Part shown: piece after piece, positions 1-59,938 of the stretch
Numbering within the stretch: position 1 is the first letter of the stretch
How the letters are laid out: every line of letters starts with the position of its first letter
DNA from: Jiangella ureilytica
Lineage (GTDB): Bacteria > Actinomycetota > Actinomycetes > Jiangellales > Jiangellaceae
Reading direction: 5' to 3'
Length of the DNA: 59,938 nt
Assembly: GCF_004348545.1 (NCBI RefSeq)
Contig: NZ_SMKL01000038.1
Span: 1 to 59,938, forward strand
Translations under genes and position numbers: made by a program
Notes under the pieces: model-generated
The model's input: the letters and a program-made list of their open reading frames with translations, nothing else
What the model was told of the DNA's origin: nothing
Databases searched by the model: none

Positions 1-32
1 CCCTTGGGGGTCCGCTTGACCCGCGGCTTCGC

Positions 33-340
33 GGCCTAAGAACGGGCAGCTATCAGGGGGACGGGGGGAGTCTGGCGACGGGCGCGGGGTCCTGGCAGGC
101 TGCTGGTGTCCACGTGGTGGGATTTGGCGCGTTTCGCGGGGCCATCACGAGGTTCTCTGCCGCTTCACCAGGCATGCATGCCTCGTGATGTGGCAGAACG
201 CCTGGTGATGTAGCGGATCGCCGATGATCATCGCGGTGCACAGTCCGGCGAACCGGGCCAACCGGGCGAAACGGGCACGCGAAGCGGTGAGGCGTGCCCA
301 GGGTCTCCCCGTCCCCCTGATAGCTGCCCGTTCTTAGGCC
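33..340. repeat. 308-bp segment bounded by perfect 34-bp inverted repeats
   Basis: The left arm (33-66) begins GGCCTAAGAACGGG. The right arm (307-340) is its exact reverse complement. A degenerate copy in the left-arm orientation lies at about 425-456. The inner 240 bases carry another dyad around 150-210, built on CCTCGTGATG and CCTGGTGATG motifs. I see no transposase and no target duplication next to the arms. It could be a MITE-like element, a structured RNA or a protein-binding array. Confidence 0.6.
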
Positions 341-513
341 CCGGGTGCCCGGGTCAAGTCCAAGCGCCCCGACCCCGGCGGCGCGCAAGCACAGAGCGCG
401 CGGACTTGAGGCGGGTGCCCGGGGTTAAGAGAATGGGCAGCAAGGGGGACGGGGAGCCCACCCCATCACCCCAGCCAACCTCGGCTCCCCAACGGACCCC
501 GGGCAACTCTGCT

Positions 514-552
514 CGTCTCACTTCGCGAGATTCCTTGCCATGAAGCGAGACG
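514..552. promoter_or_regulatory. Hairpin upstream of the small ORF
   Basis: CGTCTCACTTC (514-524) pairs with GAAGCGAGACG (542-552) with one A-C mismatch and a 17-base loop. It lies 54 bases before the ORF at 607. No run of T follows, so an operator or leader structure is more likely than an intrinsic terminator. Role unknown. Confidence 0.3.
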
Positions 553-606
553 GAGATCACGGCGCTCCATATGCTAGGACGACCGAGTAAATCAATGGAG
601 TCCGCC

Positions 607-723
607 ATGACGGAAGAACAGCAGCAGGCTCAGGAGACCCGGCACGCGGTGCAGGAGGCCATCGACCGCCGCGACAACGGCGGCGAGTACGGCCGACGGG
701 ACCTTGCCGTAGCCACGGGCTGA
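607..723 (+). CDS. Small hypothetical protein (38 aa)
   Basis: ATG at 607 follows a GGAG at about 597, and the frame runs to TGA at 721. The peptide begins [18 protein letters not shown] and is rich in Gln, Glu and Arg. Nearly every third codon position is G or C, which a random frame of this length would be unlikely to show, so I think it is translated. The N-terminal half should be helical. There is no signal peptide, Cys or recognisable motif. It lies 78 bases before leuB in the same direction and could be in its leader. Function unknown. Confidence 0.45.
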
Positions 724-800
724 CCTCGGCGAACGCCACCCGCGTCCGAATGGCGGGACGTGGGTGCCATCATGTGGACGACGGTCGTACGGTGTGGGCC

Positions 801-1844
801 ATGTCGCGCAGTCTCAATCTGGCAGTCATCCCGGGCGACGGGATCGGTACGGAGGTCGTCGCCGAGGGGCTGAAGGTGCTCGACGCCGTGCTCGCCGGCG
901 CCGACGTGAAGGTCGGCACCACGACCTACGATCTGGGCGCCAAGCGCTGGCACGCCACCGGCGAGACGCTGCCCGACTCCGTGCTCGCAGAGCTGCGCGG
1001 CCACGACGCCATTCTGCTCGGCGCCGTCGGCGACCCGGGAGTGCCGAGCGGTGTGCTCGAGCGCGGGCTGCTGCTGAAGCTGCGCTTCGAGCTCGACCAC
1101 TACGTGAACCTGCGCCCGTCGCGGCTCTTCCCCGGCGTCAGCACACCGCTCGCGAACCCCGGCGAGGTCGACTTCGTCGTCGTGCGTGAGGGGACCGAGG
1201 GGCCGTACGTCGGCAACGGCGGCGCACTGCGGGTCGGCACGCCGCACGAGATCGCCAACGAGGTCAGCGTCAACACCGCCTTCGGGGTCGAGCGGGTGGT
1301 GCGCGACGCGTTCGCCCGCGCGCAGGCCCGGCCGCGCAAGGAGCTCACCTACGTCCACAAGCACAACGTCCTCGTGCACGCCGGCCACCTGTGGCGGCGG
1401 ACGGTCGAGCGCGTCGGCCAGGAGTTCCCCGACGTCGCCGTCGACTACCTGCACGTCGACGCCGCGACGATCTTCTTCGTCACCGACCCGGCACGGTTCG
1501 ACGTCATCGTCACCGACAACCTGTTCGGCGACATCCTGACCGACCTCGCGGCCGCGATCACCGGCGGCATCGGCCTCGCGGCCAGCGGCAACGTCAACCC
1601 CGACCGCACCGCGCCGTCGATGTTCGAGCCCGTGCACGGCTCGGCGCCGGACATCGCGGGCCAGGGGATCGCCGACCCGACGGCGACGGTGCTGTCGGTC
1701 GGAATGCTGCTCGAGCACCTCGGGCTGACGGCGGAGTCCGCGCGGATCGTCGACGCCGTCTCGGCCGACCTGGGGGAGCGCGGGACGGCGAAGCGCCGCA
1801 CCTCCGAGGTCGGCGACGCACTCGCCGCCCGCGTCACCGCCTGA
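801..1844 (+). CDS. leuB: 3-isopropylmalate dehydrogenase
   Basis: This enzyme oxidatively decarboxylates 3-isopropylmalate to 2-ketoisocaproate with NAD+ in leucine synthesis. The 347-residue product has the normal length. It opens with AVIPGDGIG (residues 8-16), has the substrate-site Arg cluster near 95-105, the catalytic YVHKHNV (Lys187), and the family signature [19 protein letters not shown] from 238. [13 protein letters not shown] near 275 is the NAD-binding loop. I chose ATG 801 because the protein begins just before the conserved core; an upstream extension to 750 would add a non-conserved tail. A strong hairpin terminator follows at 1864-1889. ilvE and cimA lie nearby, making this a branched-chain amino-acid neighbourhood. 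Confidence 0.95.
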
Positions 1845-1863
1845 CACCGCGCGTCAGCACGAA

Positions 1864-1889
1864 GCCGGCGGGCCGGACGGCCCGCCGGC
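1864..1889. terminator. Hairpin terminator after leuB
   Basis: GCCGGCGGGCC (1864-1874) pairs perfectly with 1879-1889 around a GGAC loop, 19 bases after the leuB stop. There is no long T run, as is common in high-GC actinobacteria. Confidence 0.7.
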
Positions 1890-1957
1890 TCGTTCGCATG
1901 CCGTGACACCGGCATCACCAGCGTATTTCGTCGCCTCATGTCGCCAAAAGTCCGACC

Positions 1958-1989
1958 TTGACACCCCTTGTCACACCCACTTGTATGTG
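1958..1989 (+). promoter_or_regulatory. Probable sigma-70-type promoter for the S15 peptidase
   Basis: A consensus TTGACA lies at 1958-1963, with TTGTAT at 1981-1986 after a 17-base spacer as a possible -10. The spacer is bounded by the dyad TGTCAC/GTGACA (about 1969-1992), which could be an operator. The start codon is at 2031. Confidence 0.45.
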
Positions 1990-2030
1990 ACATAGCACTA
2001 ATCGGACTCCTCCAGACATGGGAGACAGAC

Positions 2031-3935
2031 GTGGTCAGAGCCCGCAGGTTGCTCGCGGTACCCGTCGCCCTGGCGCTCATGGCGACCGCAGCGGTCGCCA
2101 CCAGTGCCGGCGCGAGCGCCGCCGACGACGAGCCAAGCATCGTGGTCGAGGACGGCGTGACCCAGCCGGTCTTCGGCTACGACGACGCGATCCGGGAGCG
2201 CGTCTTCATCACGTCGCCGTTCGACTCCGACTCGAACGGCGTGCTCGACATCGTCACCGTCGACATCATGCGGCCGGCCGCCAGCGACCAGGGCCTGAAG
2301 GTCCCGGTCATCATGGACCCGAGCCCGTACTACTCGACGCTGGGCCGGGGCAACGAGTCCGAGCTCAAGGTGGACCTCGACGGCGACGGCCTGCTGGACC
2401 GCTGGCCGCTGTTCTACGACAACTACTTCGTGCCCCGCGGCTACGCCGTGATCCTCATGGACATGATCGGCACGAACAACGCCACCGGCTGCCCGACGGT
2501 TCACGAGGCGTCGGACAACCTGTCGCCGAAGGTCGTCATCGACTGGCTGAACGGCCGGGCGGACGGCGTCGACCAGAACGGCGACCCGGTCGTGGTGGAC
2601 TGGCACAACGGCAAGACCGGCCTCATCGGCAAGTCCTACGACGGCACGCTGGCCAACGGCACGGCGGTGTCGGGCGTCGACGGGCTGACCACGATCGTCC
2701 CGATCAGCGCGATCGCCAGCTACTACGACTACACCCGCAGCAACGGCGTCGTCCAGCGCGGCAACAACTACCTCGCCTACCTCGCCAACCTCGTCACCAA
2801 CCCGGAGCGGCGCGAGCACTGCCAGGAGGTGCGCGACTGGCTGTCGGACAACGACGGCGACGAGACCGGCGACTACACGCCGTTCTGGCACGTCCGCGAC
2901 TTCACCCGCGACATGGACAAGATCGAGGCCAGCGTCTTCCTCGTCCACGGACTCAACGACGAGAACGTCCGGCCGGACCACTTCAGCAAGCTCTGGTACG
3001 GCCTGGCGGAGCACGACGTCCCGCGCAAGCTCTGGCTGACCCAGACCGGCCACATCGACCCGTTCGACTTCCGCCGCGAGGCGTGGGTCGACGAGATCCA
3101 CAAGTGGTTCGACTTCTGGCTGTACGACGTCCAGAACGGGATCATGGACGAGCCGATCGTCGACGTCGAGCGGGCACCGGACGTGTGGGAGACGGCGAAC
3201 GACTGGCCCGTCCCGGGCTCGCGGCCCACGCGCCTCTGGCTGGAGCCGAACGCCGGCGCCGCCGGCGGCCTGTCGGTGACGCCGAACCGCCCGTCGGACC
3301 CGACCCTGAGCTTCGTCGACGACCCGCTGCAGCGGGAGACGGCCATGGTCTCCAACGAGGAGACGGTCACGCCGAACCGGCTGGTGTACCTGTCCGACCC
3401 GCTGGAGGCGCCGCTGCACATCTCCGGCACGCCGGAGCTCAAGCTGGGCGCGACGGTGAGCACCACGGACACGAACTTCGGCGTCATCCTGGTCGACTAC
3501 GGGCCGGCCACCCGGGTCCAGCGCCAGGGCGACGGCGTCCTCACCGGCACCGTCGAGGACTGCTGGGGCGAGCCGGCCACGTGGGGCGGCTACGCCGAGG
3601 ATGCCTGCTACAAGGAGGTGCTCAAGCGGGTCGCGCTCACCCAGCGCGAGGTCGTCACCAAGGGCATCGTCGACGGCGTCAACCTGTACGACTACAGCAC
3701 GCCGACGGCGCTGATCCCCGGCAAGCCGTACGACGTGCAGTTCCCGCTGCTGCCCGAGGACTACGTGTTCCCCGAGGGCCACCGCATCGGCGTCATCGTC
3801 GTCGGCAGCTACCGCGACTACGGCAGCCAGGCCGACCCGAACCGCGCCACCATCTCGGTGCTGCCCGAGCGCAGCGTCATCGAGCTGCCGATCGTCGGCG
3901 GCCGGATGGCGGCTGTGGCAGCCGGTCTGGACTAG
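2031..3935 (+). CDS. Secreted X-Pro dipeptidyl-peptidase (S15) family hydrolase
   Basis: An alpha/beta-hydrolase of the S15/CocE class that probably removes X-Pro dipeptides outside the cell. The 634-residue product starts with a cationic signal peptide (VRARRLLAVPVALALM, cleavage near ASA at 28-30). GTG 2031 is preferred because GGAG lies 6 bases upstream. The nucleophile is Ser202 in IGKSYDG. Asp310 in HGLNDENV and His341 in TGHIDPF complete the triad. The C-terminal 200 residues look like the beta-sandwich (galactose-binding-like) domain of X-Pro peptidases. The gene is monocistronic between terminators at 1864 and 3950. The exact peptide specificity cannot be read from the sequence. Confidence 0.85.
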   Translation: MVRARRLLAVPVALALMATAAVATSAGASAADDEPSIVVEDGVTQPVFGYDDAIRERVFITSPFDSDSNGVLDIVTVDIMRPAASDQGLKVPVIMDPSPYYSTLGRGNESELKVDLDGDGLLDRWPLFYDNYFVPRGYAVILMDMIGTNNATGCPTVHEASDNLSPKVVIDWLNGRADGVDQNGDPVVVDWHNGKTGLIGKSYDGTLANGTAVSGVDGLTTIVPISAIASYYDYTRSNGVVQRGNNYLAYLANLVTNPERREHCQEVRDWLSDNDGDETGDYTPFWHVRDFTRDMDKIEASVFLVHGLNDENVRPDHFSKLWYGLAEHDVPRKLWLTQTGHIDPFDFRREAWVDEIHKWFDFWLYDVQNGIMDEPIVDVERAPDVWETANDWPVPGSRPTRLWLEPNAGAAGGLSVTPNRPSDPTLSFVDDPLQRETAMVSNEETVTPNRLVYLSDPLEAPLHISGTPELKLGATVSTTDTNFGVILVDYGPATRVQRQGDGVLTGTVEDCWGEPATWGGYAEDACYKEVLKRVALTQREVVTKGIVDGVNLYDYSTPTALIPGKPYDVQFPLLPEDYVFPEGHRIGVIVVGSYRDYGSQADPNRATISVLPERSVIELPIVGGRMAAVAAGLD

Positions 3936-3949
3936 GCCCTCGCGAGCCA

Positions 3950-3991
3950 GTCGGCGTGGGCCCGCGCCCCCTCCCGCGGGCCCACGCCGAC
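3950..3991. terminator. Strong hairpin terminator
   Basis: A perfect 17-bp stem (3950-3966 with 3975-3991) with an 8-base loop lies 15 bases after the S15 peptidase stop. Confidence 0.8.
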
Positions 3992-4130
3992 CGCGAGGCC
4001 ACCCGTGGTTGCCGTGCCGATGAACCTTCTGTGAACCCTGCTGTGATCAGGCACTTCACCCTCGATCTTCGCGTTGGGGGCTGTCACCGTAAGGGTCGTG
4101 AGCCTGACTCGTTACGGAGTGGAGCCCCAC

Positions 4131-4892
4131 GTGCTGGCCATCGCCCACCGGGGCGGGGCGGGGCTGGCTGCCGAGAACACCCTGGCCGCTTTCGAGCGGT
4201 CCTACGCCCTCGGGCTGCGGTATCTCGAGACCGATGTCCGCATCACCTCCGACGGCGTCCCTCTCGCCTTCCACGACGCCAAACTGAACCGGGTCACCGA
4301 CGGACGGGGCCTGGTCAAGCGCCGTTCGTGGGACCAGGTGAGCCGGCTGTCCGTGTTCGGTTCCGGCCCGGTGGCCCGGCTGGACGACGTCCTCATGGCG
4401 TTCCCGGACGCGAAGTTCGTCATCGACGTCAAGGACGAGGAGTCGCTGGAGCCGCTGGCCCGCGTGCTGCGCGCCACGAACGCCGTTGAGCGGGTCTGTC
4501 TCGCCGGTGCGTGGGACGGCTGGCTGTCGTCGCTGCGGGCCGACCTCGGACCCGGGTTGGCGTGCGCGCTGGGCTGGCGGTCGCTGGTGTCGTGGCTGGC
4601 CTGCTCGCACGGGCGGGTCGCGCCGCCGCGCCGGGTGGCCAACGGCGGCTTCGTGCACGTGCCGTTGCGCTGGGGTAGACTCCCGATATTCATCGACCGT
4701 CTGGTCGAAGGCGCCCATGACCTGGGGTTGCGCCTCATCGTATGGACGGTCGACGACCCTGTCGTGATGCACCGGCTGATCAGCGCGGGTGTGGACGGGA
4801 TCATCACCGATCGGCCCGACGTGCTGCGCGAGGTGATGATCGCCGAGGGTCGTTGGCCACGCACCGTTTACGCAGAACGCGATGATCGGTAG
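4131..4892 (+). CDS. Glycerophosphodiester phosphodiesterase
   Basis: Hydrolyses glycerophosphodiesters to glycerol-3-phosphate and an alcohol. The 253-residue protein is a lone GDPD domain with the family motifs AIAHRGGAG (His6, Arg7), ENTLAAF, YLETDV (Glu33, Asp35) and LAFHDAKL (His48) at the N terminus, and GLRLIVWTVDD and GVDGIITDRPD near the end. There is no signal peptide, so it should be cytosolic. GTG 4131 has GGAG 6 bases upstream. The frame remains open to a TTG at 4074 and an alternative GTG at 4098, so the first residues are uncertain. It precedes ilvE in the same direction by 46 bases. Confidence 0.85.
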   Translation: MLAIAHRGGAGLAAENTLAAFERSYALGLRYLETDVRITSDGVPLAFHDAKLNRVTDGRGLVKRRSWDQVSRLSVFGSGPVARLDDVLMAFPDAKFVIDVKDEESLEPLARVLRATNAVERVCLAGAWDGWLSSLRADLGPGLACALGWRSLVSWLACSHGRVAPPRRVANGGFVHVPLRWGRLPIFIDRLVEGAHDLGLRLIVWTVDDPVVMHRLISAGVDGIITDRPDVLREVMIAEGRWPRTVYAERDDR

Positions 4893-4938
4893 CGTTGGTT
4901 GGACGTCCTAGTAATCTCTGCGATGTAGGAGCACCGCC

Positions 4939-6033
<1,095 letters not shown>

Positions 6034-6047
6034 CCGCTCGGCTGACG

Positions 6048-6095
6048 TGACGGCGTCCGCTCACCGCCCGCGCGGGGCGCACGCGGACGCCGTCA
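6048..6095. terminator. Hairpin terminator after ilvE
   Basis: TGACGGCGTCCGC (6048-6060) pairs perfectly with 6083-6095. It lies between the ilvE stop and the convergent GNAT gene, so it can act for both. Confidence 0.7.
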
Positions 6096-6185
6096 GTCCT
6101 CCTCAGCGTGGGCGCTGAGCACCGGGCTCGATCGGGCGAGGGCCGGTTCACCGCGCGACCCCCACTGCGGCCGGGTTGCCAGCGA

Positions 6186-6668
6186 TCATCGGAGCAGCAG
6201 CTCGAGCTCCAGCTCGTGCCGGATCGGGATGCCGTCGTCCTCGAGCGGGATCTCCGGCTTCAGCGCCTGCCGGGCCCGGGTGACGGCGTCGCGGTGAACG
6301 GCGACGAGGTCGTAGCCGCGACGCTGGTAGAACCGCAGGGCGTGCGTGTTGTCGTTGGTGGTGATGAGCCAGATGCGGCGGGCGCCGGCGCCGGACGCGG
6401 CCACGGCGATGGCGTCGAGCAGCGCCGTCCCGGCTCCGACGCCCGGCCGCAGCGCCTGCAGCGTCGTGATCTCCCAGGCGTCGCCGTCGCGGCGGTAGGT
6501 CAGGACGCCGGCCGGGTCGCCGTCGGCCAGAGCGAGGAGTCCGGGCTGGTCGGCGGCGTCGTAGAGCTCACCGTGCGCGGCCATGACCGTGGTGCCCCAG
6601 GCCGAGGTGATGAGGCCTGCGACGAGGTCGCGGTCGGCCTCCGCGACCGGCCGGACGACCATCGTCAT
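6186..6668 (-). CDS. GNAT-family N-acetyltransferase
   Basis: Transfers an acetyl group from acetyl-CoA to an unknown amine. The 160-residue protein has the GNAT order: N-terminal helices, beta-strands GLLALADGDPAGVLTYR, and the acetyl-CoA pyrophosphate loop in RPGVGAGTALLDAI (R/QxxGxG/A) followed by the arm IWLITTNDNTHALRFYQRRGYDLV, a typical C-terminal motif. I chose ATG 6668 because a GGAGG lies 8 bases upstream; an in-frame ATG at 6704 has no such site. It is divergent from the cimA leader. The substrate is unknown. Confidence 0.8.
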   Translation of the reverse strand: MTMVVRPVAEADRDLVAGLITSAWGTTVMAAHGELYDAADQPGLLALADGDPAGVLTYRRDGDAWEITTLQALRPGVGAGTALLDAIAVAASGAGARRIWLITTNDNTHALRFYQRRGYDLVAVHRDAVTRARQALKPEIPLEDDGIPIRHELELELLLR

Positions 6669-6715
6669 GGATCCCGCCTCCACGGCTCGGGTGAACTGTG
6701 CCATACTGCTGGGCG

Positions 6716-6742
6716 ATGACTTTCTGCCTGATTATTACGTGA
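6716..6742 (+). CDS. Leader peptide MTFCLIIT of the cimA attenuator
   Basis: A nine-codon frame (ATG 6716, TGA 6740) reads Met-Thr-Phe-Cys-Leu-Ile-Ile-Thr. It precedes a terminator hairpin (6776-6806) and then cimA, the first enzyme of the threonine-independent isoleucine route. Consecutive Leu-Ile-Ile-Thr codons are what a ribosome-mediated attenuator sensing branched-chain aminoacyl-tRNA would use: stalling at scarce Ile or Leu tRNA would favour an antiterminator. GGGCG just upstream is a weak ribosome site. Attenuators with such peptides are known ahead of branched-chain genes in actinobacteria; this assignment is inferred from sequence alone. Confidence 0.6.
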   Translation: MTFCLIIT

Positions 6743-6775
6743 GCGCGCCGGCACCCAGCACCACGCCAGGCGCGC
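6743..6775 (+). promoter_or_regulatory. Upstream hairpin of the cimA attenuator (pause or antiterminator arm)
   Basis: GCGCGCC (6743-6749) pairs with GGCGCGC (6769-6775), directly abutting the terminator stem that starts at 6776. It starts right after the leader stop codon, so a ribosome at or near the stop would cover it. Confidence 0.45.
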
Positions 6776-6806
6776 AGACCTCTCGCATCCGCGAGGGGTC
6801 TTTTTG
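6776..6806 (+). terminator. Intrinsic terminator in the cimA leader
   Basis: AGACCTCTCGC (6776-6786) pairs with GCGAGGGGTCT (6791-6801) around ATCC, with one G-U pair, followed by TTTTTG. This is the clearest rho-independent terminator in the window. It lies before, not after, a gene: 46 bases ahead of the cimA start. Confidence 0.85.
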
Positions 6807-6851
6807 TTTGTCCGCCCGACCCGCGCTCGCCGACCCCGTGAGGACAGAGCA

Positions 6852-8444
6852 GTGACCGACCTCGAGCAGTTCCACGTCTACGACACCTCGCTCCGCGACG
6901 GAGCCCAGCAGGAGGGGTTGTCGCTCTCGGTGCAGGACAAGCTGGCCATCGCGGGCCACCTGGACGAGCTGGGAGTCGGGTTCATCGAGGGCGGCTGGCC
7001 GGGCGCGGTCCCCAAGGACACCGAGTTCTTCCGCCGTGCCCGCACGGAGCTGAACCTCGAGACGGCGACACTCGCGGCGTTCGGCGCCACTCGCAAGGCG
7101 GGGACGACGGCGGCCGAGGACCCGCAGGTGCGGGCGCTGCTCGACGCCGAGACGCCGGTCGTCACGCTGGTCGCGAAGAGCCACGTCGGGCATGTCGAGC
7201 GGGCGCTGCGCACCACGCAGGACGAGAACCTGGCGATGATCGCCGACACCGTCGGCTTCCTGACCGGCGAGGGCCGGCGGGTCTTCGTCGACGCCGAGCA
7301 CTTCTTCGACGGCTTCCGCACCGATCCCGCGTACGCACTGCGGGTGGTGCACACGGCGACGGAGGCCGGCGCCGACGTCGTCGTCCTCTGCGACACCAAC
7401 GGCGGCATGCTGCCCGACGACGTCCGCGCGACCGTCGCCACCGTGCTCGAACGGACCGGCGCCCGCCTGGGCATGCACGCGCACAACGACACCGGGTGCG
7501 CCGTCGCGAACTCCATCGCCGCCGTCGACGCCGGGGCCACGCACGTGCAGGGCACCGTCAACGGCACGGGGGAGCGGACCGGCAACGCCGACATCCTGAC
7601 GGTCGTCGCGAACCTCGAGCTCAAGCGCGGCCTGACCGTGCTGCCCGCGGGGGCGCTGCAGGAGTCGACCCGCATCGCGCACGCCGTCTCCGAGCTGACC
7701 AACATCGTGCCCTACTCGCGCCAGCCCTACGTCGGTGCCAGCGCCTTCGCCCACAAGGCCGGCCTGCACGCCAGCGCCATCAAGGTCGACCCCGACCTCT
7801 ACCAGCACACCGACCCCGCCCGCGTCGGCAACGACATGCGGCTGCTGGTGTCGGACATGGCCGGGCGCGCCAGCATCGAGCTGAAGAGCCGCGAGCTGGG
7901 CTACGACGTCTCCGGCGACCGCGAGCTGGTCACCCGGGTCACCCAGCGGGTGAAGGACCTCGAGGCCGCGGGCTACACGTTCGAGGCGGCCGACGCCTCG
8001 TTCGAGCTGCTGCTGCGCGAAGAGGCCGAGGGCCGTCGCGTCAGCTACTTCGACGTGGAGTCGTGGCGGGTCATCACCGAGTCGCGGCCGGGCGGCGACG
8101 CGACCAGCGAGGCGACGGTGAAGCTGCGGGCGGGGGGCGAGCGCGTCGTCGTGACCGGTGAGGGGAACGGTCCGGTCAACGCGCTCGACCACGCCCTGCG
8201 CACCGCGATCGGCGCGCTCTACCCCGAGATCGACAAGCTCGAGCTCATCGACTTCCGGGTGCGGATCCTGGACGCCGCCCACGGCACGGACGCGGTGACG
8301 CGCGTGCTCGTGGAGATGACGGACGGGAAGACGTCCTGGGAGACCGTGGGTGTCGGGGCCAACATCATCGAGGCCTCGTGGGAGGCGCTGGTCGACGCCG
8401 TCACTTACGGACTGCTGCGCCGGGGAGGGACGGCGATCAGCTGA
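6852..8444 (+). CDS. cimA: Citramalate synthase
   Basis: Condenses pyruvate and acetyl-CoA to (R)-citramalate, the entry to isoleucine from pyruvate, with LeuCD and LeuB acting downstream. The 530-residue length and domain order fit the CimA/TIGR00977 type: HMGL-like TIM barrel with VYDTSLRDGAQQEG (about 9-22), the divalent-metal motif LGMHAHNDTGCAVANS (about 210-225), and the LeuA_dimer regulatory domain in the last 150 residues. 2-Isopropylmalate synthase (LeuA) is the main alternative, but the RDGAQQEGLSLS sequence and long insert favour CimA. GTG 6852 starts VTDLEQFHVYD. The attenuator with Leu-Ile-Ile-Thr codons fits an isoleucine role. Confidence 0.92.
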   Translation: MTDLEQFHVYDTSLRDGAQQEGLSLSVQDKLAIAGHLDELGVGFIEGGWPGAVPKDTEFFRRARTELNLETATLAAFGATRKAGTTAAEDPQVRALLDAETPVVTLVAKSHVGHVERALRTTQDENLAMIADTVGFLTGEGRRVFVDAEHFFDGFRTDPAYALRVVHTATEAGADVVVLCDTNGGMLPDDVRATVATVLERTGARLGMHAHNDTGCAVANSIAAVDAGATHVQGTVNGTGERTGNADILTVVANLELKRGLTVLPAGALQESTRIAHAVSELTNIVPYSRQPYVGASAFAHKAGLHASAIKVDPDLYQHTDPARVGNDMRLLVSDMAGRASIELKSRELGYDVSGDRELVTRVTQRVKDLEAAGYTFEAADASFELLLREEAEGRRVSYFDVESWRVITESRPGGDATSEATVKLRAGGERVVVTGEGNGPVNALDHALRTAIGALYPEIDKLELIDFRVRILDAAHGTDAVTRVLVEMTDGKTSWETVGVGANIIEASWEALVDAVTYGLLRRGGTAIS

Positions 8445-8670
8445 CCAGCTTGAACGCGCTGTTCAGGACGGCGGACGCGTCGGCCCAGGTGGGCAGCTCG
8501 TCGATCTCGATGATGGTGCGGCGGAGAGGCTCGGTGTCGTACAGTTCGACCCGCCAGCCGTTGCTGCCGTGGTCGAGGATCCCCCGGATCACGCGCGTTC
8601 CCTTCTCGTGTGGTGCGTCGTCGAATATGGCCAACGTGAAGTCTGTCACTTTCGGCCCGGCGTGTCGCAT
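8437..8670 (-). CDS. Small hypothetical protein (77 aa)
   Basis: The frame has strong GC third-position bias and a folded-looking sequence (LAIFDDAPHEKGTRVIRGILDHG, then VELYDTEPLRRTIIEIDELPTW). It is soluble, acidic, and has no motif I recognise. It converges with cimA and their 3' ends overlap by 8 bases. ATG 8670 is used, but a GTG at 8649 (VTDFTLAIFDD) is an equally good start. A bidirectional hairpin at 8705-8741 lies upstream. Function unknown. Confidence 0.5.
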   Translation of the reverse strand: MRHAGPKVTDFTLAIFDDAPHEKGTRVIRGILDHGSNGWRVELYDTEPLRRTIIEIDELPTWADASAVLNSAFKLVS

Positions 8671-8704
8671 CGAATTCCGGCGCGTCGACCAAGATCAGCC
8701 GTTC

Positions 8705-8741
8705 GGCCCATGATCGCCTCGATGGAAGCGATCACGGGCCG
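8705..8741. terminator. Hairpin terminator after the hydrolase gene
   Basis: A 13-bp stem with one A-C mismatch (GGCCCATGATCGC against GCGATCACGGGCC). It lies just downstream of the alpha/beta hydrolase stop at 8752 and upstream of the small gene at 8670. Confidence 0.5.
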
Positions 8742-8751
8742 ACCAGCTCCG

Positions 8752-9564
8752 TCAGCTCGCCGCCGTCGCGCGCAGAGCCGCGACGACCGAGGCCGTGACG
8801 ACATCGGGCGCCATCCAGAACGCGGAGTGGTCCTGGCCGGGCAGGATCTCGTACCGCCCGCGGGGCAGCTGGGCGACCAGGGCCGCGGCCGCGGAGTGGA
8901 AGAACGGCTCCGAGTCCCCGCCCACGGCGACGACCGCGGGCTGGCCGACACTCCACCGGTCGGTCGGCAGCGGCTTCCCGTCCTGGGTGCCGGCGAGGAT
9001 CCGCCCGTCGTGACCCAGTCCGTGCGCGTACTTCATCGACGTCTGCCATGACGGGTCGGCCTTCATCGGCTCGATGTACTCGGCCGGGACGCCGACGACC
9101 TGCGTCATGAACAGCTCGACGGCGTCGCTGCGCCGGTCGGCGGCGATCAGGCCTTCCACCTGCTCCACCCAGTCGGCGGGCACCGGCGGGCGGGAGTCGT
9201 CGACGATGAACGGCGGCTCGTAGAGGTAGATCGCGTTCACGGCGTCGCCGAGCGCGGTCGCGGCCTCGAGGACCAGCCCGCACCCGCCGGAGCCGGCGGC
9301 GAGGGCGGCGGAACCGCCGACCGCCTGGATCACCGCGGCGAGGTCCTCGACCTCGCGTTCGAGGGCCCACGGCTCGCCGGCGCCGCTCCGGCCGACGCCG
9401 CGGCGGTCGTAGCCGACGACGGTGAAGTCGCGGGCGAGCGCCGCGGCGGTCGCGTCGAGACTGTGGTGATCGTCGCCGGCGATGGTGACGAGGACGAGCG
9501 CGGGCCCGGCGCCCTGGGTCGTGTAGGCGATCGTGGTGCCGTCGGCGGAGGTGACGTTGTCCAT
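8752..9564 (-). CDS. Alpha/beta-fold hydrolase
   Basis: A 270-residue alpha/beta hydrolase. The oxyanion-side strand LVLVTIAGDDHHSLD is followed by VVGYDRRGVGRSG, then the nucleophile elbow AAGSGGCG (Ser near residue 92, in Sm-x-Ser-x-Sm form). The acid is probably the Asp in AVGGDSEPFF, and the His is in PGQDHSAFW. ATG 9564 has a GGAG 7 bases upstream. It follows the SRPBCC gene by 34 bases and the ArsR gene in the same direction, so the three form an ArsR-controlled unit. The substrate is unknown. Confidence 0.8.
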   Translation of the reverse strand: MDNVTSADGTTIAYTTQGAGPALVLVTIAGDDHHSLDATAAALARDFTVVGYDRRGVGRSGAGEPWALEREVEDLAAVIQAVGGSAALAAGSGGCGLVLEAATALGDAVNAIYLYEPPFIVDDSRPPVPADWVEQVEGLIAADRRSDAVELFMTQVVGVPAEYIEPMKADPSWQTSMKYAHGLGHDGRILAGTQDGKPLPTDRWSVGQPAVVAVGGDSEPFFHSAAAALVAQLPRGRYEILPGQDHSAFWMAPDVVTASVVAALRATAAS

Positions 9565-9598
9565 GATGTGCTCCTGGTGAGGTCGGTGTGGGGATCGG

Positions 9599-10117
9599 TC
9601 AGCCGGCCAGCGGAGCGCCGGTCTCGAGCAGGCTCTTGAGGTCGCTGAGCACCCAGGCGTGTCCGCCGCCGGCGCCCTCGGCCTCGTTGTCGCCGCGCGA
9701 CAGGGCGGCCAGCAGCGGCGCGCCCTCGAGCTCGTGCGTCACCGTCAGCGAGCACGACTTCCCGTCCGGTGCGGGCGAGATCTCGTGCGTGATGCGGGTG
9801 AAGCCCTCGGCGGCCATGGCCGGGTCCATCAGCATCCGGAACGTCGTCACCAGGCGCCGCGGCGGCTCGGCCTCGATCACCTCGCCGTCGACGATGACGT
9901 CGGGGCACGGGAAGCCCTGCGCCTCGGCGGCGGCCTTGAACTCCGGCGTCGGCGCGACGGTGTAGGCGCCGCCCGGCCGCAGGTCGTAGCTGGCCAGGCC
10001 GGTGTAGCCGTAGCGCGCCGTCCACTCCGGCTTCGTGATGGCGTCCCAGATCGCCTCCGGGGTCGCCTTGATGTAGATGCGATACACCTGCGTGCTGGTC
10101 TGCGCCGCGGTGGTCAT
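9599..10117 (-). CDS. SRPBCC (AHSA1-like) domain protein
   Basis: A 172-residue START/Bet v 1-like ligand-binding protein. YRIYIKATPEAIWDAITKPEWTARYGY is the typical AHSA1 N terminus, and VTHELEGAP...GGHAWVLSDLKSLLETG is the usual C-terminal helix. Its ATG overlaps the ArsR stop as ATGA, so translation is coupled. ArsR plus AHSA1 pairs are very common in actinobacteria; their ligands are mostly unknown. Confidence 0.85.
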   Translation of the reverse strand: MTTAAQTSTQVYRIYIKATPEAIWDAITKPEWTARYGYTGLASYDLRPGGAYTVAPTPEFKAAAEAQGFPCPDVIVDGEVIEAEPPRRLVTTFRMLMDPAMAAEGFTRITHEISPAPDGKSCSLTVTHELEGAPLLAALSRGDNEAEGAGGGHAWVLSDLKSLLETGAPLAG

Positions 10118-10431
10118 GATTCGTCCTCCAGTTCGGCCTTGAGCTCCAGGAGCGCCGTCGTGTGACGCTCGGTGTACTTGTCGATCCACCGGTCGTGGAT
10201 CTCGCGGATCGGCACCGGGTTGAGGAAGTGCAGCTTCTCCCGCCCCGACCTGCGGGTGACCACGAGGTTCGCCTCTTCCAGCACGCGCAGGTGCTTCATG
10301 ACCCCGAATCGGCTCATCTCGAGCTCGGACTCCAGCTCGGTCAGCGTGCGGCCGTCACGCGTGAAGAGCAGGTCGAGCAGGAACCGCCGCGTGGGATCCG
10401 CGAGCGCCTTGAAGACCCGGTCGTCGGTCAT
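10114..10431 (-). CDS. ArsR-family transcriptional regulator
   Basis: A 105-residue winged-helix repressor. FKALADPTRRFLLDLL is the classic ArsR N terminus, and LTELESELEMSRFGVMKHLRVLEEANLV is the helix-turn-helix. No CxC or CxxC metal motif is visible, so it is not a metal sensor of the ArsR/SmtB type. ATG 10431 gives the normal start; a longer frame to 10467 lacks support. A perfect inverted repeat just upstream (10445-10460) is probably its own operator. It heads the operon with the SRPBCC and hydrolase genes. Confidence 0.88.
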   Translation of the reverse strand: MTDDRVFKALADPTRRFLLDLLFTRDGRTLTELESELEMSRFGVMKHLRVLEEANLVVTRRSGREKLHFLNPVPIREIHDRWIDKYTERHTTALLELKAELEDES

Positions 10432-10444
10432 GACCGAACGATAG

Positions 10445-10460
10445 GTGACCAAATGGTCAC
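10445..10460. promoter_or_regulatory. Probable ArsR operator
   Basis: GTGACCA-AA-TGGTCAC is a perfect 7+2+7 inverted repeat located 14 bases before the arsR start codon, a usual position for autoregulation. Confidence 0.65.
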
Positions 10461-10511
10461 ATGTCAACGTCGCGCCCGTGCCGGCCGCGTCAGCCGCCCG
10501 GGCCCGCCCGA

Positions 10512-10583
10512 GTTGATCTTGGAGAGACGGCGGAGTCCGGGTCCGATATGTCCGATGGATTCCGCAGTTTCTCCAAGATCAAC
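10512..10583. repeat. 72-bp near-perfect palindrome
   Basis: The outer 14 bases (GTTGATCTTGGAGA, 10512-10525) pair perfectly with 10570-10583, and the match continues inward with few mismatches to the centre. It would form one long hairpin in DNA or RNA. It separates the divergent arsR promoter from a gene remnant and has no T run. It resembles REP or MITE-type repeats. Confidence 0.7.
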
Positions 10584-10590
10584 GGCGCCG

Positions 10591-10914
10591 GTGTCCGGCC
10601 AGGCGCTCTCGGCGGTGTTGCCGACGACGGTGGCGAACCGGGTGCCGGCGGTGTTCGGCGCCCGCGGCGTGCGGTGGGCGAACCCGCAGCAGCGCTGCAC
10701 CGCACGCCGGTCGCCGACGTGCGACGGTGACCACCCCGCGACGCCGCCCGCCATTGACCCGTTCCCGGCGCACACCCGGGGGGACTCGCGGGTCGCGGAC
10801 ACGATCGACCTGCCGGAGCCGTGCATCGCCCCGGTCGTCTTCGTCGGCCCGAACGCGACGACCTGGTTCGCGGCGACCGGCCGTCTCGCGCCTAGAGGCG
10901 GCCGGCCTCGCTGA
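10591..10914 (+). pseudogene. Possible 5'-truncated gene remnant
   Basis: From GTG 10591 a frame of about 107 residues reads through a Cys-containing, protein-like segment (VFGARGVRWANPQQRC, then DTIDLPEPCIAPVVFVGPN, ATTWFAATG) and ends at 10914, overlapping the helicase 3' end by 23 bases. The four Cys and the repeated PCIAPVVFV-type segment look like the C-terminal part of a secreted hypothetical protein, but no signal peptide or ribosome site precedes it. The palindrome at 10512 sits at the apparent break. It may be a chance frame. Confidence 0.3.
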
Positions 10915-13429
10915 CGGCGACGACGGGGTAGCCGGCGGCGTTGGACTCGGCGAGGTCGACGACGGCCGTGAAGCCCCAGTCGCGGTCGCCGGCGGGGTCG
11001 TCGAGGATCTGCCGGACTTCCCAGCGGTCCGGGTGCTCGGTGACGATGAGCATCTTCGCGCTGCGGGCGTCGGGCCCGATCCCGATGTCGGCGTGCTCGT
11101 CGAAGTACGGCTCCAGCGCGTCGGCCCAGTCGTCCGCCGACCAGTCGTCGCCGGAGTCGAGCTCGGCCAGCCCGGACCAGTTCCGCCGGGCGGCCAGCTC
11201 GACCCGGCGGAACAGCGCGTTGCGGACGCTGACCAGGAACGCTCGCCGGTTCTCGGTGATCGGGCGGGGCGCGTTCTCGACCGGGACCGCACCGCTGTCG
11301 CCGTCGTCGCCGGAGTCCAGGAGCGCTGGGTTGCGCAGCGCCTCCCACTCGTCCAGCAGCGACGAGTCGACCTGGCGGACCAGCTCGCCGAGCCACTCGA
11401 CGAGGTCGGCGACCTCCTCGGTGCGCGACTCCTCGGGCACCGTCTGGCGCATGGCGCGGTAGGCGTCGGCGAGGTAGCGCAGCACCAGGCCCTCGGAGCG
11501 GGCCAGGCTGTAGAACGCGACGTACTCGCCGAAGCTCATGGCGCGCTCGTAGAGGTCGCGGGCCACGGACTTGGGCGACAGCTCGTAGTCGCCGACCCAC
11601 GGGTGGCTCTGCCGGTAGATGGTGAACGCGGCGTCGAGCAGCTCCTCGAGCGGCTTCGGGTGGGTGACGTCCTCGAGCAGCTCCATGCGCTCGTCGTACT
11701 CGATGCCCTCGGCCTTCATCGCCGCGACGGCCTCGCCGCGGGCCTTGAACTGCTGCGCCGACAGCACCTGCCGCGGGTCGTCGAGGGTGGACTCGACGAC
11801 GGAGAGCAGGTCCAGCGCGTGGGTGGGCGACTCGGTGTCGAGCAGGTCGAACGCGGCCAGCGCGAACGGCGACAGCGGCTGGTTGAGCGCGAAGTCCGGC
11901 TGCAGGTCGACGGTGAGCCGCACCGTGCGGCCCTCGGCGTCGGGCGGGTCGAGCCGCTCGACCACCTCGGCGGCGAGCAGCGCGCGGTAGATGGCGACGG
12001 CGTCGTGCACGTGCTTGCGAGTGCGCGACGGCGGCTCGTGGTTGTCGGTGAGCAGCCGGCGCATGGTGGTGAACGCGTCGCCGGGCCGGCTGATGATGCC
12101 CAGCACCATGGCGTTGCTGATCTCGAAGCTGGAGGTCAGCGGCTCGGGCTCGGCCGCGATCAGCCGCTCCATGCTCGCCTGGCCCCACGAGACGAACCCC
12201 TCGGGCGCCTTCTTGCGCACCACGCGCCGCAGCTTCTTGGGGTCGTCGCCGGCCTTCGCGATCAGCCGCTGGTTCTCGATCTCGTGCTCGGGCGCCTGGA
12301 CGATGACCTCGCCGAGCGTGTCGTAGCCGGCGCGGCCGGCGCGCCCGGCGATCTGGTGGAACTCCCTGGCCGAGAGCTGCCGCATGCGGACACCGTCGTA
12401 CTTGGTGAGGCCCGAGAAGACGACCGTGCGGATGGGGACGTTGATGCCGACGCCGAGGGTGTCGGTGCCGCAGACGACCTTGAGCAGGCCGGCCTGGGTG
12501 AGCCGCTCGACCAGCCGGCGGTACTTCGGCAGCATGCCCGCGTGGTGCACGCCGATGCCGGCCCGGACCAGGCGCGACAGCACCTTGCCGAACCCGGAGC
12601 TGAACCGGAACCCGCCGATCTCCGCGGCGATGCGGTCGCGCTGCTCGCGGCTGGCGACGTTGACGCTGACCAGCGCCTGCGCCCGTTCGACAGCGGCCGC
12701 CTGGGTGAAGTGGACGACATAGACCGGCGCCCGCTGCGTCGACAGCAGCTCGGCCAGCAGGTCGTGCATCGGCTCGCGCGAGTAGTGGTAGGTCAGCGGG
12801 ACCGGGCGCTGCACCGAGGTGACGACGGCGACGTCGCGACCCGTCCGCCGTCGCAGGTCCTTCTCGAAGAACGCGACGTCGCCGAGGGTCGCCGACATCA
12901 GCAGGAACTGCGCGTTCGTCAGCTCCAGCAGCGGCAGCTGCCAGGCCCAGCCACGCTGCGGGTCGGAGTAGAAGTGGAACTCGTCCATGACGACCTGGCC
13001 GACGTCGGCGTCGGCGCCGCTGCGCAGCGCGATGTTGGCCAGGATCTCGGCCGTGCAGCAGATGATCGGGGCCGACGGGTTCACGCTGGAGTCGCCGGTC
13101 ATCATGCCGACGTTCGCCGCGCCGAAGATCTCGATGAGCGCGAAGAACTTCTCCGACACCAGCGCCTTCAGCGGCGCGGTGTAGAACGTGCGCCGTCCGT
13201 CGGCCATGGCCGCGAAGTGCGCGGCGACCGCGACGAGGCTCTTGCCCGACCCCGTGGGCGTGCTGAGGATGACGTGCGAGCCGGAGACCAGCTCGATCAG
13301 CGCCTCCTGCTGCGCGGGATAGAGATCGAAGCCGCGCTCGCCGGCCCAGGTGGTGAAGGCGTCGTAGAGGGAGTCCGGATCGTGCTCAGCGCGCTCGAGG
13401 TAGGTCGTCAGCGGGGTGGGATCCGGCAC
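10892..13429 (-). CDS. DEAD/DEAH-box RNA helicase with DUF3516
   Basis: A superfamily 2 helicase of 845 residues, of the actinobacterial Ski2-like type with a C-terminal DUF3516 region. Walker A is STPTGSGKS (56-64), motif II is DEFH (150-153), motif III is SAT, and motif VI is HQIAGRAGRAGYD. The second RecA domain contains the GVHHAGMLPKYRRLVERL and CGTDTLGVGINVP segments. The C-terminal 400 residues are the helical DUF3516 part. It probably remodels RNA; the exact substrate is unknown. The ATG overlaps the 3' end of the upstream membrane-protein gene by 44 bases, so the two are probably co-transcribed. Confidence 0.9.
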   Translation of the reverse strand: MPDPTPLTTYLERAEHDPDSLYDAFTTWAGERGFDLYPAQQEALIELVSGSHVILSTPTGSGKSLVAVAAHFAAMADGRRTFYTAPLKALVSEKFFALIEIFGAANVGMMTGDSSVNPSAPIICCTAEILANIALRSGADADVGQVVMDEFHFYSDPQRGWAWQLPLLELTNAQFLLMSATLGDVAFFEKDLRRRTGRDVAVVTSVQRPVPLTYHYSREPMHDLLAELLSTQRAPVYVVHFTQAAAVERAQALVSVNVASREQRDRIAAEIGGFRFSSGFGKVLSRLVRAGIGVHHAGMLPKYRRLVERLTQAGLLKVVCGTDTLGVGINVPIRTVVFSGLTKYDGVRMRQLSAREFHQIAGRAGRAGYDTLGEVIVQAPEHEIENQRLIAKAGDDPKKLRRVVRKKAPEGFVSWGQASMERLIAAEPEPLTSSFEISNAMVLGIISRPGDAFTTMRRLLTDNHEPPSRTRKHVHDAVAIYRALLAAEVVERLDPPDAEGRTVRLTVDLQPDFALNQPLSPFALAAFDLLDTESPTHALDLLSVVESTLDDPRQVLSAQQFKARGEAVAAMKAEGIEYDERMELLEDVTHPKPLEELLDAAFTIYRQSHPWVGDYELSPKSVARDLYERAMSFGEYVAFYSLARSEGLVLRYLADAYRAMRQTVPEESRTEEVADLVEWLGELVRQVDSSLLDEWEALRNPALLDSGDDGDSGAVPVENAPRPITENRRAFLVSVRNALFRRVELAARRNWSGLAELDSGDDWSADDWADALEPYFDEHADIGIGPDARSAKMLIVTEHPDRWEVRQILDDPAGDRDWGFTAVVDLAESNAAGYPVVAVSEAGRL

Positions 13430-14084
13430 GGTTCCCGAGCCTACGGTCGCCGAGGAGGAACAGCCAGCCGACGGTCAGGAAGACGACGGTGATGCCGGCC
13501 GCGTTGAGCAGTACCCGGCCGTAGCCGTGCTCCGTCACGTCGATGAACGGGTACGGGTAGAAGTCGGTGGCCTCGCCGCGGATCAGTGTGTAGACCAGCC
13601 AGGCGACCGGCCAGATCAGGCTGAGGACGACGATGCGCACATCGAGTCGCCGCCACGGGCCGAACAGCAGCCAGCCGATGACGCCGAGCAGCGGCGCCAG
13701 GTAGTGGAAGCCGACGTTCGTCAGGGCCGCCGCGCCCTCGAGATCGACGACGTCGCGCAGCAACGTCACGTAGACGACGCCGGTGACGGCGATGCCGATG
13801 AGCCCGGCGATGCGCAGGACGCGGAACGCGCGCCCGTCCGCGGCGGGCCTGGCCGCGAGGATCGCCGCGCCGACGCCCAGCAGGATGTTCGACTGCACGG
13901 TGAAGAAGCTGAAGAAGTTCGCCACCCGCATGGCGGTGGACGGAGCCTCCTCGCCGTCCTCGACCAGCACGTTGGTGCCCTGGAACACGAGCACCAGCTG
14001 CGTGATCAGTGATGCGGCGATGACCAGCACGGTCACGAGATGCCACGTGCGGGCCGTAGTCGGACTGGTGCGCCACCCTCGCAT
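13386..14084 (-). CDS. Pr6Pr-family integral membrane protein
   Basis: A 232-residue polytopic membrane protein with about six hydrophobic segments (LVTVLVIAASLITQLVLVF, FFTVQSNILLGVGAAILA, IAGLIGIAVTGVVYVTLL, FHYLAPLLGVIGWLLFG, IVVLSLIWPVAWLVYTLI, ITVVFLTVGWLFLL). The FFTVQSN and EHGYGRVLLN segments are typical of Pr6Pr-type proteins, whose function is unknown. ATG 14084 has only a weak ribosome site. Its last 44 bases overlap the helicase start in another frame. It is divergent from lplA. Confidence 0.75.
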   Translation of the reverse strand: MRGWRTSPTTARTWHLVTVLVIAASLITQLVLVFQGTNVLVEDGEEAPSTAMRVANFFSFFTVQSNILLGVGAAILAARPAADGRAFRVLRIAGLIGIAVTGVVYVTLLRDVVDLEGAAALTNVGFHYLAPLLGVIGWLLFGPWRRLDVRIVVLSLIWPVAWLVYTLIRGEATDFYPYPFIDVTEHGYGRVLLNAAGITVVFLTVGWLFLLGDRRLGNRAGSHPADDLPRAR

Positions 14085-14135
14085 GCTCGGAGCGTAGCGG
14101 GGAACACCGCCGTTCACCGGGAGGTTGGATCGAGC

Positions 14136-15185
14136 ATGCATGGTGAGTTCAAGGTCCCGGGCGGCAAGCTGGTGGTGGCCGACCTCGAGGTGGCCGACGG
14201 CGTGCTGCGGCACGTCCGCATCAGCGGCGACTTCTTCCTCGAGCCCGACCACGCGCTGGAGCGCATCGACGCGGCGCTGACGGGTCTCGCGGCCGACTCG
14301 CCGGCGGCGGTGCTGGCCGCGCGGGTGACGGCCGCGCTCGGCGACGGCGTCGTCATGCTCGGGTTCTCCGCCGAGGCGGTGGCCGTGGCCGTTCGCCGGG
14401 CGCTGGCCGGCGCGACCTCCTGGACCGACCACGACTGGCACTTCCTGCACGAGGGGCCGCAGGAGCCGGCGCTGCAGATGGCGCTGGACCAGGTGCTGGC
14501 CGAGCAGGTGGGCGCGGGGGAGCGGCCGCCGACCCTGCGCGTCTGGGAGTGGGCGTCGAACGCGGTGATCATCGGCAGCTTCCAGTCGCTGCGCAACGAG
14601 GTCGACCTGGACGGGGCCGCGCGGCACTCGGTGAGCGTGGTGCGGCGGATCTCCGGTGGCGGCGCGATGTTCGTCGAGCCCGGCAACACCATCACCTACT
14701 CGCTGTATGTGCCGGAATCGCTGGTCTCCGGCCTGTCGTTCGTCGACTCCTACGCCTTCCTCGACGAGTGGGTGGTCGCGGCGCTGCGCGACCTCGGCAT
14801 CGAGGCGACCTACCAGCCGATCAACGACATCACCTCGCCGGCCGGCAAGATCGCGGGCGCGGCGCAGAAGCGGCTGGCCGGCGGCGTCGTGCTGCACCAC
14901 GTGACCATGGCGTACGACATCGACGCGTCGAAGATGCTGGAAGTGCTGCGCATCGGCCGCGAGAAGCTGTCCGGCAAGGGCACGAAGAGCGCCAACAAGC
15001 GGGTCGATCCGCTGCGGTCGCAGACCGGTCTGGCGCGTGCCGACGTCATCGACCGCATGGTGTCGACGTTCCGCTCGCGCTACGGGTTGACCGACGACGC
15101 GCTGGACGACAAGACGCTGCGGCTGGCCGCCGACCTGGTCGAGTCGAAGTTCGGCACACAGGAGTGGCTCGCCCGCGTCCCGTGA
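14136..15185 (+). CDS. Lipoate-protein ligase A family protein
   Basis: Attaches lipoate (or octanoate) to lipoyl domains of E2 and GcvH proteins. The 349-residue product has the accessory LplA C-terminal-like domain (HGEFKVPGGKLVVADLEV, LRHVRISGDFFLEP) at its N terminus, residues 1-100. The catalytic domain follows, with VRRISGGGAMFVEPGN and SPAGKIAGAAQKR, where Lys238 is the expected lipoyl-AMP contact. This reversed domain order contrasts with E. coli LplA. ATG 14136 has GGGAGG about 10 bases upstream. It is monocistronic and divergent from the Pr6Pr gene. Confidence 0.85.
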   Translation: MHGEFKVPGGKLVVADLEVADGVLRHVRISGDFFLEPDHALERIDAALTGLAADSPAAVLAARVTAALGDGVVMLGFSAEAVAVAVRRALAGATSWTDHDWHFLHEGPQEPALQMALDQVLAEQVGAGERPPTLRVWEWASNAVIIGSFQSLRNEVDLDGAARHSVSVVRRISGGGAMFVEPGNTITYSLYVPESLVSGLSFVDSYAFLDEWVVAALRDLGIEATYQPINDITSPAGKIAGAAQKRLAGGVVLHHVTMAYDIDASKMLEVLRIGREKLSGKGTKSANKRVDPLRSQTGLARADVIDRMVSTFRSRYGLTDDALDDKTLRLAADLVESKFGTQEWLARVP

Positions 15186-15241
15186 TCGCATCGCGCGTCC
15201 TGAGGTGTACGCGGCGCGGGCGACCCCGGACGGCTCGCGGT

Positions 15242-15408
15242 CTAGGGTGTGTCTCCCAAGTCTCGGCCGTAGCGAGCGGCGTCCAGGCGGATGCCTCGCA
15301 AGGCCGAGGAGGGAGTCATAGCGGGGTTCTATGACGACCGACGAGAACGCAGCGAGGCGCCGCCTGGGCGTCGCGCAGTAGGCCATGGACTTGGGAGACA
15401 CACCCTAG
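15242..15408. mobile_element. MITE with 17-bp terminal inverted repeats, IS5-like
   Basis: A 167-bp element without a transposase gene. Both ends carry a perfect inverted repeat (15246-15262 and 15388-15404) beginning GGTGTGTCTCCCAAGTC. CTAG flanks both ends (15242-15245 and 15405-15408) as a 4-bp target duplication. CTAG fits the YTAR target of IS5-family transposases. The right CTAG contains the stop codon of the neighbouring minus-strand gene, so insertion spared that gene. It must have moved in trans. Confidence 0.75.
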
Positions 15409-16268
15409 GGGACGGCCGCGTGAGCGAGCCGTTCGCACTCGGCGAGCAGCCGCTCGCGGATGACGGCGCCGCGGCCGGCGAAGGCGCGCTGCCGTTCCAC
15501 GTACTCGCGCTTGCCTTCCGTGGTCTCGATGCGCACCGGCTCGAACCCGAGATCGGCCAGGTCGTACGGAGAGGCCCGCATGTCGAGCTCGCGGATCTCC
15601 GCCGCCAGTTCGAACGCGTCGACCACCAGCTCCGACGGCACCAGGGGCGTCAGCTTGTAGGCCCACTTGTAGAGGTCCATCCCGGCATGCAGGCACCCGG
15701 GCTGCTCGAGCACGGGCTGCAGCTCGCGCGTCGGCGCCAGCACGTTCCGCGGCCGCGCGGCGGCGGTGAAGAAGCGGAACGCGTCGAAGTGCGAGCACCT
15801 GATCTGGTGCGCCTCGACCACGGCATCGGTTCCGGAATGGCCGAGCCGCAGCGGGTACGCCTCGTGCCGGACGTCGCCGGGCGTCGTCCGGTAGACCATC
15901 GCCCACTCGTGCAGCCCGAAGCAGCCCGTGTGGGCCGGGCGCGACGCCGTCGCGGCCAGCAGCCCCCGCACCCACGAGACGGTGGCGGCCCGCTTCTGCA
16001 CCACGGCGGGGCCGACGGTGACGCCGCCGGCCTCCGTGACGTACCCGGCCCACCCAGCGTGCGGCGGCGAGCCGGCCAGCACGACGCCCAGGCCCGGATG
16101 CCAACGCCGCAGCTGGGACGGCTTGAAGCTGTAGTAGGTGAAGAGGAAGTCGTGAACGGGGTGCGCCCGGCCGGCCCGGCGCCGCTCCAAGTGGTCGCCC
16201 ACCAGCGCGTCGACGCGCTCGTGGTGCGCCGACTGCCGCGCCGGCCACTCGTCCTCCGCCAGGATCAC
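15405..16268 (-). CDS. Hypothetical protein of the '3-methyladenine DNA glycosylase' annotated family
   Basis: A 287-residue soluble protein. HHERVDALVGDHLERRRAGRAHPVHDFLFTYYSFKPSQLRRWHPG is the typical N terminus of an actinobacterial family often labelled 3-methyladenine DNA glycosylase, but I see no helix-hairpin-helix or known glycosylase motif, so the enzymatic label is doubtful. GCFGLHEWAMVYR and FDAFRFFTAAA are conserved-looking. GTG 16268 starts just before the conserved region. The stop codon TAG lies in the CTAG duplication of the MITE. Confidence 0.65.
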   Translation of the reverse strand: MILAEDEWPARQSAHHERVDALVGDHLERRRAGRAHPVHDFLFTYYSFKPSQLRRWHPGLGVVLAGSPPHAGWAGYVTEAGGVTVGPAVVQKRAATVSWVRGLLAATASRPAHTGCFGLHEWAMVYRTTPGDVRHEAYPLRLGHSGTDAVVEAHQIRCSHFDAFRFFTAAARPRNVLAPTRELQPVLEQPGCLHAGMDLYKWAYKLTPLVPSELVVDAFELAAEIRELDMRASPYDLADLGFEPVRIETTEGKREYVERQRAFAGRGAVIRERLLAECERLAHAAVP

Positions 16269-16329
16269 GCGCTCCAGCGTAAGCTCCGCCTCCGACGCGG
16301 CGCGGCGTGCGGGTCGAAGGCCGGCGTGG

Positions 16330-17220
16330 TCAACGGCCGGATCCTCCGGGTCCACTCCGTCGCCGGCTCCGACGAGCCGCATGGGTCAGCCGACCCGCCG
16401 AAGCGGCTGCCAGTACGACGACGACGGCGACGAGACCGATGACGGCGAGCCACCGCGGCCCGAGGTCCGCGACGAAACCGCTGACCTGGCCCTGGATCGT
16501 GAGCGCCGCATCGATGACCGGGTCCTCGGGATCGCCGCCGGCGTACACGCGCAGCTCGTACACGCCGTAGTAGGCGACGTAGCCTCCGGCGAGGATCAGC
16601 AGCACACCACTCGCCCGCGAGACGTACGGCAGCAGCCGGCGCGCCCGCCGCACGATCGCGTCGCCGCCCAGCGCGACAGCGGTGGCCAGGATCCCGACGA
16701 CGAGGCCCATGCCGACGCCGTACGCGACGAACGCGACCAGCCCGCCCACCACTCCCGACGACGCGAAGGTCGAGGTGGCCAGCGCCAGGAACGGTGCGAC
16801 GGTGCACGACAGGCTGGCGACGGCGTACGCGACACCGTAGCCGGCCATCGACCACACCGACGACGAGGGCGCCGCACCACGCAGCCGTGGCGTCCGGAGC
16901 ACCAACTCCCGGCCGGCGACCAGCCGCCCGCCGAGGGCCACCAGCGCGACGCCGATCACGACGGTGACCCACGGCAGGAACCGCTCGACCGACACGGCCG
17001 TCGGAACCACGACCAGCCCGAACGCCCCGAAGACGGCGACGAAGCCGGCCGTCATCGCGGCGGTCGTCAGAGCGGCCCGCCGCACCGCCGCGGACGTGCC
17101 CGGCAGCCCGCGGTCGGCAACGAGCAGGGTGAGGTAGGTGGGCAGCAGGGCGAACCCACACGGGTTCAACGCTGCCACCGACCCGAGCAGCAGGGCGAAC
17201 TCGATCGGCACGCCGCTCAT
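16330..17220 (-). CDS. CcdA-like thiol-disulfide transmembrane protein
   Basis: Carries reducing equivalents across the membrane to extracytoplasmic thioredoxin-like proteins. The 296-residue protein has about eight hydrophobic segments and the paired-Cys motifs of the CcdA/DsbD family: AALNPCGFALLP (Cys near 21) and AVASLSCTVAPFLALA (Cys near 141). ATG 17220 overlaps the stop of the TlpA-like gene (ATGA), so the two are translated together and probably function as a pair. It is the last gene of an eight-gene leftward operon starting at 22091. Confidence 0.85.
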   Translation of the reverse strand: MSGVPIEFALLLGSVAALNPCGFALLPTYLTLLVADRGLPGTSAAVRRAALTTAAMTAGFVAVFGAFGLVVVPTAVSVERFLPWVTVVIGVALVALGGRLVAGRELVLRTPRLRGAAPSSSVWSMAGYGVAYAVASLSCTVAPFLALATSTFASSGVVGGLVAFVAYGVGMGLVVGILATAVALGGDAIVRRARRLLPYVSRASGVLLILAGGYVAYYGVYELRVYAGGDPEDPVIDAALTIQGQVSGFVADLGPRWLAVIGLVAVVVVLAAASAGRLTHAARRSRRRSGPGGSGR

Positions 17221-17852
17221 GGTCCGGTGTTCACGAGCCGCTCGACCGCGGCCTCGATCTCGCTGGCCTCGAGCGGCCCGCGGAGCACCTCGACCGACCC
17301 GTCGGCCGACACGAGTCCGAGGTCGTACTGCTGGGTGACCCCGAACCTGCTGTAGACGTCGCCGTCGCGGTCGTCGATGTGCGCGATGCCGCCGACACCG
17401 GTGTCGGCGACGAAGTCCTCCATGGCGTTCAGGTCGCCGGACAGCCCGGCCACGCCGACGAAGACGACGTCGCCCTCGTGCTGCGTCGCGAGGTCGGCGA
17501 TGAGCGGCGCCTCGCGCCGGCACACCGGGCACCACGGCGCCCAGAACCAGAGCACGGCGGGCCGCCCGGCCAGGCTCGCACCCTCGAACGTGCCGCCGTC
17601 GACGGTGGGAGCGGTGAAGTCCAGCTCCTCAGGCACGACGACCGTCGCGGTGTGCGTCGGTGTCGGCGACGCCGTCGGCGACGGTGGCTCCGCAGGCATC
17701 GAGGGTGGCGCCGAAGGCATCGACGGCGGCGCCGAGGGCGACGACGGCGCCGCCGAGGACGGCGACGGCGCCGCCTCCGGCTCGTCCGTCTCCGCCGCAC
17801 CGCACCCGGTCAGCAGGACGACGACGGCGAGCAGGCCGGCGCGGGCGCCCAT
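17217..17852 (-). CDS. TlpA/thioredoxin-like lipoprotein
   Basis: A 211-residue exported redoxin. A lipobox (VVVLLTGCG, Cys near 17) is followed by a 50-residue Pro/Ser-rich linker with SMPSAPPSMP repeats, then a TlpA-like domain with active site WAPWCPVCRREAP (CxxC) and the cis-Pro region near FGVTQQYDLGLVS. It should be reduced by the CcdA-like protein encoded immediately downstream. Its ATG shares one base with the stop of the phosphorylase gene (TGATG). The client protein is unknown; Cys-containing secreted products of the same operon are candidates. Confidence 0.82.
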   Translation of the reverse strand: MGARAGLLAVVVLLTGCGAAETDEPEAAPSPSSAAPSSPSAPPSMPSAPPSMPAEPPSPTASPTPTHTATVVVPEELDFTAPTVDGGTFEGASLAGRPAVLWFWAPWCPVCRREAPLIADLATQHEGDVVFVGVAGLSGDLNAMEDFVADTGVGGIAHIDDRDGDVYSRFGVTQQYDLGLVSADGSVEVLRGPLEASEIEAAVERLVNTGP

Positions 17853-18610
17853 CAGCGCACCGCCAGGCCGGCGACGGCGGCGAACAGCAGGGCGCGCATG
17901 CGGTCCACGTGGGAGCGGAACACCTCGAGGACCTCCTCCTGGCCGACCGGCGCCACGTCGGGGTCGCCGTCGAGGCCGGTGTCGTAGTCGGTGACGAGGG
18001 CGATGCCACCGAAGTCGAGTCCGGCCTCGCGGGCGAGCGCGGCCTCGGGGTACTGGGTCATGTTGACGACGTGCCAGCCGGCCTGACGGTGCCACGCCGA
18101 CTCGGCGCGGGTCGAGAAGCGCGGCCCGTTGATCACCACGACGGTGCCGCCGTCGTGCGCCGTCACACCGGTGGACCGGGCGGCGTCGAGCAGCGCGCGT
18201 CGCACCCGCGGCGCGTACGGGTCGGCGAGCGAGATGTGCTGCGGGCCATCGGCGAAGCTGTCGTGGAAGGTGTCGGCCCGGCCCCAGGTCCGATCGACGA
18301 GCTGATCGACGACGACCACCTCACCGGGGCGGATCTCCGGACGCAGGGACCCGGCCGCGAACGGCGCCACCAGGGTGTGCACCCCGAGCCGGCGCATCGC
18401 GTCGACGTTGGCGCGGTAGTTCACCCGGTGCGGCGGCAGCTCGTGGTGCGGGCCGTGCCGGGGCAGGAACGCGACGCCGACGCCATCGACGACGGCGACG
18501 GTGACCGGCGCGGACGGCGGCCCCCACGCGGTGTCGACCTGCACCGTTTCGGCATCGTCCAGGAGCGTGTAGAGGCCGGAGCCGCCGAAGATCCCGACGT
18601 CTGGTGTCAT
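17852..18610 (-). CDS. MTAP/PNP-family nucleoside phosphorylase
   Basis: Phosphorolysis of S-methyl-5'-thioadenosine or a 6-oxopurine nucleoside. The 252-residue protein has GIFGGSGLYTLL at the N terminus, PRHGPHHELPPHRVNYRANVDAMRRLGV (phosphate/ribose site), GPRFSTRAESAW and VVNMTQYPEAALAREAG, followed by TDYD. This is the MtnP layout. The NMT followed by YPEAALARE, rather than VPE, suggests that 6-oxopurine nucleosides may be used. It sits inside an operon with a SAM methyltransferase and two glycosyltransferases, overlapping both neighbours by 1-4 bases, which suggests recycling of a nucleoside by-product of that pathway. Confidence 0.82.
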   Translation of the reverse strand: MTPDVGIFGGSGLYTLLDDAETVQVDTAWGPPSAPVTVAVVDGVGVAFLPRHGPHHELPPHRVNYRANVDAMRRLGVHTLVAPFAAGSLRPEIRPGEVVVVDQLVDRTWGRADTFHDSFADGPQHISLADPYAPRVRRALLDAARSTGVTAHDGGTVVVINGPRFSTRAESAWHRQAGWHVVNMTQYPEAALAREAGLDFGGIALVTDYDTGLDGDPDVAPVGQEEVLEVFRSHVDRMRALLFAAVAGLAVR

Positions 18611-19275
18611 TGCTGTTCCCCTCGGATCAGGCGACGAGTCTCGGTGAGCCGTCGCTGCATGTCCAGTACCGCCCGCGCCGTCCCGCCGACCGTGCCGGTG
18701 ACCTTGCTCTTCCCGGTGCGCGGACGGTACGGAACCGGCCGCTCGGCGATGCGCCAGCGGGCCCGTCCGGCGCGCAGCACCATCTCCAGCGGCCAGCCCG
18801 ACCGGCGGTCCACCAGGCCCAGGGCGAGCAGCGCGTCGCGCCGGGCCGCCCGCATGGGCCCGATGTCGGTGACGCGGGCGCCGGTGTACGCGGCCACCCG
18901 GCGGGCCAGGTAGCGGTTGGCCAGCCGAGCATGCGGCGCCATGGACCGCCCGCGCCGGGCGCCGAGCACCAGGTCGGCCTCGTCCGCGACGATCGGACCC
19001 GACACGAGCGGCAGGTCCCGCGGGTCGAGCGAGGCGTCGCAGTCCATGAAGCACACGACCTCCGACGTCGCGGCCGTCAGGCCGGCGAAGCAGGCGGCAC
19101 CGAACCCGCGCCTGGGCTCGGTGACGACGACCGCCCCGAGTCCGGCCGCCACGTCGGCGGATCCGTCGGCGGATCCGTTGTCGACGACCACCGGGCGATA
19201 GCCGGCGGGCATCCGGCCCAGCACCCACGGGATGGCGGCGGCCTCGTCCAGCACCGGGAGCACGACGTCGATCAC
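18607..19275 (-). CDS. Family 2 glycosyltransferase
   Basis: A 222-residue GT-A glycosyltransferase. VIDVVLPVLDEAAAIPWVLGRMP is the N-terminal nucleotide-binding strand, VVVDNGSADGSADVA the second, and CFMDCDASLDP holds the metal-binding acidic cluster (DxD-like). There are no C-terminal membrane helices. The donor is probably a nucleotide sugar; the acceptor is unknown and could be a polyprenyl phosphate. GTG 19275 overlaps the upstream stop as GTGA. Part of the 22091-to-16330 operon. Confidence 0.82.
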   Translation of the reverse strand: MIDVVLPVLDEAAAIPWVLGRMPAGYRPVVVDNGSADGSADVAAGLGAVVVTEPRRGFGAACFAGLTAATSEVVCFMDCDASLDPRDLPLVSGPIVADEADLVLGARRGRSMAPHARLANRYLARRVAAYTGARVTDIGPMRAARRDALLALGLVDRRSGWPLEMVLRAGRARWRIAERPVPYRPRTGKSKVTGTVGGTARAVLDMQRRLTETRRLIRGEQQ

Positions 19276-19862
19276 GCCACCACCCGGCCCAGCCGGGCGA
19301 ACCAGCGCCCGGCCGCCACGTGCCAGCCCGCCAGCCGCAGTCCGGCCGCGGCGGCGATGCGGACCAGGTCGTCGGCCGACACCCACGCCCACGGGAACCA
19401 GCCGCTGATCTCGTCGCCACGTTCCAGCCGGGCCTCGCCGCACCGGGTGACGGAGCCGGGCGGCGCGACCTCGACCACGGCGCTCCCGTCTCCGGCCAGC
19501 AGCCGGGCGACCCGGCGCAGCAGCTGCGCCGGTGCACCGCCGATGCCGACGTTGCCGTCGAGCAGCAGGACGCTCTGCCAACGCCCCTCGGCCGGCAGGG
19601 CGTCGAAGACCGATCGTCGTAGCGCCGTGGCGCCGCGGGCCTGCGCCTGGTCGACGGCGTGCACCGACGCGTCGACGCCGAGGGCGGGCACGCCGAGCTC
19701 GGCCAGCGCGACGACGAGCCGGCCCGGACCGCAGCCCAGGTCGAGGACCGGCCCGCGCAGCGATGCCAGCAGCGTCCGCTCGGCCGCGGTGGCCGGAGCG
19801 GTCCAGTCGGCGACGGCGAGCGGCTGCGCCGACCCGTCGCGGCCGCGCATCAACACCGTCAT
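19272..19862 (-). CDS. Class I SAM-dependent methyltransferase
   Basis: A 196-residue Rossmann methyltransferase. Motif I is PVLDLGCGPGRLVVALAE (about 38-55). The acidic loop VDASVHAVDQA follows, and motif post-I reads SVLLLDGNVGIGG. The substrate is unknown. It lies between the membrane protein and the GT2 gene, overlapping both by 4 bases. ATG 19862 follows GAGGAGAGCG. The MTAP-like gene two positions downstream fits a SAM-consuming operon. Confidence 0.8.
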   Translation of the reverse strand: MTVLMRGRDGSAQPLAVADWTAPATAAERTLLASLRGPVLDLGCGPGRLVVALAELGVPALGVDASVHAVDQAQARGATALRRSVFDALPAEGRWQSVLLLDGNVGIGGAPAQLLRRVARLLAGDGSAVVEVAPPGSVTRCGEARLERGDEISGWFPWAWVSADDLVRIAAAAGLRLAGWHVAAGRWFARLGRVVA

Positions 19863-20281
19863 CGCGCTCTCCTCGCCCGCACCACGACGACCACGCCGAC
19901 GGCCAGCCAGACCCCGGCCAGCACCAGCAGCAGGTTGCGGCCGTAGTCCAGCGGCAGCGCGCTCGGCACCGACGGCGACCGGCCCCAGCCACGCACGACC
20001 GGCCAGAACAGCAGCGTCAGCAGCGCGCTCAGGGCGAGCCCGAGCCGCACCGGCAGCCGCGCGACGTCCGGCAGCCACCGGGTCGCCAGCGCGACGGCCA
20101 CGACGGCCGGCGCCAGCAGCGCGTCGTGCACGATGCCGGACCCGGCCAGCCAGACGGCGAGGTCGGCCGGCCGGGTGTCGGCACGGTCCACCCAGGCCCC
20201 GGCGAGGCCGTAGCCGACGATGCCCGCCCCGGCCACCAGGCAGGTCCAGAAGAACGGCCCCGACGGCGACCGCTGCGTCAT
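19859..20281 (-). CDS. Small integral membrane protein, unknown function
   Basis: A 140-residue protein with four predicted membrane helices (FFWTCLVAGAGIVGYGLAGAWV, ALLAPAVVAVALATRWL, LGLALSALLTLLFWPVV, LLLVLAGVWLAVGVVVVV). No catalytic motif is visible. Overlaps of 4 bases on both sides place it firmly in the operon, next to the molybdenum oxidoreductase. It could anchor that enzyme or another complex member; this is inference. Confidence 0.65.
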   Translation of the reverse strand: MTQRSPSGPFFWTCLVAGAGIVGYGLAGAWVDRADTRPADLAVWLAGSGIVHDALLAPAVVAVALATRWLPDVARLPVRLGLALSALLTLLFWPVVRGWGRSPSVPSALPLDYGRNLLLVLAGVWLAVGVVVVVRARRAR

Positions 20282-21453
20282 GCGCGACTCACCACCAGCT
20301 CGTGCACCCACTTCGTCTGCAGCACGCCGGCCCGGTTCGGCCCGATGAGCCGGCACGGGTAGCCGTGGTCGAGGTCGAGCCGCTCGCCGTTCAGGGCGAC
20401 GGCCAGCAGGGTGTCGGGGTCGCGGACCTGCAGGTGGTTCAGCTCCGACGTCCGGTAGCGCCCCCTGGCCTGCAACGACTCCACCCGAACGGTGACGCCG
20501 TCGTCCGGGTCGACGCCCGCGGCGGCCAGCAGGCCGGCCACCGATACGCCCCGCCACCGGGCCGACGCGCTCCAGCCCTCGACGCAGGCGATCGGCAGCT
20601 CGGCCTCGCGACGGGCCATCCGGTCGAGGTCGCTCGTGGTGAGCTCGACCGGCCGCGCGACGTCGCCGGTGACCCTCAGACGGAAGCCCGGGTCCTCCGC
20701 GGCGTCGACGACGCCGGCCTGCACGGCGCTGCGGTTCACCGGCACACCCTGCGGCCCGATGTCCGGACGGCGCTGCGCGAACAGCGTCAGCGACCGCAGC
20801 GGGGCCACCGTCTGGCCGGCGGTGGTGACCGTGACGACCCCGGCAGCGACGGCCACGGCGCCGAGGAAGCCGCGCCGGCCCAGCCCACCGGGCTCCGCCG
20901 CCACCGCGGGCGCTCCCGCACCGCCGCGCCGCAGTGCCGCCCGGGCCACTGCCGCCTTCGCGCCGAGGTGCGCGACCACAGCGCCGATCGTGATCCAGGC
21001 GACCCAGTAGTGGGCGGCCGGGAAGAAGAAGTCCCATGGGTACCAGCGCGACACGTTCGCCACCCCTGAGAAGAGCAGGAACACCGCGCCACACACCAGC
21101 GGCACCAGCATCAGCCGCTCGGCGGCCTGGGCGGCGCCGGTCACCGGCGGCCAGCGGAACAGCCGCGGATACACCGACCACAGCTTCGCCAGCAGCAGCG
21201 GCACGGTGGCGAAGCCCGTCGCGACGTGCAGCCCTTGGGTGACCCGGTACAGCGACACGGGCCGCGGCGGGATCGGCAGCCAGCCCACGGGGTGCTGCTG
21301 CAGATGCGAGTAGAGGCCGGTCAGGAAGCACACCAGGAAACAGGCGCCGAGCGCGATGCCCAGGATCGCCGCGGTCCGGGCGTCGTGCGCCGGCCGCCGC
21401 AACGCCTCGTCGCGTGCCGTGGCCACGGCACGCAGCGGGCGCGGTGGGTTCAC
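20278..21453 (-). CDS. Membrane-bound molybdopterin-dependent oxidoreductase (sulfite-oxidase fold)
   Basis: A 391-residue fusion. The N-terminal 170 residues hold about four helices with His residues (GLYSHLQQHP, GLHVATGF, AAHYWVAWITIGAVVAHLG), like a cytochrome b561-type membrane part. A TAT-like linker RRGFLGAVAVAAGVVTV follows near 190. The C-terminal half is an oxidoreductase molybdopterin-binding domain with IACVEGWSASARWRGV, whose Cys is the expected molybdenum ligand, and GYPCRLIGPNRAGVLQTKWV. Electrons may pass between quinone and a periplasmic substrate. GTG 21453 overlaps the upstream stop. The substrate is unknown. Confidence 0.8.
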   Translation of the reverse strand: MNPPRPLRAVATARDEALRRPAHDARTAAILGIALGACFLVCFLTGLYSHLQQHPVGWLPIPPRPVSLYRVTQGLHVATGFATVPLLLAKLWSVYPRLFRWPPVTGAAQAAERLMLVPLVCGAVFLLFSGVANVSRWYPWDFFFPAAHYWVAWITIGAVVAHLGAKAAVARAALRRGGAGAPAVAAEPGGLGRRGFLGAVAVAAGVVTVTTAGQTVAPLRSLTLFAQRRPDIGPQGVPVNRSAVQAGVVDAAEDPGFRLRVTGDVARPVELTTSDLDRMARREAELPIACVEGWSASARWRGVSVAGLLAAAGVDPDDGVTVRVESLQARGRYRTSELNHLQVRDPDTLLAVALNGERLDLDHGYPCRLIGPNRAGVLQTKWVHELVVSRA

Positions 21454-22091
21454 AGCGCCGCCCCGGCGAGCAGCGACCGGACGACGGCGGCGGTCCGCGT
21501 GTCCGGCGCCGCGGCCGCGACGGCGACCGCGTCGGCCGCCGTGTCGATGTCGCGCAGGACGGGCAGTAGGGTCACCGCCAGCCCCAGCGAGCGCAGCCGG
21601 TCGGCCTGCCGCGCCCCGGTGTGCGCGGTGCTCATGGGCACGCCGTCGAAGGTGCCGCGCCACCACCGGCGCAGGCCGAGCGCCCACCAGCCGCCGTCCT
21701 CGGCCGGCCCGAGCAGCGCCGTGCGCGGGCCGCCGCCGACGAGCCGGCCCAGGGCATCGTCCAGCAACGACGGCGTCACCTGCGGCGTGTCCATCCCGAT
21801 CTGCAGGCCGGGCCCGCCGGCCCGCCGCCAGGCCGCCGCGAGCCGGGCGCCGAGCGTCCCCCGGACCTGCGGGACGACCTCGAACCCGGCGGGCAGCCAG
21901 GGACCGGGCTTGCCGTCGAGGGCGACGACGCGCCGGTCGGCACCACAGCGGGCGACGGCGTCCAGGGTGTCGGCGAGGGCCGCCTCGGCGACCCGCGCGG
22001 CCTCGACGGGGTCCAGCGGCGGGCAGAGCCGGGTCTTGACGCGGCCGGGAACCGGCTCCTTCACGACCACGAGCACGTGGGTGGATGTCAC
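21450..22091 (-). CDS. DUF2064/TIGR04282-type glycosyltransferase-like protein
   Basis: A 213-residue GT-A-like nucleotidyl/glycosyl transferase. VLVVVKEPVPGRVKTRLCPPLDPVEAA is the family's signature N terminus, with the KxR loop as in CofC/MobA-like nucleotidyltransferases. The acidic metal site is LQIGMDTPQVT, and LLGPAEDGGWWALGL follows. Some family members act in arsenosugar synthesis, but no ArsM or radical-SAM partner is here. It is the first gene of the leftward operon, 113 bases from the divergent response regulator. Confidence 0.8.
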   Translation of the reverse strand: MTSTHVLVVVKEPVPGRVKTRLCPPLDPVEAARVAEAALADTLDAVARCGADRRVVALDGKPGPWLPAGFEVVPQVRGTLGARLAAAWRRAGGPGLQIGMDTPQVTPSLLDDALGRLVGGGPRTALLGPAEDGGWWALGLRRWWRGTFDGVPMSTAHTGARQADRLRSLGLAVTLLPVLRDIDTAADAVAVAAAAPDTRTAAVVRSLLAGAAL

Positions 22092-22204
22092 GCTTCCGAC
22101 CGTAGGGACGACCGGCGGTCATGATTCTTACAAAGCGCGAAACTCTGCCACCGTACCCGTGCGACCTGGGGCGAAGCGGTCACCGGCAGTGGCATGGTGG
22201 AGCC
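22092..22204. promoter_or_regulatory. Divergent promoter region of the paired operons
   Basis: 113 bases separate the leftward DUF2064-to-ccdA operon and the rightward response-regulator operon. The region is locally AT-richer (ATGATTCTTACAAAG at about 22120-22134). Two-component regulators often control such shared regions, so this is the natural target of the adjacent response regulator. I see no clear direct repeat. Confidence 0.4.
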
Positions 22205-22906
22205 ATGGATCCCGGACCGGGCCAGCGCGTGCTGGTGGTGGACGACGACCCGGCGCTGTCGGAGGTGGTCGGCCGGTACCTGCGCCGCGACGGCTTCGAG
22301 GTCGACTACGCCTCCGACGGCACCGCCGGACTGGCGAAGGCGCTCGACACCCTGCCCGACCTCATCGTGCTCGACCTCATGCTGCCCGGACTCGACGGTC
22401 TCGAGGTGTGCCGGCGGCTGCGCCTCGTCGCACCGATCCCCGTCGTCATGCTGACCGCGCTCGGCGAGGAGAGCGACCGCATCGCCGGCCTCGAGATCGG
22501 CGCCGACGACTACGTGACCAAGCCGTTCTCGCCCCGCGAGCTGTCCGCCCGGGTCAAGGCCGTGCTGCGGCGGGCCGCGACCGGCGGCGTCACCCCGTCG
22601 GCAACGGCGCGGCGGCTGACCGGCGCGAGCTGCGAGGTCGACCTGGTCGCCCACCAGGTGCGCCGCGACGGCGAGCTCGTGGCCCTCACCACCAAGGAGT
22701 TCGATCTGCTCGTGCACTTCATGACCAATCCGGGCCGGGCCTACCGGCGCGAGGAACTGCTCGAGGCGGTGTGGGGCTGGCGCTTCGGCGACACCTCCAC
22801 CGTCACCGTCCACCTGCGGCGGCTGCGGGAGAAGATCGAGGACGACGCGTCCGCGCCGCGGCACCTGCTCACCGTCCGCGGCGTCGGCTACCGGTTCGAG
22901 CCATGA
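22205..22906 (+). CDS. OmpR-family response regulator
   Basis: A 233-residue receiver plus winged-helix regulator. The acidic pocket is VVDDDP (Asp13-15), the phosphoacceptor is Asp57 in IVLDLMLPG, and the conserved Lys is in YVTKPFSP. The C-terminal winged helix reads LTTKEFDLLVHFMTNPGRAYRREELLEAVWGW...DTSTVTVHLRRLREKIE. ATG 22205 follows GGTGGAGCC. The kinase gene overlaps its stop as ATGA. Located between the two operons, it probably controls them. Confidence 0.93.
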   Translation: MDPGPGQRVLVVDDDPALSEVVGRYLRRDGFEVDYASDGTAGLAKALDTLPDLIVLDLMLPGLDGLEVCRRLRLVAPIPVVMLTALGEESDRIAGLEIGADDYVTKPFSPRELSARVKAVLRRAATGGVTPSATARRLTGASCEVDLVAHQVRRDGELVALTTKEFDLLVHFMTNPGRAYRREELLEAVWGWRFGDTSTVTVHLRRLREKIEDDASAPRHLLTVRGVGYRFEP

Positions 22907-24099
22907 CCCGGCAGGTCACCACCGTCTCCGTACTGGCCACCGGCCTGGTCGCGGCCGGGATCATCGCCGTCGCGGGCGGCATCCCGGCTCGCGACCTCGT
23001 GGTCCTGGTGGCGGTGACGGCGCTCGCCTCGGGGGTGGCGGTCCTGGCCGGCGCCACGGTGCTGCGCCGGTTCCGCGGCCGGCCGGTGCGCGCCCAGGCG
23101 CTCGTGGTCGCGGTCTCGTCACTGCTGGTGACGGTGGCCGGCGTCGTCGCCGCGGCGCTGGCGATGTTCATCTCCACTCACGACCTCATCGCGCTGTTCA
23201 TCGTCGTCGCGGTGGCGACGGCCATGGCGGTCGGCGCGGCGCTGCAGCTCGGCGACGACATCGGCGCCGCGACCTTGCAGGTCGGGCACCTGGCCCGCAC
23301 CATGGTCGATGGCGGCGACGGCCCGGGGCGCGTCACCGGGCCGGGTGAGCTGGCCACCCTGGCCGCCGAGCTCGCCGACGTGTCCGCCCGGCTGGACGAG
23401 TCGCGACGGCGTGAGCGGGCGCTCGAGGCGTCGCGGCGCGAGCTCATCGCCTGGGTGTCGCACGACCTGCGCAGCCCGCTCGCGACGATCCGGGCGATGG
23501 CGGAGGCGCTCGACGACGAGGTCGCCGACGACACCGCCACCGTCAGGCGCTACCACCGGCAGATCCGCGGCGACGCCGAACGGCTGACGGCTCTGGTCGA
23601 CGACCTGTTCGAGCTGTCCCGGATCAACAGCGGCACCGTGCGGCTGGGACCGGAGCTGGTGTCGATCGGCGATGCCGTCGCCGAGTCGCTGGCGGGCGCC
23701 GCTTCGCACGCCTCGGTCAGGGGCGTGCGGCTGGTCGAGGAGCTCGACGATCTGCCGATCGCCGAGGTGTCGGCCCGTGAGTTCTCCCGCGCGCTGAACA
23801 ACCTGCTCGACAACGCGATCCGGCACACCCCGGCCGGCGGCCGGGTCGTGGTGCGATCGGGTCACGACGAGAGCGGCGCCGTGCTCCAGATCATCGACGA
23901 GTGCGGGGGCATACCGGAACCGGACCTCGACCGCGTCTTCGACGTCGCCTTCCGCGGCGACGCCGCCCGCGGCCGCGACGACGGCGGCGGCGGGCTCGGG
24001 CTGGCGATCGCGCGCGGCCTGGTCGAGGCGCACGCCGGCTCCGTCGAGGTCGCCAACCACGAGCACGGCTGCCGGTTCACCGTCCGGCTCCCGGCGTGA
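22903..24099 (+). CDS. Sensor histidine kinase
   Basis: A 398-residue membrane kinase. Four hydrophobic segments occupy residues 1-115 with very short loops, so it likely senses within or near the membrane. The DHp helix has H187 in LIAWVSHDLRSPLATIRAMAEAL. The ATPase domain has the N box (ALNNLLDNAIRHTP), a G1 box that reads IIDECGGIPE and a G2 box GGGGLGLAIARGLV. It is coupled to its regulator by ATGA. The next gene starts in a GTGA overlap. Confidence 0.9.
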   Translation: MTRQVTTVSVLATGLVAAGIIAVAGGIPARDLVVLVAVTALASGVAVLAGATVLRRFRGRPVRAQALVVAVSSLLVTVAGVVAAALAMFISTHDLIALFIVVAVATAMAVGAALQLGDDIGAATLQVGHLARTMVDGGDGPGRVTGPGELATLAAELADVSARLDESRRRERALEASRRELIAWVSHDLRSPLATIRAMAEALDDEVADDTATVRRYHRQIRGDAERLTALVDDLFELSRINSGTVRLGPELVSIGDAVAESLAGAASHASVRGVRLVEELDDLPIAEVSAREFSRALNNLLDNAIRHTPAGGRVVVRSGHDESGAVLQIIDECGGIPEPDLDRVFDVAFRGDAARGRDDGGGGLGLAIARGLVEAHAGSVEVANHEHGCRFTVRLPA

Positions 24100-25421
24100 C
24101 GTCGCTCGCCGAGCGCGAACGCCCGGCCACCACTCGCGCCACGGGCCGCCGCGCCGTCGTCGTGGCCCTGGGTGCCTGGGCGCTGATCCTCATCGTGGCC
24201 CGGGTCTGGGGGCTCTCCCGGCCGGACCAGCCGGACCTGCACCTGGATGCCATCCCGTTCTACGGTCGCTGGGATCCGGTCGCTACCTGGCGACTGCTGC
24301 CGCCGGTGCTGGTGGGCGCCGCGACCGTGGTGCTGCTGCCGTCGATCGCCGCGCGGTGGCCGTGGCGGCGGGTGCTCGTCGCGACGGCCGCGCTGGCGAT
24401 CGGGTGGAGCCTCGTGCTCGCCGCGGTCGACGGCGCCGGCGGGTTCGCCGACATCGGGCGCGAGTACGGCCGGCACATCGGTCTGGTCGACGATCGCGGC
24501 GGGCCGGCGGCGTTCCTGCGCAGCTACGTCGAGCACCAGGACGCCGTCCCCGTCCACCTGCAGGCGCATCCGCCGGGCCTCGTGCTGACGCTGTGGGCGT
24601 CCGCGCGTGCGGGACTGTCCGGGCCCGGGTGGGAGACCGCGCTGGCCATGGCCGGCGTCGCCGCAGCGGCGGTCGCGGCACTCGTGGTCGCGCGCGACGT
24701 GGTGTCCGAGCGGTTCGCCCGCCGGGCCGCACCGTTCGTCGTGCTGGTGCCGGCGGCCGTCTGGCACACCAACGCCGACGTCGTGTTCGGCGGGATCGCG
24801 CTGACCGGAGTCGCCCTGGTCGTGCTCGCCACGGGACGCGTCGATCGCCGGCGGTGGCCGCTGGCCGCCTGCGGTGGCGCCGTGTTCGGGCTCTCGCTCC
24901 TGTTCACCTACGGCGTCGCGCTCCTCGCCGTCCCGATCGCGGCCGTCGCGTTGTGGCGGCGTCGTCCCGCGACGCTCGTGGTGGCGGCCGCGGCCGGCGC
25001 CGTCGTCGTCGCCCTGCCGCTGCTCTGGGGGTTCTGGTGGATCGACGGCCTCGCGGCGACGCGCGTCCAGTACTACGCCGGCGTGGGCGCCGTCCGGCCG
25101 TACGAGTACTTCCTGCTGGCCAATCTGGCGGTGTTCGCGCTGGCGGTGGGCCCCGCGACGGCGGCCGGACTGGCCCGGCTCGCCCGTCTGCGGGATCGGC
25201 GGGCGTGGCAGGTCGTCGGCTCCGGGCTCGCGGTCGTGCTGCTCGCGGATCTGTCCGGGCTGTCGTCGGCCGAGACGGAGCGGATCTGGCAGCCGTTCAT
25301 GCCGCTGGTCCTGCTGGCCGGCGCCGCCCTGGTGTCGTCGCCGCAGGACGCCCGGCGCTGGCTCGCGCTGCAGGTCACCATCGCCGTCGTCCTGCAGGCC
25401 GCACTGCGCTCCCCGTGGTGA
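24096..25421 (+). CDS. Polytopic membrane protein, GT-C glycosyltransferase-like
   Basis: A 441-residue protein with about ten to twelve helices. The first large loop contains acidic and His residues (DQPDLHLDAIPFYGRWD and GLVDDRGGPAAFLRSYVEHQDAVPVHLQAHPPGL), like the catalytic loop of polyprenyl-phosphate-sugar-dependent GT-C enzymes. I cannot assign a specific family. GTG 24096 overlaps the kinase stop. It precedes the epimerase gene by 16 bases, so it may transfer the sugar that pathway makes. Confidence 0.65.
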   Translation: MTSLAERERPATTRATGRRAVVVALGAWALILIVARVWGLSRPDQPDLHLDAIPFYGRWDPVATWRLLPPVLVGAATVVLLPSIAARWPWRRVLVATAALAIGWSLVLAAVDGAGGFADIGREYGRHIGLVDDRGGPAAFLRSYVEHQDAVPVHLQAHPPGLVLTLWASARAGLSGPGWETALAMAGVAAAAVAALVVARDVVSERFARRAAPFVVLVPAAVWHTNADVVFGGIALTGVALVVLATGRVDRRRWPLAACGGAVFGLSLLFTYGVALLAVPIAAVALWRRRPATLVVAAAAGAVVVALPLLWGFWWIDGLAATRVQYYAGVGAVRPYEYFLLANLAVFALAVGPATAAGLARLARLRDRRAWQVVGSGLAVVLLADLSGLSSAETERIWQPFMPLVLLAGAALVSSPQDARRWLALQVTIAVVLQAALRSPW

Positions 25422-25437
25422 GATCGAAGGAGATGTG

Positions 25438-26475
25438 ATGCGGGTCCTCGTCACCGGTGGCGCCGGGTTCATCGGCGGGCACGTCGTCGACCAGCTGATC
25501 GAGGACGGCGCCGAGGTCGTCGTCCTGGACTCGCTGATCGCCCACACCGAGCCGCCCGCGCACCTGCCCGACGGCGTGGACCTGCGAGTCGCCGATCTGC
25601 GCGACGCCGACGCCGTCGCCCACGCCGCCGGCGACGTCGACGCCGTCTGCCACCAGGCCGCCCGGGTCGGCCTCGGCGTCGACCTGGACGACGTCGCCGA
25701 CTACGTCGCCGACAACGACCTCGGCACCGCCGTGCTGCTGCGCGCGCTCTGGCGGCGGCGCTTCACCGGCCGGCTCGTGGTCGCGTCGTCGATGGTCGTC
25801 TACGGCGAAGGCCGCTACAGCTGCTCCACGCACGGCGTGGTGGCGCCCGGGCCACGGTCGGCCGCCGATCTCGACGCCGGACGGTTCGAGCCGCCGTGCC
25901 CGGCCTGCGGTGCACCGCTGGCGTGGTGGCGCGTGGACGAGGACGCCCCGCCGGATCCGCGCAACGTCTACGCCGCGACGAAGCTGCACACCGAGCAGCT
26001 GGCCTTCGTGTACGGCCGCGAGACCGGCGCACCGGTGTGCGCGCTGCGCTACCACAACGTGTACGGGCCGCGGATGCCGCACGACACCCCCTACGCCGGT
26101 GTGGCCAGCATCTTCCGCAGCGCCCTGGCCGGCGGCGCCGCGCCACGGGTGTTCGAGGACGGCGGCCAGGTCCGCGATTTCGTCCACGTCACCGACGTCG
26201 CCAGGGCCAACGTGCTGGCCCTGGCGACGCGGTGGAGCGGTGCCCTGAACGTCGCCAGCGGCGAGCCGCACACGATCCTCGAGATGGCGACGGCGCTGTG
26301 CTCGGCGTTCGGCCCGGACGCGCCGTCGCCCGTCGTGACCGGCGAGTACCGCCTGGGCGACGTCCGCCACGTCGTCGCCTCCCCCGAACGCGCCGCCGGG
26401 GCGCTCGGCTTCGAGGCACGCACCGGCTTCGCCGCCGGCATGGCCGGGTTCGCCCACGCGCCGCTCCGGCGCTGA
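25438..26475 (+). CDS. NAD-dependent sugar epimerase/dehydratase with a Cys-rich insert
   Basis: An extended SDR of 345 residues. VTGGAGFIGGHVVDQL (about 4-19) binds NAD, and YAATKLHTEQ near 180 has the Tyr-xxx-Lys pair, with SSMVVYGEG as the Ser region. Between the Ser strand and the Tyr helix is an insertion of about 45 residues with YSCSTHG and CPACGAPL, which could bind a metal. RYHNVYGPRMP and QVRDFVHVTDVARANVLAL are standard. ATG 25438 has GAAGGAG 5 bases upstream. It likely makes the nucleotide sugar used by the neighbouring glycosyltransferases. Confidence 0.85.
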   Translation: MRVLVTGGAGFIGGHVVDQLIEDGAEVVVLDSLIAHTEPPAHLPDGVDLRVADLRDADAVAHAAGDVDAVCHQAARVGLGVDLDDVADYVADNDLGTAVLLRALWRRRFTGRLVVASSMVVYGEGRYSCSTHGVVAPGPRSAADLDAGRFEPPCPACGAPLAWWRVDEDAPPDPRNVYAATKLHTEQLAFVYGRETGAPVCALRYHNVYGPRMPHDTPYAGVASIFRSALAGGAAPRVFEDGGQVRDFVHVTDVARANVLALATRWSGALNVASGEPHTILEMATALCSAFGPDAPSPVVTGEYRLGDVRHVVASPERAAGALGFEARTGFAAGMAGFAHAPLRR

Positions 26476-26565
26476 GCGCTCCCCGGTCGCGCCGACGGAT
26501 CAGACGGCGGGCTCACCGCCTCGACCGTACAGAGCCGTCCCCGGCGTCGCGAGCACAGCGCTCAC

Positions 26566-27570
26566 TCACCCCAGCTCGTCGAGGGCCCGTTGGGCGCCGG
26601 GGTGGAGCGGGATCGGGTCGATCTGCGTCGCCACCGCCAGATCGATGTCGGCGGCGGCCGGGTGCACCTGCGTCAGCGCCTCGACGTTCTCGTAGACCAG
26701 CTTGGTCAGCGCGCACGCGGTCCCGTCGTCGAGGTCGTCGCGGACGAGCAGGACGTTCGGCACGACCACCGTCGGCGTCGCCGCAGCCGTCCCGTACGTA
26801 TCGGCAGGGATCTCGCCCTCCGTGTAGACGGGGTTGATCTCCTGCAGCGCCGGCAGCAACGGCGTGACGTCGACGAAGGCGATGTCGTCGCCCATCGACG
26901 TGAACAGGTCGGTCATCGCGGCGGTGGGCAGGCCGCCGGACCACACCAGCCCGTCGATCGAGCCGTCCTTCATGCCGTCGACCGTCTTCGTGAGGTCCAG
27001 GCGCTGCGCCCGCACGTCGCTCGCCGGGTCCAGGCCGGCGGCCTCGAGCAGGCGGTTCGCGATGACCTCGGTGCCGGAGTTCGGCGACCCGGTCGAGATC
27101 GTCTTGCCGGCCATGTCCTCGATCGAGGCGATGCCGGCGTCGGCGCGGACGACGACCTGGGTGTAGTTGGGGTAGATCCGTCCCAGCGCCGCCACCGGCT
27201 GCGGCGAGTCGAACGAGCCGGTGCCCTCGGTCGCGTCGGCGGCGGTGTCGGCCAGTGAGAAGGCGAGGTCGTAGTCGCCCGCGACGAGCTGCTGGACGTT
27301 CTGCACCGACGCGCCCGTCTCGGCGGCCGTGGCGGTGATGTCGGTCTCGTCGCCGATCAGTTGCGCCAGCCCGCCGCCGAGCACGTAGTACACGCCGGTC
27401 GAGTTGCCGGTCGCGATGGTCATGCGGCCCGACCCGGCCTCGCACGCGGCCGCGTCGCCGCCGTCGCCGTCGTCGCTGGGTGAGGTGGTCTGGCGGCCGC
27501 CGCAGGCGGACACCGTCAGGCCGGTCGCGAGCAGTCCCACGACCAGCCGGGTGACGACGCGAGCTCTCAT
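26566..27570 (-). CDS. TAXI-family TRAP transporter substrate-binding lipoprotein
   Basis: A 334-residue lipoprotein (lipobox LTVSACGG, Cys near 23) that captures a small organic solute for a TRAP transporter. MTIATGNSTGVYYVLGGGLAQLI is the TAXI N terminus, and GKTISTGSPNSGTEVIANRLLEAAGL is also family-typical. ATG 27570 overlaps the permease stop (ATGA). Known TAXI systems take up glutamate or dicarboxylates, but the ligand here cannot be read. Confidence 0.88.
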   Translation of the reverse strand: MRARVVTRLVVGLLATGLTVSACGGRQTTSPSDDGDGGDAAACEAGSGRMTIATGNSTGVYYVLGGGLAQLIGDETDITATAAETGASVQNVQQLVAGDYDLAFSLADTAADATEGTGSFDSPQPVAALGRIYPNYTQVVVRADAGIASIEDMAGKTISTGSPNSGTEVIANRLLEAAGLDPASDVRAQRLDLTKTVDGMKDGSIDGLVWSGGLPTAAMTDLFTSMGDDIAFVDVTPLLPALQEINPVYTEGEIPADTYGTAAATPTVVVPNVLLVRDDLDDGTACALTKLVYENVEALTQVHPAAADIDLAVATQIDPIPLHPGAQRALDELG

Positions 27571-29684
27571 GTCGGGACTTCCTCTCGATCGGGGGATGAC
27601 GGTTCCGGCCGCGGCTTGCGGGGGACGACCAGGTTGACGACGACGGCGGCGGCGAGCACCGCGGTGCCCACGGCGATCGACACCGGCTGCAGGTAGAGCA
27701 GGAGGCAGGCGGCGACGAAGCACAGCGCGCGCTCGACCGGCCCGGCCGGCCGCAGCAGCCAGCCGCCCGCCGCCGCGGCCAGGGCGGCGACGGCGACCGC
27801 GGACACCGCGACGGTCCAGGCGACGTCGCCGGCCGGGCGTTCCAGCAGCAGCGCCGAGCCGTTGTCCGTCAGCACGAACGCCAGCGGCACCAGGAACGCC
27901 GGCAGCGCGTACTTGCAGGCCTGCCAGATCGACGCGATGACCCGGCCGCCGGTGATGGCCGCCGACGCGACCGCGGCGAGCGCCGTCGGCGGCGACACCT
28001 CGGACAGCACGGAGAAGTAGAAGATGAACATCGCGACGGCCGGCGCGGCGACGTCGAGGTCGAACAGCGCCGGGCCGATGACGACCCAGCTGATGATGAA
28101 CGACGCGGTCACCGGCACCGCCAGCCCCAGGACGAGGATCGCCACGGCGGCGAGGACGGTGCTGAGGATCAGCACGACGGTGGGGTCGTCGGTCAGCGCC
28201 GACCCGGCGTCGACGAGCAGGTCGGACAGCACCTGGCCGAGGCCGGTCTTCGTGATGGTCGAGACGATGATCCCGGCGGCGGCGCACACCGCGGCCACGG
28301 GCAGGACCGAGCGGATGCCGTCGGACAGTGAGAGGTAGACGACGCGCGCGGTGTCGACGGCGACGCCGCCCCAGTCGCTCCCGCGCCGGCGGACCACGGC
28401 GTCGATCACCCCGAACCCGACGGCGACGGCGGTCGCGTAGACGACGGCACGGAACGGCGTCAGCCCGACGGCCAGGAAGAGCACGATGATGCCCAGCGAC
28501 AGGAAGTGGTACCCCGACCGCGCCAGCAGCCGCCACGGGTTCTTCCGCTCGACGTCGACGGCCTCGACGCCGGCCTTGCGGGCGTCGATCTCGATCGCCA
28601 GGAAGATGCCCAGGTAGTAGAGCAGTGTCGGCACCAGCGCCCAGACCAGCACCTCGAGGTAGGACCGGCCGAGGTACTCGGCGATGATGAACGCCGCCGC
28701 GCCCAGCGTGGGCGGCGACAGGATCGCGCCGATGCCCGACGCCGCCAGCATGCCGGCGGCGTTCTCGCGCGGGTAGCCGGCCTTCTTCAGCACCGGCCAC
28801 GTCACCGCGCCGAGGCCGACCGCCGTCGCCGTACCCGACCCCGAGACCGTCCCCAGCAGGAAGCCCGACAGCGCCACCGTCCGTCCCGGCGCCGTGCGCG
28901 AGCGGCGGAAGACCGCGAAGCTGAGGTCGATGAAGAACTGCCCGGCGCCGGTGCGGTCCAGGACGGCGCCGTAGATCGTGAACAGCACGATGTACGTCGC
29001 GCAGACGTCGAGCGGGACGCCGTAGAAGCCGCTCGGGTCGTTGTAGAGCGCGTTGACGATCTGGTCGAAGTCGATGCCGGCGTGGCTCCCCGGAAGGTCG
29101 GCGGGCAGGAAGCCGCCGTAGTACGCGTACGCCAGGAACGCCACGCAGACGATCGGCAGCACCCACCCCGTCGTCCGCCGGGTCGCCTCGATGACCAGCA
29201 CCAGCACGATCGCGCCCATGAGCACGTCGAGGCCGGTCAGCGACCCCTGCCGGTCGAGGAACGCGTCGAACCCGCCGCCGGAGTCTCCGAGCGTCAGCGG
29301 CAGGACCGGGTAGAGGCACGCGACCAGCGCGACGGCGGCCGGCGCCCAGTCGAGCGGGCCCGGGTTGTCCGTCCGCTGTTCCAACGGCGTGGCGAGATCC
29401 TCCCGCGCCCGTCGCGTCACCGGGCGGTAGCAGATGAAGATCAGTGGCAGCACGAACGCCAGGAACAGCATGAGGTAGTACTGGTTGCCCTGGCTCAGCG
29501 GCCAGAACGCCTGGTGCAGCACGAACAGCGCGACGCCGAAGCACCACACGCCGACCGCCGGCGCGACGCGGCCCGAAAGCCGCCGAGCGGGCAACTCCTC
29601 GTCGTAGCGGGCCATGAGCTCGCCGACGTCCCTCGTCACCGGGGCTTCACCGCCGGCGTGCCGCGTCGTCGAGGCGTCGGTCAT
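27567..29684 (-). CDS. Fused TRAP transporter permease (DctQ-DctM)
   Basis: A 705-residue membrane protein with about 18 helices: a four-helix DctQ-like part at the N terminus and a DctM part. SGTATAVGLGAVTWPVLKKAGYPRENAAGMLAASGIGAILSPPTLGAAAFIIAEYLG is the highly conserved core of fused TAXI-TRAP permeases, and FYFSVLSEVSPPTALAAVASAAITGG is the second. Uptake should be driven by an ion gradient. It is the first gene of a two-gene operon with the binding protein. ATG 29684 lies in a divergent region shared with the FAH-family gene. Confidence 0.9.
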   Translation of the reverse strand: MTDASTTRHAGGEAPVTRDVGELMARYDEELPARRLSGRVAPAVGVWCFGVALFVLHQAFWPLSQGNQYYLMLFLAFVLPLIFICYRPVTRRAREDLATPLEQRTDNPGPLDWAPAAVALVACLYPVLPLTLGDSGGGFDAFLDRQGSLTGLDVLMGAIVLVLVIEATRRTTGWVLPIVCVAFLAYAYYGGFLPADLPGSHAGIDFDQIVNALYNDPSGFYGVPLDVCATYIVLFTIYGAVLDRTGAGQFFIDLSFAVFRRSRTAPGRTVALSGFLLGTVSGSGTATAVGLGAVTWPVLKKAGYPRENAAGMLAASGIGAILSPPTLGAAAFIIAEYLGRSYLEVLVWALVPTLLYYLGIFLAIEIDARKAGVEAVDVERKNPWRLLARSGYHFLSLGIIVLFLAVGLTPFRAVVYATAVAVGFGVIDAVVRRRGSDWGGVAVDTARVVYLSLSDGIRSVLPVAAVCAAAGIIVSTITKTGLGQVLSDLLVDAGSALTDDPTVVLILSTVLAAVAILVLGLAVPVTASFIISWVVIGPALFDLDVAAPAVAMFIFYFSVLSEVSPPTALAAVASAAITGGRVIASIWQACKYALPAFLVPLAFVLTDNGSALLLERPAGDVAWTVAVSAVAVAALAAAAGGWLLRPAGPVERALCFVAACLLLYLQPVSIAVGTAVLAAAVVVNLVVPRKPRPEPSSPDREEVPT

Positions 29685-29786
29685 GCATCATGACCCTAGG
29701 TGTGACGCCCGGTTCATGGCTAGTGTCCCGGATGGTGGTCCGCGGCCGGAACACGGCCGGTTCCGGGGCGAGATACGCTCACCACC

Positions 29787-30569
29787 GTGCGCATCGCGAG
29801 GTTCACGACGGGGGACGACCCGCGCTTCGGCGCGGTGGGACAGGACGACAGCGGCGAGACCGTCATCGCGGTTCTCGAGGGCGACCCGCTCTACCGGTCG
29901 CCGCAGCTGACGGGGGAGAAGCTGGCGCTCGCCGACGTGCGGCTGCTGGCGCCCGTCATCCCGCGCAGCAAGGTCATCGGCGTCGGCCGCAACTACGCCG
30001 ACCACGCGGCCGAGCTCGACAACCCGCTGCCCGAGGAGCCGCTGCTCTTCCTCAAGCCGAACACGTCGGTCATCGGGCCCGACGAGCCCATCGTGCTGCC
30101 GCCGCAGACCAGCGAGGTGCACTACGAGGCCGAGCTCGCCGTCGTCATCGGGCGCATCGCGAAGTCGGTGCCGCGCGACCGCGTGTCCGAGGTGATCTTC
30201 GGCTACACGTGCGGCAACGACGTCACCGCGCGCGACCTGCAGAAGAAGGACCACCAGTGGGCCCGGGCCAAGGGCTTCGACACGTTCTGCCCGCTGGGGC
30301 CGTGGATCGAGACCGACCTCGACCCGAGCGACCTGGCGGTGCGCTGCCGGGTCGGCGGCGAGGAGAGGCAGAACGGCCGCACGTCGCAGATGGTCTTCGA
30401 CGTGGCGACGCTGATCGAGTACGTGAGCGCGGCCTTCACGCTGCTGCCCGGCGACGTAATCCTCACCGGCACGCCGTCGGGCGTCGGTCCCATGACGGCG
30501 GGCGACCACGTCACCGTCACCGTCGAGGGGATCGGGGTCCTGTCGAACCCGGTCGTCGCCGCGGAGTGA
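29787..30569 (+). CDS. Fumarylacetoacetate hydrolase family protein
   Basis: A 260-residue FAH-fold enzyme, probably an acylpyruvate hydrolase or decarboxylase. KVIGVGRNYADHAAELDNPLPEEPLLFLKPNTSVIG is the standard N-terminal substrate part. The metal-binding acids are in VHYEAELAVVIG, and GYTCGNDVTARDLQ and GDVILTGTPSGVGPM are family signatures. GTG 29787 begins with VRIARF, the usual start in actinobacteria. It precedes gltX by 64 bases in the same direction. Confidence 0.88.
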   Translation: MRIARFTTGDDPRFGAVGQDDSGETVIAVLEGDPLYRSPQLTGEKLALADVRLLAPVIPRSKVIGVGRNYADHAAELDNPLPEEPLLFLKPNTSVIGPDEPIVLPPQTSEVHYEAELAVVIGRIAKSVPRDRVSEVIFGYTCGNDVTARDLQKKDHQWARAKGFDTFCPLGPWIETDLDPSDLAVRCRVGGEERQNGRTSQMVFDVATLIEYVSAAFTLLPGDVILTGTPSGVGPMTAGDHVTVTVEGIGVLSNPVVAAE

Positions 30570-30633
30570 CGGTACCCTGCGGTGCATCCCGTCCTGCTGC
30601 TCGTTCGTGATCGAGAACTCAAGGTGATCTGCT

Positions 30634-32163
30634 GTGACTGACGGCGCCGGCTCGTCGGACGCTCTCGTGCTCGGTGACGTCGCCCCCACCGACGTCCGCG
30701 TGCGCTACTCCCCGTCGCCGACGGGCAACCCGCACGTGGGGGTGATCCGCACCGCCCTCTACAACTCCGCGTTCGCGCGCCACTTCGGCGGCACGTTCGT
30801 GTTCCGCATCGAGGACACCGACGCCGCCCGCGACAGCGAGGAGTCCTACGAGGCGATGCTCGAGGCGCTGCGCTGGCTCGGACTGACCTGGGACGAGGGC
30901 CCCGACATCGGCGGCCCGTACGCGCCGTACCGGCAGTCGCTGCGGCACGACACCTACACCTCCGTCGCGGCGCAGTTGCTCGAGACCCGGCACGCCTACT
31001 ACTGCTACTGCACGCCCGAGGAGCTCGACCAGCGGCGCGAGGCCGCCCGGGCCGCCGGCCGGCCGAGCGGGTACGACGGCACCTGCAGGACGCTGACGGA
31101 CGAGCAGATCGCGGCGTACCAGGACGAGGGGCGGCAGCCGGTGCTGCGGCTGCGGATGCCCGACCAGGACATCACCTTCGTCGACCTCATCCGCGGCGAG
31201 ATCACCGTCGACCGGTTCAACCTGGGCGACTACGTCATCGTCCGGGCCAACGGCCAGCCCCTCTACCCGCTGGTCAACCCCGTCGACGACGCCCTCATGG
31301 GGATCACCCACGTGCTGCGCGGCGAGGACCTGCTGTCGTCGACGCCGCGGCAGCTCGTGCTGCACCAGGTCCTGCGCGAGATCGGCGTCGCGTCCGGCCC
31401 GCTGCCGCGGTTCGGGCACCTGCCGCTGGTCACCGGCGAGGGCAACCGCAAGCTGTCCAAGCGCGACCCGCAGTCGTCGCTGCAGCTCTACCGCGACCGC
31501 GGCTTCCTGCCCGAGGGCCTGCTCAACTACCTGGCGCTGCTCGGCTGGTCCATCGGCGAGGACCGCGAGGTCTTCTCCATGCAGGAGATGGCCGCCGCCT
31601 TCGACGTCACGCGGGTCAACTCGGCGTCGGCGCGGTTCGACCTCAAGAAGGCCGAGGCCATCAACGGTGTGTGGCTGCGGCGGTTGTCGCCGGACGACCT
31701 CGCCATGCGCATGGTCCCGTATCTGCAGGCCTCGGGCGTACTGCCCTCCGTCGTGCCGACGGAGTCGCTCGACCTGCTGCGCGCGGCGACGCCGCTCGTC
31801 CAGGAGCGGATGACGGTGCTCGACGAAGCGGTCGGCATGCTCGGCTTCCTCTTTGCGCCGGGCCCGGTCGCGTTCGACGAGGACGCCGTCGCCAAGGTGC
31901 TGACGGCGGACGCGCGGCCCGTGCTCGTCGCCGCTCGCGCCCGGCTGGCCGAGGACGAGAAATGGACGACGGAGACCATCGAGGCGGGCCTGCGGGCAGC
32001 GCTGATCGACGAGCTCGGACTGAAGCCCAAGCACGCCTTCGGGCCGGTCCGGGTGGCCGTGACGGGGCGCCGCGTGTCGCCGCCGTTGTTCGAGTCGCTC
32101 GAGCTGCTGGGCCGCGAACGGACCCTGGCGCGCCTCGACGCTGCGCTGGCCCGAGTGGCCTGA
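30634..32163 (+). CDS. gltX: Glutamyl-tRNA synthetase
   Basis: Charges tRNA-Glu, and in organisms using GatCAB also mischarges tRNA-Gln. The 509-residue class I synthetase has the HIGH-type motif [11 protein letters not shown] (about 27-37) and KMSKS as [23 protein letters not shown] follows the first motif, and the anticodon-binding helical domain forms the last 150 residues. GTG 30634 follows a weak AAGGTG-like site. tRNA-Gln and tRNA-Glu, both its likely substrates, lie just downstream. Confidence 0.96.
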
Positions 32164-32193
32164 ATCACGGTCGCCGGCAGCCGTCCTGCCGGT

Positions 32194-32223
32194 TTGGATC
32201 GGACCGCCTCCGACCGCTATCCT
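32194..32223 (+). promoter_or_regulatory. Promoter of tRNA-Gln
   Basis: TTGGAT (32194-32199) and TATCCT (32218-32223) with an 18-base spacer, 36 bases before the tRNA. The -35 region (CCGGTTTGGA) is repeated ahead of tRNA-Glu. Confidence 0.5.
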
Positions 32224-32259
32224 TACCGGGCGGTCGAGCGGGAAACCCGCCCGATCCAG

Positions 32260-32331
32260 TGGGGTATGGTGTAATTGGCAGCACGACTGATTCTGGTTCA
32301 GTTAGTCTAGGTTCGAGTCCTGGTACCCCAG
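32260..32331 (+). tRNA. tRNA-Gln (CTG)
   Basis: A complete 72-base cloverleaf. The acceptor TGGGGTA pairs with TACCCCA, the D arm contains TAATTGGCA, the anticodon loop reads TTCTGGT (anticodon CUG), and the T arm contains GGTTCGAGTCC. No CCA is encoded. Confidence 0.95.
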
Positions 32332-32366
32332 CGCCCGGCACGCCCCGGCGACGATCTCCAGCCGGT

Positions 32367-32395
32367 TTGGAGTCGGAGCGAGGCTCGGGTACAGT
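32367..32395 (+). promoter_or_regulatory. Promoter of tRNA-Glu
   Basis: TTGGAG (32367-32372) and TACAGT (32390-32395) with a 17-base spacer, 26 bases ahead of the tRNA. Confidence 0.5.
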
Positions 32396-32420
32396 TTCAC
32401 CTCGCGACCTCGGTCGCAAC

Positions 32421-32493
32421 GGCCCCGTTGTGTAGCGGCCTAGCACGCCGCCCTCTCAAGGCGGTAGCGCGGGTTCGAATCCCGTCGGGGCTA
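32421..32493 (+). tRNA. tRNA-Glu (CTC)
   Basis: A complete cloverleaf. GGCCCCG pairs with CGGGGCT (final G-U), the anticodon stem CCGCC/GGCGG surrounds the loop CTCTCAA (anticodon CUC), and the T loop is GGTTCGAATCC. Its 3' end abuts the integrase remnant, making it the likely former attachment site. Confidence 0.96.
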
Positions 32494-32973
32494 CAAAGAA
32501 GCGCCTCTCACCTGCGGAAACGCCAGGTGAGGGGCGCTTTCGTCTGTCCAGCCCTCCCCGGCTGTAGGCGGCTCTCCACGGTCGTTCCTGGGAAGGACGT
32601 GGCCAAGTTCTGGGGCCCTCCGTGGCCGGCCCAGCGCCTCCTCGACCCGCTGACGATGCCGGTCCGCGTCGCAGTCGACGCATGTGGCGTGGATCTCGAG
32701 CAGGACGTCGACCGAGTGGCCGGCCCACTCCGCCACCCGGGTCGGTGTGACGCCGGCGTTGAGCCAGGTGGAGACGGCCGCATGGCGGAGGTCGTAGGGG
32801 TGAAGCGCAACCGGCAGGCGCTTCGCCTCGGCCCCGAAGACTGCCCCGCGGGCGCGGTTGCAGACTCGGAACACGGTGAACGCGGGCAGGTGGTCAGTGC
32901 TGCGTTCGCCGACGAACAGGCGCGACGAACCGACTGCCGACCCGGCACCCTCGACCATGCACCGGTTCTCCAC
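32491..32973 (-). pseudogene. Tyrosine recombinase (integrase) remnant
   Basis: The frame encodes the C-terminal catalytic part of a phage/ICE-type integrase: a Box II region ALHPYDLRHAAVSTWLNAG with the Arg, then VAEWAGHSVDVLLEI. The position of the catalytic Tyr holds His (codon CAC at 32689-32691, one transition from TAC). The N-terminal SAM-like and core-binding domains are missing. It ends at the 3' end of tRNA-Glu, the normal arrangement for an element integrated there. It should be inactive. The proposed start at 32973 is only the frame's first Met. Confidence 0.75.
32501..32540 (+). terminator. Terminator after the tRNA genes
   Basis: GCGCCTCTCACCTG (32501-32514) pairs with 32524-32537 with one G-U, followed by TTT. 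It lies 8 bases after tRNA-Glu. Confidence 0.8.
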
Positions 32974-33038
32974 CGAAAGGCTCTACTGCGTCACCTACGA
33001 CCTGCGGTTCCCCCGGCCTCGAGGGGCATGAGGTCGCG

Positions 33039-33423
33039 ATGTCGGCCCTGGCGCGGTTCGCGGTCGGGAACGTGGTCGACGCGGGTGCCGACTGCGTCGC
33101 CGTGCCCGGCGACGGTGGCCCGGCGTTGCCGGTGGTCGCCGGCGATCCGCCGCCTCTCGAGGGGGCGACGACGGCGTCGTCTACTTTCGCAGCGGCCACC
33201 TCGACTGCCTCACCCGGTGCTGCAGGGCTTCGACGACGGCGCGCCGGCGCTCGAGGTCGCGCGCAGGTACGGCAACCTGAGCGGCCACCACCGTCTGTTG
33301 TCAGACGACGACCTGGTCATCGTGCTCGACGACCGCGCCCTCAACGGCGTGCCCGACGACGACGCGTGGCGGTCCTTGGCCGATGCCCGTGCCGGAGGTT
33401 TCGCGGGCTCGTTCCTGGGCTGA
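33039..33423 (+). pseudogene. Frameshifted gene fragment, unknown function
   Basis: Protein-like sequence continues across three frames: ALARFAVGNVVDAGADCVAVP and ALPVVAGDPPPLEG in the first, then DDGVVYFRSGHLDCLTR, then VLQGFDDGAPALEVARRYG, HRLLSDDDLVIVLDDRALNG and DDDAWRSLADARAGG to the stop at 33421. Joined, they give an acidic soluble protein of about 130 residues, which I do not recognise. At least two frameshifts are needed, so it is broken. Confidence 0.45.
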
Positions 33424-33812
33424 GGCGCCGAAGGTGCCGGAACCGGGACGGCGCAGCTCGGCGGGGTCCGAGGCCGTGTTCGTGCCGAGTTGGCCGGGGC
33501 TGCCCGTCCCCTGCTGCCCATGCTCTGAGCTGCGTGTGCGCGCCTCGAGGGACCGAGTGGGCGCTGCGCGCCATCGAGGACCGCTTGACCCGCACGCACG
33601 CGGCCTGGCCGGCAGCTATCACGGAGGACGGGGGAAGAGCGGCAACGCCTCGTGATGCGGCGTTCGCCGGGTGTCGAGGGCGAGTGCTACGGCCAGGGCG
33701 GCAGTGACCCGCCTACGACGCAGCGTCAGGAGGGAATTTGCCCGCTCTGGCGCTGAACGTGCCTCCTCGCGATAGCAGCCGCCCGCCGCCCGGCCCACCT
33801 CACTGCCGCCGG

Positions 33813-34166
33813 CCGTCTTCACTATCGCCAACCGTCTTCGGCGCCGCCAGAAGGCCCGCGAAAGACGGCTCCCGGCAGTGAAGACGGCTCCGGGTAGTGA
33901 AGACGGTCCGCGGTGGTGAAGACGGTCCGCGGTGGTGAAGACGGCTCCGGGTAGTGAAGACGGTCCGCGGTGGTGAAGACGGCTCCGGGTAGTGAACACG
34001 GCTCCGGGTGGTGGGGACGGTCCGCGGTGGTGAAGACGGTCCGCGGTAGTGAAGACGGTCCGCGGTAGTGAAGACCGCTCCGGGTAGTGAAGACGGCCCT
34101 CGGTCGTGAACGCGGCGACGGCCCAGTCGTGAAGACAGACCGCGGTGGTGGGGACGGCCCGCGGTC
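33813..34166. repeat. 19-bp tandem repeat array (about 18 units)
   Basis: From 33859 to 34166 some 16 units of 19 bp follow head to tail. Two alternating forms are present: GTGAAGACGGCTCCGGGTA and GTGAAGACGGTCCGCGGTG. One unit (34106-34128) is 23 bp. Two more units in the opposite orientation (33813-33831 and 33832-33850, CCGTCTTC) precede them with the same period. 19 is not a multiple of 3 and no ribosome site is present, so it is not coding. There are no spacers, so it is not CRISPR. Units of this size resemble plasmid iterons. Confidence 0.85.
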
Positions 34167-34246
34167 GCCGACCAAGAGCTGCGGGTGCCCACGGCCACCG
34201 TCCCCGGCGTGTACCAGACCACCCTGACCTTCACCGCGATCTGACA

Positions 34247-34987
34247 TCAGTACTCGTACGGCTCACCGGGCTGGTCGATCGGGGTGATGCGGTCGGCGAT
34301 GAGCAACGGCGGCTCCGCGCTCGCCGTCCCCGGCTCGTGCCCGTCGCGCGGTTGCCACCGGCCTTCGATCTCGAGCCAGGTCTCTGTCGGCCGGGCCTCG
34401 TCGCCGAGCACCTCGACGGTGAATGCGAGGGCGTCGGCGGCGCAGCAGTTGACGGCGAACCGGGTGAGCAGATAGCTACCGTCAGCATCGTCCTCGGGCG
34501 GAGTGACGAAACCGATCAGCCGCACTCGCACACCGTCCAGCGAGGTCGCCGGATCGAAGAGCGCCCGCCCCACGTAGTCGCGGAGCGAGAGATCGACGGC
34601 GCCGTCGCGCGGCTCGGGTAGCTCGGCGAAGCCGGCCGGGGACATCGCCGGTGGTGTGCTTCCCTGCCGGGCCGCCGCGAACGAGCCGAGCGGGGCGGGC
34701 GCGACGAGCAGGAGCGTCAGCAGAGGTATCGCCAGCATCCAGGCCACGCCCGGGGCGTGGTCGTGGTGTGCGCCGGGATGTGCCACGTCGGCCTCGGGCG
34801 GACGCCGGTAGGCGCGGCGCAGCCCATGGGCGCCGAGGACGGCCAGGCCGATCCCGGTGCCGAGAAGCGCGGGCTGCAGCCCCGGCTTGACGAAGGCGAG
34901 CGCGGCGTCGGTGAGACCGAGGCGGATGGAGACCGCGGCGATGGCCAGCAGCAGGATGCCCTGGGCCCGCTCGTCGAGCGCTCTCAC
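34247..34987 (-). CDS. TIGR03943/DUF1980 family permease-associated protein
   Basis: A 246-residue protein with two N-terminal helix pairs (GILLLAIAAVSIRLGLTDAALAF, LLGTGIGLAVLGAHGL, GVAWMLAIPLLTLLLVAPAPLG) and an extracytoplasmic domain with FVTPPEDDADGSYLLTRFAVNCCAADALAFTVEV, the CC-containing signature of the family. A His cluster (HPGAHHDHAPG) lies in the loop near residue 75 and could bind metal. GTG 34987 overlaps the permease stop. DUF1980 proteins work with the adjacent permease family; metal transport has been proposed. Confidence 0.82.
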   Translation of the reverse strand: MRALDERAQGILLLAIAAVSIRLGLTDAALAFVKPGLQPALLGTGIGLAVLGAHGLRRAYRRPPEADVAHPGAHHDHAPGVAWMLAIPLLTLLLVAPAPLGSFAAARQGSTPPAMSPAGFAELPEPRDGAVDLSLRDYVGRALFDPATSLDGVRVRLIGFVTPPEDDADGSYLLTRFAVNCCAADALAFTVEVLGDEARPTETWLEIEGRWQPRDGHEPGTASAEPPLLIADRITPIDQPGEPYEY

Positions 34988-36003
34988 AACAGCCACCACC
35001 CGACGCCCAGGGCGCTGACCACGGCGGTGACGAAGGTCAGGGGCGCGAATCGGATCGCGAAGCTCCGGCCGAAGATGCCGGCGTGCAGCGCGATGAGCTT
35101 GATGTCCACGACCGGCCCGACGACGAGGAACACGAGCCGCGCCGTGAGCGAGAACTGCGAGAGACTGGCCGCGACGAAGGCATCGGCCTCGGAGCAGATG
35201 GCGAGCACCACCGCCAGCGTGGCGAGCACGACGACCGCCAGCCACTCCGTCTCGGAGATGGACGTCATGATCGACCGCGGGACCACGACCTGAAGCGTCG
35301 CGGCCGCGAGGGAGCCGACGACGAGCCAGCCACCCGCGTGCAGAAAGTCGTGCCTGGCCGTTCCGGCGAACACCTCCCATCGCGTGGAACCGGCCGCGAC
35401 AGGATGCGGCCGCCGCTGGAGCAGCCACTCCCGCCGTCCGAACCTCGCCCACAGGAAGCCGACGGCCACGGCCGTCGCGAACGACGCCAGCAGCCTGGCC
35501 ACTACCATGTCGGGTCGGCCCGGGAACGCGACCGCCGTTGCCACCAGCACGACCGGATTGATGGCCGGCGCCGCCAGCATGAACGCGAACGCCGCCGCGG
35601 GCGCCGCGCCGTTCGCGGTCAGCCGCCCGGCCACCGGCACCGACCCGCATTCGCAGCCGGGGAACACCGCCCCGGCCACCCCGGCCGCCGGAACGGCCAC
35701 CAACGGCCGGTCGGGGAGCAGCCGGGCGATCAGCGACGACGGCACGAAGGCCGCGATCGCGCCGCTGACGGTCACTCCGAGCGCCAGGAACGGCAGGGCC
35801 TGGACGGTGATCGACACGAAGATCGTCGCCCAGGTCTGCACGGCCGGGTGGTCCAGCGCGGTCGCCGCCCACGACTGGGCGACGACCGCGGCGAGGAGCG
35901 CGAGCATGAGCAGCTCCGGCGCGTACCGCTCCGGAGCGGGCAGCGGCGGCGCCGTGAGGCGCCGGGGCCGCCGCTGCCGTTGTGCTGGTCCGTTTCCGGG
36001 CAT
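34984..36003 (-). CDS. Permease (DUF318/ArsP_1-like)
   Basis: A 339-residue membrane protein with about eight to ten helices. GAVFPGCECGSVPVAGRLTANGAAPAAAFAFMLAAPAINPVVLVATAVAFPG is the core signature, with the CxC that is typical of the family. AICSEADAFVAASL is the second conserved segment. ATG 36003 is 7 bases after the carboxypeptidase stop, so the three genes are probably one transcript. Substrate unknown; the pairing with DUF1980 and the zinc-related surroundings suggest a metal or metal complex. Confidence 0.82.
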   Translation of the reverse strand: MPGNGPAQRQRRPRRLTAPPLPAPERYAPELLMLALLAAVVAQSWAATALDHPAVQTWATIFVSITVQALPFLALGVTVSGAIAAFVPSSLIARLLPDRPLVAVPAAGVAGAVFPGCECGSVPVAGRLTANGAAPAAAFAFMLAAPAINPVVLVATAVAFPGRPDMVVARLLASFATAVAVGFLWARFGRREWLLQRRPHPVAAGSTRWEVFAGTARHDFLHAGGWLVVGSLAAATLQVVVPRSIMTSISETEWLAVVVLATLAVVLAICSEADAFVAASLSQFSLTARLVFLVVGPVVDIKLIALHAGIFGRSFAIRFAPLTFVTAVVSALGVGWWLL

Positions 36004-36010
36004 CCGCCGG

Positions 36011-38893
36011 CTAGTCCGTGACTCGGATGACGGCCCGCTGGTAGTTGTCGCGGGTTCCGCCCGGCTGATAGTTGTTCTGGATGTTGCCGGCCGCGTCGAC
36101 GGCGAACCACTTGACCGTCGTCGTCTCGTCGATCGTGATCGGCTCCTGACCCTGGCGCGGGCCGGTGAACTCCATCCGCGGCGAGTCGAACGTCGGCCTG
36201 CTGCCGTCCAGCGTGTAGTAGACGTCGGACGGCTCGCTGAGCTCGAACGTGACGTCCACCGGCGCGTCGTAGCTGCCCCTGCCCGGTTCGATTGTCGACC
36301 TGGGCAGCACATTGTCCAGGCTGTGCATCTGGGCCACTTCGAGGATGCCGAGCCAGCCGTGGGAGAACTCCATCGCCTCTTCGTGGCCCTCCTCGTATGG
36401 CGGTGTGAACCCGACGTCCGACCAGCCGCTACCGGTCCAGGTCGGAGAACCAGCCTCGAAGCTCCAGGCGAAGATGCCGTTGTTGTAGAAGTGGTCGTCG
36501 GCGGAGTTCCCGGCGGCCGAGTAGAGGACGTCGCTGATCGGCCCGACCCGGCTCGGCCAGACGCTGGTGCCGCGGTGCTCCTTGATCCGGTTGAGGATGA
36601 CGTCGGAAGCCTCGTAGAAGTAGCTCTCGACGCCGTAGCTGGGCCGCTCCAGCCCGTCGCGGGTGGGCAGCCGGTAGGCGCCCGGCGACCACATGAAGTA
36701 GCCCCCGTGGGTGTGGGTGTTCATCGCGAACCGGATGTTCGGGTTGTTCTCCACCAGCCAGATCTCGTTCTGCGCCTCCGGCTCGGACAGCGGCGTCGGC
36801 CCGCTGTATACGTCGCTCGTGCACGACCCGGAGGCGCCGGAGAAGCCTTGCTCCCAGTTGCCGACCCGGAAGTTCCGGTTCAGGTCCACGCCCCAGCCGT
36901 TGCGCGCCCGCAGGTCCGACGCGCCGGTGACCGCGCAATGGTTCGTCATGTTGCGCCGCTGCAGGGTGAAGTCGTGGATCGAGTAGTGGGTCCCGTCCGG
37001 GTTCACCGTCGGGATGATGAAGATGTCGAGGTTCCTGACCAGTTGCCGGATGAACGGGTTGGACCGGTAGTTGCGCAGCAGCCGCTCGGCGGTCTCGAGG
37101 GCGACCAGCGGCGTCACCCACTCTCGGGCGTGCTCCTGCGAGTACAGCAGCACGCCGGTCTGCGAGCCGTCGCGGTCGGTGCCGATCCGGATCGCCTTGA
37201 CCGTGAACGGGTCGCGCGACACCGTGTCCGGCGCCGACAGGTTGTCGGTCAGCATCCGTCGCTGTGCCGGCGCGACCACGCCAGTGCCCTCGTCCCCCCG
37301 CCAGGTGTACGCCCGCACCAGTTCACTCGCCTCCGGGTGAGCGTTCAGGGCCGCGACGACCTCGGCCGCCGTGCTCCTGACCGCACCGGCCGCATCGGTG
37401 GCCAGCTGCACGCGAACGGCGTCGCCGTCGACGTCGACCGTCAGCGGCCGGTCGGCGGCGCCGGGGTCGGCGAGCTCGACCGAGAGGTCGTTGCCGCCCT
37501 CGTGCCCCCACGTGCGCGAGTCGACGCCGACGCGGTGCTCGTTGGGTGCGCCGTGCACCCGGCCGGACGCGGGCAGCACGGCCTTGACGACACCGCCGGC
37601 CTCCATCGAGATCATCACCGACGGGATGGTGTTCGCCGGCGCCGAACCCGTCATCGTGACCGGATCGCCGGGAACGTTGTTGACGACGACGACCGCGCCC
37701 GCGCCCGCCGCCTGAGCGTTGAGGACCTTGACGGCGTAGTTGCAGGTGCCGCGGTCGACCACGGCGATGCCACCGGCCGGGAAGCCGACGAGCGGCTCAC
37801 ACCCATCGGCCGGGTCGCCGGTGCCGTCGACGGCGAGCGTCAGCTCGCCCGCGATCCCCTGAACGGCCGGGTGGCGCCCGAAGTTCGCGGCGACCGCCTC
37901 GTACTCGCCCGCGGCGGCGGACGGCGCGTCGACAACGATCTTTTCGGCGAACAGGGCCTGGGCCGGCCGCCGGTAGCCGTTCGTCTGGTGGGGCAGCTCG
38001 ATGATCTCGGCGAGATCGGGGAACTCCGCCGCGAGCGACTCGATCTTCGCCGTCGCCTCGGTCGCGTCGACGTAGTGGTCGACGAAGCCGGTCGCCAGGT
38101 AGCCCCACTCCCTCGGGGCGCCGCGACCGGACGGGTACTGTCCGTCGAGGAACTCGGTGAGCGGACGTTCGACCTGGCCGACCACGTGGCCGTCGACGAG
38201 GCTGCGCACGCGCATCCGCGACGGCACCGGGTCGGCCGGCATCGGCGTGCTCGTGCGGTGGTACATGTAGTGGCCGGCGTCGACGAAGCGCGAGAGGTTG
38301 AATGTCCCTCCAGCGCCGATCGGCGTGCCCGGGCCGGCGTCGAGGCTCACTTCGAGCAGGACGTTCGCCGAGCTCGAGCCGGCCTCGGACCAGACCTCGA
38401 CCTGGATGAACGTCTCGCCGATGTTCTCGAACCACGCCGCTCTCTGTACGCGCAGGTCGTCGCCGACGTCGAGTGCGGCCTCCTCGGCGACCTCGGATTC
38501 GGCGACGGTGTCCTCACGCTCCGCCTGCAGCTCGGCGAAGTCCTCCTCAGTGAGTACCGGCTCGCCGACTGCGAACCCGGCGTCGGTCAGCCACTGCTGC
38601 TCCGACGGCGTGACGATGGCCTCCACACGCAGGCCGTCATCGGTCTCGTCGACCTTCTCGGCGAGATCGACGCCTGTGGCGACCAGCTGGTCCAGCGCCG
38701 TGCGGTCGTCGACCGTGATGGGAACGATCTCGGGAAGCTCGAATCCGTCGGACGGCACCGTCTCGGCGTTGAGCTCCGGTACAGGCTCGTTCGCCGTGAC
38801 GTGCATCGCTAGCGGAACGACGAGGAGTGCTACGGGGACGGCCACAGCGGTGGCGATACTCACGCTGCGGCGGGGGAGAGCGGGGAGAGCCAC
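36011..38893 (-). CDS. Secreted zinc carboxypeptidase (M14) with PA domain
   Basis: A 960-residue exported metallopeptidase. Residues 1-30 are a signal peptide (VALPALPRRSVSIATAVAVPVALLVVPLAM). A PA domain (VDRGTCNYAVKVLNAQAAGAGAVVVVNN) lies near 380. The M14 domain follows with zinc ligands YSQEHAREWVT (His and Glu, near 585) and MNTHTHGGYF, the substrate-binding NGWGVDLNRNF, and the catalytic Glu in WSFEAGSP. A chitobiase-like C-terminal domain (IEPGRGSYDAPVDVTFELSE, VYYTLDGSRPTF) ends it. GTG 38893 has GGAGG 6 bases upstream; that site lies at the foot of a hairpin. The upstream frame to 39529 has no start signal. Confidence 0.9.
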   Translation of the reverse strand: MALPALPRRSVSIATAVAVPVALLVVPLAMHVTANEPVPELNAETVPSDGFELPEIVPITVDDRTALDQLVATGVDLAEKVDETDDGLRVEAIVTPSEQQWLTDAGFAVGEPVLTEEDFAELQAEREDTVAESEVAEEAALDVGDDLRVQRAAWFENIGETFIQVEVWSEAGSSSANVLLEVSLDAGPGTPIGAGGTFNLSRFVDAGHYMYHRTSTPMPADPVPSRMRVRSLVDGHVVGQVERPLTEFLDGQYPSGRGAPREWGYLATGFVDHYVDATEATAKIESLAAEFPDLAEIIELPHQTNGYRRPAQALFAEKIVVDAPSAAAGEYEAVAANFGRHPAVQGIAGELTLAVDGTGDPADGCEPLVGFPAGGIAVVDRGTCNYAVKVLNAQAAGAGAVVVVNNVPGDPVTMTGSAPANTIPSVMISMEAGGVVKAVLPASGRVHGAPNEHRVGVDSRTWGHEGGNDLSVELADPGAADRPLTVDVDGDAVRVQLATDAAGAVRSTAAEVVAALNAHPEASELVRAYTWRGDEGTGVVAPAQRRMLTDNLSAPDTVSRDPFTVKAIRIGTDRDGSQTGVLLYSQEHAREWVTPLVALETAERLLRNYRSNPFIRQLVRNLDIFIIPTVNPDGTHYSIHDFTLQRRNMTNHCAVTGASDLRARNGWGVDLNRNFRVGNWEQGFSGASGSCTSDVYSGPTPLSEPEAQNEIWLVENNPNIRFAMNTHTHGGYFMWSPGAYRLPTRDGLERPSYGVESYFYEASDVILNRIKEHRGTSVWPSRVGPISDVLYSAAGNSADDHFYNNGIFAWSFEAGSPTWTGSGWSDVGFTPPYEEGHEEAMEFSHGWLGILEVAQMHSLDNVLPRSTIEPGRGSYDAPVDVTFELSEPSDVYYTLDGSRPTFDSPRMEFTGPRQGQEPITIDETTTVKWFAVDAAGNIQNNYQPGGTRDNYQRAVIRVTD

Positions 38894-38902
38894 GATCCAC
38901 CT

Positions 38903-38920
38903 CCGGGTCTCGAGACCCGG
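38903..38920 (-). promoter_or_regulatory. 18-bp palindrome over the M14 ribosome site
   Basis: CCGGGTCTCGAGACCCGG is a perfect palindrome. In the minus-strand transcript it would fold immediately before, and share bases with, the GGAGG of the carboxypeptidase gene, and could limit its translation or bind a repressor. Confidence 0.4.
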
Positions 38921-39158
38921 CCCGGGGCGCTCTCCCTTGCCGCGTGCCTCGAAGTCAGTAAGGGGGTATGAAATGTGACACTTCGGCCCGATGGGACGAT
39001 CGGACTGTAACGGCCTGGGCTTCCCCTTGTCCAGGTCTCGAGCCTCCTGCTCCCGTTGACGGGTGGCGCGGCCCGCGATCGTCGACATGGCGCGCACCCA
39101 CAAGGCCGACGGCGTCGATGTCGAGATCGAGGCATGCGGGCGCGCGTCGGGACACTGT

Positions 39159-39173
39159 TGAGAATGAAAGTCA
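39159..39173 (+). promoter_or_regulatory. Putative Zur box upstream of rpmE2
   Basis: TGAGAATGAAAGTCA, an AT-rich dyad (TGA...TCA) in GC-rich DNA, 36 bases before the L31B start. Its left half (TGAGAAT) recurs in the site at 51418. A zinc-free L31 is a classic Zur target. Confidence 0.5.
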
Positions 39174-39208
39174 TGAACCGTTAGGGTGGTGATCGACGAG
39201 GAGGCGCG

Positions 39209-39460
39209 ATGAAGAAGGACATCCATCCCGATTACCACCCGGTGGTCTTCCGCGACAGCAGTGCGGGCCTGACCTTCCTGACCCGCTCGACCGCGACGTC
39301 GGACACGACGATCGAGTGGGAGGACGGGCAGATCTACCCTGTCGTCGACGTGGAGATCTCGTCGTCGAGCCATCCGTTCTACACCGGCCGGGCGAAGATC
39401 CTCGACACTGCGGGCCAGGTGGAGAAGTTCCGCCGGCGCTTCGGATCGCGTTCGACGTGA
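39209..39460 (+). CDS. rpmE2: 50S ribosomal protein L31 type B (zinc-free)
   Basis: An 83-residue L31 paralog lacking the CxxC zinc ribbon of the standard L31 (no Cys at all). [32 protein letters not shown] and [25 protein letters not shown] are diagnostic. Under zinc shortage it replaces the zinc-binding form and frees zinc. ATG 39209 follows GAGGAGG. Its stop overlaps the GTG of a methyltransferase gene (GTGA), coupling their translation. A decayed second copy lies at 50689-51308. Confidence 0.95.
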
Positions 39461-40209
39461 CCGGCATCCTGGGCGGCGACGAGTACCGGCACTCGGCCGA
39501 GTACGTCGACGTCCTGTTGGCTGATCCATGGCGGATGTTCGGCCCTCTGGTCGCGGCGGGACTGGAGGGCGTCGACCCTGACTCAGGGCCGATCGTGGAC
39601 CTGGGTGCGGGAACCGGCCGCGGAGTCCTGGCCGTCGCGGCCGCGCTGCCGACGGCTGACATCATTGCGGTCGAGCCCTCGGCGGCGATGCGCGCCGTGC
39701 TCATGGCCAGAGTCGGCTCCGACGAGCGGCTGCGGCAACGGGTGACGGTCGTCGGGGGTGACCTGGACGCGGTGCGGACACCGGAGCCGTTCGCCGCTGT
39801 GCTGGCGATGAATATGATCGGCCACCTGGATCGCACTGCGCGCAAGGTGTTCTGGACGAGTCTCGCGCGGCGGCTCGCCCCGGGCGGGCCCCTCGTCGTG
39901 AACCTGCAGCCACCGAGTGAGGCCGTCGAGGTGATGGAGACGCCGGCATCGGCGGTGGTGGTGGGACGGCGCAGGTACCTCGGCTCCGGCCGCGCCGCCC
40001 CGACGGCGGCCGATCAGGTCACCTGGCACATGACCTACCGCACGGTTGAGGACGGCGTCACCGTCGCGGAGGAGCGGGTCTCGTACTCGTGGTGGGTGCT
40101 GTCCGAGGCGGGGCTGCGCGACGAGCTCTCGGTGGCGGGTCTGCACGCCGAGCACCTGGGACCGCCCGAGGCCGGCGTCTACATCGGTCGCCGTCCGGCC
40201 GGTCGATGA
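39457..40209 (+). CDS. SAM-dependent methyltransferase coupled to L31B
   Basis: A 250-residue class I methyltransferase. Motif I is [20 protein letters not shown] (about 46-65), [18 protein letters not shown] is the acidic loop, and [18 protein letters not shown] is motif post-I/IV. The C-terminal part is probably substrate-specific ([34 protein letters not shown]). The GTG start overlaps the rpmE2 stop. It has a pseudogene relative beside another L31B copy (50689) and a paralog beside the zinc transporter (58949), so it belongs to the zinc-limitation response. The substrate is unknown; a ribosomal target or a zinc-chelating small molecule are both possible. Confidence 0.82.
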
Positions 40210-40390
40210 GCGAACCCTCGTCCGGGACGTCCGCGAGCGCCACCTTGGGCGTGACGATCGCCCGGCTGTGCGGGATCGCCGCGCCGGTCATCTCGCAGCT
40301 GCCGGGGGTCCGCCGAGTGACCACTTCGCAGAGAACCTGCAACGGCTCCTCGACGACCTCGTCGGTCGCTCACTGCCGCCCGGCGCATGA
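40206..40390 (+). pseudogene. Small frameshifted ORF after the methyltransferase
   Basis: ATG 40206 overlaps the methyltransferase stop (ATGA). The first frame gives [36 protein letters not shown]. The plausible continuation SDHFAENLQRLLDDLVGRSLPPGA is in another frame and ends at 40390, just before the terminator. Without a frameshift the ORF would run into the terminator hairpin. It may be a broken 60-residue protein. Unknown function. Confidence 0.35.
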
Positions 40391-40393
40391 CGA

Positions 40394-40429
40394 GTTCAGC
40401 CCCTCGCGGTCTCCCGCGAGGGGCTGAAC
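40394..40429. terminator. Bidirectional terminator
   Basis: A perfect 16-bp stem (40394-40409 with 40414-40429) around TCTC, between the convergent methyltransferase operon and the BNR-propeller gene. Confidence 0.85.
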
Positions 40430-40444
40430 GCCGTCGGCGCTACA

Positions 40445-42832
40445 TCACTGGCGGCACGACGCGAGTACGCCGCCAACACCGACGCCGGGGTCGCGCAACG
40501 GCAGCCGGGTCGACGAGCCGCGGCAGGTGGGGACGTCGACCTGGTAGATGCCGCGGCCGAAGGTGGCGACGCTGAGCTGGCGGGTCGGCTCGTGGTAGCG
40601 CAGGTACATGACCGGCGCGTTCGGCAGGTTGGTGCCGAGCGCCGCCCACTCGCCGCCGTTCCACGCCGACACGTACACGCCGACGTCGGTTCCGGCGAGC
40701 AGCAGGCCGTCGGTGGTCGCGACCACCGAGTTGACCGGCGCGTCCGGCAGTCCCTGCCCGATGTCGGTCCAGGTGGCGCCGCCGTCCTCGGTGACCATGA
40801 CGTGCGGGCGGTCGCTGCCGGCGCGGAACCCGGAGAACGTCGCGTAGGCGATGTCCTCGTCGGCCGGGTTGACGGAGATGCGCGTCACCCAGGTGCCGGG
40901 CAGCTGGTCCTCGTCGACCTGGTTCCAGGTGGCGCCGAGGTCGTCGGTCCACCAGAGGTTGCCGTCGTCGGTGCCGACGTAGATGGTGTCGCCGTCGGTC
41001 GGGGCGGCGGCGACGGCAGTGATGGTGCCCCACGGGTAGCCGTCGTCGTCGTTGGGGCCGCCGTCGGTGAGATCGGGGCTGATGACTGTCCACGTGCGGC
41101 CGTTGTCGGTCGAGCGGTTCAGCCGGTTGCCGGCGTAGTAGACGACGTTGGGGTCGCTCGGGTCGAACTGCAGCGGGGTGAACCAGTTGCGGCGGTCCGA
41201 GGTCGTCAGCCTGGTGAAGTTCGGCCGCGGCGTGCCGCCGCTGTTCTCCGACCGGTAGCACGAGCCGTACTGGCTGCAGCCGAAGACGATGGCCGGATTC
41301 TCCGGGTGGATGATCACCTGCAGTCCGTCGCCGCAGCCGATCGCGTCCCAACTGCCGCCGACGCCGTTGTAGCCGCGGTTGCAGCCGTTGTCCTGGGCGC
41401 CACCCACCTTCAGCCGGGGGTCGGTCTCGGCGACGTCGACGGAGTAGAACTGCGTGTACGGCTCATAGGTGGCCTTGACCCACGACTCAGAGGCGCCGTT
41501 CGTGTCGGACCGGTACATGCCGCCGTCGTTGCCCAGGTAGACCCGGTTCGGCACCTTCGGGTCCCAGGCCATCTTGTGCTGATCGGCGTGCGGACCCTCG
41601 GAGATCCCGAACGACATGGCGCCGTCGGTCGACTCGCGCAGGTCGACACCGGCGAGGAAGACGTGGTCCGGGTTCACAGGATCGACGAAGAGCTTGCCGA
41701 ACCACCAGCTGAACGTCGACTGCGAGGCCTGTGCCGCAGTGACCGGCGTCTGCTGCCAACTGTCGCCGCCGTCGTCGGATCGGAAGAACGCCCGGAACGG
41801 CCCGAGCGCCGTGCCGACGTACGCGTACAGCCGGTCCGGGTTGCTCGGGGCGAGGGCCAGTCCCCAGCGGCCCTGGTCGGGGTCCGTGGGTAGACCGTTG
41901 GTCATCCGCTCCCAGGTCGCGCCGCCGTCGTCGGAGCGCCACAGGCTGGAGCCGGGCCCGCCGTAGGTGCGCTGGTGCGGCTCGCGCAGGTGGTCCCACA
42001 TGGCCGCGTAGACGCGGTCGGGGTTCGTGGGGTCGATGACGACCTCGGTGGCGCCGGTGGTCTCGTTCAGTGGCGCCAGCACCCGATTCCAGGTGTCGCC
42101 GCCGTCCTCGGTGAGGTAGACGCCGCGCTCGCCGCCGGGGACGAACAGGTTGCCGGCCGCGGCGGCGAAGATGCGGTCCTCGTCGCTGGGGTCGACGGCG
42201 AACCGGGCGATGGCGTGGCTGTCGGCCAGGCCGACGTGCTCCCAGGTGCCGCCGCGGTCGAGGGAGCGGTAGATGCCGTCGCCGCCGAACGTGATGGAGC
42301 CGCCGCCGGGCTGCGGCTCGCCCGTGCCGGCGAAGAGCACGCCCTCGCTGGTCATGGCGACCGCGCCCATGCCTTGGACCCAGTCGTCGGGCCAGACGGC
42401 CTCGTAGGTCATGCCGGCGTCGCTGGAGCGCCACAGGCCACCGGACGCGGCTGCGATGAAGATCTGGTCGTCGACCTGCGGGTCGATGGCGATGTCGACG
42501 ACGCGGCCGCCGATGTCGCTGGGGCCGAAGAACTCCCACTGCCGCTCGGCGAGGGGACGGTACATGCTGCGGGTGCGGATATCGACGTTGCGAGCCTCGG
42601 CACGCGCCTCGGTGTAGACCTCGGTGGACAGCTCGGTACTGCCATCACTCAGCCGCTGCGCCGTCATCCACTCGTCGGGCAGCTCCATGGGTCCGGTGGC
42701 GGTGCTGGTGCTCAGAGTGGCCGGTTGCTCGTCGCCGTAGACCATGGCGGCGACGAGCGAGACGGCGGCGACGGGCGCGGCAACGGCCGCGGCCCTGACG
42801 GTTCGGCGATAGCGGGCCAGTCTGGCGATCAT
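40445..42832 (-). CDS. Secreted BNR/sortilin-type beta-propeller protein
   Basis: A 795-residue exported protein. After a signal anchor (YRRTVRAAAVAAPVAAVSLVAAMVYG) come about ten BNR/Asp-box repeats spread over residues 100-760, for example GLWRSSDAGMTYE, GIYRSLDRGGTWE, GVYLTEDGGDTWN, SLWRSDDGGATWE, AFFRSDDGGDSWQ and VMVTEDGGATWTD. This predicts one or two beta-propellers of the VPS10/glycosyl-hydrolase-like type. No catalytic sialidase Arg triad is evident, so binding rather than hydrolysis is likely. ATG 42832 has GGGAG 7 bases upstream. A Zur-like dyad lies at 42882-42897. The ligand is unknown. Confidence 0.82.
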   Translation of the reverse strand: MIARLARYRRTVRAAAVAAPVAAVSLVAAMVYGDEQPATLSTSTATGPMELPDEWMTAQRLSDGSTELSTEVYTEARAEARNVDIRTRSMYRPLAERQWEFFGPSDIGGRVVDIAIDPQVDDQIFIAAASGGLWRSSDAGMTYEAVWPDDWVQGMGAVAMTSEGVLFAGTGEPQPGGGSITFGGDGIYRSLDRGGTWEHVGLADSHAIARFAVDPSDEDRIFAAAAGNLFVPGGERGVYLTEDGGDTWNRVLAPLNETTGATEVVIDPTNPDRVYAAMWDHLREPHQRTYGGPGSSLWRSDDGGATWERMTNGLPTDPDQGRWGLALAPSNPDRLYAYVGTALGPFRAFFRSDDGGDSWQQTPVTAAQASQSTFSWWFGKLFVDPVNPDHVFLAGVDLRESTDGAMSFGISEGPHADQHKMAWDPKVPNRVYLGNDGGMYRSDTNGASESWVKATYEPYTQFYSVDVAETDPRLKVGGAQDNGCNRGYNGVGGSWDAIGCGDGLQVIIHPENPAIVFGCSQYGSCYRSENSGGTPRPNFTRLTTSDRRNWFTPLQFDPSDPNVVYYAGNRLNRSTDNGRTWTVISPDLTDGGPNDDDGYPWGTITAVAAAPTDGDTIYVGTDDGNLWWTDDLGATWNQVDEDQLPGTWVTRISVNPADEDIAYATFSGFRAGSDRPHVMVTEDGGATWTDIGQGLPDAPVNSVVATTDGLLLAGTDVGVYVSAWNGGEWAALGTNLPNAPVMYLRYHEPTRQLSVATFGRGIYQVDVPTCRGSSTRLPLRDPGVGVGGVLASCRQ

Positions 42833-42881
42833 GCCGGGGCTCCCTCTCCGCACGGGCGTGTGACTCGGGGCATTTGAGTGC

Positions 42882-42897
42882 GAACGATAGTCATTGT
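42882..42897 (-). promoter_or_regulatory. Putative Zur-like dyad upstream of the propeller gene
   Basis: GAACGATAGTCATTGT contains the imperfect dyad AACGA-TAG-TCATT and the AACGAT core seen in the other proposed Zur boxes. It lies 50 bases before the start. Confidence 0.35.
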
Positions 42898-42964
42898 GGT
42901 GAGTGCTGTCACCGGCCGATGTACGAGGAGAGACGGTGACGGGTCCTACAGATGTAGGACGCGG

Positions 42965-43459
42965 TCAGTCGCTCTGGAACTCCGGCAGCCCGGCGTCCTC
43001 AGAGTCGGGCCCGACCACGGCCATGAGCGCGGTGCCGTCGGCGCACAGGGCAGTCGCCCGCAGGTACATCCGCCGTCCCTGGGACTGCAGCAGCACTTCG
43101 GTCTCGAACACCTCGTCCTCGATACGCAGCAGCTCGATGTCGGACCGGCTCTCGTAGTCCGCGCGCAGGTCCAGAGGCGTCATCCGGATCGACCCCTCGA
43201 CGGTGACGAGCGCGCCCTGCTCGACGACTGAGGTGACCCGGGCGCCGTCGGGCAGGACCAGCCCGTCGACCGTGTCGTCCGTCTCGGGTGCCTCGTCCAG
43301 CGGCACCCGGTCGCACGAGGGCAGGTTGGCCAGCATCGCGTCGCCGGGGTCGCCCGGACCGGCCGGGTCGTCCCCAGAGCTCCCGCACCCGGCGAGCGTC
43401 AGGGCCATGATCGCGGTGAGGGCGGCGACGGCGACGGCTGCGGTCCGGCGCGGGGTCAT
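42965..43459 (-). CDS. Hypothetical lipoprotein
   Basis: A 164-residue protein with a signal peptide and lipobox (IMALTLAGCGS, Cys near 25). The mature part is acidic with two further Cys (LPSCDRVP, ATALCADG), possibly a disulfide. TVEGSIRMTPLDLRADYESRSDIELLRIEDEVFETEVLLQSQGRRMYLRATA suggests a small beta-rich domain. No family recognised. It starts 23 bases after the ABC permease stop and may be the last gene of that operon. Confidence 0.7.
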   Translation of the reverse strand: MTPRRTAAVAVAALTAIMALTLAGCGSSGDDPAGPGDPGDAMLANLPSCDRVPLDEAPETDDTVDGLVLPDGARVTSVVEQGALVTVEGSIRMTPLDLRADYESRSDIELLRIEDEVFETEVLLQSQGRRMYLRATALCADGTALMAVVGPDSEDAGLPEFQSD

Positions 43460-43482
43460 CGCCGCAGCCTGCCACATCGCCG

Positions 43483-44364
43483 TCACCGCAACACTCGCCA
43501 GCGCCGCACCGCGAGCAGTTGCACGGCGATGATCGCCGCCGTGATCAGCATGAGCAGGATCGTGATGAGCGCGGCGTAGGCGAAACCGGAGAACTCGAAG
43601 GCCTGGTCGAAGATGTACACCGGCAGGTAGAGGGTCGCATTGGCCGGCCGCCCGTCGGTCAGCACGTAGGCCGGCACGAAATTCACCTGCAACGTCAGGA
43701 TCGTGTCGCGTACCGCCAGGAGCACCAGCACCGGCGCCAGCAGCGGCAGCGTGATCCGCCGCAGCTGCCCGAACGGGCCGCAGCCCTCCAGCGCGGCCGC
43801 CTCGTAGAGCCGTCCGTCGAGCAGCCGCCGCGCCGCCAGCACCACCACGAACCCCTCGCCGATCGGGAACAGCAGCATCAGCACGACCCCGACCCGCGCC
43901 GTTGTGGGGTCGGAGAGCCAGGTGTAGCCGGGATGGCCGAACAGCCCGAGCAGCTGGTTCAGCGGCCCGTACAACGGGTTGAGCACCCACAGGAACAGCA
44001 CGGCCAGCGCGACGTCCGGGACGACGGTCGGCAGGTAGACGGCGGTGCGGAACCACCGCCCGCCCGGCCGTGGAGCCGCCAGCAGCAGCCCGAGCCCGAC
44101 GGCCGCGAGCAGCCGCAGCGGCACCGACAGGGCGACGTGGAACAGCGACGCCTCGAGGCTGTCCGCGAGGAACGCGTCGTCGGCGAGCCGGCGCACGTTG
44201 TCCAGGCCGACGAACTGCGGGTCGCGGGTCAGCCCCGTGTGGTCGGTGAACGCGTAGCCGACGTTGAGCAGGGCGGGGACGGCGATCAGCAGCACGACGG
44301 CGACGGCGTACGGCGCGAGGAACGCCCAGCCCGACAGCGACCGCTCGCCCTTGGCACGGGTCAC
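43483..44364 (-). CDS. Carbohydrate ABC transporter permease (MalF-like)
   Basis: A 293-residue MetI-type permease with six helices. The EAA loop that docks to the ATPase reads EAAALEGCGPFGQLRRITLPLL. Typical for type I sugar importers: APYAVAVVLLIAVPALLNVGYAFTD at the N terminus. GTG 44364 overlaps the ATPase stop. Works with the second permease (46669-47496), ATPase and binding protein of the operon. Confidence 0.85.
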   Translation of the reverse strand: MTRAKGERSLSGWAFLAPYAVAVVLLIAVPALLNVGYAFTDHTGLTRDPQFVGLDNVRRLADDAFLADSLEASLFHVALSVPLRLLAAVGLGLLLAAPRPGGRWFRTAVYLPTVVPDVALAVLFLWVLNPLYGPLNQLLGLFGHPGYTWLSDPTTARVGVVLMLLFPIGEGFVVVLAARRLLDGRLYEAAALEGCGPFGQLRRITLPLLAPVLVLLAVRDTILTLQVNFVPAYVLTDGRPANATLYLPVYIFDQAFEFSGFAYAALITILLMLITAAIIAVQLLAVRRWRVLR

Positions 44365-45368
44365 ACGCGCCGCCCAGCGGCGTCGAAGCGGTGCAGCCGG
44401 TCCGGGTCGAACCGCAGCCGGACGGTGTCGCCCGGGCGCAGGCTCAGCCGGGGCGGCGTGCGGACCGCGAGCCGGAGACCGTCGGGACACCGGGTCAGGA
44501 GCACCGCCTCGCTCCCGAGGGTCTCGACGGCGTCGACGGTCGCCTCGATGGGGCCGGCCGGGTCGAGGGCGAGGTCCTCGGGACGGACGCCGACCGTGCC
44601 TCCGGCGGCGCCGCCCAGGACGCCGCCGCCGGGGACGAGGTTCATCGGCGGGCTGCCGAGGAACCCAGCGACGAACGTGTCGGCGGGCGCGTCGTACACC
44701 TCCTGCGGCGGACCGGCCTGGCGGATGCGCCCGGCGTCCATGACGACGACGCGGTCGCCCATCGTCATCGCCTCGGCCTGATCGTGCGTGACGTGCAGCG
44801 TGGTGGAGCCGATCTGGCGGTGCAGCGCCAGCAGGTCGGCGCGGGTGCTGAGCCGTAGTTGCGCGTCGAGGCTGACCAGCGGCTCGTCCAGCAGGTAGAC
44901 CGCAGGCGAGCGGACCAGCGCGCGGGCGAGCGCGACCCGCTGTCGTTGACCTCCGGAGGCCTGGTCGGGGTAGCGGTCGAGCAGATCGGCGATGCCCAGT
45001 CGTTCCGCCGCCGCGCCCGCCTGGCGCCGGGCCTCGCCCTTCGGCACCTTGCGGACCCGCAGGCCGAACATGATGTTCTCGCGGACGGTCAGATGCGGGT
45101 ACAGCGCGTAGTCCTGGAAGACCATGGCGACAGACCGGCGGTGCGGCGGGACGTCGCGCAGGTCCTGCCCGCCGACGGCGACCATGCCGGCGTCCGGCCG
45201 CTCCAGCCCGGCGATGAGCCGCAGCATCGTCGACTTCCCGGAGCCGGACGGCCCGACGACGGTGACCAGCTCGCCCGCTGGGACGTCGAGGTCGACGCCC
45301 TCGACGGCGCGCACCGGGCCGTACGCCTTGACCAGCCCGGTGAGCCGCAGTCCGCCGCCGTCGGTCAT
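44361..45368 (-). CDS. Sugar ABC transporter ATPase (MalK/UgpC-like)
   Basis: A 335-residue ATPase. Walker A is GPSGSGKST (about 39-47), Q loop VFQDYALYPH, signature ASGGQRQRV, Walker B VYLLDEPLVSLD, and H loop HVTHDQAEA. The C-terminal 100 residues form the TOBE/OB regulatory region typical of sugar importers. The start is 2 bases from the binding-protein stop. The specific sugar is unknown; the binding protein does not reveal it. Confidence 0.9.
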   Translation of the reverse strand: MTDGGGLRLTGLVKAYGPVRAVEGVDLDVPAGELVTVVGPSGSGKSTMLRLIAGLERPDAGMVAVGGQDLRDVPPHRRSVAMVFQDYALYPHLTVRENIMFGLRVRKVPKGEARRQAGAAAERLGIADLLDRYPDQASGGQRQRVALARALVRSPAVYLLDEPLVSLDAQLRLSTRADLLALHRQIGSTTLHVTHDQAEAMTMGDRVVVMDAGRIRQAGPPQEVYDAPADTFVAGFLGSPPMNLVPGGGVLGGAAGGTVGVRPEDLALDPAGPIEATVDAVETLGSEAVLLTRCPDGLRLAVRTPPRLSLRPGDTVRLRFDPDRLHRFDAAGRRV

Positions 45369-45370
45369 CG

Positions 45371-46672
45371 TCAGGACCCGACTGCGGGTTGCTGGAACAG
45401 CGGGCGCAGTTCGTCCTCGAGCCGCCGCAGGCCCTCCTCGCGGTCGACCCGGCCGTAGAAGACCTCCGCGAGCAGGTCGTTCGCCTCGGCCTCGATGCGC
45501 GACCAGGTGGCGATGCGCGGGGTGGCACGCAGGTACGGCTCGATGTCGAGGTACACCTGCGACGACGCCGGCGGCTCGGCGGGCTCGAGGAAGACGTCGG
45601 AACTCGCGACGTCGAGCCGCGAGGGCACCGTCCGGCCGGACGCGGCGAGGATGGTCTGGCCCTCCACGCCCATGGCGAACTCGATGAAATCCCAGGCCGC
45701 GGCGTGGTCGTCCAGGCCGGCGCTCATGCAGTAGGCGTCGCTGTGCAGGATCGACGCCGGCTCGCCGCCGGGCGCGACGGGCAGCGGCGCGACGTCCCAC
45801 TCGAACCCCTCGATGGAGCGCAGCGTCGGCACCGCGACCCGGCTGTTCAGGTACATGCCGAGGGTGCCCCGCAGGAACCGGGCCTCGCTGGACTCGCTCT
45901 GCTCCTCGGCGTCGGGCGGGACGACGCCGTGCACGAGCTGCAGGTCGAGGAACCAGTCGACGGCCTGGCGAGTGGCGGGGTCTGTGGTGAGCGTGAAGAT
46001 GGTCGGCTCGTCGGGGTCATCGACGACGTCGCCGCCGTTCGACCACGCGAACGGCGCGACCCGGATGACCGACGGCTCGACGCCGGCCCCGTATGTGCCG
46101 CCGCCGGTGAGCGCCGTGGCCGCCGCGAGGAAGTCGTTCCAGGTCCAGCCCTGGGCCGGCGGTTCGAGCCCGGCCGCCTCGAACAGGTCTCGGTTGTAAT
46201 AGACGACCAGCGACGAGAGGTTCTGCGGCATGCAGGTGAGCTCCTCGCCGTCGAACCGGAACGCGTCGAGCGCCCGCGGGCTGAAGTCGTCCTCGCCGAG
46301 CACCTCGCTGTCGTCGAGGTAGTCCTGGACCGGTTCGATGACGTCCTGGGCGGCGAACTGGCCGTAGCGGCGGAAGTTCAGCAGGAACACGTCCGGTGGC
46401 GCGCCGCCCGCGAACGCCGTCGTCAGCCGGGCCATGAGGTCGTCCTGTGTGGCGACGGGGGAGAGCGTGACGCCGACGTCGCTGGAGGCCTCGAACGCCT
46501 CCACCAGGGACGTGTACCCGGCCACCTCCTCGGCGTCGCCGAACAGCGTCACCGTGATCTCGCGGTCCGCGCCGTCGCTGCGGCCGTCCCCGTTCCCCGG
46601 CTCCGAGCCACAGGCGGCGGCGACCAACCCGGCCAAGGCGACGGCCGTGGCCGTTCGGCGGGTGCGGGTCAT
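45371..46672 (-). CDS. Extracellular sugar-binding lipoprotein
   Basis: A 433-residue family 1 solute-binding protein. Lipobox VAAACGSE (Cys near 21). TVTLFGDAEEVAGYTSLVEAFEASSD, PDVFLLNFRRYGQFAAQ and the YYNRDLFEAAGLEPPAQGWTWNDFLAAATALT segment are typical of sugar-binding proteins. ATG 46672 overlaps the upstream permease stop (ATGA). Captures an unknown oligosaccharide or glycerol-phosphate-type solute for the ABC complex. Confidence 0.88.
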   Translation of the reverse strand: MTRTRRTATAVALAGLVAAACGSEPGNGDGRSDGADREITVTLFGDAEEVAGYTSLVEAFEASSDVGVTLSPVATQDDLMARLTTAFAGGAPPDVFLLNFRRYGQFAAQDVIEPVQDYLDDSEVLGEDDFSPRALDAFRFDGEELTCMPQNLSSLVVYYNRDLFEAAGLEPPAQGWTWNDFLAAATALTGGGTYGAGVEPSVIRVAPFAWSNGGDVVDDPDEPTIFTLTTDPATRQAVDWFLDLQLVHGVVPPDAEEQSESSEARFLRGTLGMYLNSRVAVPTLRSIEGFEWDVAPLPVAPGGEPASILHSDAYCMSAGLDDHAAAWDFIEFAMGVEGQTILAASGRTVPSRLDVASSDVFLEPAEPPASSQVYLDIEPYLRATPRIATWSRIEAEANDLLAEVFYGRVDREEGLRRLEDELRPLFQQPAVGS

Positions 46673-47496
46673 GGGCGTCCTCTCCGTAGGGCGGCCAGGG
46701 GATCATCGCTCAGCAGCACGCGCTGGGCGAGCAGGAACACGACCACGCAGGGCAGGGTCGCGATGACGCAGCCGGCCATCAGCAGCGGCCAGTCGGTGGG
46801 GTTGAGCAGCAGCAGGAAGCGCAGCGCCAGCGGGAACGTGTAGCGATCGCCGCTGTGCAGGTAGAGCAACGGATCGATGAAGTTGGCCCAGTGGAACGTG
46901 AACGCCAGCACCGCGACGGCGAGGGTGGCCGGGCGCACCTGTGGCAGCGCCACCCGGCGCCAGACGGTCAGCCAGCCGGCCCCCTCGAGCCGCGCCGACT
47001 GCAGCTGACTGTCCGGGACACCGCCGAAGCTCCAGGCGTAGAGCAGCACCAGGAACGGGCTGACAGCGAGGAGGGCCGGCGCCAGCAGCGGCACGATCGT
47101 GTCGGTGACGCCGGCCAGCCGGAACACCTCGAACCGCGTCGCCCATACCGCGGTCACCGGCACCAGCAGGACCACCACGAGCGCGACGACCGCCTTCCGC
47201 CGCGCCGACGGCGGGAGCAACCGGACGCCGAACCCCGTCAGGGCCGCGGTGAGGACTGTCAGCGGCACCGCGACGGCGGCCACCATGGCAGAGTTCGCCA
47301 GGTACCGGAACAGCGGCATCAGCTCCGGCAGCCGCCGGTACGCATCCAGCGTCGCCTCCGGCGGCCACAGCTCCAGCGTCCGCGGCGGCGGCAGCCCGGC
47401 CGGGCGCAGCGACCCGGTCAGCATGAACCACAACGGCGCCGCGAACAGAGCGGCGACCAGCGCCGGCAGCACGAACCGCCCCGCCACCCGGCTCAC
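46669..47496 (-). CDS. Carbohydrate ABC transporter permease (MalG-like)
   Basis: A 275-residue MetI-type permease with six helices; the EAA loop reads ARLEGAGWLTVWRRVALPQV. It is the first gene of the operon, ahead of the binding protein, an unusual order. GTG 47496 is the best start. No regulator remains intact next to it; the TetR remnant at 47904 may once have filled that role. Confidence 0.83.
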   Translation of the reverse strand: MSRVAGRFVLPALVAALFAAPLWFMLTGSLRPAGLPPPRTLELWPPEATLDAYRRLPELMPLFRYLANSAMVAAVAVPLTVLTAALTGFGVRLLPPSARRKAVVALVVVLLVPVTAVWATRFEVFRLAGVTDTIVPLLAPALLAVSPFLVLLYAWSFGGVPDSQLQSARLEGAGWLTVWRRVALPQVRPATLAVAVLAFTFHWANFIDPLLYLHSGDRYTFPLALRFLLLLNPTDWPLLMAGCVIATLPCVVVFLLAQRVLLSDDPLAALRRGRP

Positions 47497-48433
47497 GGGC
47501 GCGGGCCCGTCGGGCGAACGCGGCGGCGGGCGGGCATGGCGCGCAATATGTCACATTCGACGTCAGGGTGTCGTCCTCGGGCTCAACCGCCGGCTCCCCG
47601 TGATGCTCGAGGCCGGCTACCCGCTCGGTTCGGCTCTAGCGTCCCCCCGGCGCTCAGTGCCGGGGCGATCGTCGACTGCGTCGTGGGCGGCGCCGCCGAC
47701 GACAGTGGAGCAGCCGATGGAACCTTGTCGGCCGCCTTGACCGCCCAGGCCCTGGCCTGGGCGCGGGCACTGCCGCAGCCGCCCTGAATGGCGCTGCACT
47801 ACGTCTCCGACATCGCCTTGGCGGCACCGTTCTGGTCCCAGCAGAGCTATGCGCCCGTGGCTACGTTCCTGACCACCGCCCCGCGGTTCCCTGGCTGGCG
47901 GATTCAGGTCGCCGGACGTGCGGTGAGCTCGGTCGCGAGACCGGCGAGGATCCAGTCGAGGCCGCTGTCGAAGATTGCGTGCATCGGCAGCGTGAAGAAC
48001 GTCCGTCCGACCCGCGCTGCCGCCGGATGGGCGGCGGGGTCGACGTCGTCCAGGCCGGCGACGAACGCCTTGGCCCGGCTCGGCCGTGGCTCGCGCCGGC
48101 GGGCATCGGCGTCGTCCTCGATGGCCGTCCGGGAGAAGGTCCAGCTCATGATCGCAGCGGTGCCGCGCGCGACGGTGTCGTCGTCGAATCCGGCGTCGAC
48201 GAGTGCCGAGGCGAGGTCGTCCAGGAGGCGGTACGCCTCCGGCCCGGCGGGCCCGTTCGACATCAGCCACGCCGCCATGCCGGGGTACTGGCGCAGCGTC
48301 CGCGGTGACGATGCGCTCGACGCTGAGTGTTGCCGAGTCACCCTCATCGATGGGCTCGTCGGGCGCACCCTGCCGCGCGAGGCCTGACGCGGTTCGGCCC
48401 GGTGTCGTCTTCAAGGGTGCTAGCATTTTCACT
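47497..48433. other. Region without an intact gene
   Basis: Only the TetR C-terminal remnant (47904-48368) is recognisable. The plus-strand stretch 47570-47787 shows short protein-like runs in two frames (VVLGLNRRLPVMLEAGYPLG, then AALTAQALAWARALPQPP), perhaps another decayed gene. The rest holds nothing I can name. Confidence 0.45.
47904..48368 (-). pseudogene. Truncated TetR-family regulator
   Basis: The frame holds only the ligand-binding half of a TetR regulator: TLRQYPGMAAWLMSNGPAG, YRLLDDLASALVDAGFDDDTVARGTAAIMSWTFSRTAIE and FFTLPMHAIFDSGLDWILAGLATEL. The DNA-binding helix-turn-helix expected at the N terminus is absent; the 30 residues upstream are low-complexity. It cannot repress as it stands. 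Confidence 0.6.
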
Positions 48434-48454
48434 TAATGAGGTTGATTATCGTTA
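48434..48454 (+). promoter_or_regulatory. Putative Zur box upstream of the C-minus operon
   Basis: TAATGA...TCGTTA is an imperfect 21-bp dyad (48434-48454). The reverse strand contains TAACGATAA, also present at 51353-51361. It lies 14 bases before the mrf-like gene. A second AT-rich stretch (CATTTTCACTTAATG, 48424-48438) overlaps it. Confidence 0.5.
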
Positions 48455-48467
48455 GAAAGAGTTGCGG

Positions 48468-49544
48468 ATGCGCATCACACCCGTAGTCCTGGTGACCGGT
48501 GTCGATCCGGACGCGATGGCGTCGGCGACCATCACGCTGCAGTGGGATCTGCCCGACGCCGTCGTCGTGCACCATCGCATCGACGTCGAGCGGAGTCGGC
48601 TGCTCAGAACCGTGAGCGACGTGACCGGCGTGGTCGAGCAGGAGGAGGTGGACCTCGAGCACGCGTGCGTCAGTTGCGCCGTGCGCGAGGACGTCGCGCC
48701 GACCGTGGCCCGGCTGGCGCACGCCGGGCGGTGGGGCGTCATCGTCGCGCACCTGCCGGCCGGCGCCGAGGCGCAGCAGGTCTGCCGCGTCGTCGCCGGT
48801 GACGTGCGGCTGCGGCACGTGCGCATCGCCGGCGTCCTGTGTGCCGTCGACGGCGATCGGCTGGTTGACGACCTGCTGGGCGACGAACTGCTGTGCGAGC
48901 GCGGCACGCACACCGCCGCGGACGACCGCCGCGGCGTGGCCGAGGTCGGCGCGGCCCAGCTGGAGTACGCCGACGCCGTCACCATCGTCGGCGCCGCCGA
49001 TGACGCGGAGCTGGAGCTGGTCCGTGCGCTCGCCCGGCCCGGCGCGGCGGTGCTCGCCGACGGCGACGTGCTGGAGCCGGCCCGGCTGCTGGGCGGCATC
49101 CACGAGCACGCCGCCGCCGAGGCCTGGGCGGCCCAGGTGCGGAACGGGCCGCTGCCGGCGTTCGATGGCGCGCACGTGTGGAGGCTGGATCTGCGGTCGG
49201 GCCGGCCGTTCCACCCGGACCGGCTGTACGAGGACATCGAGGCGATCGGTGGCGGCCCGCGCAGGTCGCGCGGCTGCTTCTGGCTGCCGACGCGGGCGAC
49301 GGTCGCGTGCGTGTGGGACGGCGCCGGTGGTCAGTTGAGCATCGGTGTGGCTGAACCGTGGGGCCGCCGCCGGCCGTTCACTCGCATCGTCGTGACCGGG
49401 ATGGACGACGGCCGCGACGAGGTCGCCGCGGCGTTCGAGCGCTGCCTGCTCACCGACGACGAGGCCCGCGGCCGCGGCATGTACTGGGAGGCCGCCGGTG
49501 ACGGCTTCGAGGCCTGGCTGGGCGACATCCGCAGCCCGCTCTGA
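48468..49544 (+). CDS. Mrf-like CobW/COG0523-family protein
   Basis: Heads the zinc-free ribosomal protein operon. The 358-residue protein is CobW-like, but the P-loop position reads [15 protein letters not shown] and lacks GKT, so GTPase activity is doubtful. The CxxC motif is [12 protein letters not shown] (Cys near 69 and 72). The CobW_C domain is present ([31 protein letters not shown]). In mycobacteria a protein of the same layout, encoded with the C-minus ribosomal proteins, recruits the hibernation factor Mpy to ribosomes under zinc starvation. I infer a similar role. ATG 48468 follows GAAAGAG. Confidence 0.8.
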
Positions 49545-49566
49545 CGAATCCAACGGAAGGCAGGAG

Positions 49567-49689
49567 ATGAAGGTTCGCAACTCGCTCAAGTCGCTCAAGA
49601 ACAAGCCCGGCTCGCAGGTGGTCCGACGCCGTGGCCGCGTCTACGTGATCAACAAGCTGAACCCGCGGTTCAAGGCCCGGCAGGGCTGA
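49567..49689 (+). CDS. rpmJ: 50S ribosomal protein L36, zinc-free form
   Basis: A 40-residue L36 ([20 protein letters not shown]) with no Cys, while the standard form has a zinc-binding Cys3His set. ATG 49567 follows AGGAG. The gene is 22 bases after the mrf-like gene and is followed 5 bases later by rpsR. Expected to replace the zinc form when zinc is scarce. Confidence 0.95.
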
Positions 49690-49694
49690 CCGCG

Positions 49695-49934
49695 ATGGCG
49701 ACCAGGAAGCCGCCGCCGTCAGGCCGCCGCAAGCGCCCCAAACCGCTGCTCGCCGCCGAGGTCACCTACGTCGACTACAAGGACGTGAAGCTGTTGAAGG
49801 CGTTCGTCTCCGAGCGCGGCAAGATCCGCTCCCGCCGGGTCACCGGGCTGACGCCGGAGCAGCAGCGAGCGGTGGCCAAGGCGATCAAGAACGCCCGGGA
49901 GATGGCCCTGCTGCCGTACCCGTCGGGACGCTGA
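49695..49934 (+). CDS. rpsR: 30S ribosomal protein S18, zinc-free form
   Basis: A 79-residue S18. [38 protein letters not shown] is diagnostic. The N-terminal Cys of the zinc-binding form is absent. It lies between rpmJ and rpmB in the operon. Confidence 0.95.
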
Positions 49935-49952
49935 CCACAGAAGGGACCCTGC

Positions 49953-50189
49953 ATGTCCGCACGATGCCAGGTGACCGGAGCGCAGCCGGGCTTCGGTCAC
50001 TCCATCTCACACTCGCATCGGCGCACCAAGCGCCGGTTCGACCCGAACATCCAGCGCAAGCGCTACTGGGTGCCGTCGCTGGGACGCACCGTCACGCTCA
50101 CGGTGAGCGCGCGGGGCATCAAGACCATCGACAAGCGCGGCATCGAGGCCGTCGTCGCCGAGATCATCGCCCGAGGGGAGCGGCTGTAG
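49953..50189 (+). CDS. rpmB: 50S ribosomal protein L28, zinc-free form
   Basis: A 78-residue L28 ([30 protein letters not shown]). One Cys remains (Cys5), but its partner in the usual CxxC is Thr, so a complete zinc site is not possible. ATG 49953 follows GAAGGGA. Its stop TAG directly abuts the rpmG start. Confidence 0.95.
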
Positions 50190-50354
50190 ATGGCCCGCAA
50201 CGACATCCGGCCGATCATCAAGCTGCGTTCCACCGCGGGCACGGGCTACACCTACGTGACTCGGAAGAGTCGCCGCAACGACCCCGACCGCATGGTGCTG
50301 CGCAAGTACGACCCCGTCGTCCGCCGGCACGTCGACTTCCGCGAGGAGCGCTGA
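50190..50354 (+). CDS. rpmG: 50S ribosomal protein L33, zinc-free form
   Basis: A 54-residue L33 ([41 protein letters not shown]) without Cys. The zinc form has CxxC pairs at equivalent places. ATG 50190 directly follows the rpmB stop. It ends 3 bases before rpsN. Confidence 0.95.
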
Positions 50355-50357
50355 TCC

Positions 50358-50663
50358 GTGGCGAAGAAGAGCAAGATCGTCCAGAACGAACGCCGCCGCG
50401 AGGTCGTCGCCCGGTACGCCGAGCGCCGGGCCGAGCTCAAACGCATCATCGCCGACCCCGACAGCACCGACGACGAGCGCGCCGCCGCCCGGCGGGCGCT
50501 GACCCGTCAGCCCCGCGACGCCAGCGCCACCCGGCTGCGCAACCGCGACCAGGTCGACGGCCGGCCCCGCGCGGTCTACCGGAAGTTCGGGCTGTCCCGC
50601 ATCCGGTTGCGCGACATGGCGCACCGCGGCGAGCTGCCTGGCGTCACCAAGTCCAGCTGGTGA
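50358..50663 (+). CDS. rpsN: 30S ribosomal protein S14, zinc-free long form
   Basis: A 101-residue S14, the long Cys-free type, as opposed to the 61-residue zinc-binding form. [20 protein letters not shown] and RCxxxG-like [28 protein letters not shown] are typical. GTG 50358. It is the last gene of the operon; a decayed L31B-methyltransferase copy converges on it 25 bases later. Confidence 0.95.
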
Positions 50664-50688
50664 CCTGACGGGGCCGAACCAAAGCCGG

Positions 50689-51308
50689 TCAGGCGCTTCG
50701 ACGCAGGACGAACATCGCCATCGCCTCAGGGCCGACGGGCTCCGCGAGCAGGCCGGCGGCGGTCACTTCGTCTTGCAGGCCGGCTTCGGAGAACACCCAC
50801 CACCGTAGGAGACGTGCTCCTCGCTCACGGTCCCTTCGTCGTCGACCGTGCGGTAGGTCATGTACCACATGACCTGGCCGGCTCCCGCGGGCTCGGCGCG
50901 TCCCGAGCCTGGGTAGGTGAGCCGCCCGAGCGTGACGGTCGCGAAAGCGGTGGCGGGCACCTCGACGGCCTCCGGCGGGGGCTGGAGGTTGACCAGCGCC
51001 TCGCGTCGGGCGCGAGGCGCTGGGCGTGCATCGCCCAGAATCCGGCGCGGGCAAGGGGTCGAGATGGCCGATGCTGTTCAGGGCGAGGACCGCCCCATAC
51101 CGGTCGGGTAACTGCGGCGAGGTGTGGTGTAGCGGCGGCGGAACTGGCTGGCCGAGAAGATGTCGACGTCGACGACGGGGGTACGTCCGGCCGTCCTCCC
51201 AGACGACGGTCTTGTCCGAGGTGATGGTCGAGCGGGTCAGGAAGGCCACCCCGGCGCTGGTGTGGCGGAACACGACCGGCCCGTACTCGGGGTGGATCCC
51301 TCCTTCAT
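50689..51308 (-). pseudogene. Decayed L31B-methyltransferase pair
   Basis: Reading leftward, ATG 51308 starts MKEG, a frameshift follows, then [40 protein letters not shown] (L31B), a second shift and [11 protein letters not shown] and QFRRRY. The sequence then jumps into the middle of the methyltransferase: [86 protein letters not shown]. The SAM-binding half is deleted and at least four frame changes are present. It mirrors the intact pair at 39209-40209. The Zur-like box ahead of it is intact. Confidence 0.85.
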
Positions 51309-51351
51309 GAGACCCCTGCTTCCTGGGGAATTGACGTCGGCGCACTGCTCG

Positions 51352-51374
51352 GTAACGATAACAGTTATCGTAAC
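51352..51374. promoter_or_regulatory. Putative Zur box (near-perfect palindrome)
   Basis: CGATAAC-A-GTTATCG is a perfect 7+1+7 core within a 23-bp imperfect palindrome. It lies between the decayed L31B copy and the transporter operon, and could serve both. Confidence 0.6.
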
Positions 51375-51417
51375 GGCTGCGCCCGGATCACAAGGATCGC
51401 GCCGAGGATGACAAAAC

Positions 51418-51433
51418 TGAGAATCGTTATCTA
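51418..51433 (+). promoter_or_regulatory. Second putative Zur box of the transporter operon
   Basis: TGAGAATCGTTATCTA, 38 bases before the surface-protein start. It shares TGAGAAT with the rpmE2 site and AACGAT (reverse strand) with the others. Confidence 0.5.
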
Positions 51434-51471
51434 TAGTAGCGCCAACTCACTCATGACCTGTTTGGGAGTCG

Positions 51472-54400
51472 ATGTCCGTCATGCAACGGTTCATGGCCCG
51501 GAAGATCACGGCTGCGGCCGGCGCGGCCGCACTCGTCGTCGCGTCCGGGGTGGCGGCACACCAGGCCGGCGCGGAGCCGGGTCCGCCGCCGCCCGCCGAC
51601 GAGCGCAGGGTGCTCACGACGGAGCACGTCGATGCGATCAACGTCGGGTTCGACGGCGAACGTCTGACCGTCAACTCGAAGATCAGCCCGCCGGTCGAGC
51701 ACGTCGAGGTGGATGACCTGGTGTACCAGCTCTCCGACCTCGGTCGCGTGGAGGGACTTCCGGAGCAGTACGTGGAGTTCATCGGCGCCGACGCCGCGTG
51801 GGTCATCATGCAGACCCAGAACCCGGACGTCCTCTGGGCCGGCTGGAGCACTGAGGAGATCGGCACCGGGATCGTCGACGGCGACGCGGTCGACATCATG
51901 CTGACCGACGCGCGCGGACCCGGCGATGTCGAGGTCTTCCAGACCGGCCCGTTCGGAGAGCCCATCCGGATCTTCAGCTCCGACGAGGACCACAAGACGT
52001 TGCGCCAGGCCGTCAACGCGCACGTGCACGCGAACTGGGCGTTCACCCAGCCAGGCGTCTACACGCTGACCTTCACGGCCGGAGCGACGGTCGGCGGCCA
52101 GGCGGTGACGTCGGAGCCGGTCGAGTACACGTGGGTCGTCGGAGGGAGCAACGGCACGCTGCCAGAGCCCGCGACGACGGCGACGACGCTCGAGGTGCCC
52201 GCGGAGGCGGCGGCCGGCGACGAGGTCGTCCTCGAGGCCGCGGTGGCCACCGACACCGGCGACCACGCGCCGCCCGCACCGGGCGGGTACGTCGAGTTCC
52301 ACGACGGGGAGACGTCGCTCGGGTGGGCGGCACTGGCTGACGGCCGCGCCACCTTGCCCGTCACGTTCGACGCGCCCGGCGACCATGGGATCACGGCCAC
52401 GTACGTGTCGCAGGAGCCCCAGTTCTATGCCAGCTCGACCTCCGCGCCGGCCACGCTGACCGTCGGTGATCCCGGTGAGGATCCGCCCACGCCGACCCTG
52501 ACGGTCACCGGGCCGGGCGCGGTCGCGGCGGGCGACGAGGTCACCCTGACCGTGAGCCAGGACCCGGCGACCGAACTGAGCGCGTACCGGTGGTCCACCC
52601 GGGCGCCGGGTGCGCTAAACTTCGAGCCGATCGGCGGCGCGACCACTGACACGCTGACCTTCGTCGCCGCCGCAGCCGACGGCGGCCGGCAGTACCGGGC
52701 GGCGCTCTACACCGGCGACGGCCGGTTCGTCGCGCAGTCCGCCCCGCACACCCTGACGGTCACCGCGGAGGATCCGGGCGCGGAGGACGGGACGGAGGAT
52801 CCGGGCGCGGAGGACGGGACGGAGGAGCCGGGCGCGGAGGACGGCACCGAGGATCCGGGCGAGGACCCGCCGGGCCAGTGTGAAGACCCACGGACGGTAC
52901 TGACCGACGAGCACGTCGATCTTCTCTCGCCGGTCTTGGAGGGGTCGCGACTGGACCTGCGCGCCCGGGTCGGAACGTCGGCCGACCACACGTTCCATGA
53001 CCCCGCCGATCTCATGGTGCAGGTGAAGGACCCGGAGGCGGCGATCGAGGTTCCGGCCGGCGAGGGCTTCGCGTTCCTCGGCGAGGCCGGCGACCCGCTG
53101 TGGATGATCCCGCAGACACAGAACCCGGAAATCGTCTGGGCGGGCTGGTCCACGGAGGAGCTCACGCCGGGCTCGCTGCAGGGCGATGCGGTCGAGATGA
53201 CGCTGATCGACGCCGAGGGGCCGGGCGAGGTCGAGGTGTTCCAGACCGCCGGCCTGGGTGCGGCGCCGACACGGATCTTCAGCTCGACCGACGTCCTGGA
53301 GCCACGACGGCAGAGCGTGGGCCAGCACGTGCACGCGAACTGGGCGTTCACCGAGCTGGGCGAGTACACGCTCACCTTCGAGGTGAGCGGCGCCCTCCCG
53401 GATGGGACGACTGTCGCGACGGGGGAGGTGGACTACGCCGTGGTCGTCGGTGACCTGGAGTGCGACCCGGGCGATCCGGGCGACGAGGACGGGACCGACG
53501 GCGGAGGTGACGCGAGCGGTGGCGACGCGAACGGCGGCGACGACGGTACTGAGACCGGTGGAGCGGACGACGGCGACGCGAACGGCGGCGACGACGGGAC
53601 CGACTCCGGTGGAGCGGACGACGGCGACGCGAACGGCGGCGACGACGGTGCCGACTCTGGTGACGGCGGCGCAGACTCCGGTGGTGACGGCTCGGATGCC
53701 GGTGGTGACGCCGGCAACGGGCCGAGGCCGACGACCAAGCCGAGCGGCGCGGTCTGTGTGCCGCGCACGCCCAGTACGAGCGCGTCGCCTGGGGCGTCGA
53801 ACACGCCGGGCGGCGGGTCACAGACCCCCGGCGGCGGCCAGTCCGGTGACCCGGTCGTGCTCAGCACCGAGCACGTCGATCTGCTGTCGCCGCGATTGGA
53901 AGGGTCGGCACTGTCGCTCGAGGCGAAGGTGGGATCGGCGAACGACCATACGTTCTACGACCCGGCGGACGTGCTGGTGCACGTCGGTCCGGCGGCGGCG
54001 AGCACCGTGCCGGACGGGGACACGTATGCGTTCCTCGGCGCGGCCGGCGCGCCGTTGTGGCTGATCCCTGAGACGCAGAACCCGGACGTGGTCTGGGCCG
54101 GCTGGTCGACGGAGCAACTGGCAGCCGGCGCGTTCGCCGGCGACACCGTCGACTTCACGCTGGTGGGCGCCGAGGGGCCGGGGACGGTGGAGGTGTTCCA
54201 GAGCGCGGGCTTCGGCGGCGTCACCCGGATCTTCAGCTCCGAGGAGTCGCTGCCGGCGCGGCAGCAGAGCGTCGGCCAGCACGTGCATGCCAACTGGGCG
54301 TTCTCGGCGGAGGGCGACTACACGCTGACATTCGAGGCCGCCGGGACGCTGGCCGGCGGCGAGGCCGTCACCACCGGCCCGGTGGAGTACTCGTTCACCG

Positions 54401-54708
54401 TCGGGGACCTGAGTGGGGCGCGCAACGCCTCGGCCGCCGGGACGGGCGGCGTGATCGCGCCGGCGGTGAACCGTGCCGCGCCGGCGGTGACGCAGGTCGA
54501 CACGACACCGACGCCAACGCCCACCTCCACCGCGACACCGACCCCGTCGCCGTCGGCGACCACTCTGGCTGCCGGCGAGGACTGCGACCTGGCGAGCACC
54601 GGCTCGTCGGGCCTGCCCGGGCTGACGGTTCTGGGTGGTCTGCTTGTCGCGGCCGGCGCGGTCGCGACCGCGGCGTACCTGCGCGATCGTCGTGTGGCTC
54701 GCGGTTAG
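51472..54708 (+). CDS. LAxTG-anchored surface protein with three choice-of-anchor-M domains
   Basis: A 1078-residue cell-wall protein, first gene of a metal-uptake operon. Signal peptide at 1-34. Choice-of-anchor-M (TIGR03769) domains at about 45-225, 478-660 and 798-985, each with an HVD near its start and HVHANWAF near its end (184, 620, 937). Two Ig/PKD-like beta domains at 230-430. Linkers are Asp/Glu/Gly repeats (EDPGAEDGT near 440; DGDANGGDDG near 690-740). The C terminus has LASTG (about 1041), a helix and DRR, i.e. a sortase-E-type signal. ATG 51472 follows GGGAG. Likely delivers metal to the adjacent ABC transporter. Confidence 0.88.
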   Translation: MSVMQRFMARKITAAAGAAALVVASGVAAHQAGAEPGPPPPADERRVLTTEHVDAINVGFDGERLTVNSKISPPVEHVEVDDLVYQLSDLGRVEGLPEQYVEFIGADAAWVIMQTQNPDVLWAGWSTEEIGTGIVDGDAVDIMLTDARGPGDVEVFQTGPFGEPIRIFSSDEDHKTLRQAVNAHVHANWAFTQPGVYTLTFTAGATVGGQAVTSEPVEYTWVVGGSNGTLPEPATTATTLEVPAEAAAGDEVVLEAAVATDTGDHAPPAPGGYVEFHDGETSLGWAALADGRATLPVTFDAPGDHGITATYVSQEPQFYASSTSAPATLTVGDPGEDPPTPTLTVTGPGAVAAGDEVTLTVSQDPATELSAYRWSTRAPGALNFEPIGGATTDTLTFVAAAADGGRQYRAALYTGDGRFVAQSAPHTLTVTAEDPGAEDGTEDPGAEDGTEEPGAEDGTEDPGEDPPGQCEDPRTVLTDEHVDLLSPVLEGSRLDLRARVGTSADHTFHDPADLMVQVKDPEAAIEVPAGEGFAFLGEAGDPLWMIPQTQNPEIVWAGWSTEELTPGSLQGDAVEMTLIDAEGPGEVEVFQTAGLGAAPTRIFSSTDVLEPRRQSVGQHVHANWAFTELGEYTLTFEVSGALPDGTTVATGEVDYAVVVGDLECDPGDPGDEDGTDGGGDASGGDANGGDDGTETGGADDGDANGGDDGTDSGGADDGDANGGDDGADSGDGGADSGGDGSDAGGDAGNGPRPTTKPSGAVCVPRTPSTSASPGASNTPGGGSQTPGGGQSGDPVVLSTEHVDLLSPRLEGSALSLEAKVGSANDHTFYDPADVLVHVGPAAASTVPDGDTYAFLGAAGAPLWLIPETQNPDVVWAGWSTEQLAAGAFAGDTVDFTLVGAEGPGTVEVFQSAGFGGVTRIFSSEESLPARQQSVGQHVHANWAFSAEGDYTLTFEAAGTLAGGEAVTTGPVEYSFTVGDLSGARNASAAGTGGVIAPAVNRAAPAVTQVDTTPTPTPTSTATPTPSPSATTLAAGEDCDLASTGSSGLPGLTVLGGLLVAAGAVATAAYLRDRRVARG

Positions 54709-54710
54709 GG

Positions 54711-56333
54711 ATGGACGTGCGCAGTAGCGGCCGGCCCGGTCGACGCGGAGCCGGGCCGGCCGCCATCACCGCCACGCTCGCCGCGGCGGCGCTCGCCTTG
54801 ACCGGGTGCGCGGCGCCGTCGACGCTCAGCGCGAGCGACGACCGGGTGCAGGTGGTCACCACGACGGGGCTGCTGGCCGACCTGGTACGCAACGTGGGCG
54901 GTGACCGGGTGAACGTCAGCTCACTGGTGCCCGACCAGGCGGACCCGCACTCGTACGAGCCGAGCCTGCGCGACATCCGCAACGTGGTCTACGCCGACGT
55001 CGCGTTCAGCAACTACCTGCTGCTGGAGCAGCAGGCGATCATCAAGGCGCTCGACGCCAACCTGCCGGACGAGGTGCCGAACATCTCCCTGGCCGAGGGG
55101 GCGGTGAAGTACGCGGCCGAGATCATCCCGCTGGTCGAGAACGTCGCCCTCGACACGATCTGGCTCGGCATGCGGGTGCGCGGGACGGGGGAGCAGTACG
55201 GCGCGAGCCGCGCCTCGGACGTCTACGTCAGCGGCACCGGCGTCGACGGGCCCGGAGACCTGGTCGCGTACCTGACGGAGTCGTTCGGCAACCCTGAGTT
55301 CTACGTGAACTCCACCGACGGGTTCGACGCCTCCGACGGATACCGCGACGACACCGCGACCCTGCCGCCCGACGCGCACACGCACATGAGCTGGGCGTTC
55401 ACCGAGCCCGGGATATACCGGCTGACGATGCGGGCCGCGCTGGCCCCCGAGCCGGATGCTCGCACCGTCGACCTCGGGAAGCAGACCTTCACGTTCGCCG
55501 TCGGCGTCGACCCCCACTCCGTCCCCGGCATGGAGGGCGCGGAGGTGCTGAACGGCGGTCATGCCGACGTGACGGTCGACATCGACACCGGTGAGCTGTA
55601 CCTGTTGGTCGATCCGCACGGCGGTGACGGTCATGCGCACGCCGAGGTCTTCGACCCGGCCACGACCGTGATCGAGGTGCCGAACAAGGCGCTGCACGAG
55701 ATCCCGGCCGACGAGGGGTTCCGGTTCCTCGGCCGGCCCGGGGACCCGATCTTCCAGCTGCCCCAGGCAGTCCTCGGCCGGCACGTGCACGGCGAGATCG
55801 ACCCGCACCTGTGGCAGGACGTCGGCAACGCGATCTCCTACGTCGAGCTGATGCGCGACACGCTGATCCAGGTGGACCCGGACGGCGCCCGCGAGTACCG
55901 CGACAACGCCACGCGCTACATCGGCGAGCTCGAGCGGCTCGATGCCGACGTCCGCGGCACGATCGCGACGATCCCGGAGTCGCGACGGCACCTGGTCACC
56001 ACCCACGACGCGTTCGGCTACCTGGGTGCGGCCTACGACGTGCAGATCTCGGGGTTCGTCACGCCCAACCCGGCCACCGAGCCGAGCCTGGCCGACCGGC
56101 GGAAGCTGGCCGAGACGATCCGCAACCTGCGCATCCCGGCGGTCTTCCTCGAGCCGAACCTGGTGACCCGGTCGTCGACGCTCACGGAGGTCGCCGAGGA
56201 CCTCGGCGTCGCCGTCTGCGAGATCTACGGCGACACGTTCGACGACGAGGTCACCAGCTACGTGGAGATGATGCGATTCAACGCCGAGTCGCTGCGCTCC
56301 TGCCTGTCCGAACCAGTGGAGAGAATCGGATGA
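54711..56333 (+). CDS. Anchored-repeat ABC transporter substrate-binding lipoprotein (ZnuA-like)
   Basis: A 540-residue metal-binding lipoprotein (lipobox ALTGC, Cys33). The two ZnuA/TroA lobes carry His80 (DPHSYEPS), His366 (DPHLWQD), His432 (TTHDAFGY) and an acidic residue near 508. Between the lobes (about 143-355) is an inserted domain with HTHMSWAFTEPGIY (223-236) and later NGGHADVTVD (281-290). These match the second and first halves of the choice-of-anchor-M domain, in swapped order. His-rich DPHGGDGHAHA (301-311) adds potential metal sites. ATG 54711 is 2 bases after the previous stop. Confidence 0.9.
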   Translation: MDVRSSGRPGRRGAGPAAITATLAAAALALTGCAAPSTLSASDDRVQVVTTTGLLADLVRNVGGDRVNVSSLVPDQADPHSYEPSLRDIRNVVYADVAFSNYLLLEQQAIIKALDANLPDEVPNISLAEGAVKYAAEIIPLVENVALDTIWLGMRVRGTGEQYGASRASDVYVSGTGVDGPGDLVAYLTESFGNPEFYVNSTDGFDASDGYRDDTATLPPDAHTHMSWAFTEPGIYRLTMRAALAPEPDARTVDLGKQTFTFAVGVDPHSVPGMEGAEVLNGGHADVTVDIDTGELYLLVDPHGGDGHAHAEVFDPATTVIEVPNKALHEIPADEGFRFLGRPGDPIFQLPQAVLGRHVHGEIDPHLWQDVGNAISYVELMRDTLIQVDPDGAREYRDNATRYIGELERLDADVRGTIATIPESRRHLVTTHDAFGYLGAAYDVQISGFVTPNPATEPSLADRRKLAETIRNLRIPAVFLEPNLVTRSSTLTEVAEDLGVAVCEIYGDTFDDEVTSYVEMMRFNAESLRSCLSEPVERIG

Positions 56334-57301
56334 CGCTACGAACCCGGGCTACCCGCGCGGCGGCCGGTGCCGTTCTGACCGTCTTGACGGTGTCCCTGAG
56401 CGCGGCGTCCGCCGTCGCCACGGACGACCCCGACCTGGACCAGCAGATCGATCCCGACCAGGCGATCGTGACGGAACAAGCAGTGCTCAGCGAGGGCCAC
56501 GTCGACATCGGCCCGCGCTACGTCGACGGCCAGTGGACGCTGCTGGTCCACGACGACCACGCCGAGCCGCCGGTCTGGCGCGCGATGCCGAACACCGTGT
56601 TCCAGGTCACGGACGCCTCCCTCACCACCGTGCCCGACAATCCGGACTATGCCTTCCTCCCGGCTGAGCCGGGCGCCGACGTCCACGTCGTGCCGCAGGC
56701 CGAGCAGCCGGGCGTGGTGTGGGTGGGGTGGAACACCCAGTACCCCAGTGTCATGGACACGATCGACCGCGGGGTCACGCTCACCCTGCGCGGCGTCCAG
56801 GGGCCCGGCGACGTCGTGGTGTTCCTGCAGAGCGGCACACTCGGCGAGCCCGAGGTGTTGTGGGACAGCCGCGAGGCGGGCCCGCAGGATCTCTGGGTCG
56901 AGGTGAACACGCACACCCACGCCAACTGGGTGTTCTCCGAGCCCGGCGTCTACCTGGTGGAGGTCGAGGTGTCGGCCGACCTGGTGTCCGGCGAGGCGGA
57001 GTCGGACACCCAGGTGATCCGCTTCGCCGTCGGCGACGCCACCAGCACCGACGAGGCGCTCGCCGCCGAGTACGCGCAGACGGCGGACCCGTCCACGCCT
57101 GCGACGGCCGAGACGCCGGCCGTCGCCGACGACGCGTCGGAGTCCAGCGGAGCCGGGGGAGTCGTCATGGTCGGTGTCGGCATCGCCGCCCTGCTGGTGA
57201 TCGTCCTCGTCACCGTCCTGCTCCGTGGCCGGAGCGCCAAGAAGCGAGCCGCGGCGCAGCGCGACGCGGCGGCCGCGTCGCTACGCGGAGACCAGGGATG
57301 A
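56330..57301 (+). CDS. Membrane-anchored single choice-of-anchor-M protein
   Basis: A 323-residue exported protein. Signal peptide 1-29, one choice-of-anchor-M domain (about 50-235) with EGHVDIG and NTHTHANWVFSEPGVY, a Ser/Thr/Ala/Asp linker, and a C-terminal helix GVVMVGVGIAALLVIVLVTVLL followed by RGRSAKKR. It is held by the membrane, whereas the first protein is sortase-linked, so it may pass metal between the wall and the ZnuA-like protein. ATGA overlaps join it to both neighbours. Confidence 0.85.
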   Translation: MTLRTRATRAAAGAVLTVLTVSLSAASAVATDDPDLDQQIDPDQAIVTEQAVLSEGHVDIGPRYVDGQWTLLVHDDHAEPPVWRAMPNTVFQVTDASLTTVPDNPDYAFLPAEPGADVHVVPQAEQPGVVWVGWNTQYPSVMDTIDRGVTLTLRGVQGPGDVVVFLQSGTLGEPEVLWDSREAGPQDLWVEVNTHTHANWVFSEPGVYLVEVEVSADLVSGEAESDTQVIRFAVGDATSTDEALAAEYAQTADPSTPATAETPAVADDASESSGAGGVVMVGVGIAALLVIVLVTVLLRGRSAKKRAAAQRDAAAASLRGDQG

Positions 57302-58041
57302 GCGTCCTGGAGGCGCGTGGCGTGACGGTCGCACTCGGCGGCCGTCCCGTTCTCCACGATGTCGACCTGGCCGTCGACACCGGTGAGCTCACCGGGCTGA
57401 TCGGACCGAACGGGGCCGGAAAGACCACGCTGCTGCGCTCGATCCTGGGCCTGGTCCGCACGTCCGCCGGGCGGATCGAGGTCGACGGGCGGCCGGTCGG
57501 CCCCCGCCGTTCACCGGTGGGCTACGTGCCGCAGCGGCACGAGTTCGCCTGGGACTTCCCGATCTCGGTCGAGAACGCCGTCATGACGGGCCGCAGCGGC
57601 CGCCTCGGTCTCTTCCGCCGTCCGGGGGTGGCCGACTGGCAGGCGGTCGGTGAGGCCCTCGACCGGGTGGGCATGAGCGAGCTGGCGCGCCGGCCGGTCG
57701 GTGAGCTCTCCGGCGGCCAGCGACAGCGGGTGCTCGTGGCCCGGGCGCTCGCGCTGCAGCCGCGGGTGCTGCTGCTCGACGAGCCGTTCACCGGCCTCGA
57801 CCTGCCGACCCAGGAGCTGCTGACCGGGCTGTTCGTGGAGCTCTCCCGGGAGGACCGGGCGGTGCTGATGACGACACACGACCTCGTCGGCGCGCTGGAC
57901 ACCTGCACCCGGATCGCGCTGCTGAACCGGACGATCGTCGCCGACGCGCCGCCGAGCGAGCTGCTCGACCCCGAGCCCTGGATGCGGGCGTTCGGCGTCA
58001 GCGAGACCAGCCCGCTGCTGAAGATCCTGAAGGTGATGTGA
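57298..58041 (+). CDS. Zinc/manganese ABC transporter ATPase
   Basis: A 247-residue ATPase of the ZnuC/MntB type. Walker A is GPNGAGKTT (about 36-44), Q loop PQRHEF, signature LSGGQRQRV, Walker B VLLLDEPFTGLD, H loop TTHDLV. FAWDFPISVENAVMTGR is typical of metal-importer ATPases. ATG 57298 overlaps the previous stop. Confidence 0.92.
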   Translation: MSVLEARGVTVALGGRPVLHDVDLAVDTGELTGLIGPNGAGKTTLLRSILGLVRTSAGRIEVDGRPVGPRRSPVGYVPQRHEFAWDFPISVENAVMTGRSGRLGLFRRPGVADWQAVGEALDRVGMSELARRPVGELSGGQRQRVLVARALALQPRVLLLDEPFTGLDLPTQELLTGLFVELSREDRAVLMTTHDLVGALDTCTRIALLNRTIVADAPPSELLDPEPWMRAFGVSETSPLLKILKVM

Positions 58042-58044
58042 CCC

Positions 58045-58926
58045 GTGTCGATCTCCGAGTTCATCGCCGACCTCACCAACCCCGACCTCGCGTTCCTGCC
58101 GAAGGCGCTGCTCATCGCGGTGATGTCGAGCATCGTGTGCGGCGTCGTCGGCTGTTATGTGGTGCTGCGGGGGATGGCGTTCATCGGTGACGCCGTCGCG
58201 CACGCCGTCTTTCCCGGCCTGGCGGTCGCGTTCGTGCTGCAGGGCAGCCTCGTCGTCGGCGGCGCCGTCGCCGGGGTGGTCACCGCCATCCTGGTGGCGG
58301 TGTTCGCGCAGAATCGCCGGGTCAAGGAGGACTCCGTCATCGGGGTCTTCTACGTGGCCTCGTTCGCGCTGGGCATCGTCATCATCTCGCAGGCGCCCGG
58401 CTATGCGGGGTCGCTGCAGCAGTTCCTGTTCGGGTCGATCACCGGGGTTCCCGACGAGGACCTCTACACCGTCGCGCTCACTGGTGTCGTCGTGCTGGGC
58501 GCGGTGCTGCTCCTGCACCAGCAGTTCGTCACTGTCAGCCTCGATCGCGAGCTGGCCCGCGCGGTCGGCCTGCGGGTCTTCCGGCTCGACATCGCGCTCT
58601 ACGTCCTCGTGACCGTCGCGATCGTCATCTCCGTCCAGACCATCGGCAACATCCTGGTGCTCGCCCTCCTCGTCACCCCCGCCGCGACGGCCCGACTGCT
58701 CACCGACCGGCTGGGCATCATGATGCTGCTCGCCCCGCTGATCGGCGGGGTGTCCGCCACGGTGGGGTTGTACCTGTCATGGAGCTATGACCTTCCGGTC
58801 GGCGGCACCATCGTCCTGGCCCTGACGGCCGCCTTCTTCTCCGCCTACGTCCTCGCGCCGCGGCACGGACTGGTCGCCAAGCGCCGGCGCAAGACCGAGC
58901 AACAGCCGACCACGGTGCCGGCGTAG
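58045..58926 (+). CDS. Zinc/manganese ABC transporter permease
   Basis: A 293-residue ABC-3 family permease with about eight to nine helices. RGMAFIGDAVAHAVFPGLAVAFVL is the hallmark segment, and LLVTPAATARLLTDRLGIMMLLAPLIGGVSATVGLYLSWSYDLPVGGTIVL the C-terminal one. GTG 58045 is 3 bases after the ATPase stop. It completes the importer; the substrate is zinc by context, though manganese cannot be excluded. Confidence 0.92.
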   Translation: MSISEFIADLTNPDLAFLPKALLIAVMSSIVCGVVGCYVVLRGMAFIGDAVAHAVFPGLAVAFVLQGSLVVGGAVAGVVTAILVAVFAQNRRVKEDSVIGVFYVASFALGIVIISQAPGYAGSLQQFLFGSITGVPDEDLYTVALTGVVVLGAVLLLHQQFVTVSLDRELARAVGLRVFRLDIALYVLVTVAIVISVQTIGNILVLALLVTPAATARLLTDRLGIMMLLAPLIGGVSATVGLYLSWSYDLPVGGTIVLALTAAFFSAYVLAPRHGLVAKRRRKTEQQPTTVPA

Positions 58927-58948
58927 CGGCCCCATGACAGGAGCACCG

Positions 58949-59680
58949 ATGAGCATCGACGACGCAGGCTATGAACGGCTGGCGGAGTTCCACGACCTCT
59001 TCATGGACGAGCCGTGGCAGCGGCTTGGTCCGTACGTGCGTGACGCCTTCGCCCATCTCGGCGGCGACGCCGTCGTGGTCGAGGTCGGCGCGGGCACCGG
59101 CATGGGGACCCGCACGATCGCGCGGGAGATGCCCGCACGCATCGTGGCACTCGAACCGGCACTGGTGATGCGCGCCGTCCTGACCGCCCGGATGGCCGAC
59201 GACACCGACCTCGCCTCACGGGTCACCGTCGTCGCAGGATCGGCGCCGGGCGACCTCCACCTCCTGCCGGACACGGTCGACGGATTCGTGTGCGCACACA
59301 TGCTCGGCCACCTGGAGCGCGTCGCGCGGCGGGATCTTCTCGCCTGGCTCGGATCGCACCTGAACCCCGGCGGCGTCGGCCTCGTCACCACACAACAGGC
59401 GCCCGACCCCGGCGCTGCCGACGAGGACATCGTCGAGGTCCGTCGGCTGGGTGACTACGAGTACCGTGCGCTCCACCTCTCGGCCGGGCGTGCGGCAGCG
59501 GAGGCGTACACCAGCCGATATGAGGTGTGGCACGGTGAAACCAGGATCAGGGACGAGCGGTTCTCGGGTTCGTGGCGCATCGTCGGTGCCGACGACATCG
59601 CCGCCGACCTTCCGCCGACCCTGCGCCTGGAGCCGGTCGACCGCTCGGTCGCGCTCATCCGGCCCAGGGCTCCGGTGTGA
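58949..59680 (+). CDS. SAM-dependent methyltransferase, transporter-linked paralog
   Basis: A 243-residue class I methyltransferase related to the one at 39457: VVVEVGAGTGMGTRTIAREMPARIVALEPALVMRAVLTARM aligns with its motif I and acidic loop, and VCAHMLGHLERVARRDLLAWLGSHLNPGG with the next. ATG 58949 is preferred over 58934 because AGGAG lies 5 bases before it. It follows the permease by 22 bases and converges on zur. Together with the two L31B-linked copies it makes three relatives in 20 kb. The substrate is unknown. Confidence 0.82.
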   Translation: MSIDDAGYERLAEFHDLFMDEPWQRLGPYVRDAFAHLGGDAVVVEVGAGTGMGTRTIAREMPARIVALEPALVMRAVLTARMADDTDLASRVTVVAGSAPGDLHLLPDTVDGFVCAHMLGHLERVARRDLLAWLGSHLNPGGVGLVTTQQAPDPGAADEDIVEVRRLGDYEYRALHLSAGRAAAEAYTSRYEVWHGETRIRDERFSGSWRIVGADDIAADLPPTLRLEPVDRSVALIRPRAPV

Positions 59681-59696
59681 TCCCGAGGCCGTCGCT

Positions 59697-59938
59697 CTAC
59701 TGGGTGGCGCAGTCCGGGCACACGCCGAACAGGTCGACCACGTGGCGGACCTGGGTGTAGCCGTGCTGCGCGGCCACCGACTCGACCCAGTCCTCGAGCG
59801 GCGCCTGGATCTCGGTGGCCTTGCCGCATTTCCTGCAGATCAGGTGGTGATGGTGGTCGCGGCTGCAGGAGCGGAACCGCTGTTCGCCGCTTGGTGCGTG
59901 GTATGTGTCGGCTTCGTCGTTGTGGACCATCTCGTTGA
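59697..59938 (-). CDS. zur: Zinc uptake regulator, Fur family (partial)
   Basis: Only the last 79 codons are in the window; the start lies beyond base 59938, and the frame is open to the edge. The visible part is the Fur dimerisation/metal domain: YHAPSGEQRFRSCSRDHHHHLICRKCGKATEIQAP, with the His cluster and CxxC of the structural zinc site, then HGYTQVRHVVDLFGVCPDCA with the second CxxC. This composition fits Zur better than Fur or Nur. The N-terminal DNA-binding half is outside. It probably represses the transporter, the C-minus operon and rpmE2. Confidence 0.9.
   Translation of the reverse strand, partial: NEMVHNDEADTYHAPSGEQRFRSCSRDHHHHLICRKCGKATEIQAPLEDWVESVAAQHGYTQVRHVVDLFGVCPDCATQ

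Follow-up and report, generated by a model that had tools for sequence, protein, structure and literature searches.

A patchy actinobacterial methyltransferase family linked repeatedly to zinc-starvation genes, and its overlap with the gene for zinc-free ribosomal protein L31B

A gene for the zinc-free ribosomal protein L31B overlaps a gene for a class I SAM-dependent methyltransferase, here called MT1, in the window, that is, the whole stretch of 59,938 nucleotides that was analysed. As an arrangement, this overlap is local; of wider significance is a methyltransferase family that, though patchy, is repeatedly linked to zinc, and this link is well supported by genome comparison. MT1 and its relative MT3, encoded in the same window, may belong to a Zur-induced family of acidic amine N-methyltransferases that probably act on a small metal-binding molecule, an explanation that we hold to be evenly balanced between right and wrong. 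Methylation of the ribosome is possible.

The overlapping pair and the zinc locus

The window comes from contig C100 (71.8% G+C) of an assembly of 6.35 Mb in 168 contigs, whose relatives are actinobacteria. The pair and the site before it are as follows.

39158..39174, + strand: Zur-box-like site TTGAGAATGAAAGTCAT, 34 bases upstream of the L31B ATG (position weight matrix (PWM) score 12.9, moderate)
39209..39460, + strand: L31B, ribosomal protein L31 of the zinc-free type (Pfam, NCBIfam PRK01678)
39457..40209, + strand: MT1, class I SAM-dependent methyltransferase with a GTG start in the L31B stop (sequence, Pfam, model)

L31B matches Pfam Ribosomal_L31 (E 3.4e-28) and reaches 135 bits against the type B L31 model (NCBIfam PRK01678), whose cut-off is 86. 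MT1 carries a SAM-binding domain above the family cut-off (Methyltransf_25, 49.1 bits against 27, E 9.2e-13; Methyltransf_12, 37.8 bits against 30), and is thereby a member of the class I SAM methyltransferases. Its GTG at 39457 lies inside the stop codon of L31B. The GTGA overlap of L31B with a methyltransferase, the starting point of the sequence-only reading, is thus borne out by the coordinates and profile matches of both genes. The start of MT1 is backed by the N-termini picked in two congeners (MSPGLGADEY in L037 and MTVALGADEY in L038). No clear ribosome-binding site is visible directly 5' of the MT1 GTG, which fits translational coupling to L31B. GTGA and ATGA overlaps are ordinary in bacterial operons.

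A second intact L31B-like gene, encoding no cysteine, is present in the window's genome on contig C82 (L195, 4250-4495, - strand). Just before its start is a Zur-like site that scores 11.7, similar to the site at the window's L31B.

Several other features stand on the 5' side of the pair. A gene for a secreted-looking M14 zinc carboxypeptidase (36014-38893, - strand) is divergent from L31B, with the Zur-like site at 39158-39174 in the shared intergenic stretch, and is adjoined by genes for an ArsP-type permease and its TIGR03943 partner subunit (34250-36003, - strand). By eye, a permease of similar appearance was noted close to the zinc locus in two mycobacterial genomes (L164, L165). A tandem repeat of 19/57 bases occupies 33862-34165, about 1.4 kb after genes for tRNA-Gln and tRNA-Glu.

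About 8 kb beyond MT1 lies a zinc locus composed of the following features.

48442..48458, + strand: Zur-box-like site upstream of the CobW-like gene (PWM 16.0)
48462..49544, + strand: CobW/MRF-like GTPase (Pfam CobW_C)
49567..49689, + strand: L36 (Pfam)
49695..49934, + strand: S18 paralogue (Pfam)
49953..50189, + strand: L28 paralogue (Pfam)
50190..50354, + strand: L33 paralogue (Pfam)
50358..50663, + strand: S14 paralogue (Pfam)
~50692..51308, - strand: decayed L31B-methyltransferase pair, with its pieces in different frames and the methyltransferase partly missing (sequence matches)
51355..51371, + strand: Zur-box-like site between the relic and the transporter operon (PWM 20.1, the best in the window)
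51417..51433, + strand: Zur-box-like site upstream of the transporter operon (PWM 15.8)
51472..54708, + strand: transporter-associated surface protein, choice-of-anchor M, TIGR03773 (profile)
54711..56333, + strand: ZnuA-like substrate-binding protein of the 'anchored repeat' type, TIGR03772 (Pfam, profile)
56333..57301, + strand: second surface protein, choice-of-anchor M (profile)
57298..58041, + strand: ZnuC-like ABC transporter ATPase (profile)
58045..58926, + strand: ZnuB-like ABC-3 permease (profile)
58934..59680, + strand: MT3, methyltransferase of a sister clade (36% identity to MT1; separate clade in the tree)

This operon has the known set of Zur-controlled alternative ribosomal proteins with a CobW/MRF GTPase. 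The CobW-like GTPase scores 142.1 bits against the NCBIfam model for MRF, the ribosome-hibernation recruiting GTPase, below the cut-off of 375. A decayed copy of the pair and a third methyltransferase had also been claimed for this locus, and both are present. In the relic, residues 5-44 of L31B can be recognised at 70% and residues 147-210 of MT1 at 62.5% identity, in different frames, with DNA matches at 50739-51093 and 51145-51308. MT3 is intact and starts 7 bases past the ABC-3 permease gene.

Distribution, gene neighbours and Zur-like sites

MT1 has matches at E up to 1e-12 in 33 of 296 genomes of the class, and in 15 of these 33, by our reading, a zinc-free ribosomal protein gene, a CobW-like gene or a close Znu gene is no more than 20 kb away. 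Members at E up to 1e-20 occur in 11 of the 22 genomes of the window's family and, as matches to the family profile with the same cut-off, in just two of 248 genomes of a genus taken to be Mycobacterium from its MspA porin genes; both of the latter adjoin zinc-free ribosomal protein genes. Within the window's own genus, three of 12 genomes have no family match at the cut-off. Given this patchiness, the family is not essential to the zinc-starvation response.

A scan of named genomes, which partly overlap with the class sample, located 71 loci of the MT1 family. This contig scan used a narrower alignment; the 21-row alignment was too diverse. Neighbourhoods were counted at 57 of the 71 (L077-L134 minus L132), the remaining loci being short, weak or not part of the main set. 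Among the 57, some share one genome (L083/L131, L100/L112 and L124/L134), their flanks vary in length, and their genes were called by a simple rule based on G+C by codon position. Zinc-free ribosomal protein genes occur in the available flanks of 26 loci, and the remaining 31 show none there. Metallophore-like genes were found at 24 loci, a CobW-like gene at 32 (with matches from 24% identity) and a Fur-family gene at 21 (without typing as Zur). With zinc-type neighbours defined in this partly loose way, at least one zinc-free ribosomal protein, CobW-like, Fur-family or Znu gene is nearby at 40 of the 57 loci, and five have none of the listed neighbour families. The proposal that methylation is part of the zinc-starvation response therefore gains support from genome context, as the family is linked to zinc-starvation genes well beyond this genome.

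The direct partner of the methyltransferase gene varies. L31B and MT1 are contiguous in two of the 22 genomes of the window's family, the window's own and G124, and the pairing is not conserved. In G124 the order is CobW, L36, S18, L28, L33, S14, MT3, L31B and MT1. Here (L037, 10280-11320, - strand), MT3 and L31B form one uninterrupted reading frame with no stop between them, the L31B ATG is still preceded by a purine-rich stretch, and MT1 starts two bases past the L31B stop. Four congeners (L067-L070) have MT3 immediately after S14 in a CobW-led string, and MT1 follows the permease gene in G113 (L038). Other relatives of MT1 lie approximately 4-84 bases after S18 (L081, L083, L085, L087, L131), follow CobW (L080, L088, L126), or, as judged from called starts, share 4-8 bases with a thioredoxin-reductase-like gene (L097, L110, L124); such gaps are approximate, being based on called starts or match ends. 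In Amycolatopsis taiwanensis (L102), L31B stands before MT1, yet a separate Zur-like site precedes MT1. Partners for coupling are thus interchangeable, and the recurring element is the zinc context. In a further congener, G102, apparently just the tail of S14 is left between the CobW-like gene and MT3 (L066, 9382-9496).

Candidate Zur sites were scored with a PWM built from nine published M. smegmatis Zur sites (PMC7174638), which themselves score 23.7-32.4. The three highest sites of the window (20.1, 16.0 and 15.8) stand before the CobW-like gene and the transporter operon. The site at L31B ranks sixth in the window and, at 12.9, is below all nine published sites. Seven positions in the window score at least 12, whereas 30 shuffles gave 0.4 on average and never more than 2; the seven represent six distinct sites, two of which are not at zinc genes. 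Sites scoring up to 16.4 also occur inside coding sequence at four unrelated loci of the window's genus. Consequently, single sites of 12-16, that of L31B included, provide only moderate evidence. A Zur-like site scoring 13.1 (42884-42900) lies upstream of a gene for a large Sortilin/BNR-repeat protein (40448-42853, - strand).

The family as a whole gives a clearer signal. A Zur-like site of at least 12 lies within 200 bases upstream of 30 of 52 methyltransferase genes. The corresponding figures are 66 of 2080 for stretches drawn at random from these loci and 170 of 1168 for called genes; true zinc promoters are included in both controls. Such sites are thus commoner before MT1 relatives than by chance, as would be expected of members of a Zur regulon. 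The 52 genes come from 51 of the 57 loci, with hand-set starts for L085 and L118. The other 22 have no upstream site of at least 12, and some of these stand behind S18 or CobW genes. Four of the five loci without any of the listed neighbour families (L096, L106, L107, L108) have a Zur-like site of at least 18.8 before the methyltransferase gene; the fifth, L130, was outside the upstream-site scoring. It is very improbable that the neighbourhood is accidental, with a secondary-metabolism methyltransferase happening to overlap L31B. Such an accident would suit the commonness of GTGA overlaps and the contiguity of the pair in only two of the family's genomes, but not the repetition of the linkage in several families, nor the Zur-like sites before so many relatives.

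The predicted enzyme and its possible substrates

The structural model of MT1, built with 52 sequences, has a mean pLDDT of 95.7 and a pTM of 0.91. Its best match among solved folds is TylM1 (4oqd; Z 23.5, rmsd 3.0, 230 of 239 residues aligned), such that the whole predicted chain has the fold of the TylM1-type amine N-methyltransferases. Further matches are CalS10 (Z 22.3), YunM (21.9), DesVI (21.8), CypM (21.7) and glycine N-methyltransferase (20.8). The C-methyltransferases PsmD and SgMT (21.5 and 21.4) score almost the same as CypM, and the list also includes CmoA (20.1) and an mRNA-cap methyltransferase (19.4). Foldseek places CalS10, CcbJ and TylM1 at the top. By sequence alone, MT1 comes closest to the glycopeptide N-methyltransferase MtfA (E 1.6e-9). 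With family profiles, a 'SAM dependent methyltransferase' (9fce) ranks level with or just above MtfA, and profile searches also reach CysG, described just as a SAM-dependent methyltransferase, and protein arginine methyltransferases. Since CmoA and cap, C- and arginine methyltransferases are among the matches, the predicted fold alone fixes neither the substrate nor the methylated atom.

None of the named relatives is a close counterpart. The amino-sugar N-methyltransferases TylM1, DesVI and CalS10 resemble MT1 over the whole length of the fold (Z 21.8-23.5), but share 18-19% identity with it, and the context of MT1 is zinc homeostasis rather than sugar biosynthesis. CypM and YunM, both RiPP methyltransferases, are similarly close in fold (Z 21.7-21.9); according to its PDB title, CypM is a peptide N-terminus methyltransferase. 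The best NCBIfam model for MT1 is that of the daptide methyltransferases, likewise RiPP enzymes (NF041820, residues 39-233), at 62.5 bits far below the cut-off of 175, and for MT3 it is CpaM, at 25.6 bits. Tyr10 and His123 of MT1 are present in all 52 rows of the family alignment. Tyr14 and His123 of TylM1 are named in PDB titles. MT1 Tyr10 falls on TylM1 Tyr14 provided that the alignment, which begins with residue 9 on 13, runs on without a gap; the His123 of MT1 bears the same number as that of TylM1.

An amine or peptide N-methyltransferase is favoured over an RNA enzyme by the matches of the model and of the sequence, and by the acidity of the family (median pI 5.06, range 4.57-6.54 in 52 proteins). 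Methylation of rRNA or tRNA in zinc-starved ribosomes, which the ribosomal protein genes as neighbours and the presence of CmoA and the cap methyltransferase in the fold list might suggest, accordingly seems a slim prospect. Such acidity is atypical of an RNA enzyme, structure and sequence searches point mostly to methyltransferases of amines and peptides, and Pfam finds in MT1 the methyltransferase domain only and no RNA-binding domain.

A protein target within the ribosome fares somewhat better, yet is still unlikely. The substrate of MT1 would then be L31B or a fellow zinc-free ribosomal protein, methylated at its N-terminus or on a side chain so as to mark or tune ribosomes made when zinc is scarce. 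This is in keeping with the overlap of MT1 and L31B, the position of MT3 directly after S14 in several congeners and its shared frame with L31B in G124, the relatives that closely follow S18, and the peptide and glycopeptide substrates of CypM and MtfA. However, the partner changes between L31B, S14 and S18 and is often absent, with none in the available flanks of more than half of the loci, and many relatives lie in metallophore-like clusters or beside transporters. A more specific version, in which dedicated coupled methyltransferases mark the N-termini of zinc-free L31B, S14 and S18 under zinc starvation, is decidedly unlikely; if it were true, zinc-free ribosomes would bear a chemical mark that standard ribosomes are without. 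The ribosome as target, one of two options in the sequence-only reading, is not supported in that form: the pairing is not conserved, relatives adjoin S18, S14, CobW, Fur-family, Znu and metallophore genes instead, the proteins are acidic, and among solved structures those closest to MT1 act mostly on small amines and peptides.

MT1 might instead take over from a methyltransferase that needs zinc, itself doing without the metal, just as the zinc-free ribosomal proteins do. Cysteine is absent from 29 of the 52 family rows, and replacements of this kind are typical of Zur regulons, with six ribosomal protein paralogues listed for that of S. coelicolor (PMC6103462). The idea is nonetheless improbable, as no zinc-dependent counterpart was identified and the other matches of MT1 in its own genome are weak and generic. 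One enzyme considered as the one being replaced was RlmA. This zinc-finger rRNA methyltransferase is absent among the matches listed in the fold and profile searches, which excludes nothing.

Equally improbable is the detoxification of foreign zinc chelators by methylation. That the sequence of MT1 is closest to a glycopeptide N-methyltransferase would agree with such a role, as would the reported ability of vancomycin to bind zinc and induce a zinc starvation response (PMC4726154), and several relatives adjoin a thioredoxin-reductase-like gene. No neighbour of that type was seen in the window, though, and the case is purely circumstantial.

A pointer to a small metal-binding substrate comes from gene fusions. 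At L053, L054, L057 and L060, a thiazolinyl imide reductase carries the methyltransferase at its C-terminal end, and all four long ORFs scanned at these loci exceed the cut-off of TIGR01761 and contain a methyltransferase domain. The fused domains fall inside the MT1 family tree (33-40% to MT1), where they cluster with free copies of the same loci and L041 (support 100/96); MT1 and MT3 are in other subclades. An NRPS gene is two genes away at L054, and a similar long ORF is nearby at L053 (by eye only). In pyochelin biosynthesis, a thiazoline is reduced and its ring nitrogen is then N-methylated. By analogy with this order of reactions, the fusion suggests N-methylation of a metallophore in these relatives.

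MT1 differs from the fused domains in standing alone, in a genus essentially without NRPS. The window's genome, which for an NRPS metallophore tailoring enzyme would be expected to encode the NRPS as well, has no NRPS condensation domain. The domain is absent from seven of the eight genomes of the genus examined, the eighth having one marginal match. Likewise, eight of the 12 genus genomes were searched for a homologue of the relatives' double-methyltransferase metallophore protein, and none was found at E up to 1e-10. With neither component present, NRPS-type zincophore biosynthesis is rejected as the role in the window's genome. MT1 must there act on something other than the relatives' metallophore, be it a protein, a metallophore taken up from outside or another small amine. 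The suggestion of a 'metal ligand' as target is thus strengthened by the fusions to a metallophore enzyme, but not by the gene content of the genus itself.

The window's genome also has a nicotianamine-synthase-like gene, with a gene for an ATP-grasp/amino acid ligase after it (L166, 9630-11778), and the synthase family occurs in all eight genus genomes examined. No convincing Zur site was found at the synthase gene, where a match scoring 11.1 overlaps the gene's own start, and this lead was therefore set aside. For SBP5-type transporters, the window's genus has only general relatives (27-31%).

Known systems and a proposed role

Methyltransferases have been connected with zinc before, in other settings. 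Opine-type zincophore clusters, some of them from actinomycetes, contain predicted PF13649 methyltransferases that are proposed to modify the zincophore (PMC7438024). These can be likened to MT1 by their broad Pfam family only, and the passages that describe them note no link to ribosomal proteins. In M. smegmatis, MSMEG_6055, annotated as a class I SAM methyltransferase, is upregulated in a zur mutant and under TPEN, and has two predicted Zur sites (PMC7174638). It is probably another protein and not an orthologue of MT1, as judged by the arrangement and spacing of the published sites: in two genomes of the presumed Mycobacterium genus that carry both published sites at the published spacing, no MT1-family gene lies in the 20 kb around them (best tblastn E 0.03), and no Pfam family is recognised, at E up to 1e-4, in the ORF next to these sites. 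A third example is MAP3738c, reported as a zinc-induced 'type12 methyltransferase' (PMC4298942). The word 'methyltransferase' does not occur in the main text of a review of Zur regulons (PMC6103462), and such an enzyme is not in the set described there. The sequence-only reading knew of no description of its proposal. This holds for the MT1 family beside zinc-free ribosomal proteins, of which no report was found in the open-licence literature, but not for zinc-linked methyltransferases in general, with both the zincophore-cluster and the mycobacterial zinc-induced enzymes in print.

The preferred explanation, a Zur-induced N-methyltransferase of small metal-binding molecules, can be set out as a series of steps. 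As zinc falls, Zur would leave the candidate site upstream of L31B, and expression of the family would be turned on along with that of zinc importers, CobW-type chaperones and zinc-free ribosomal proteins. L31B and MT1 would be translated as a coupled pair, the overlap serving co-expression, and L31B would take the place of its zinc-binding counterpart in the ribosome. The early steps, Zur release and L31B replacement, follow the established Zur model (PMC6103462) and are inferred here. MT1 would then N-methylate a small amine ligand, which is the least certain step; in relatives, the substrate would be a thiazoline-type metallophore. In a lineage seemingly without NRPS, the methyltransferase gene may have moved into the zinc-free ribosomal protein set.

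Bacteria are known to answer zinc starvation with uptake, chaperones and zinc-free paralogues. To these, a methyltransferase family that recurs in the response would add a step of chemical modification. The MT1 family would thereby offer a genetic handle on the N-methylation of metallophores, and on a possible special modification of zinc-free ribosomes.
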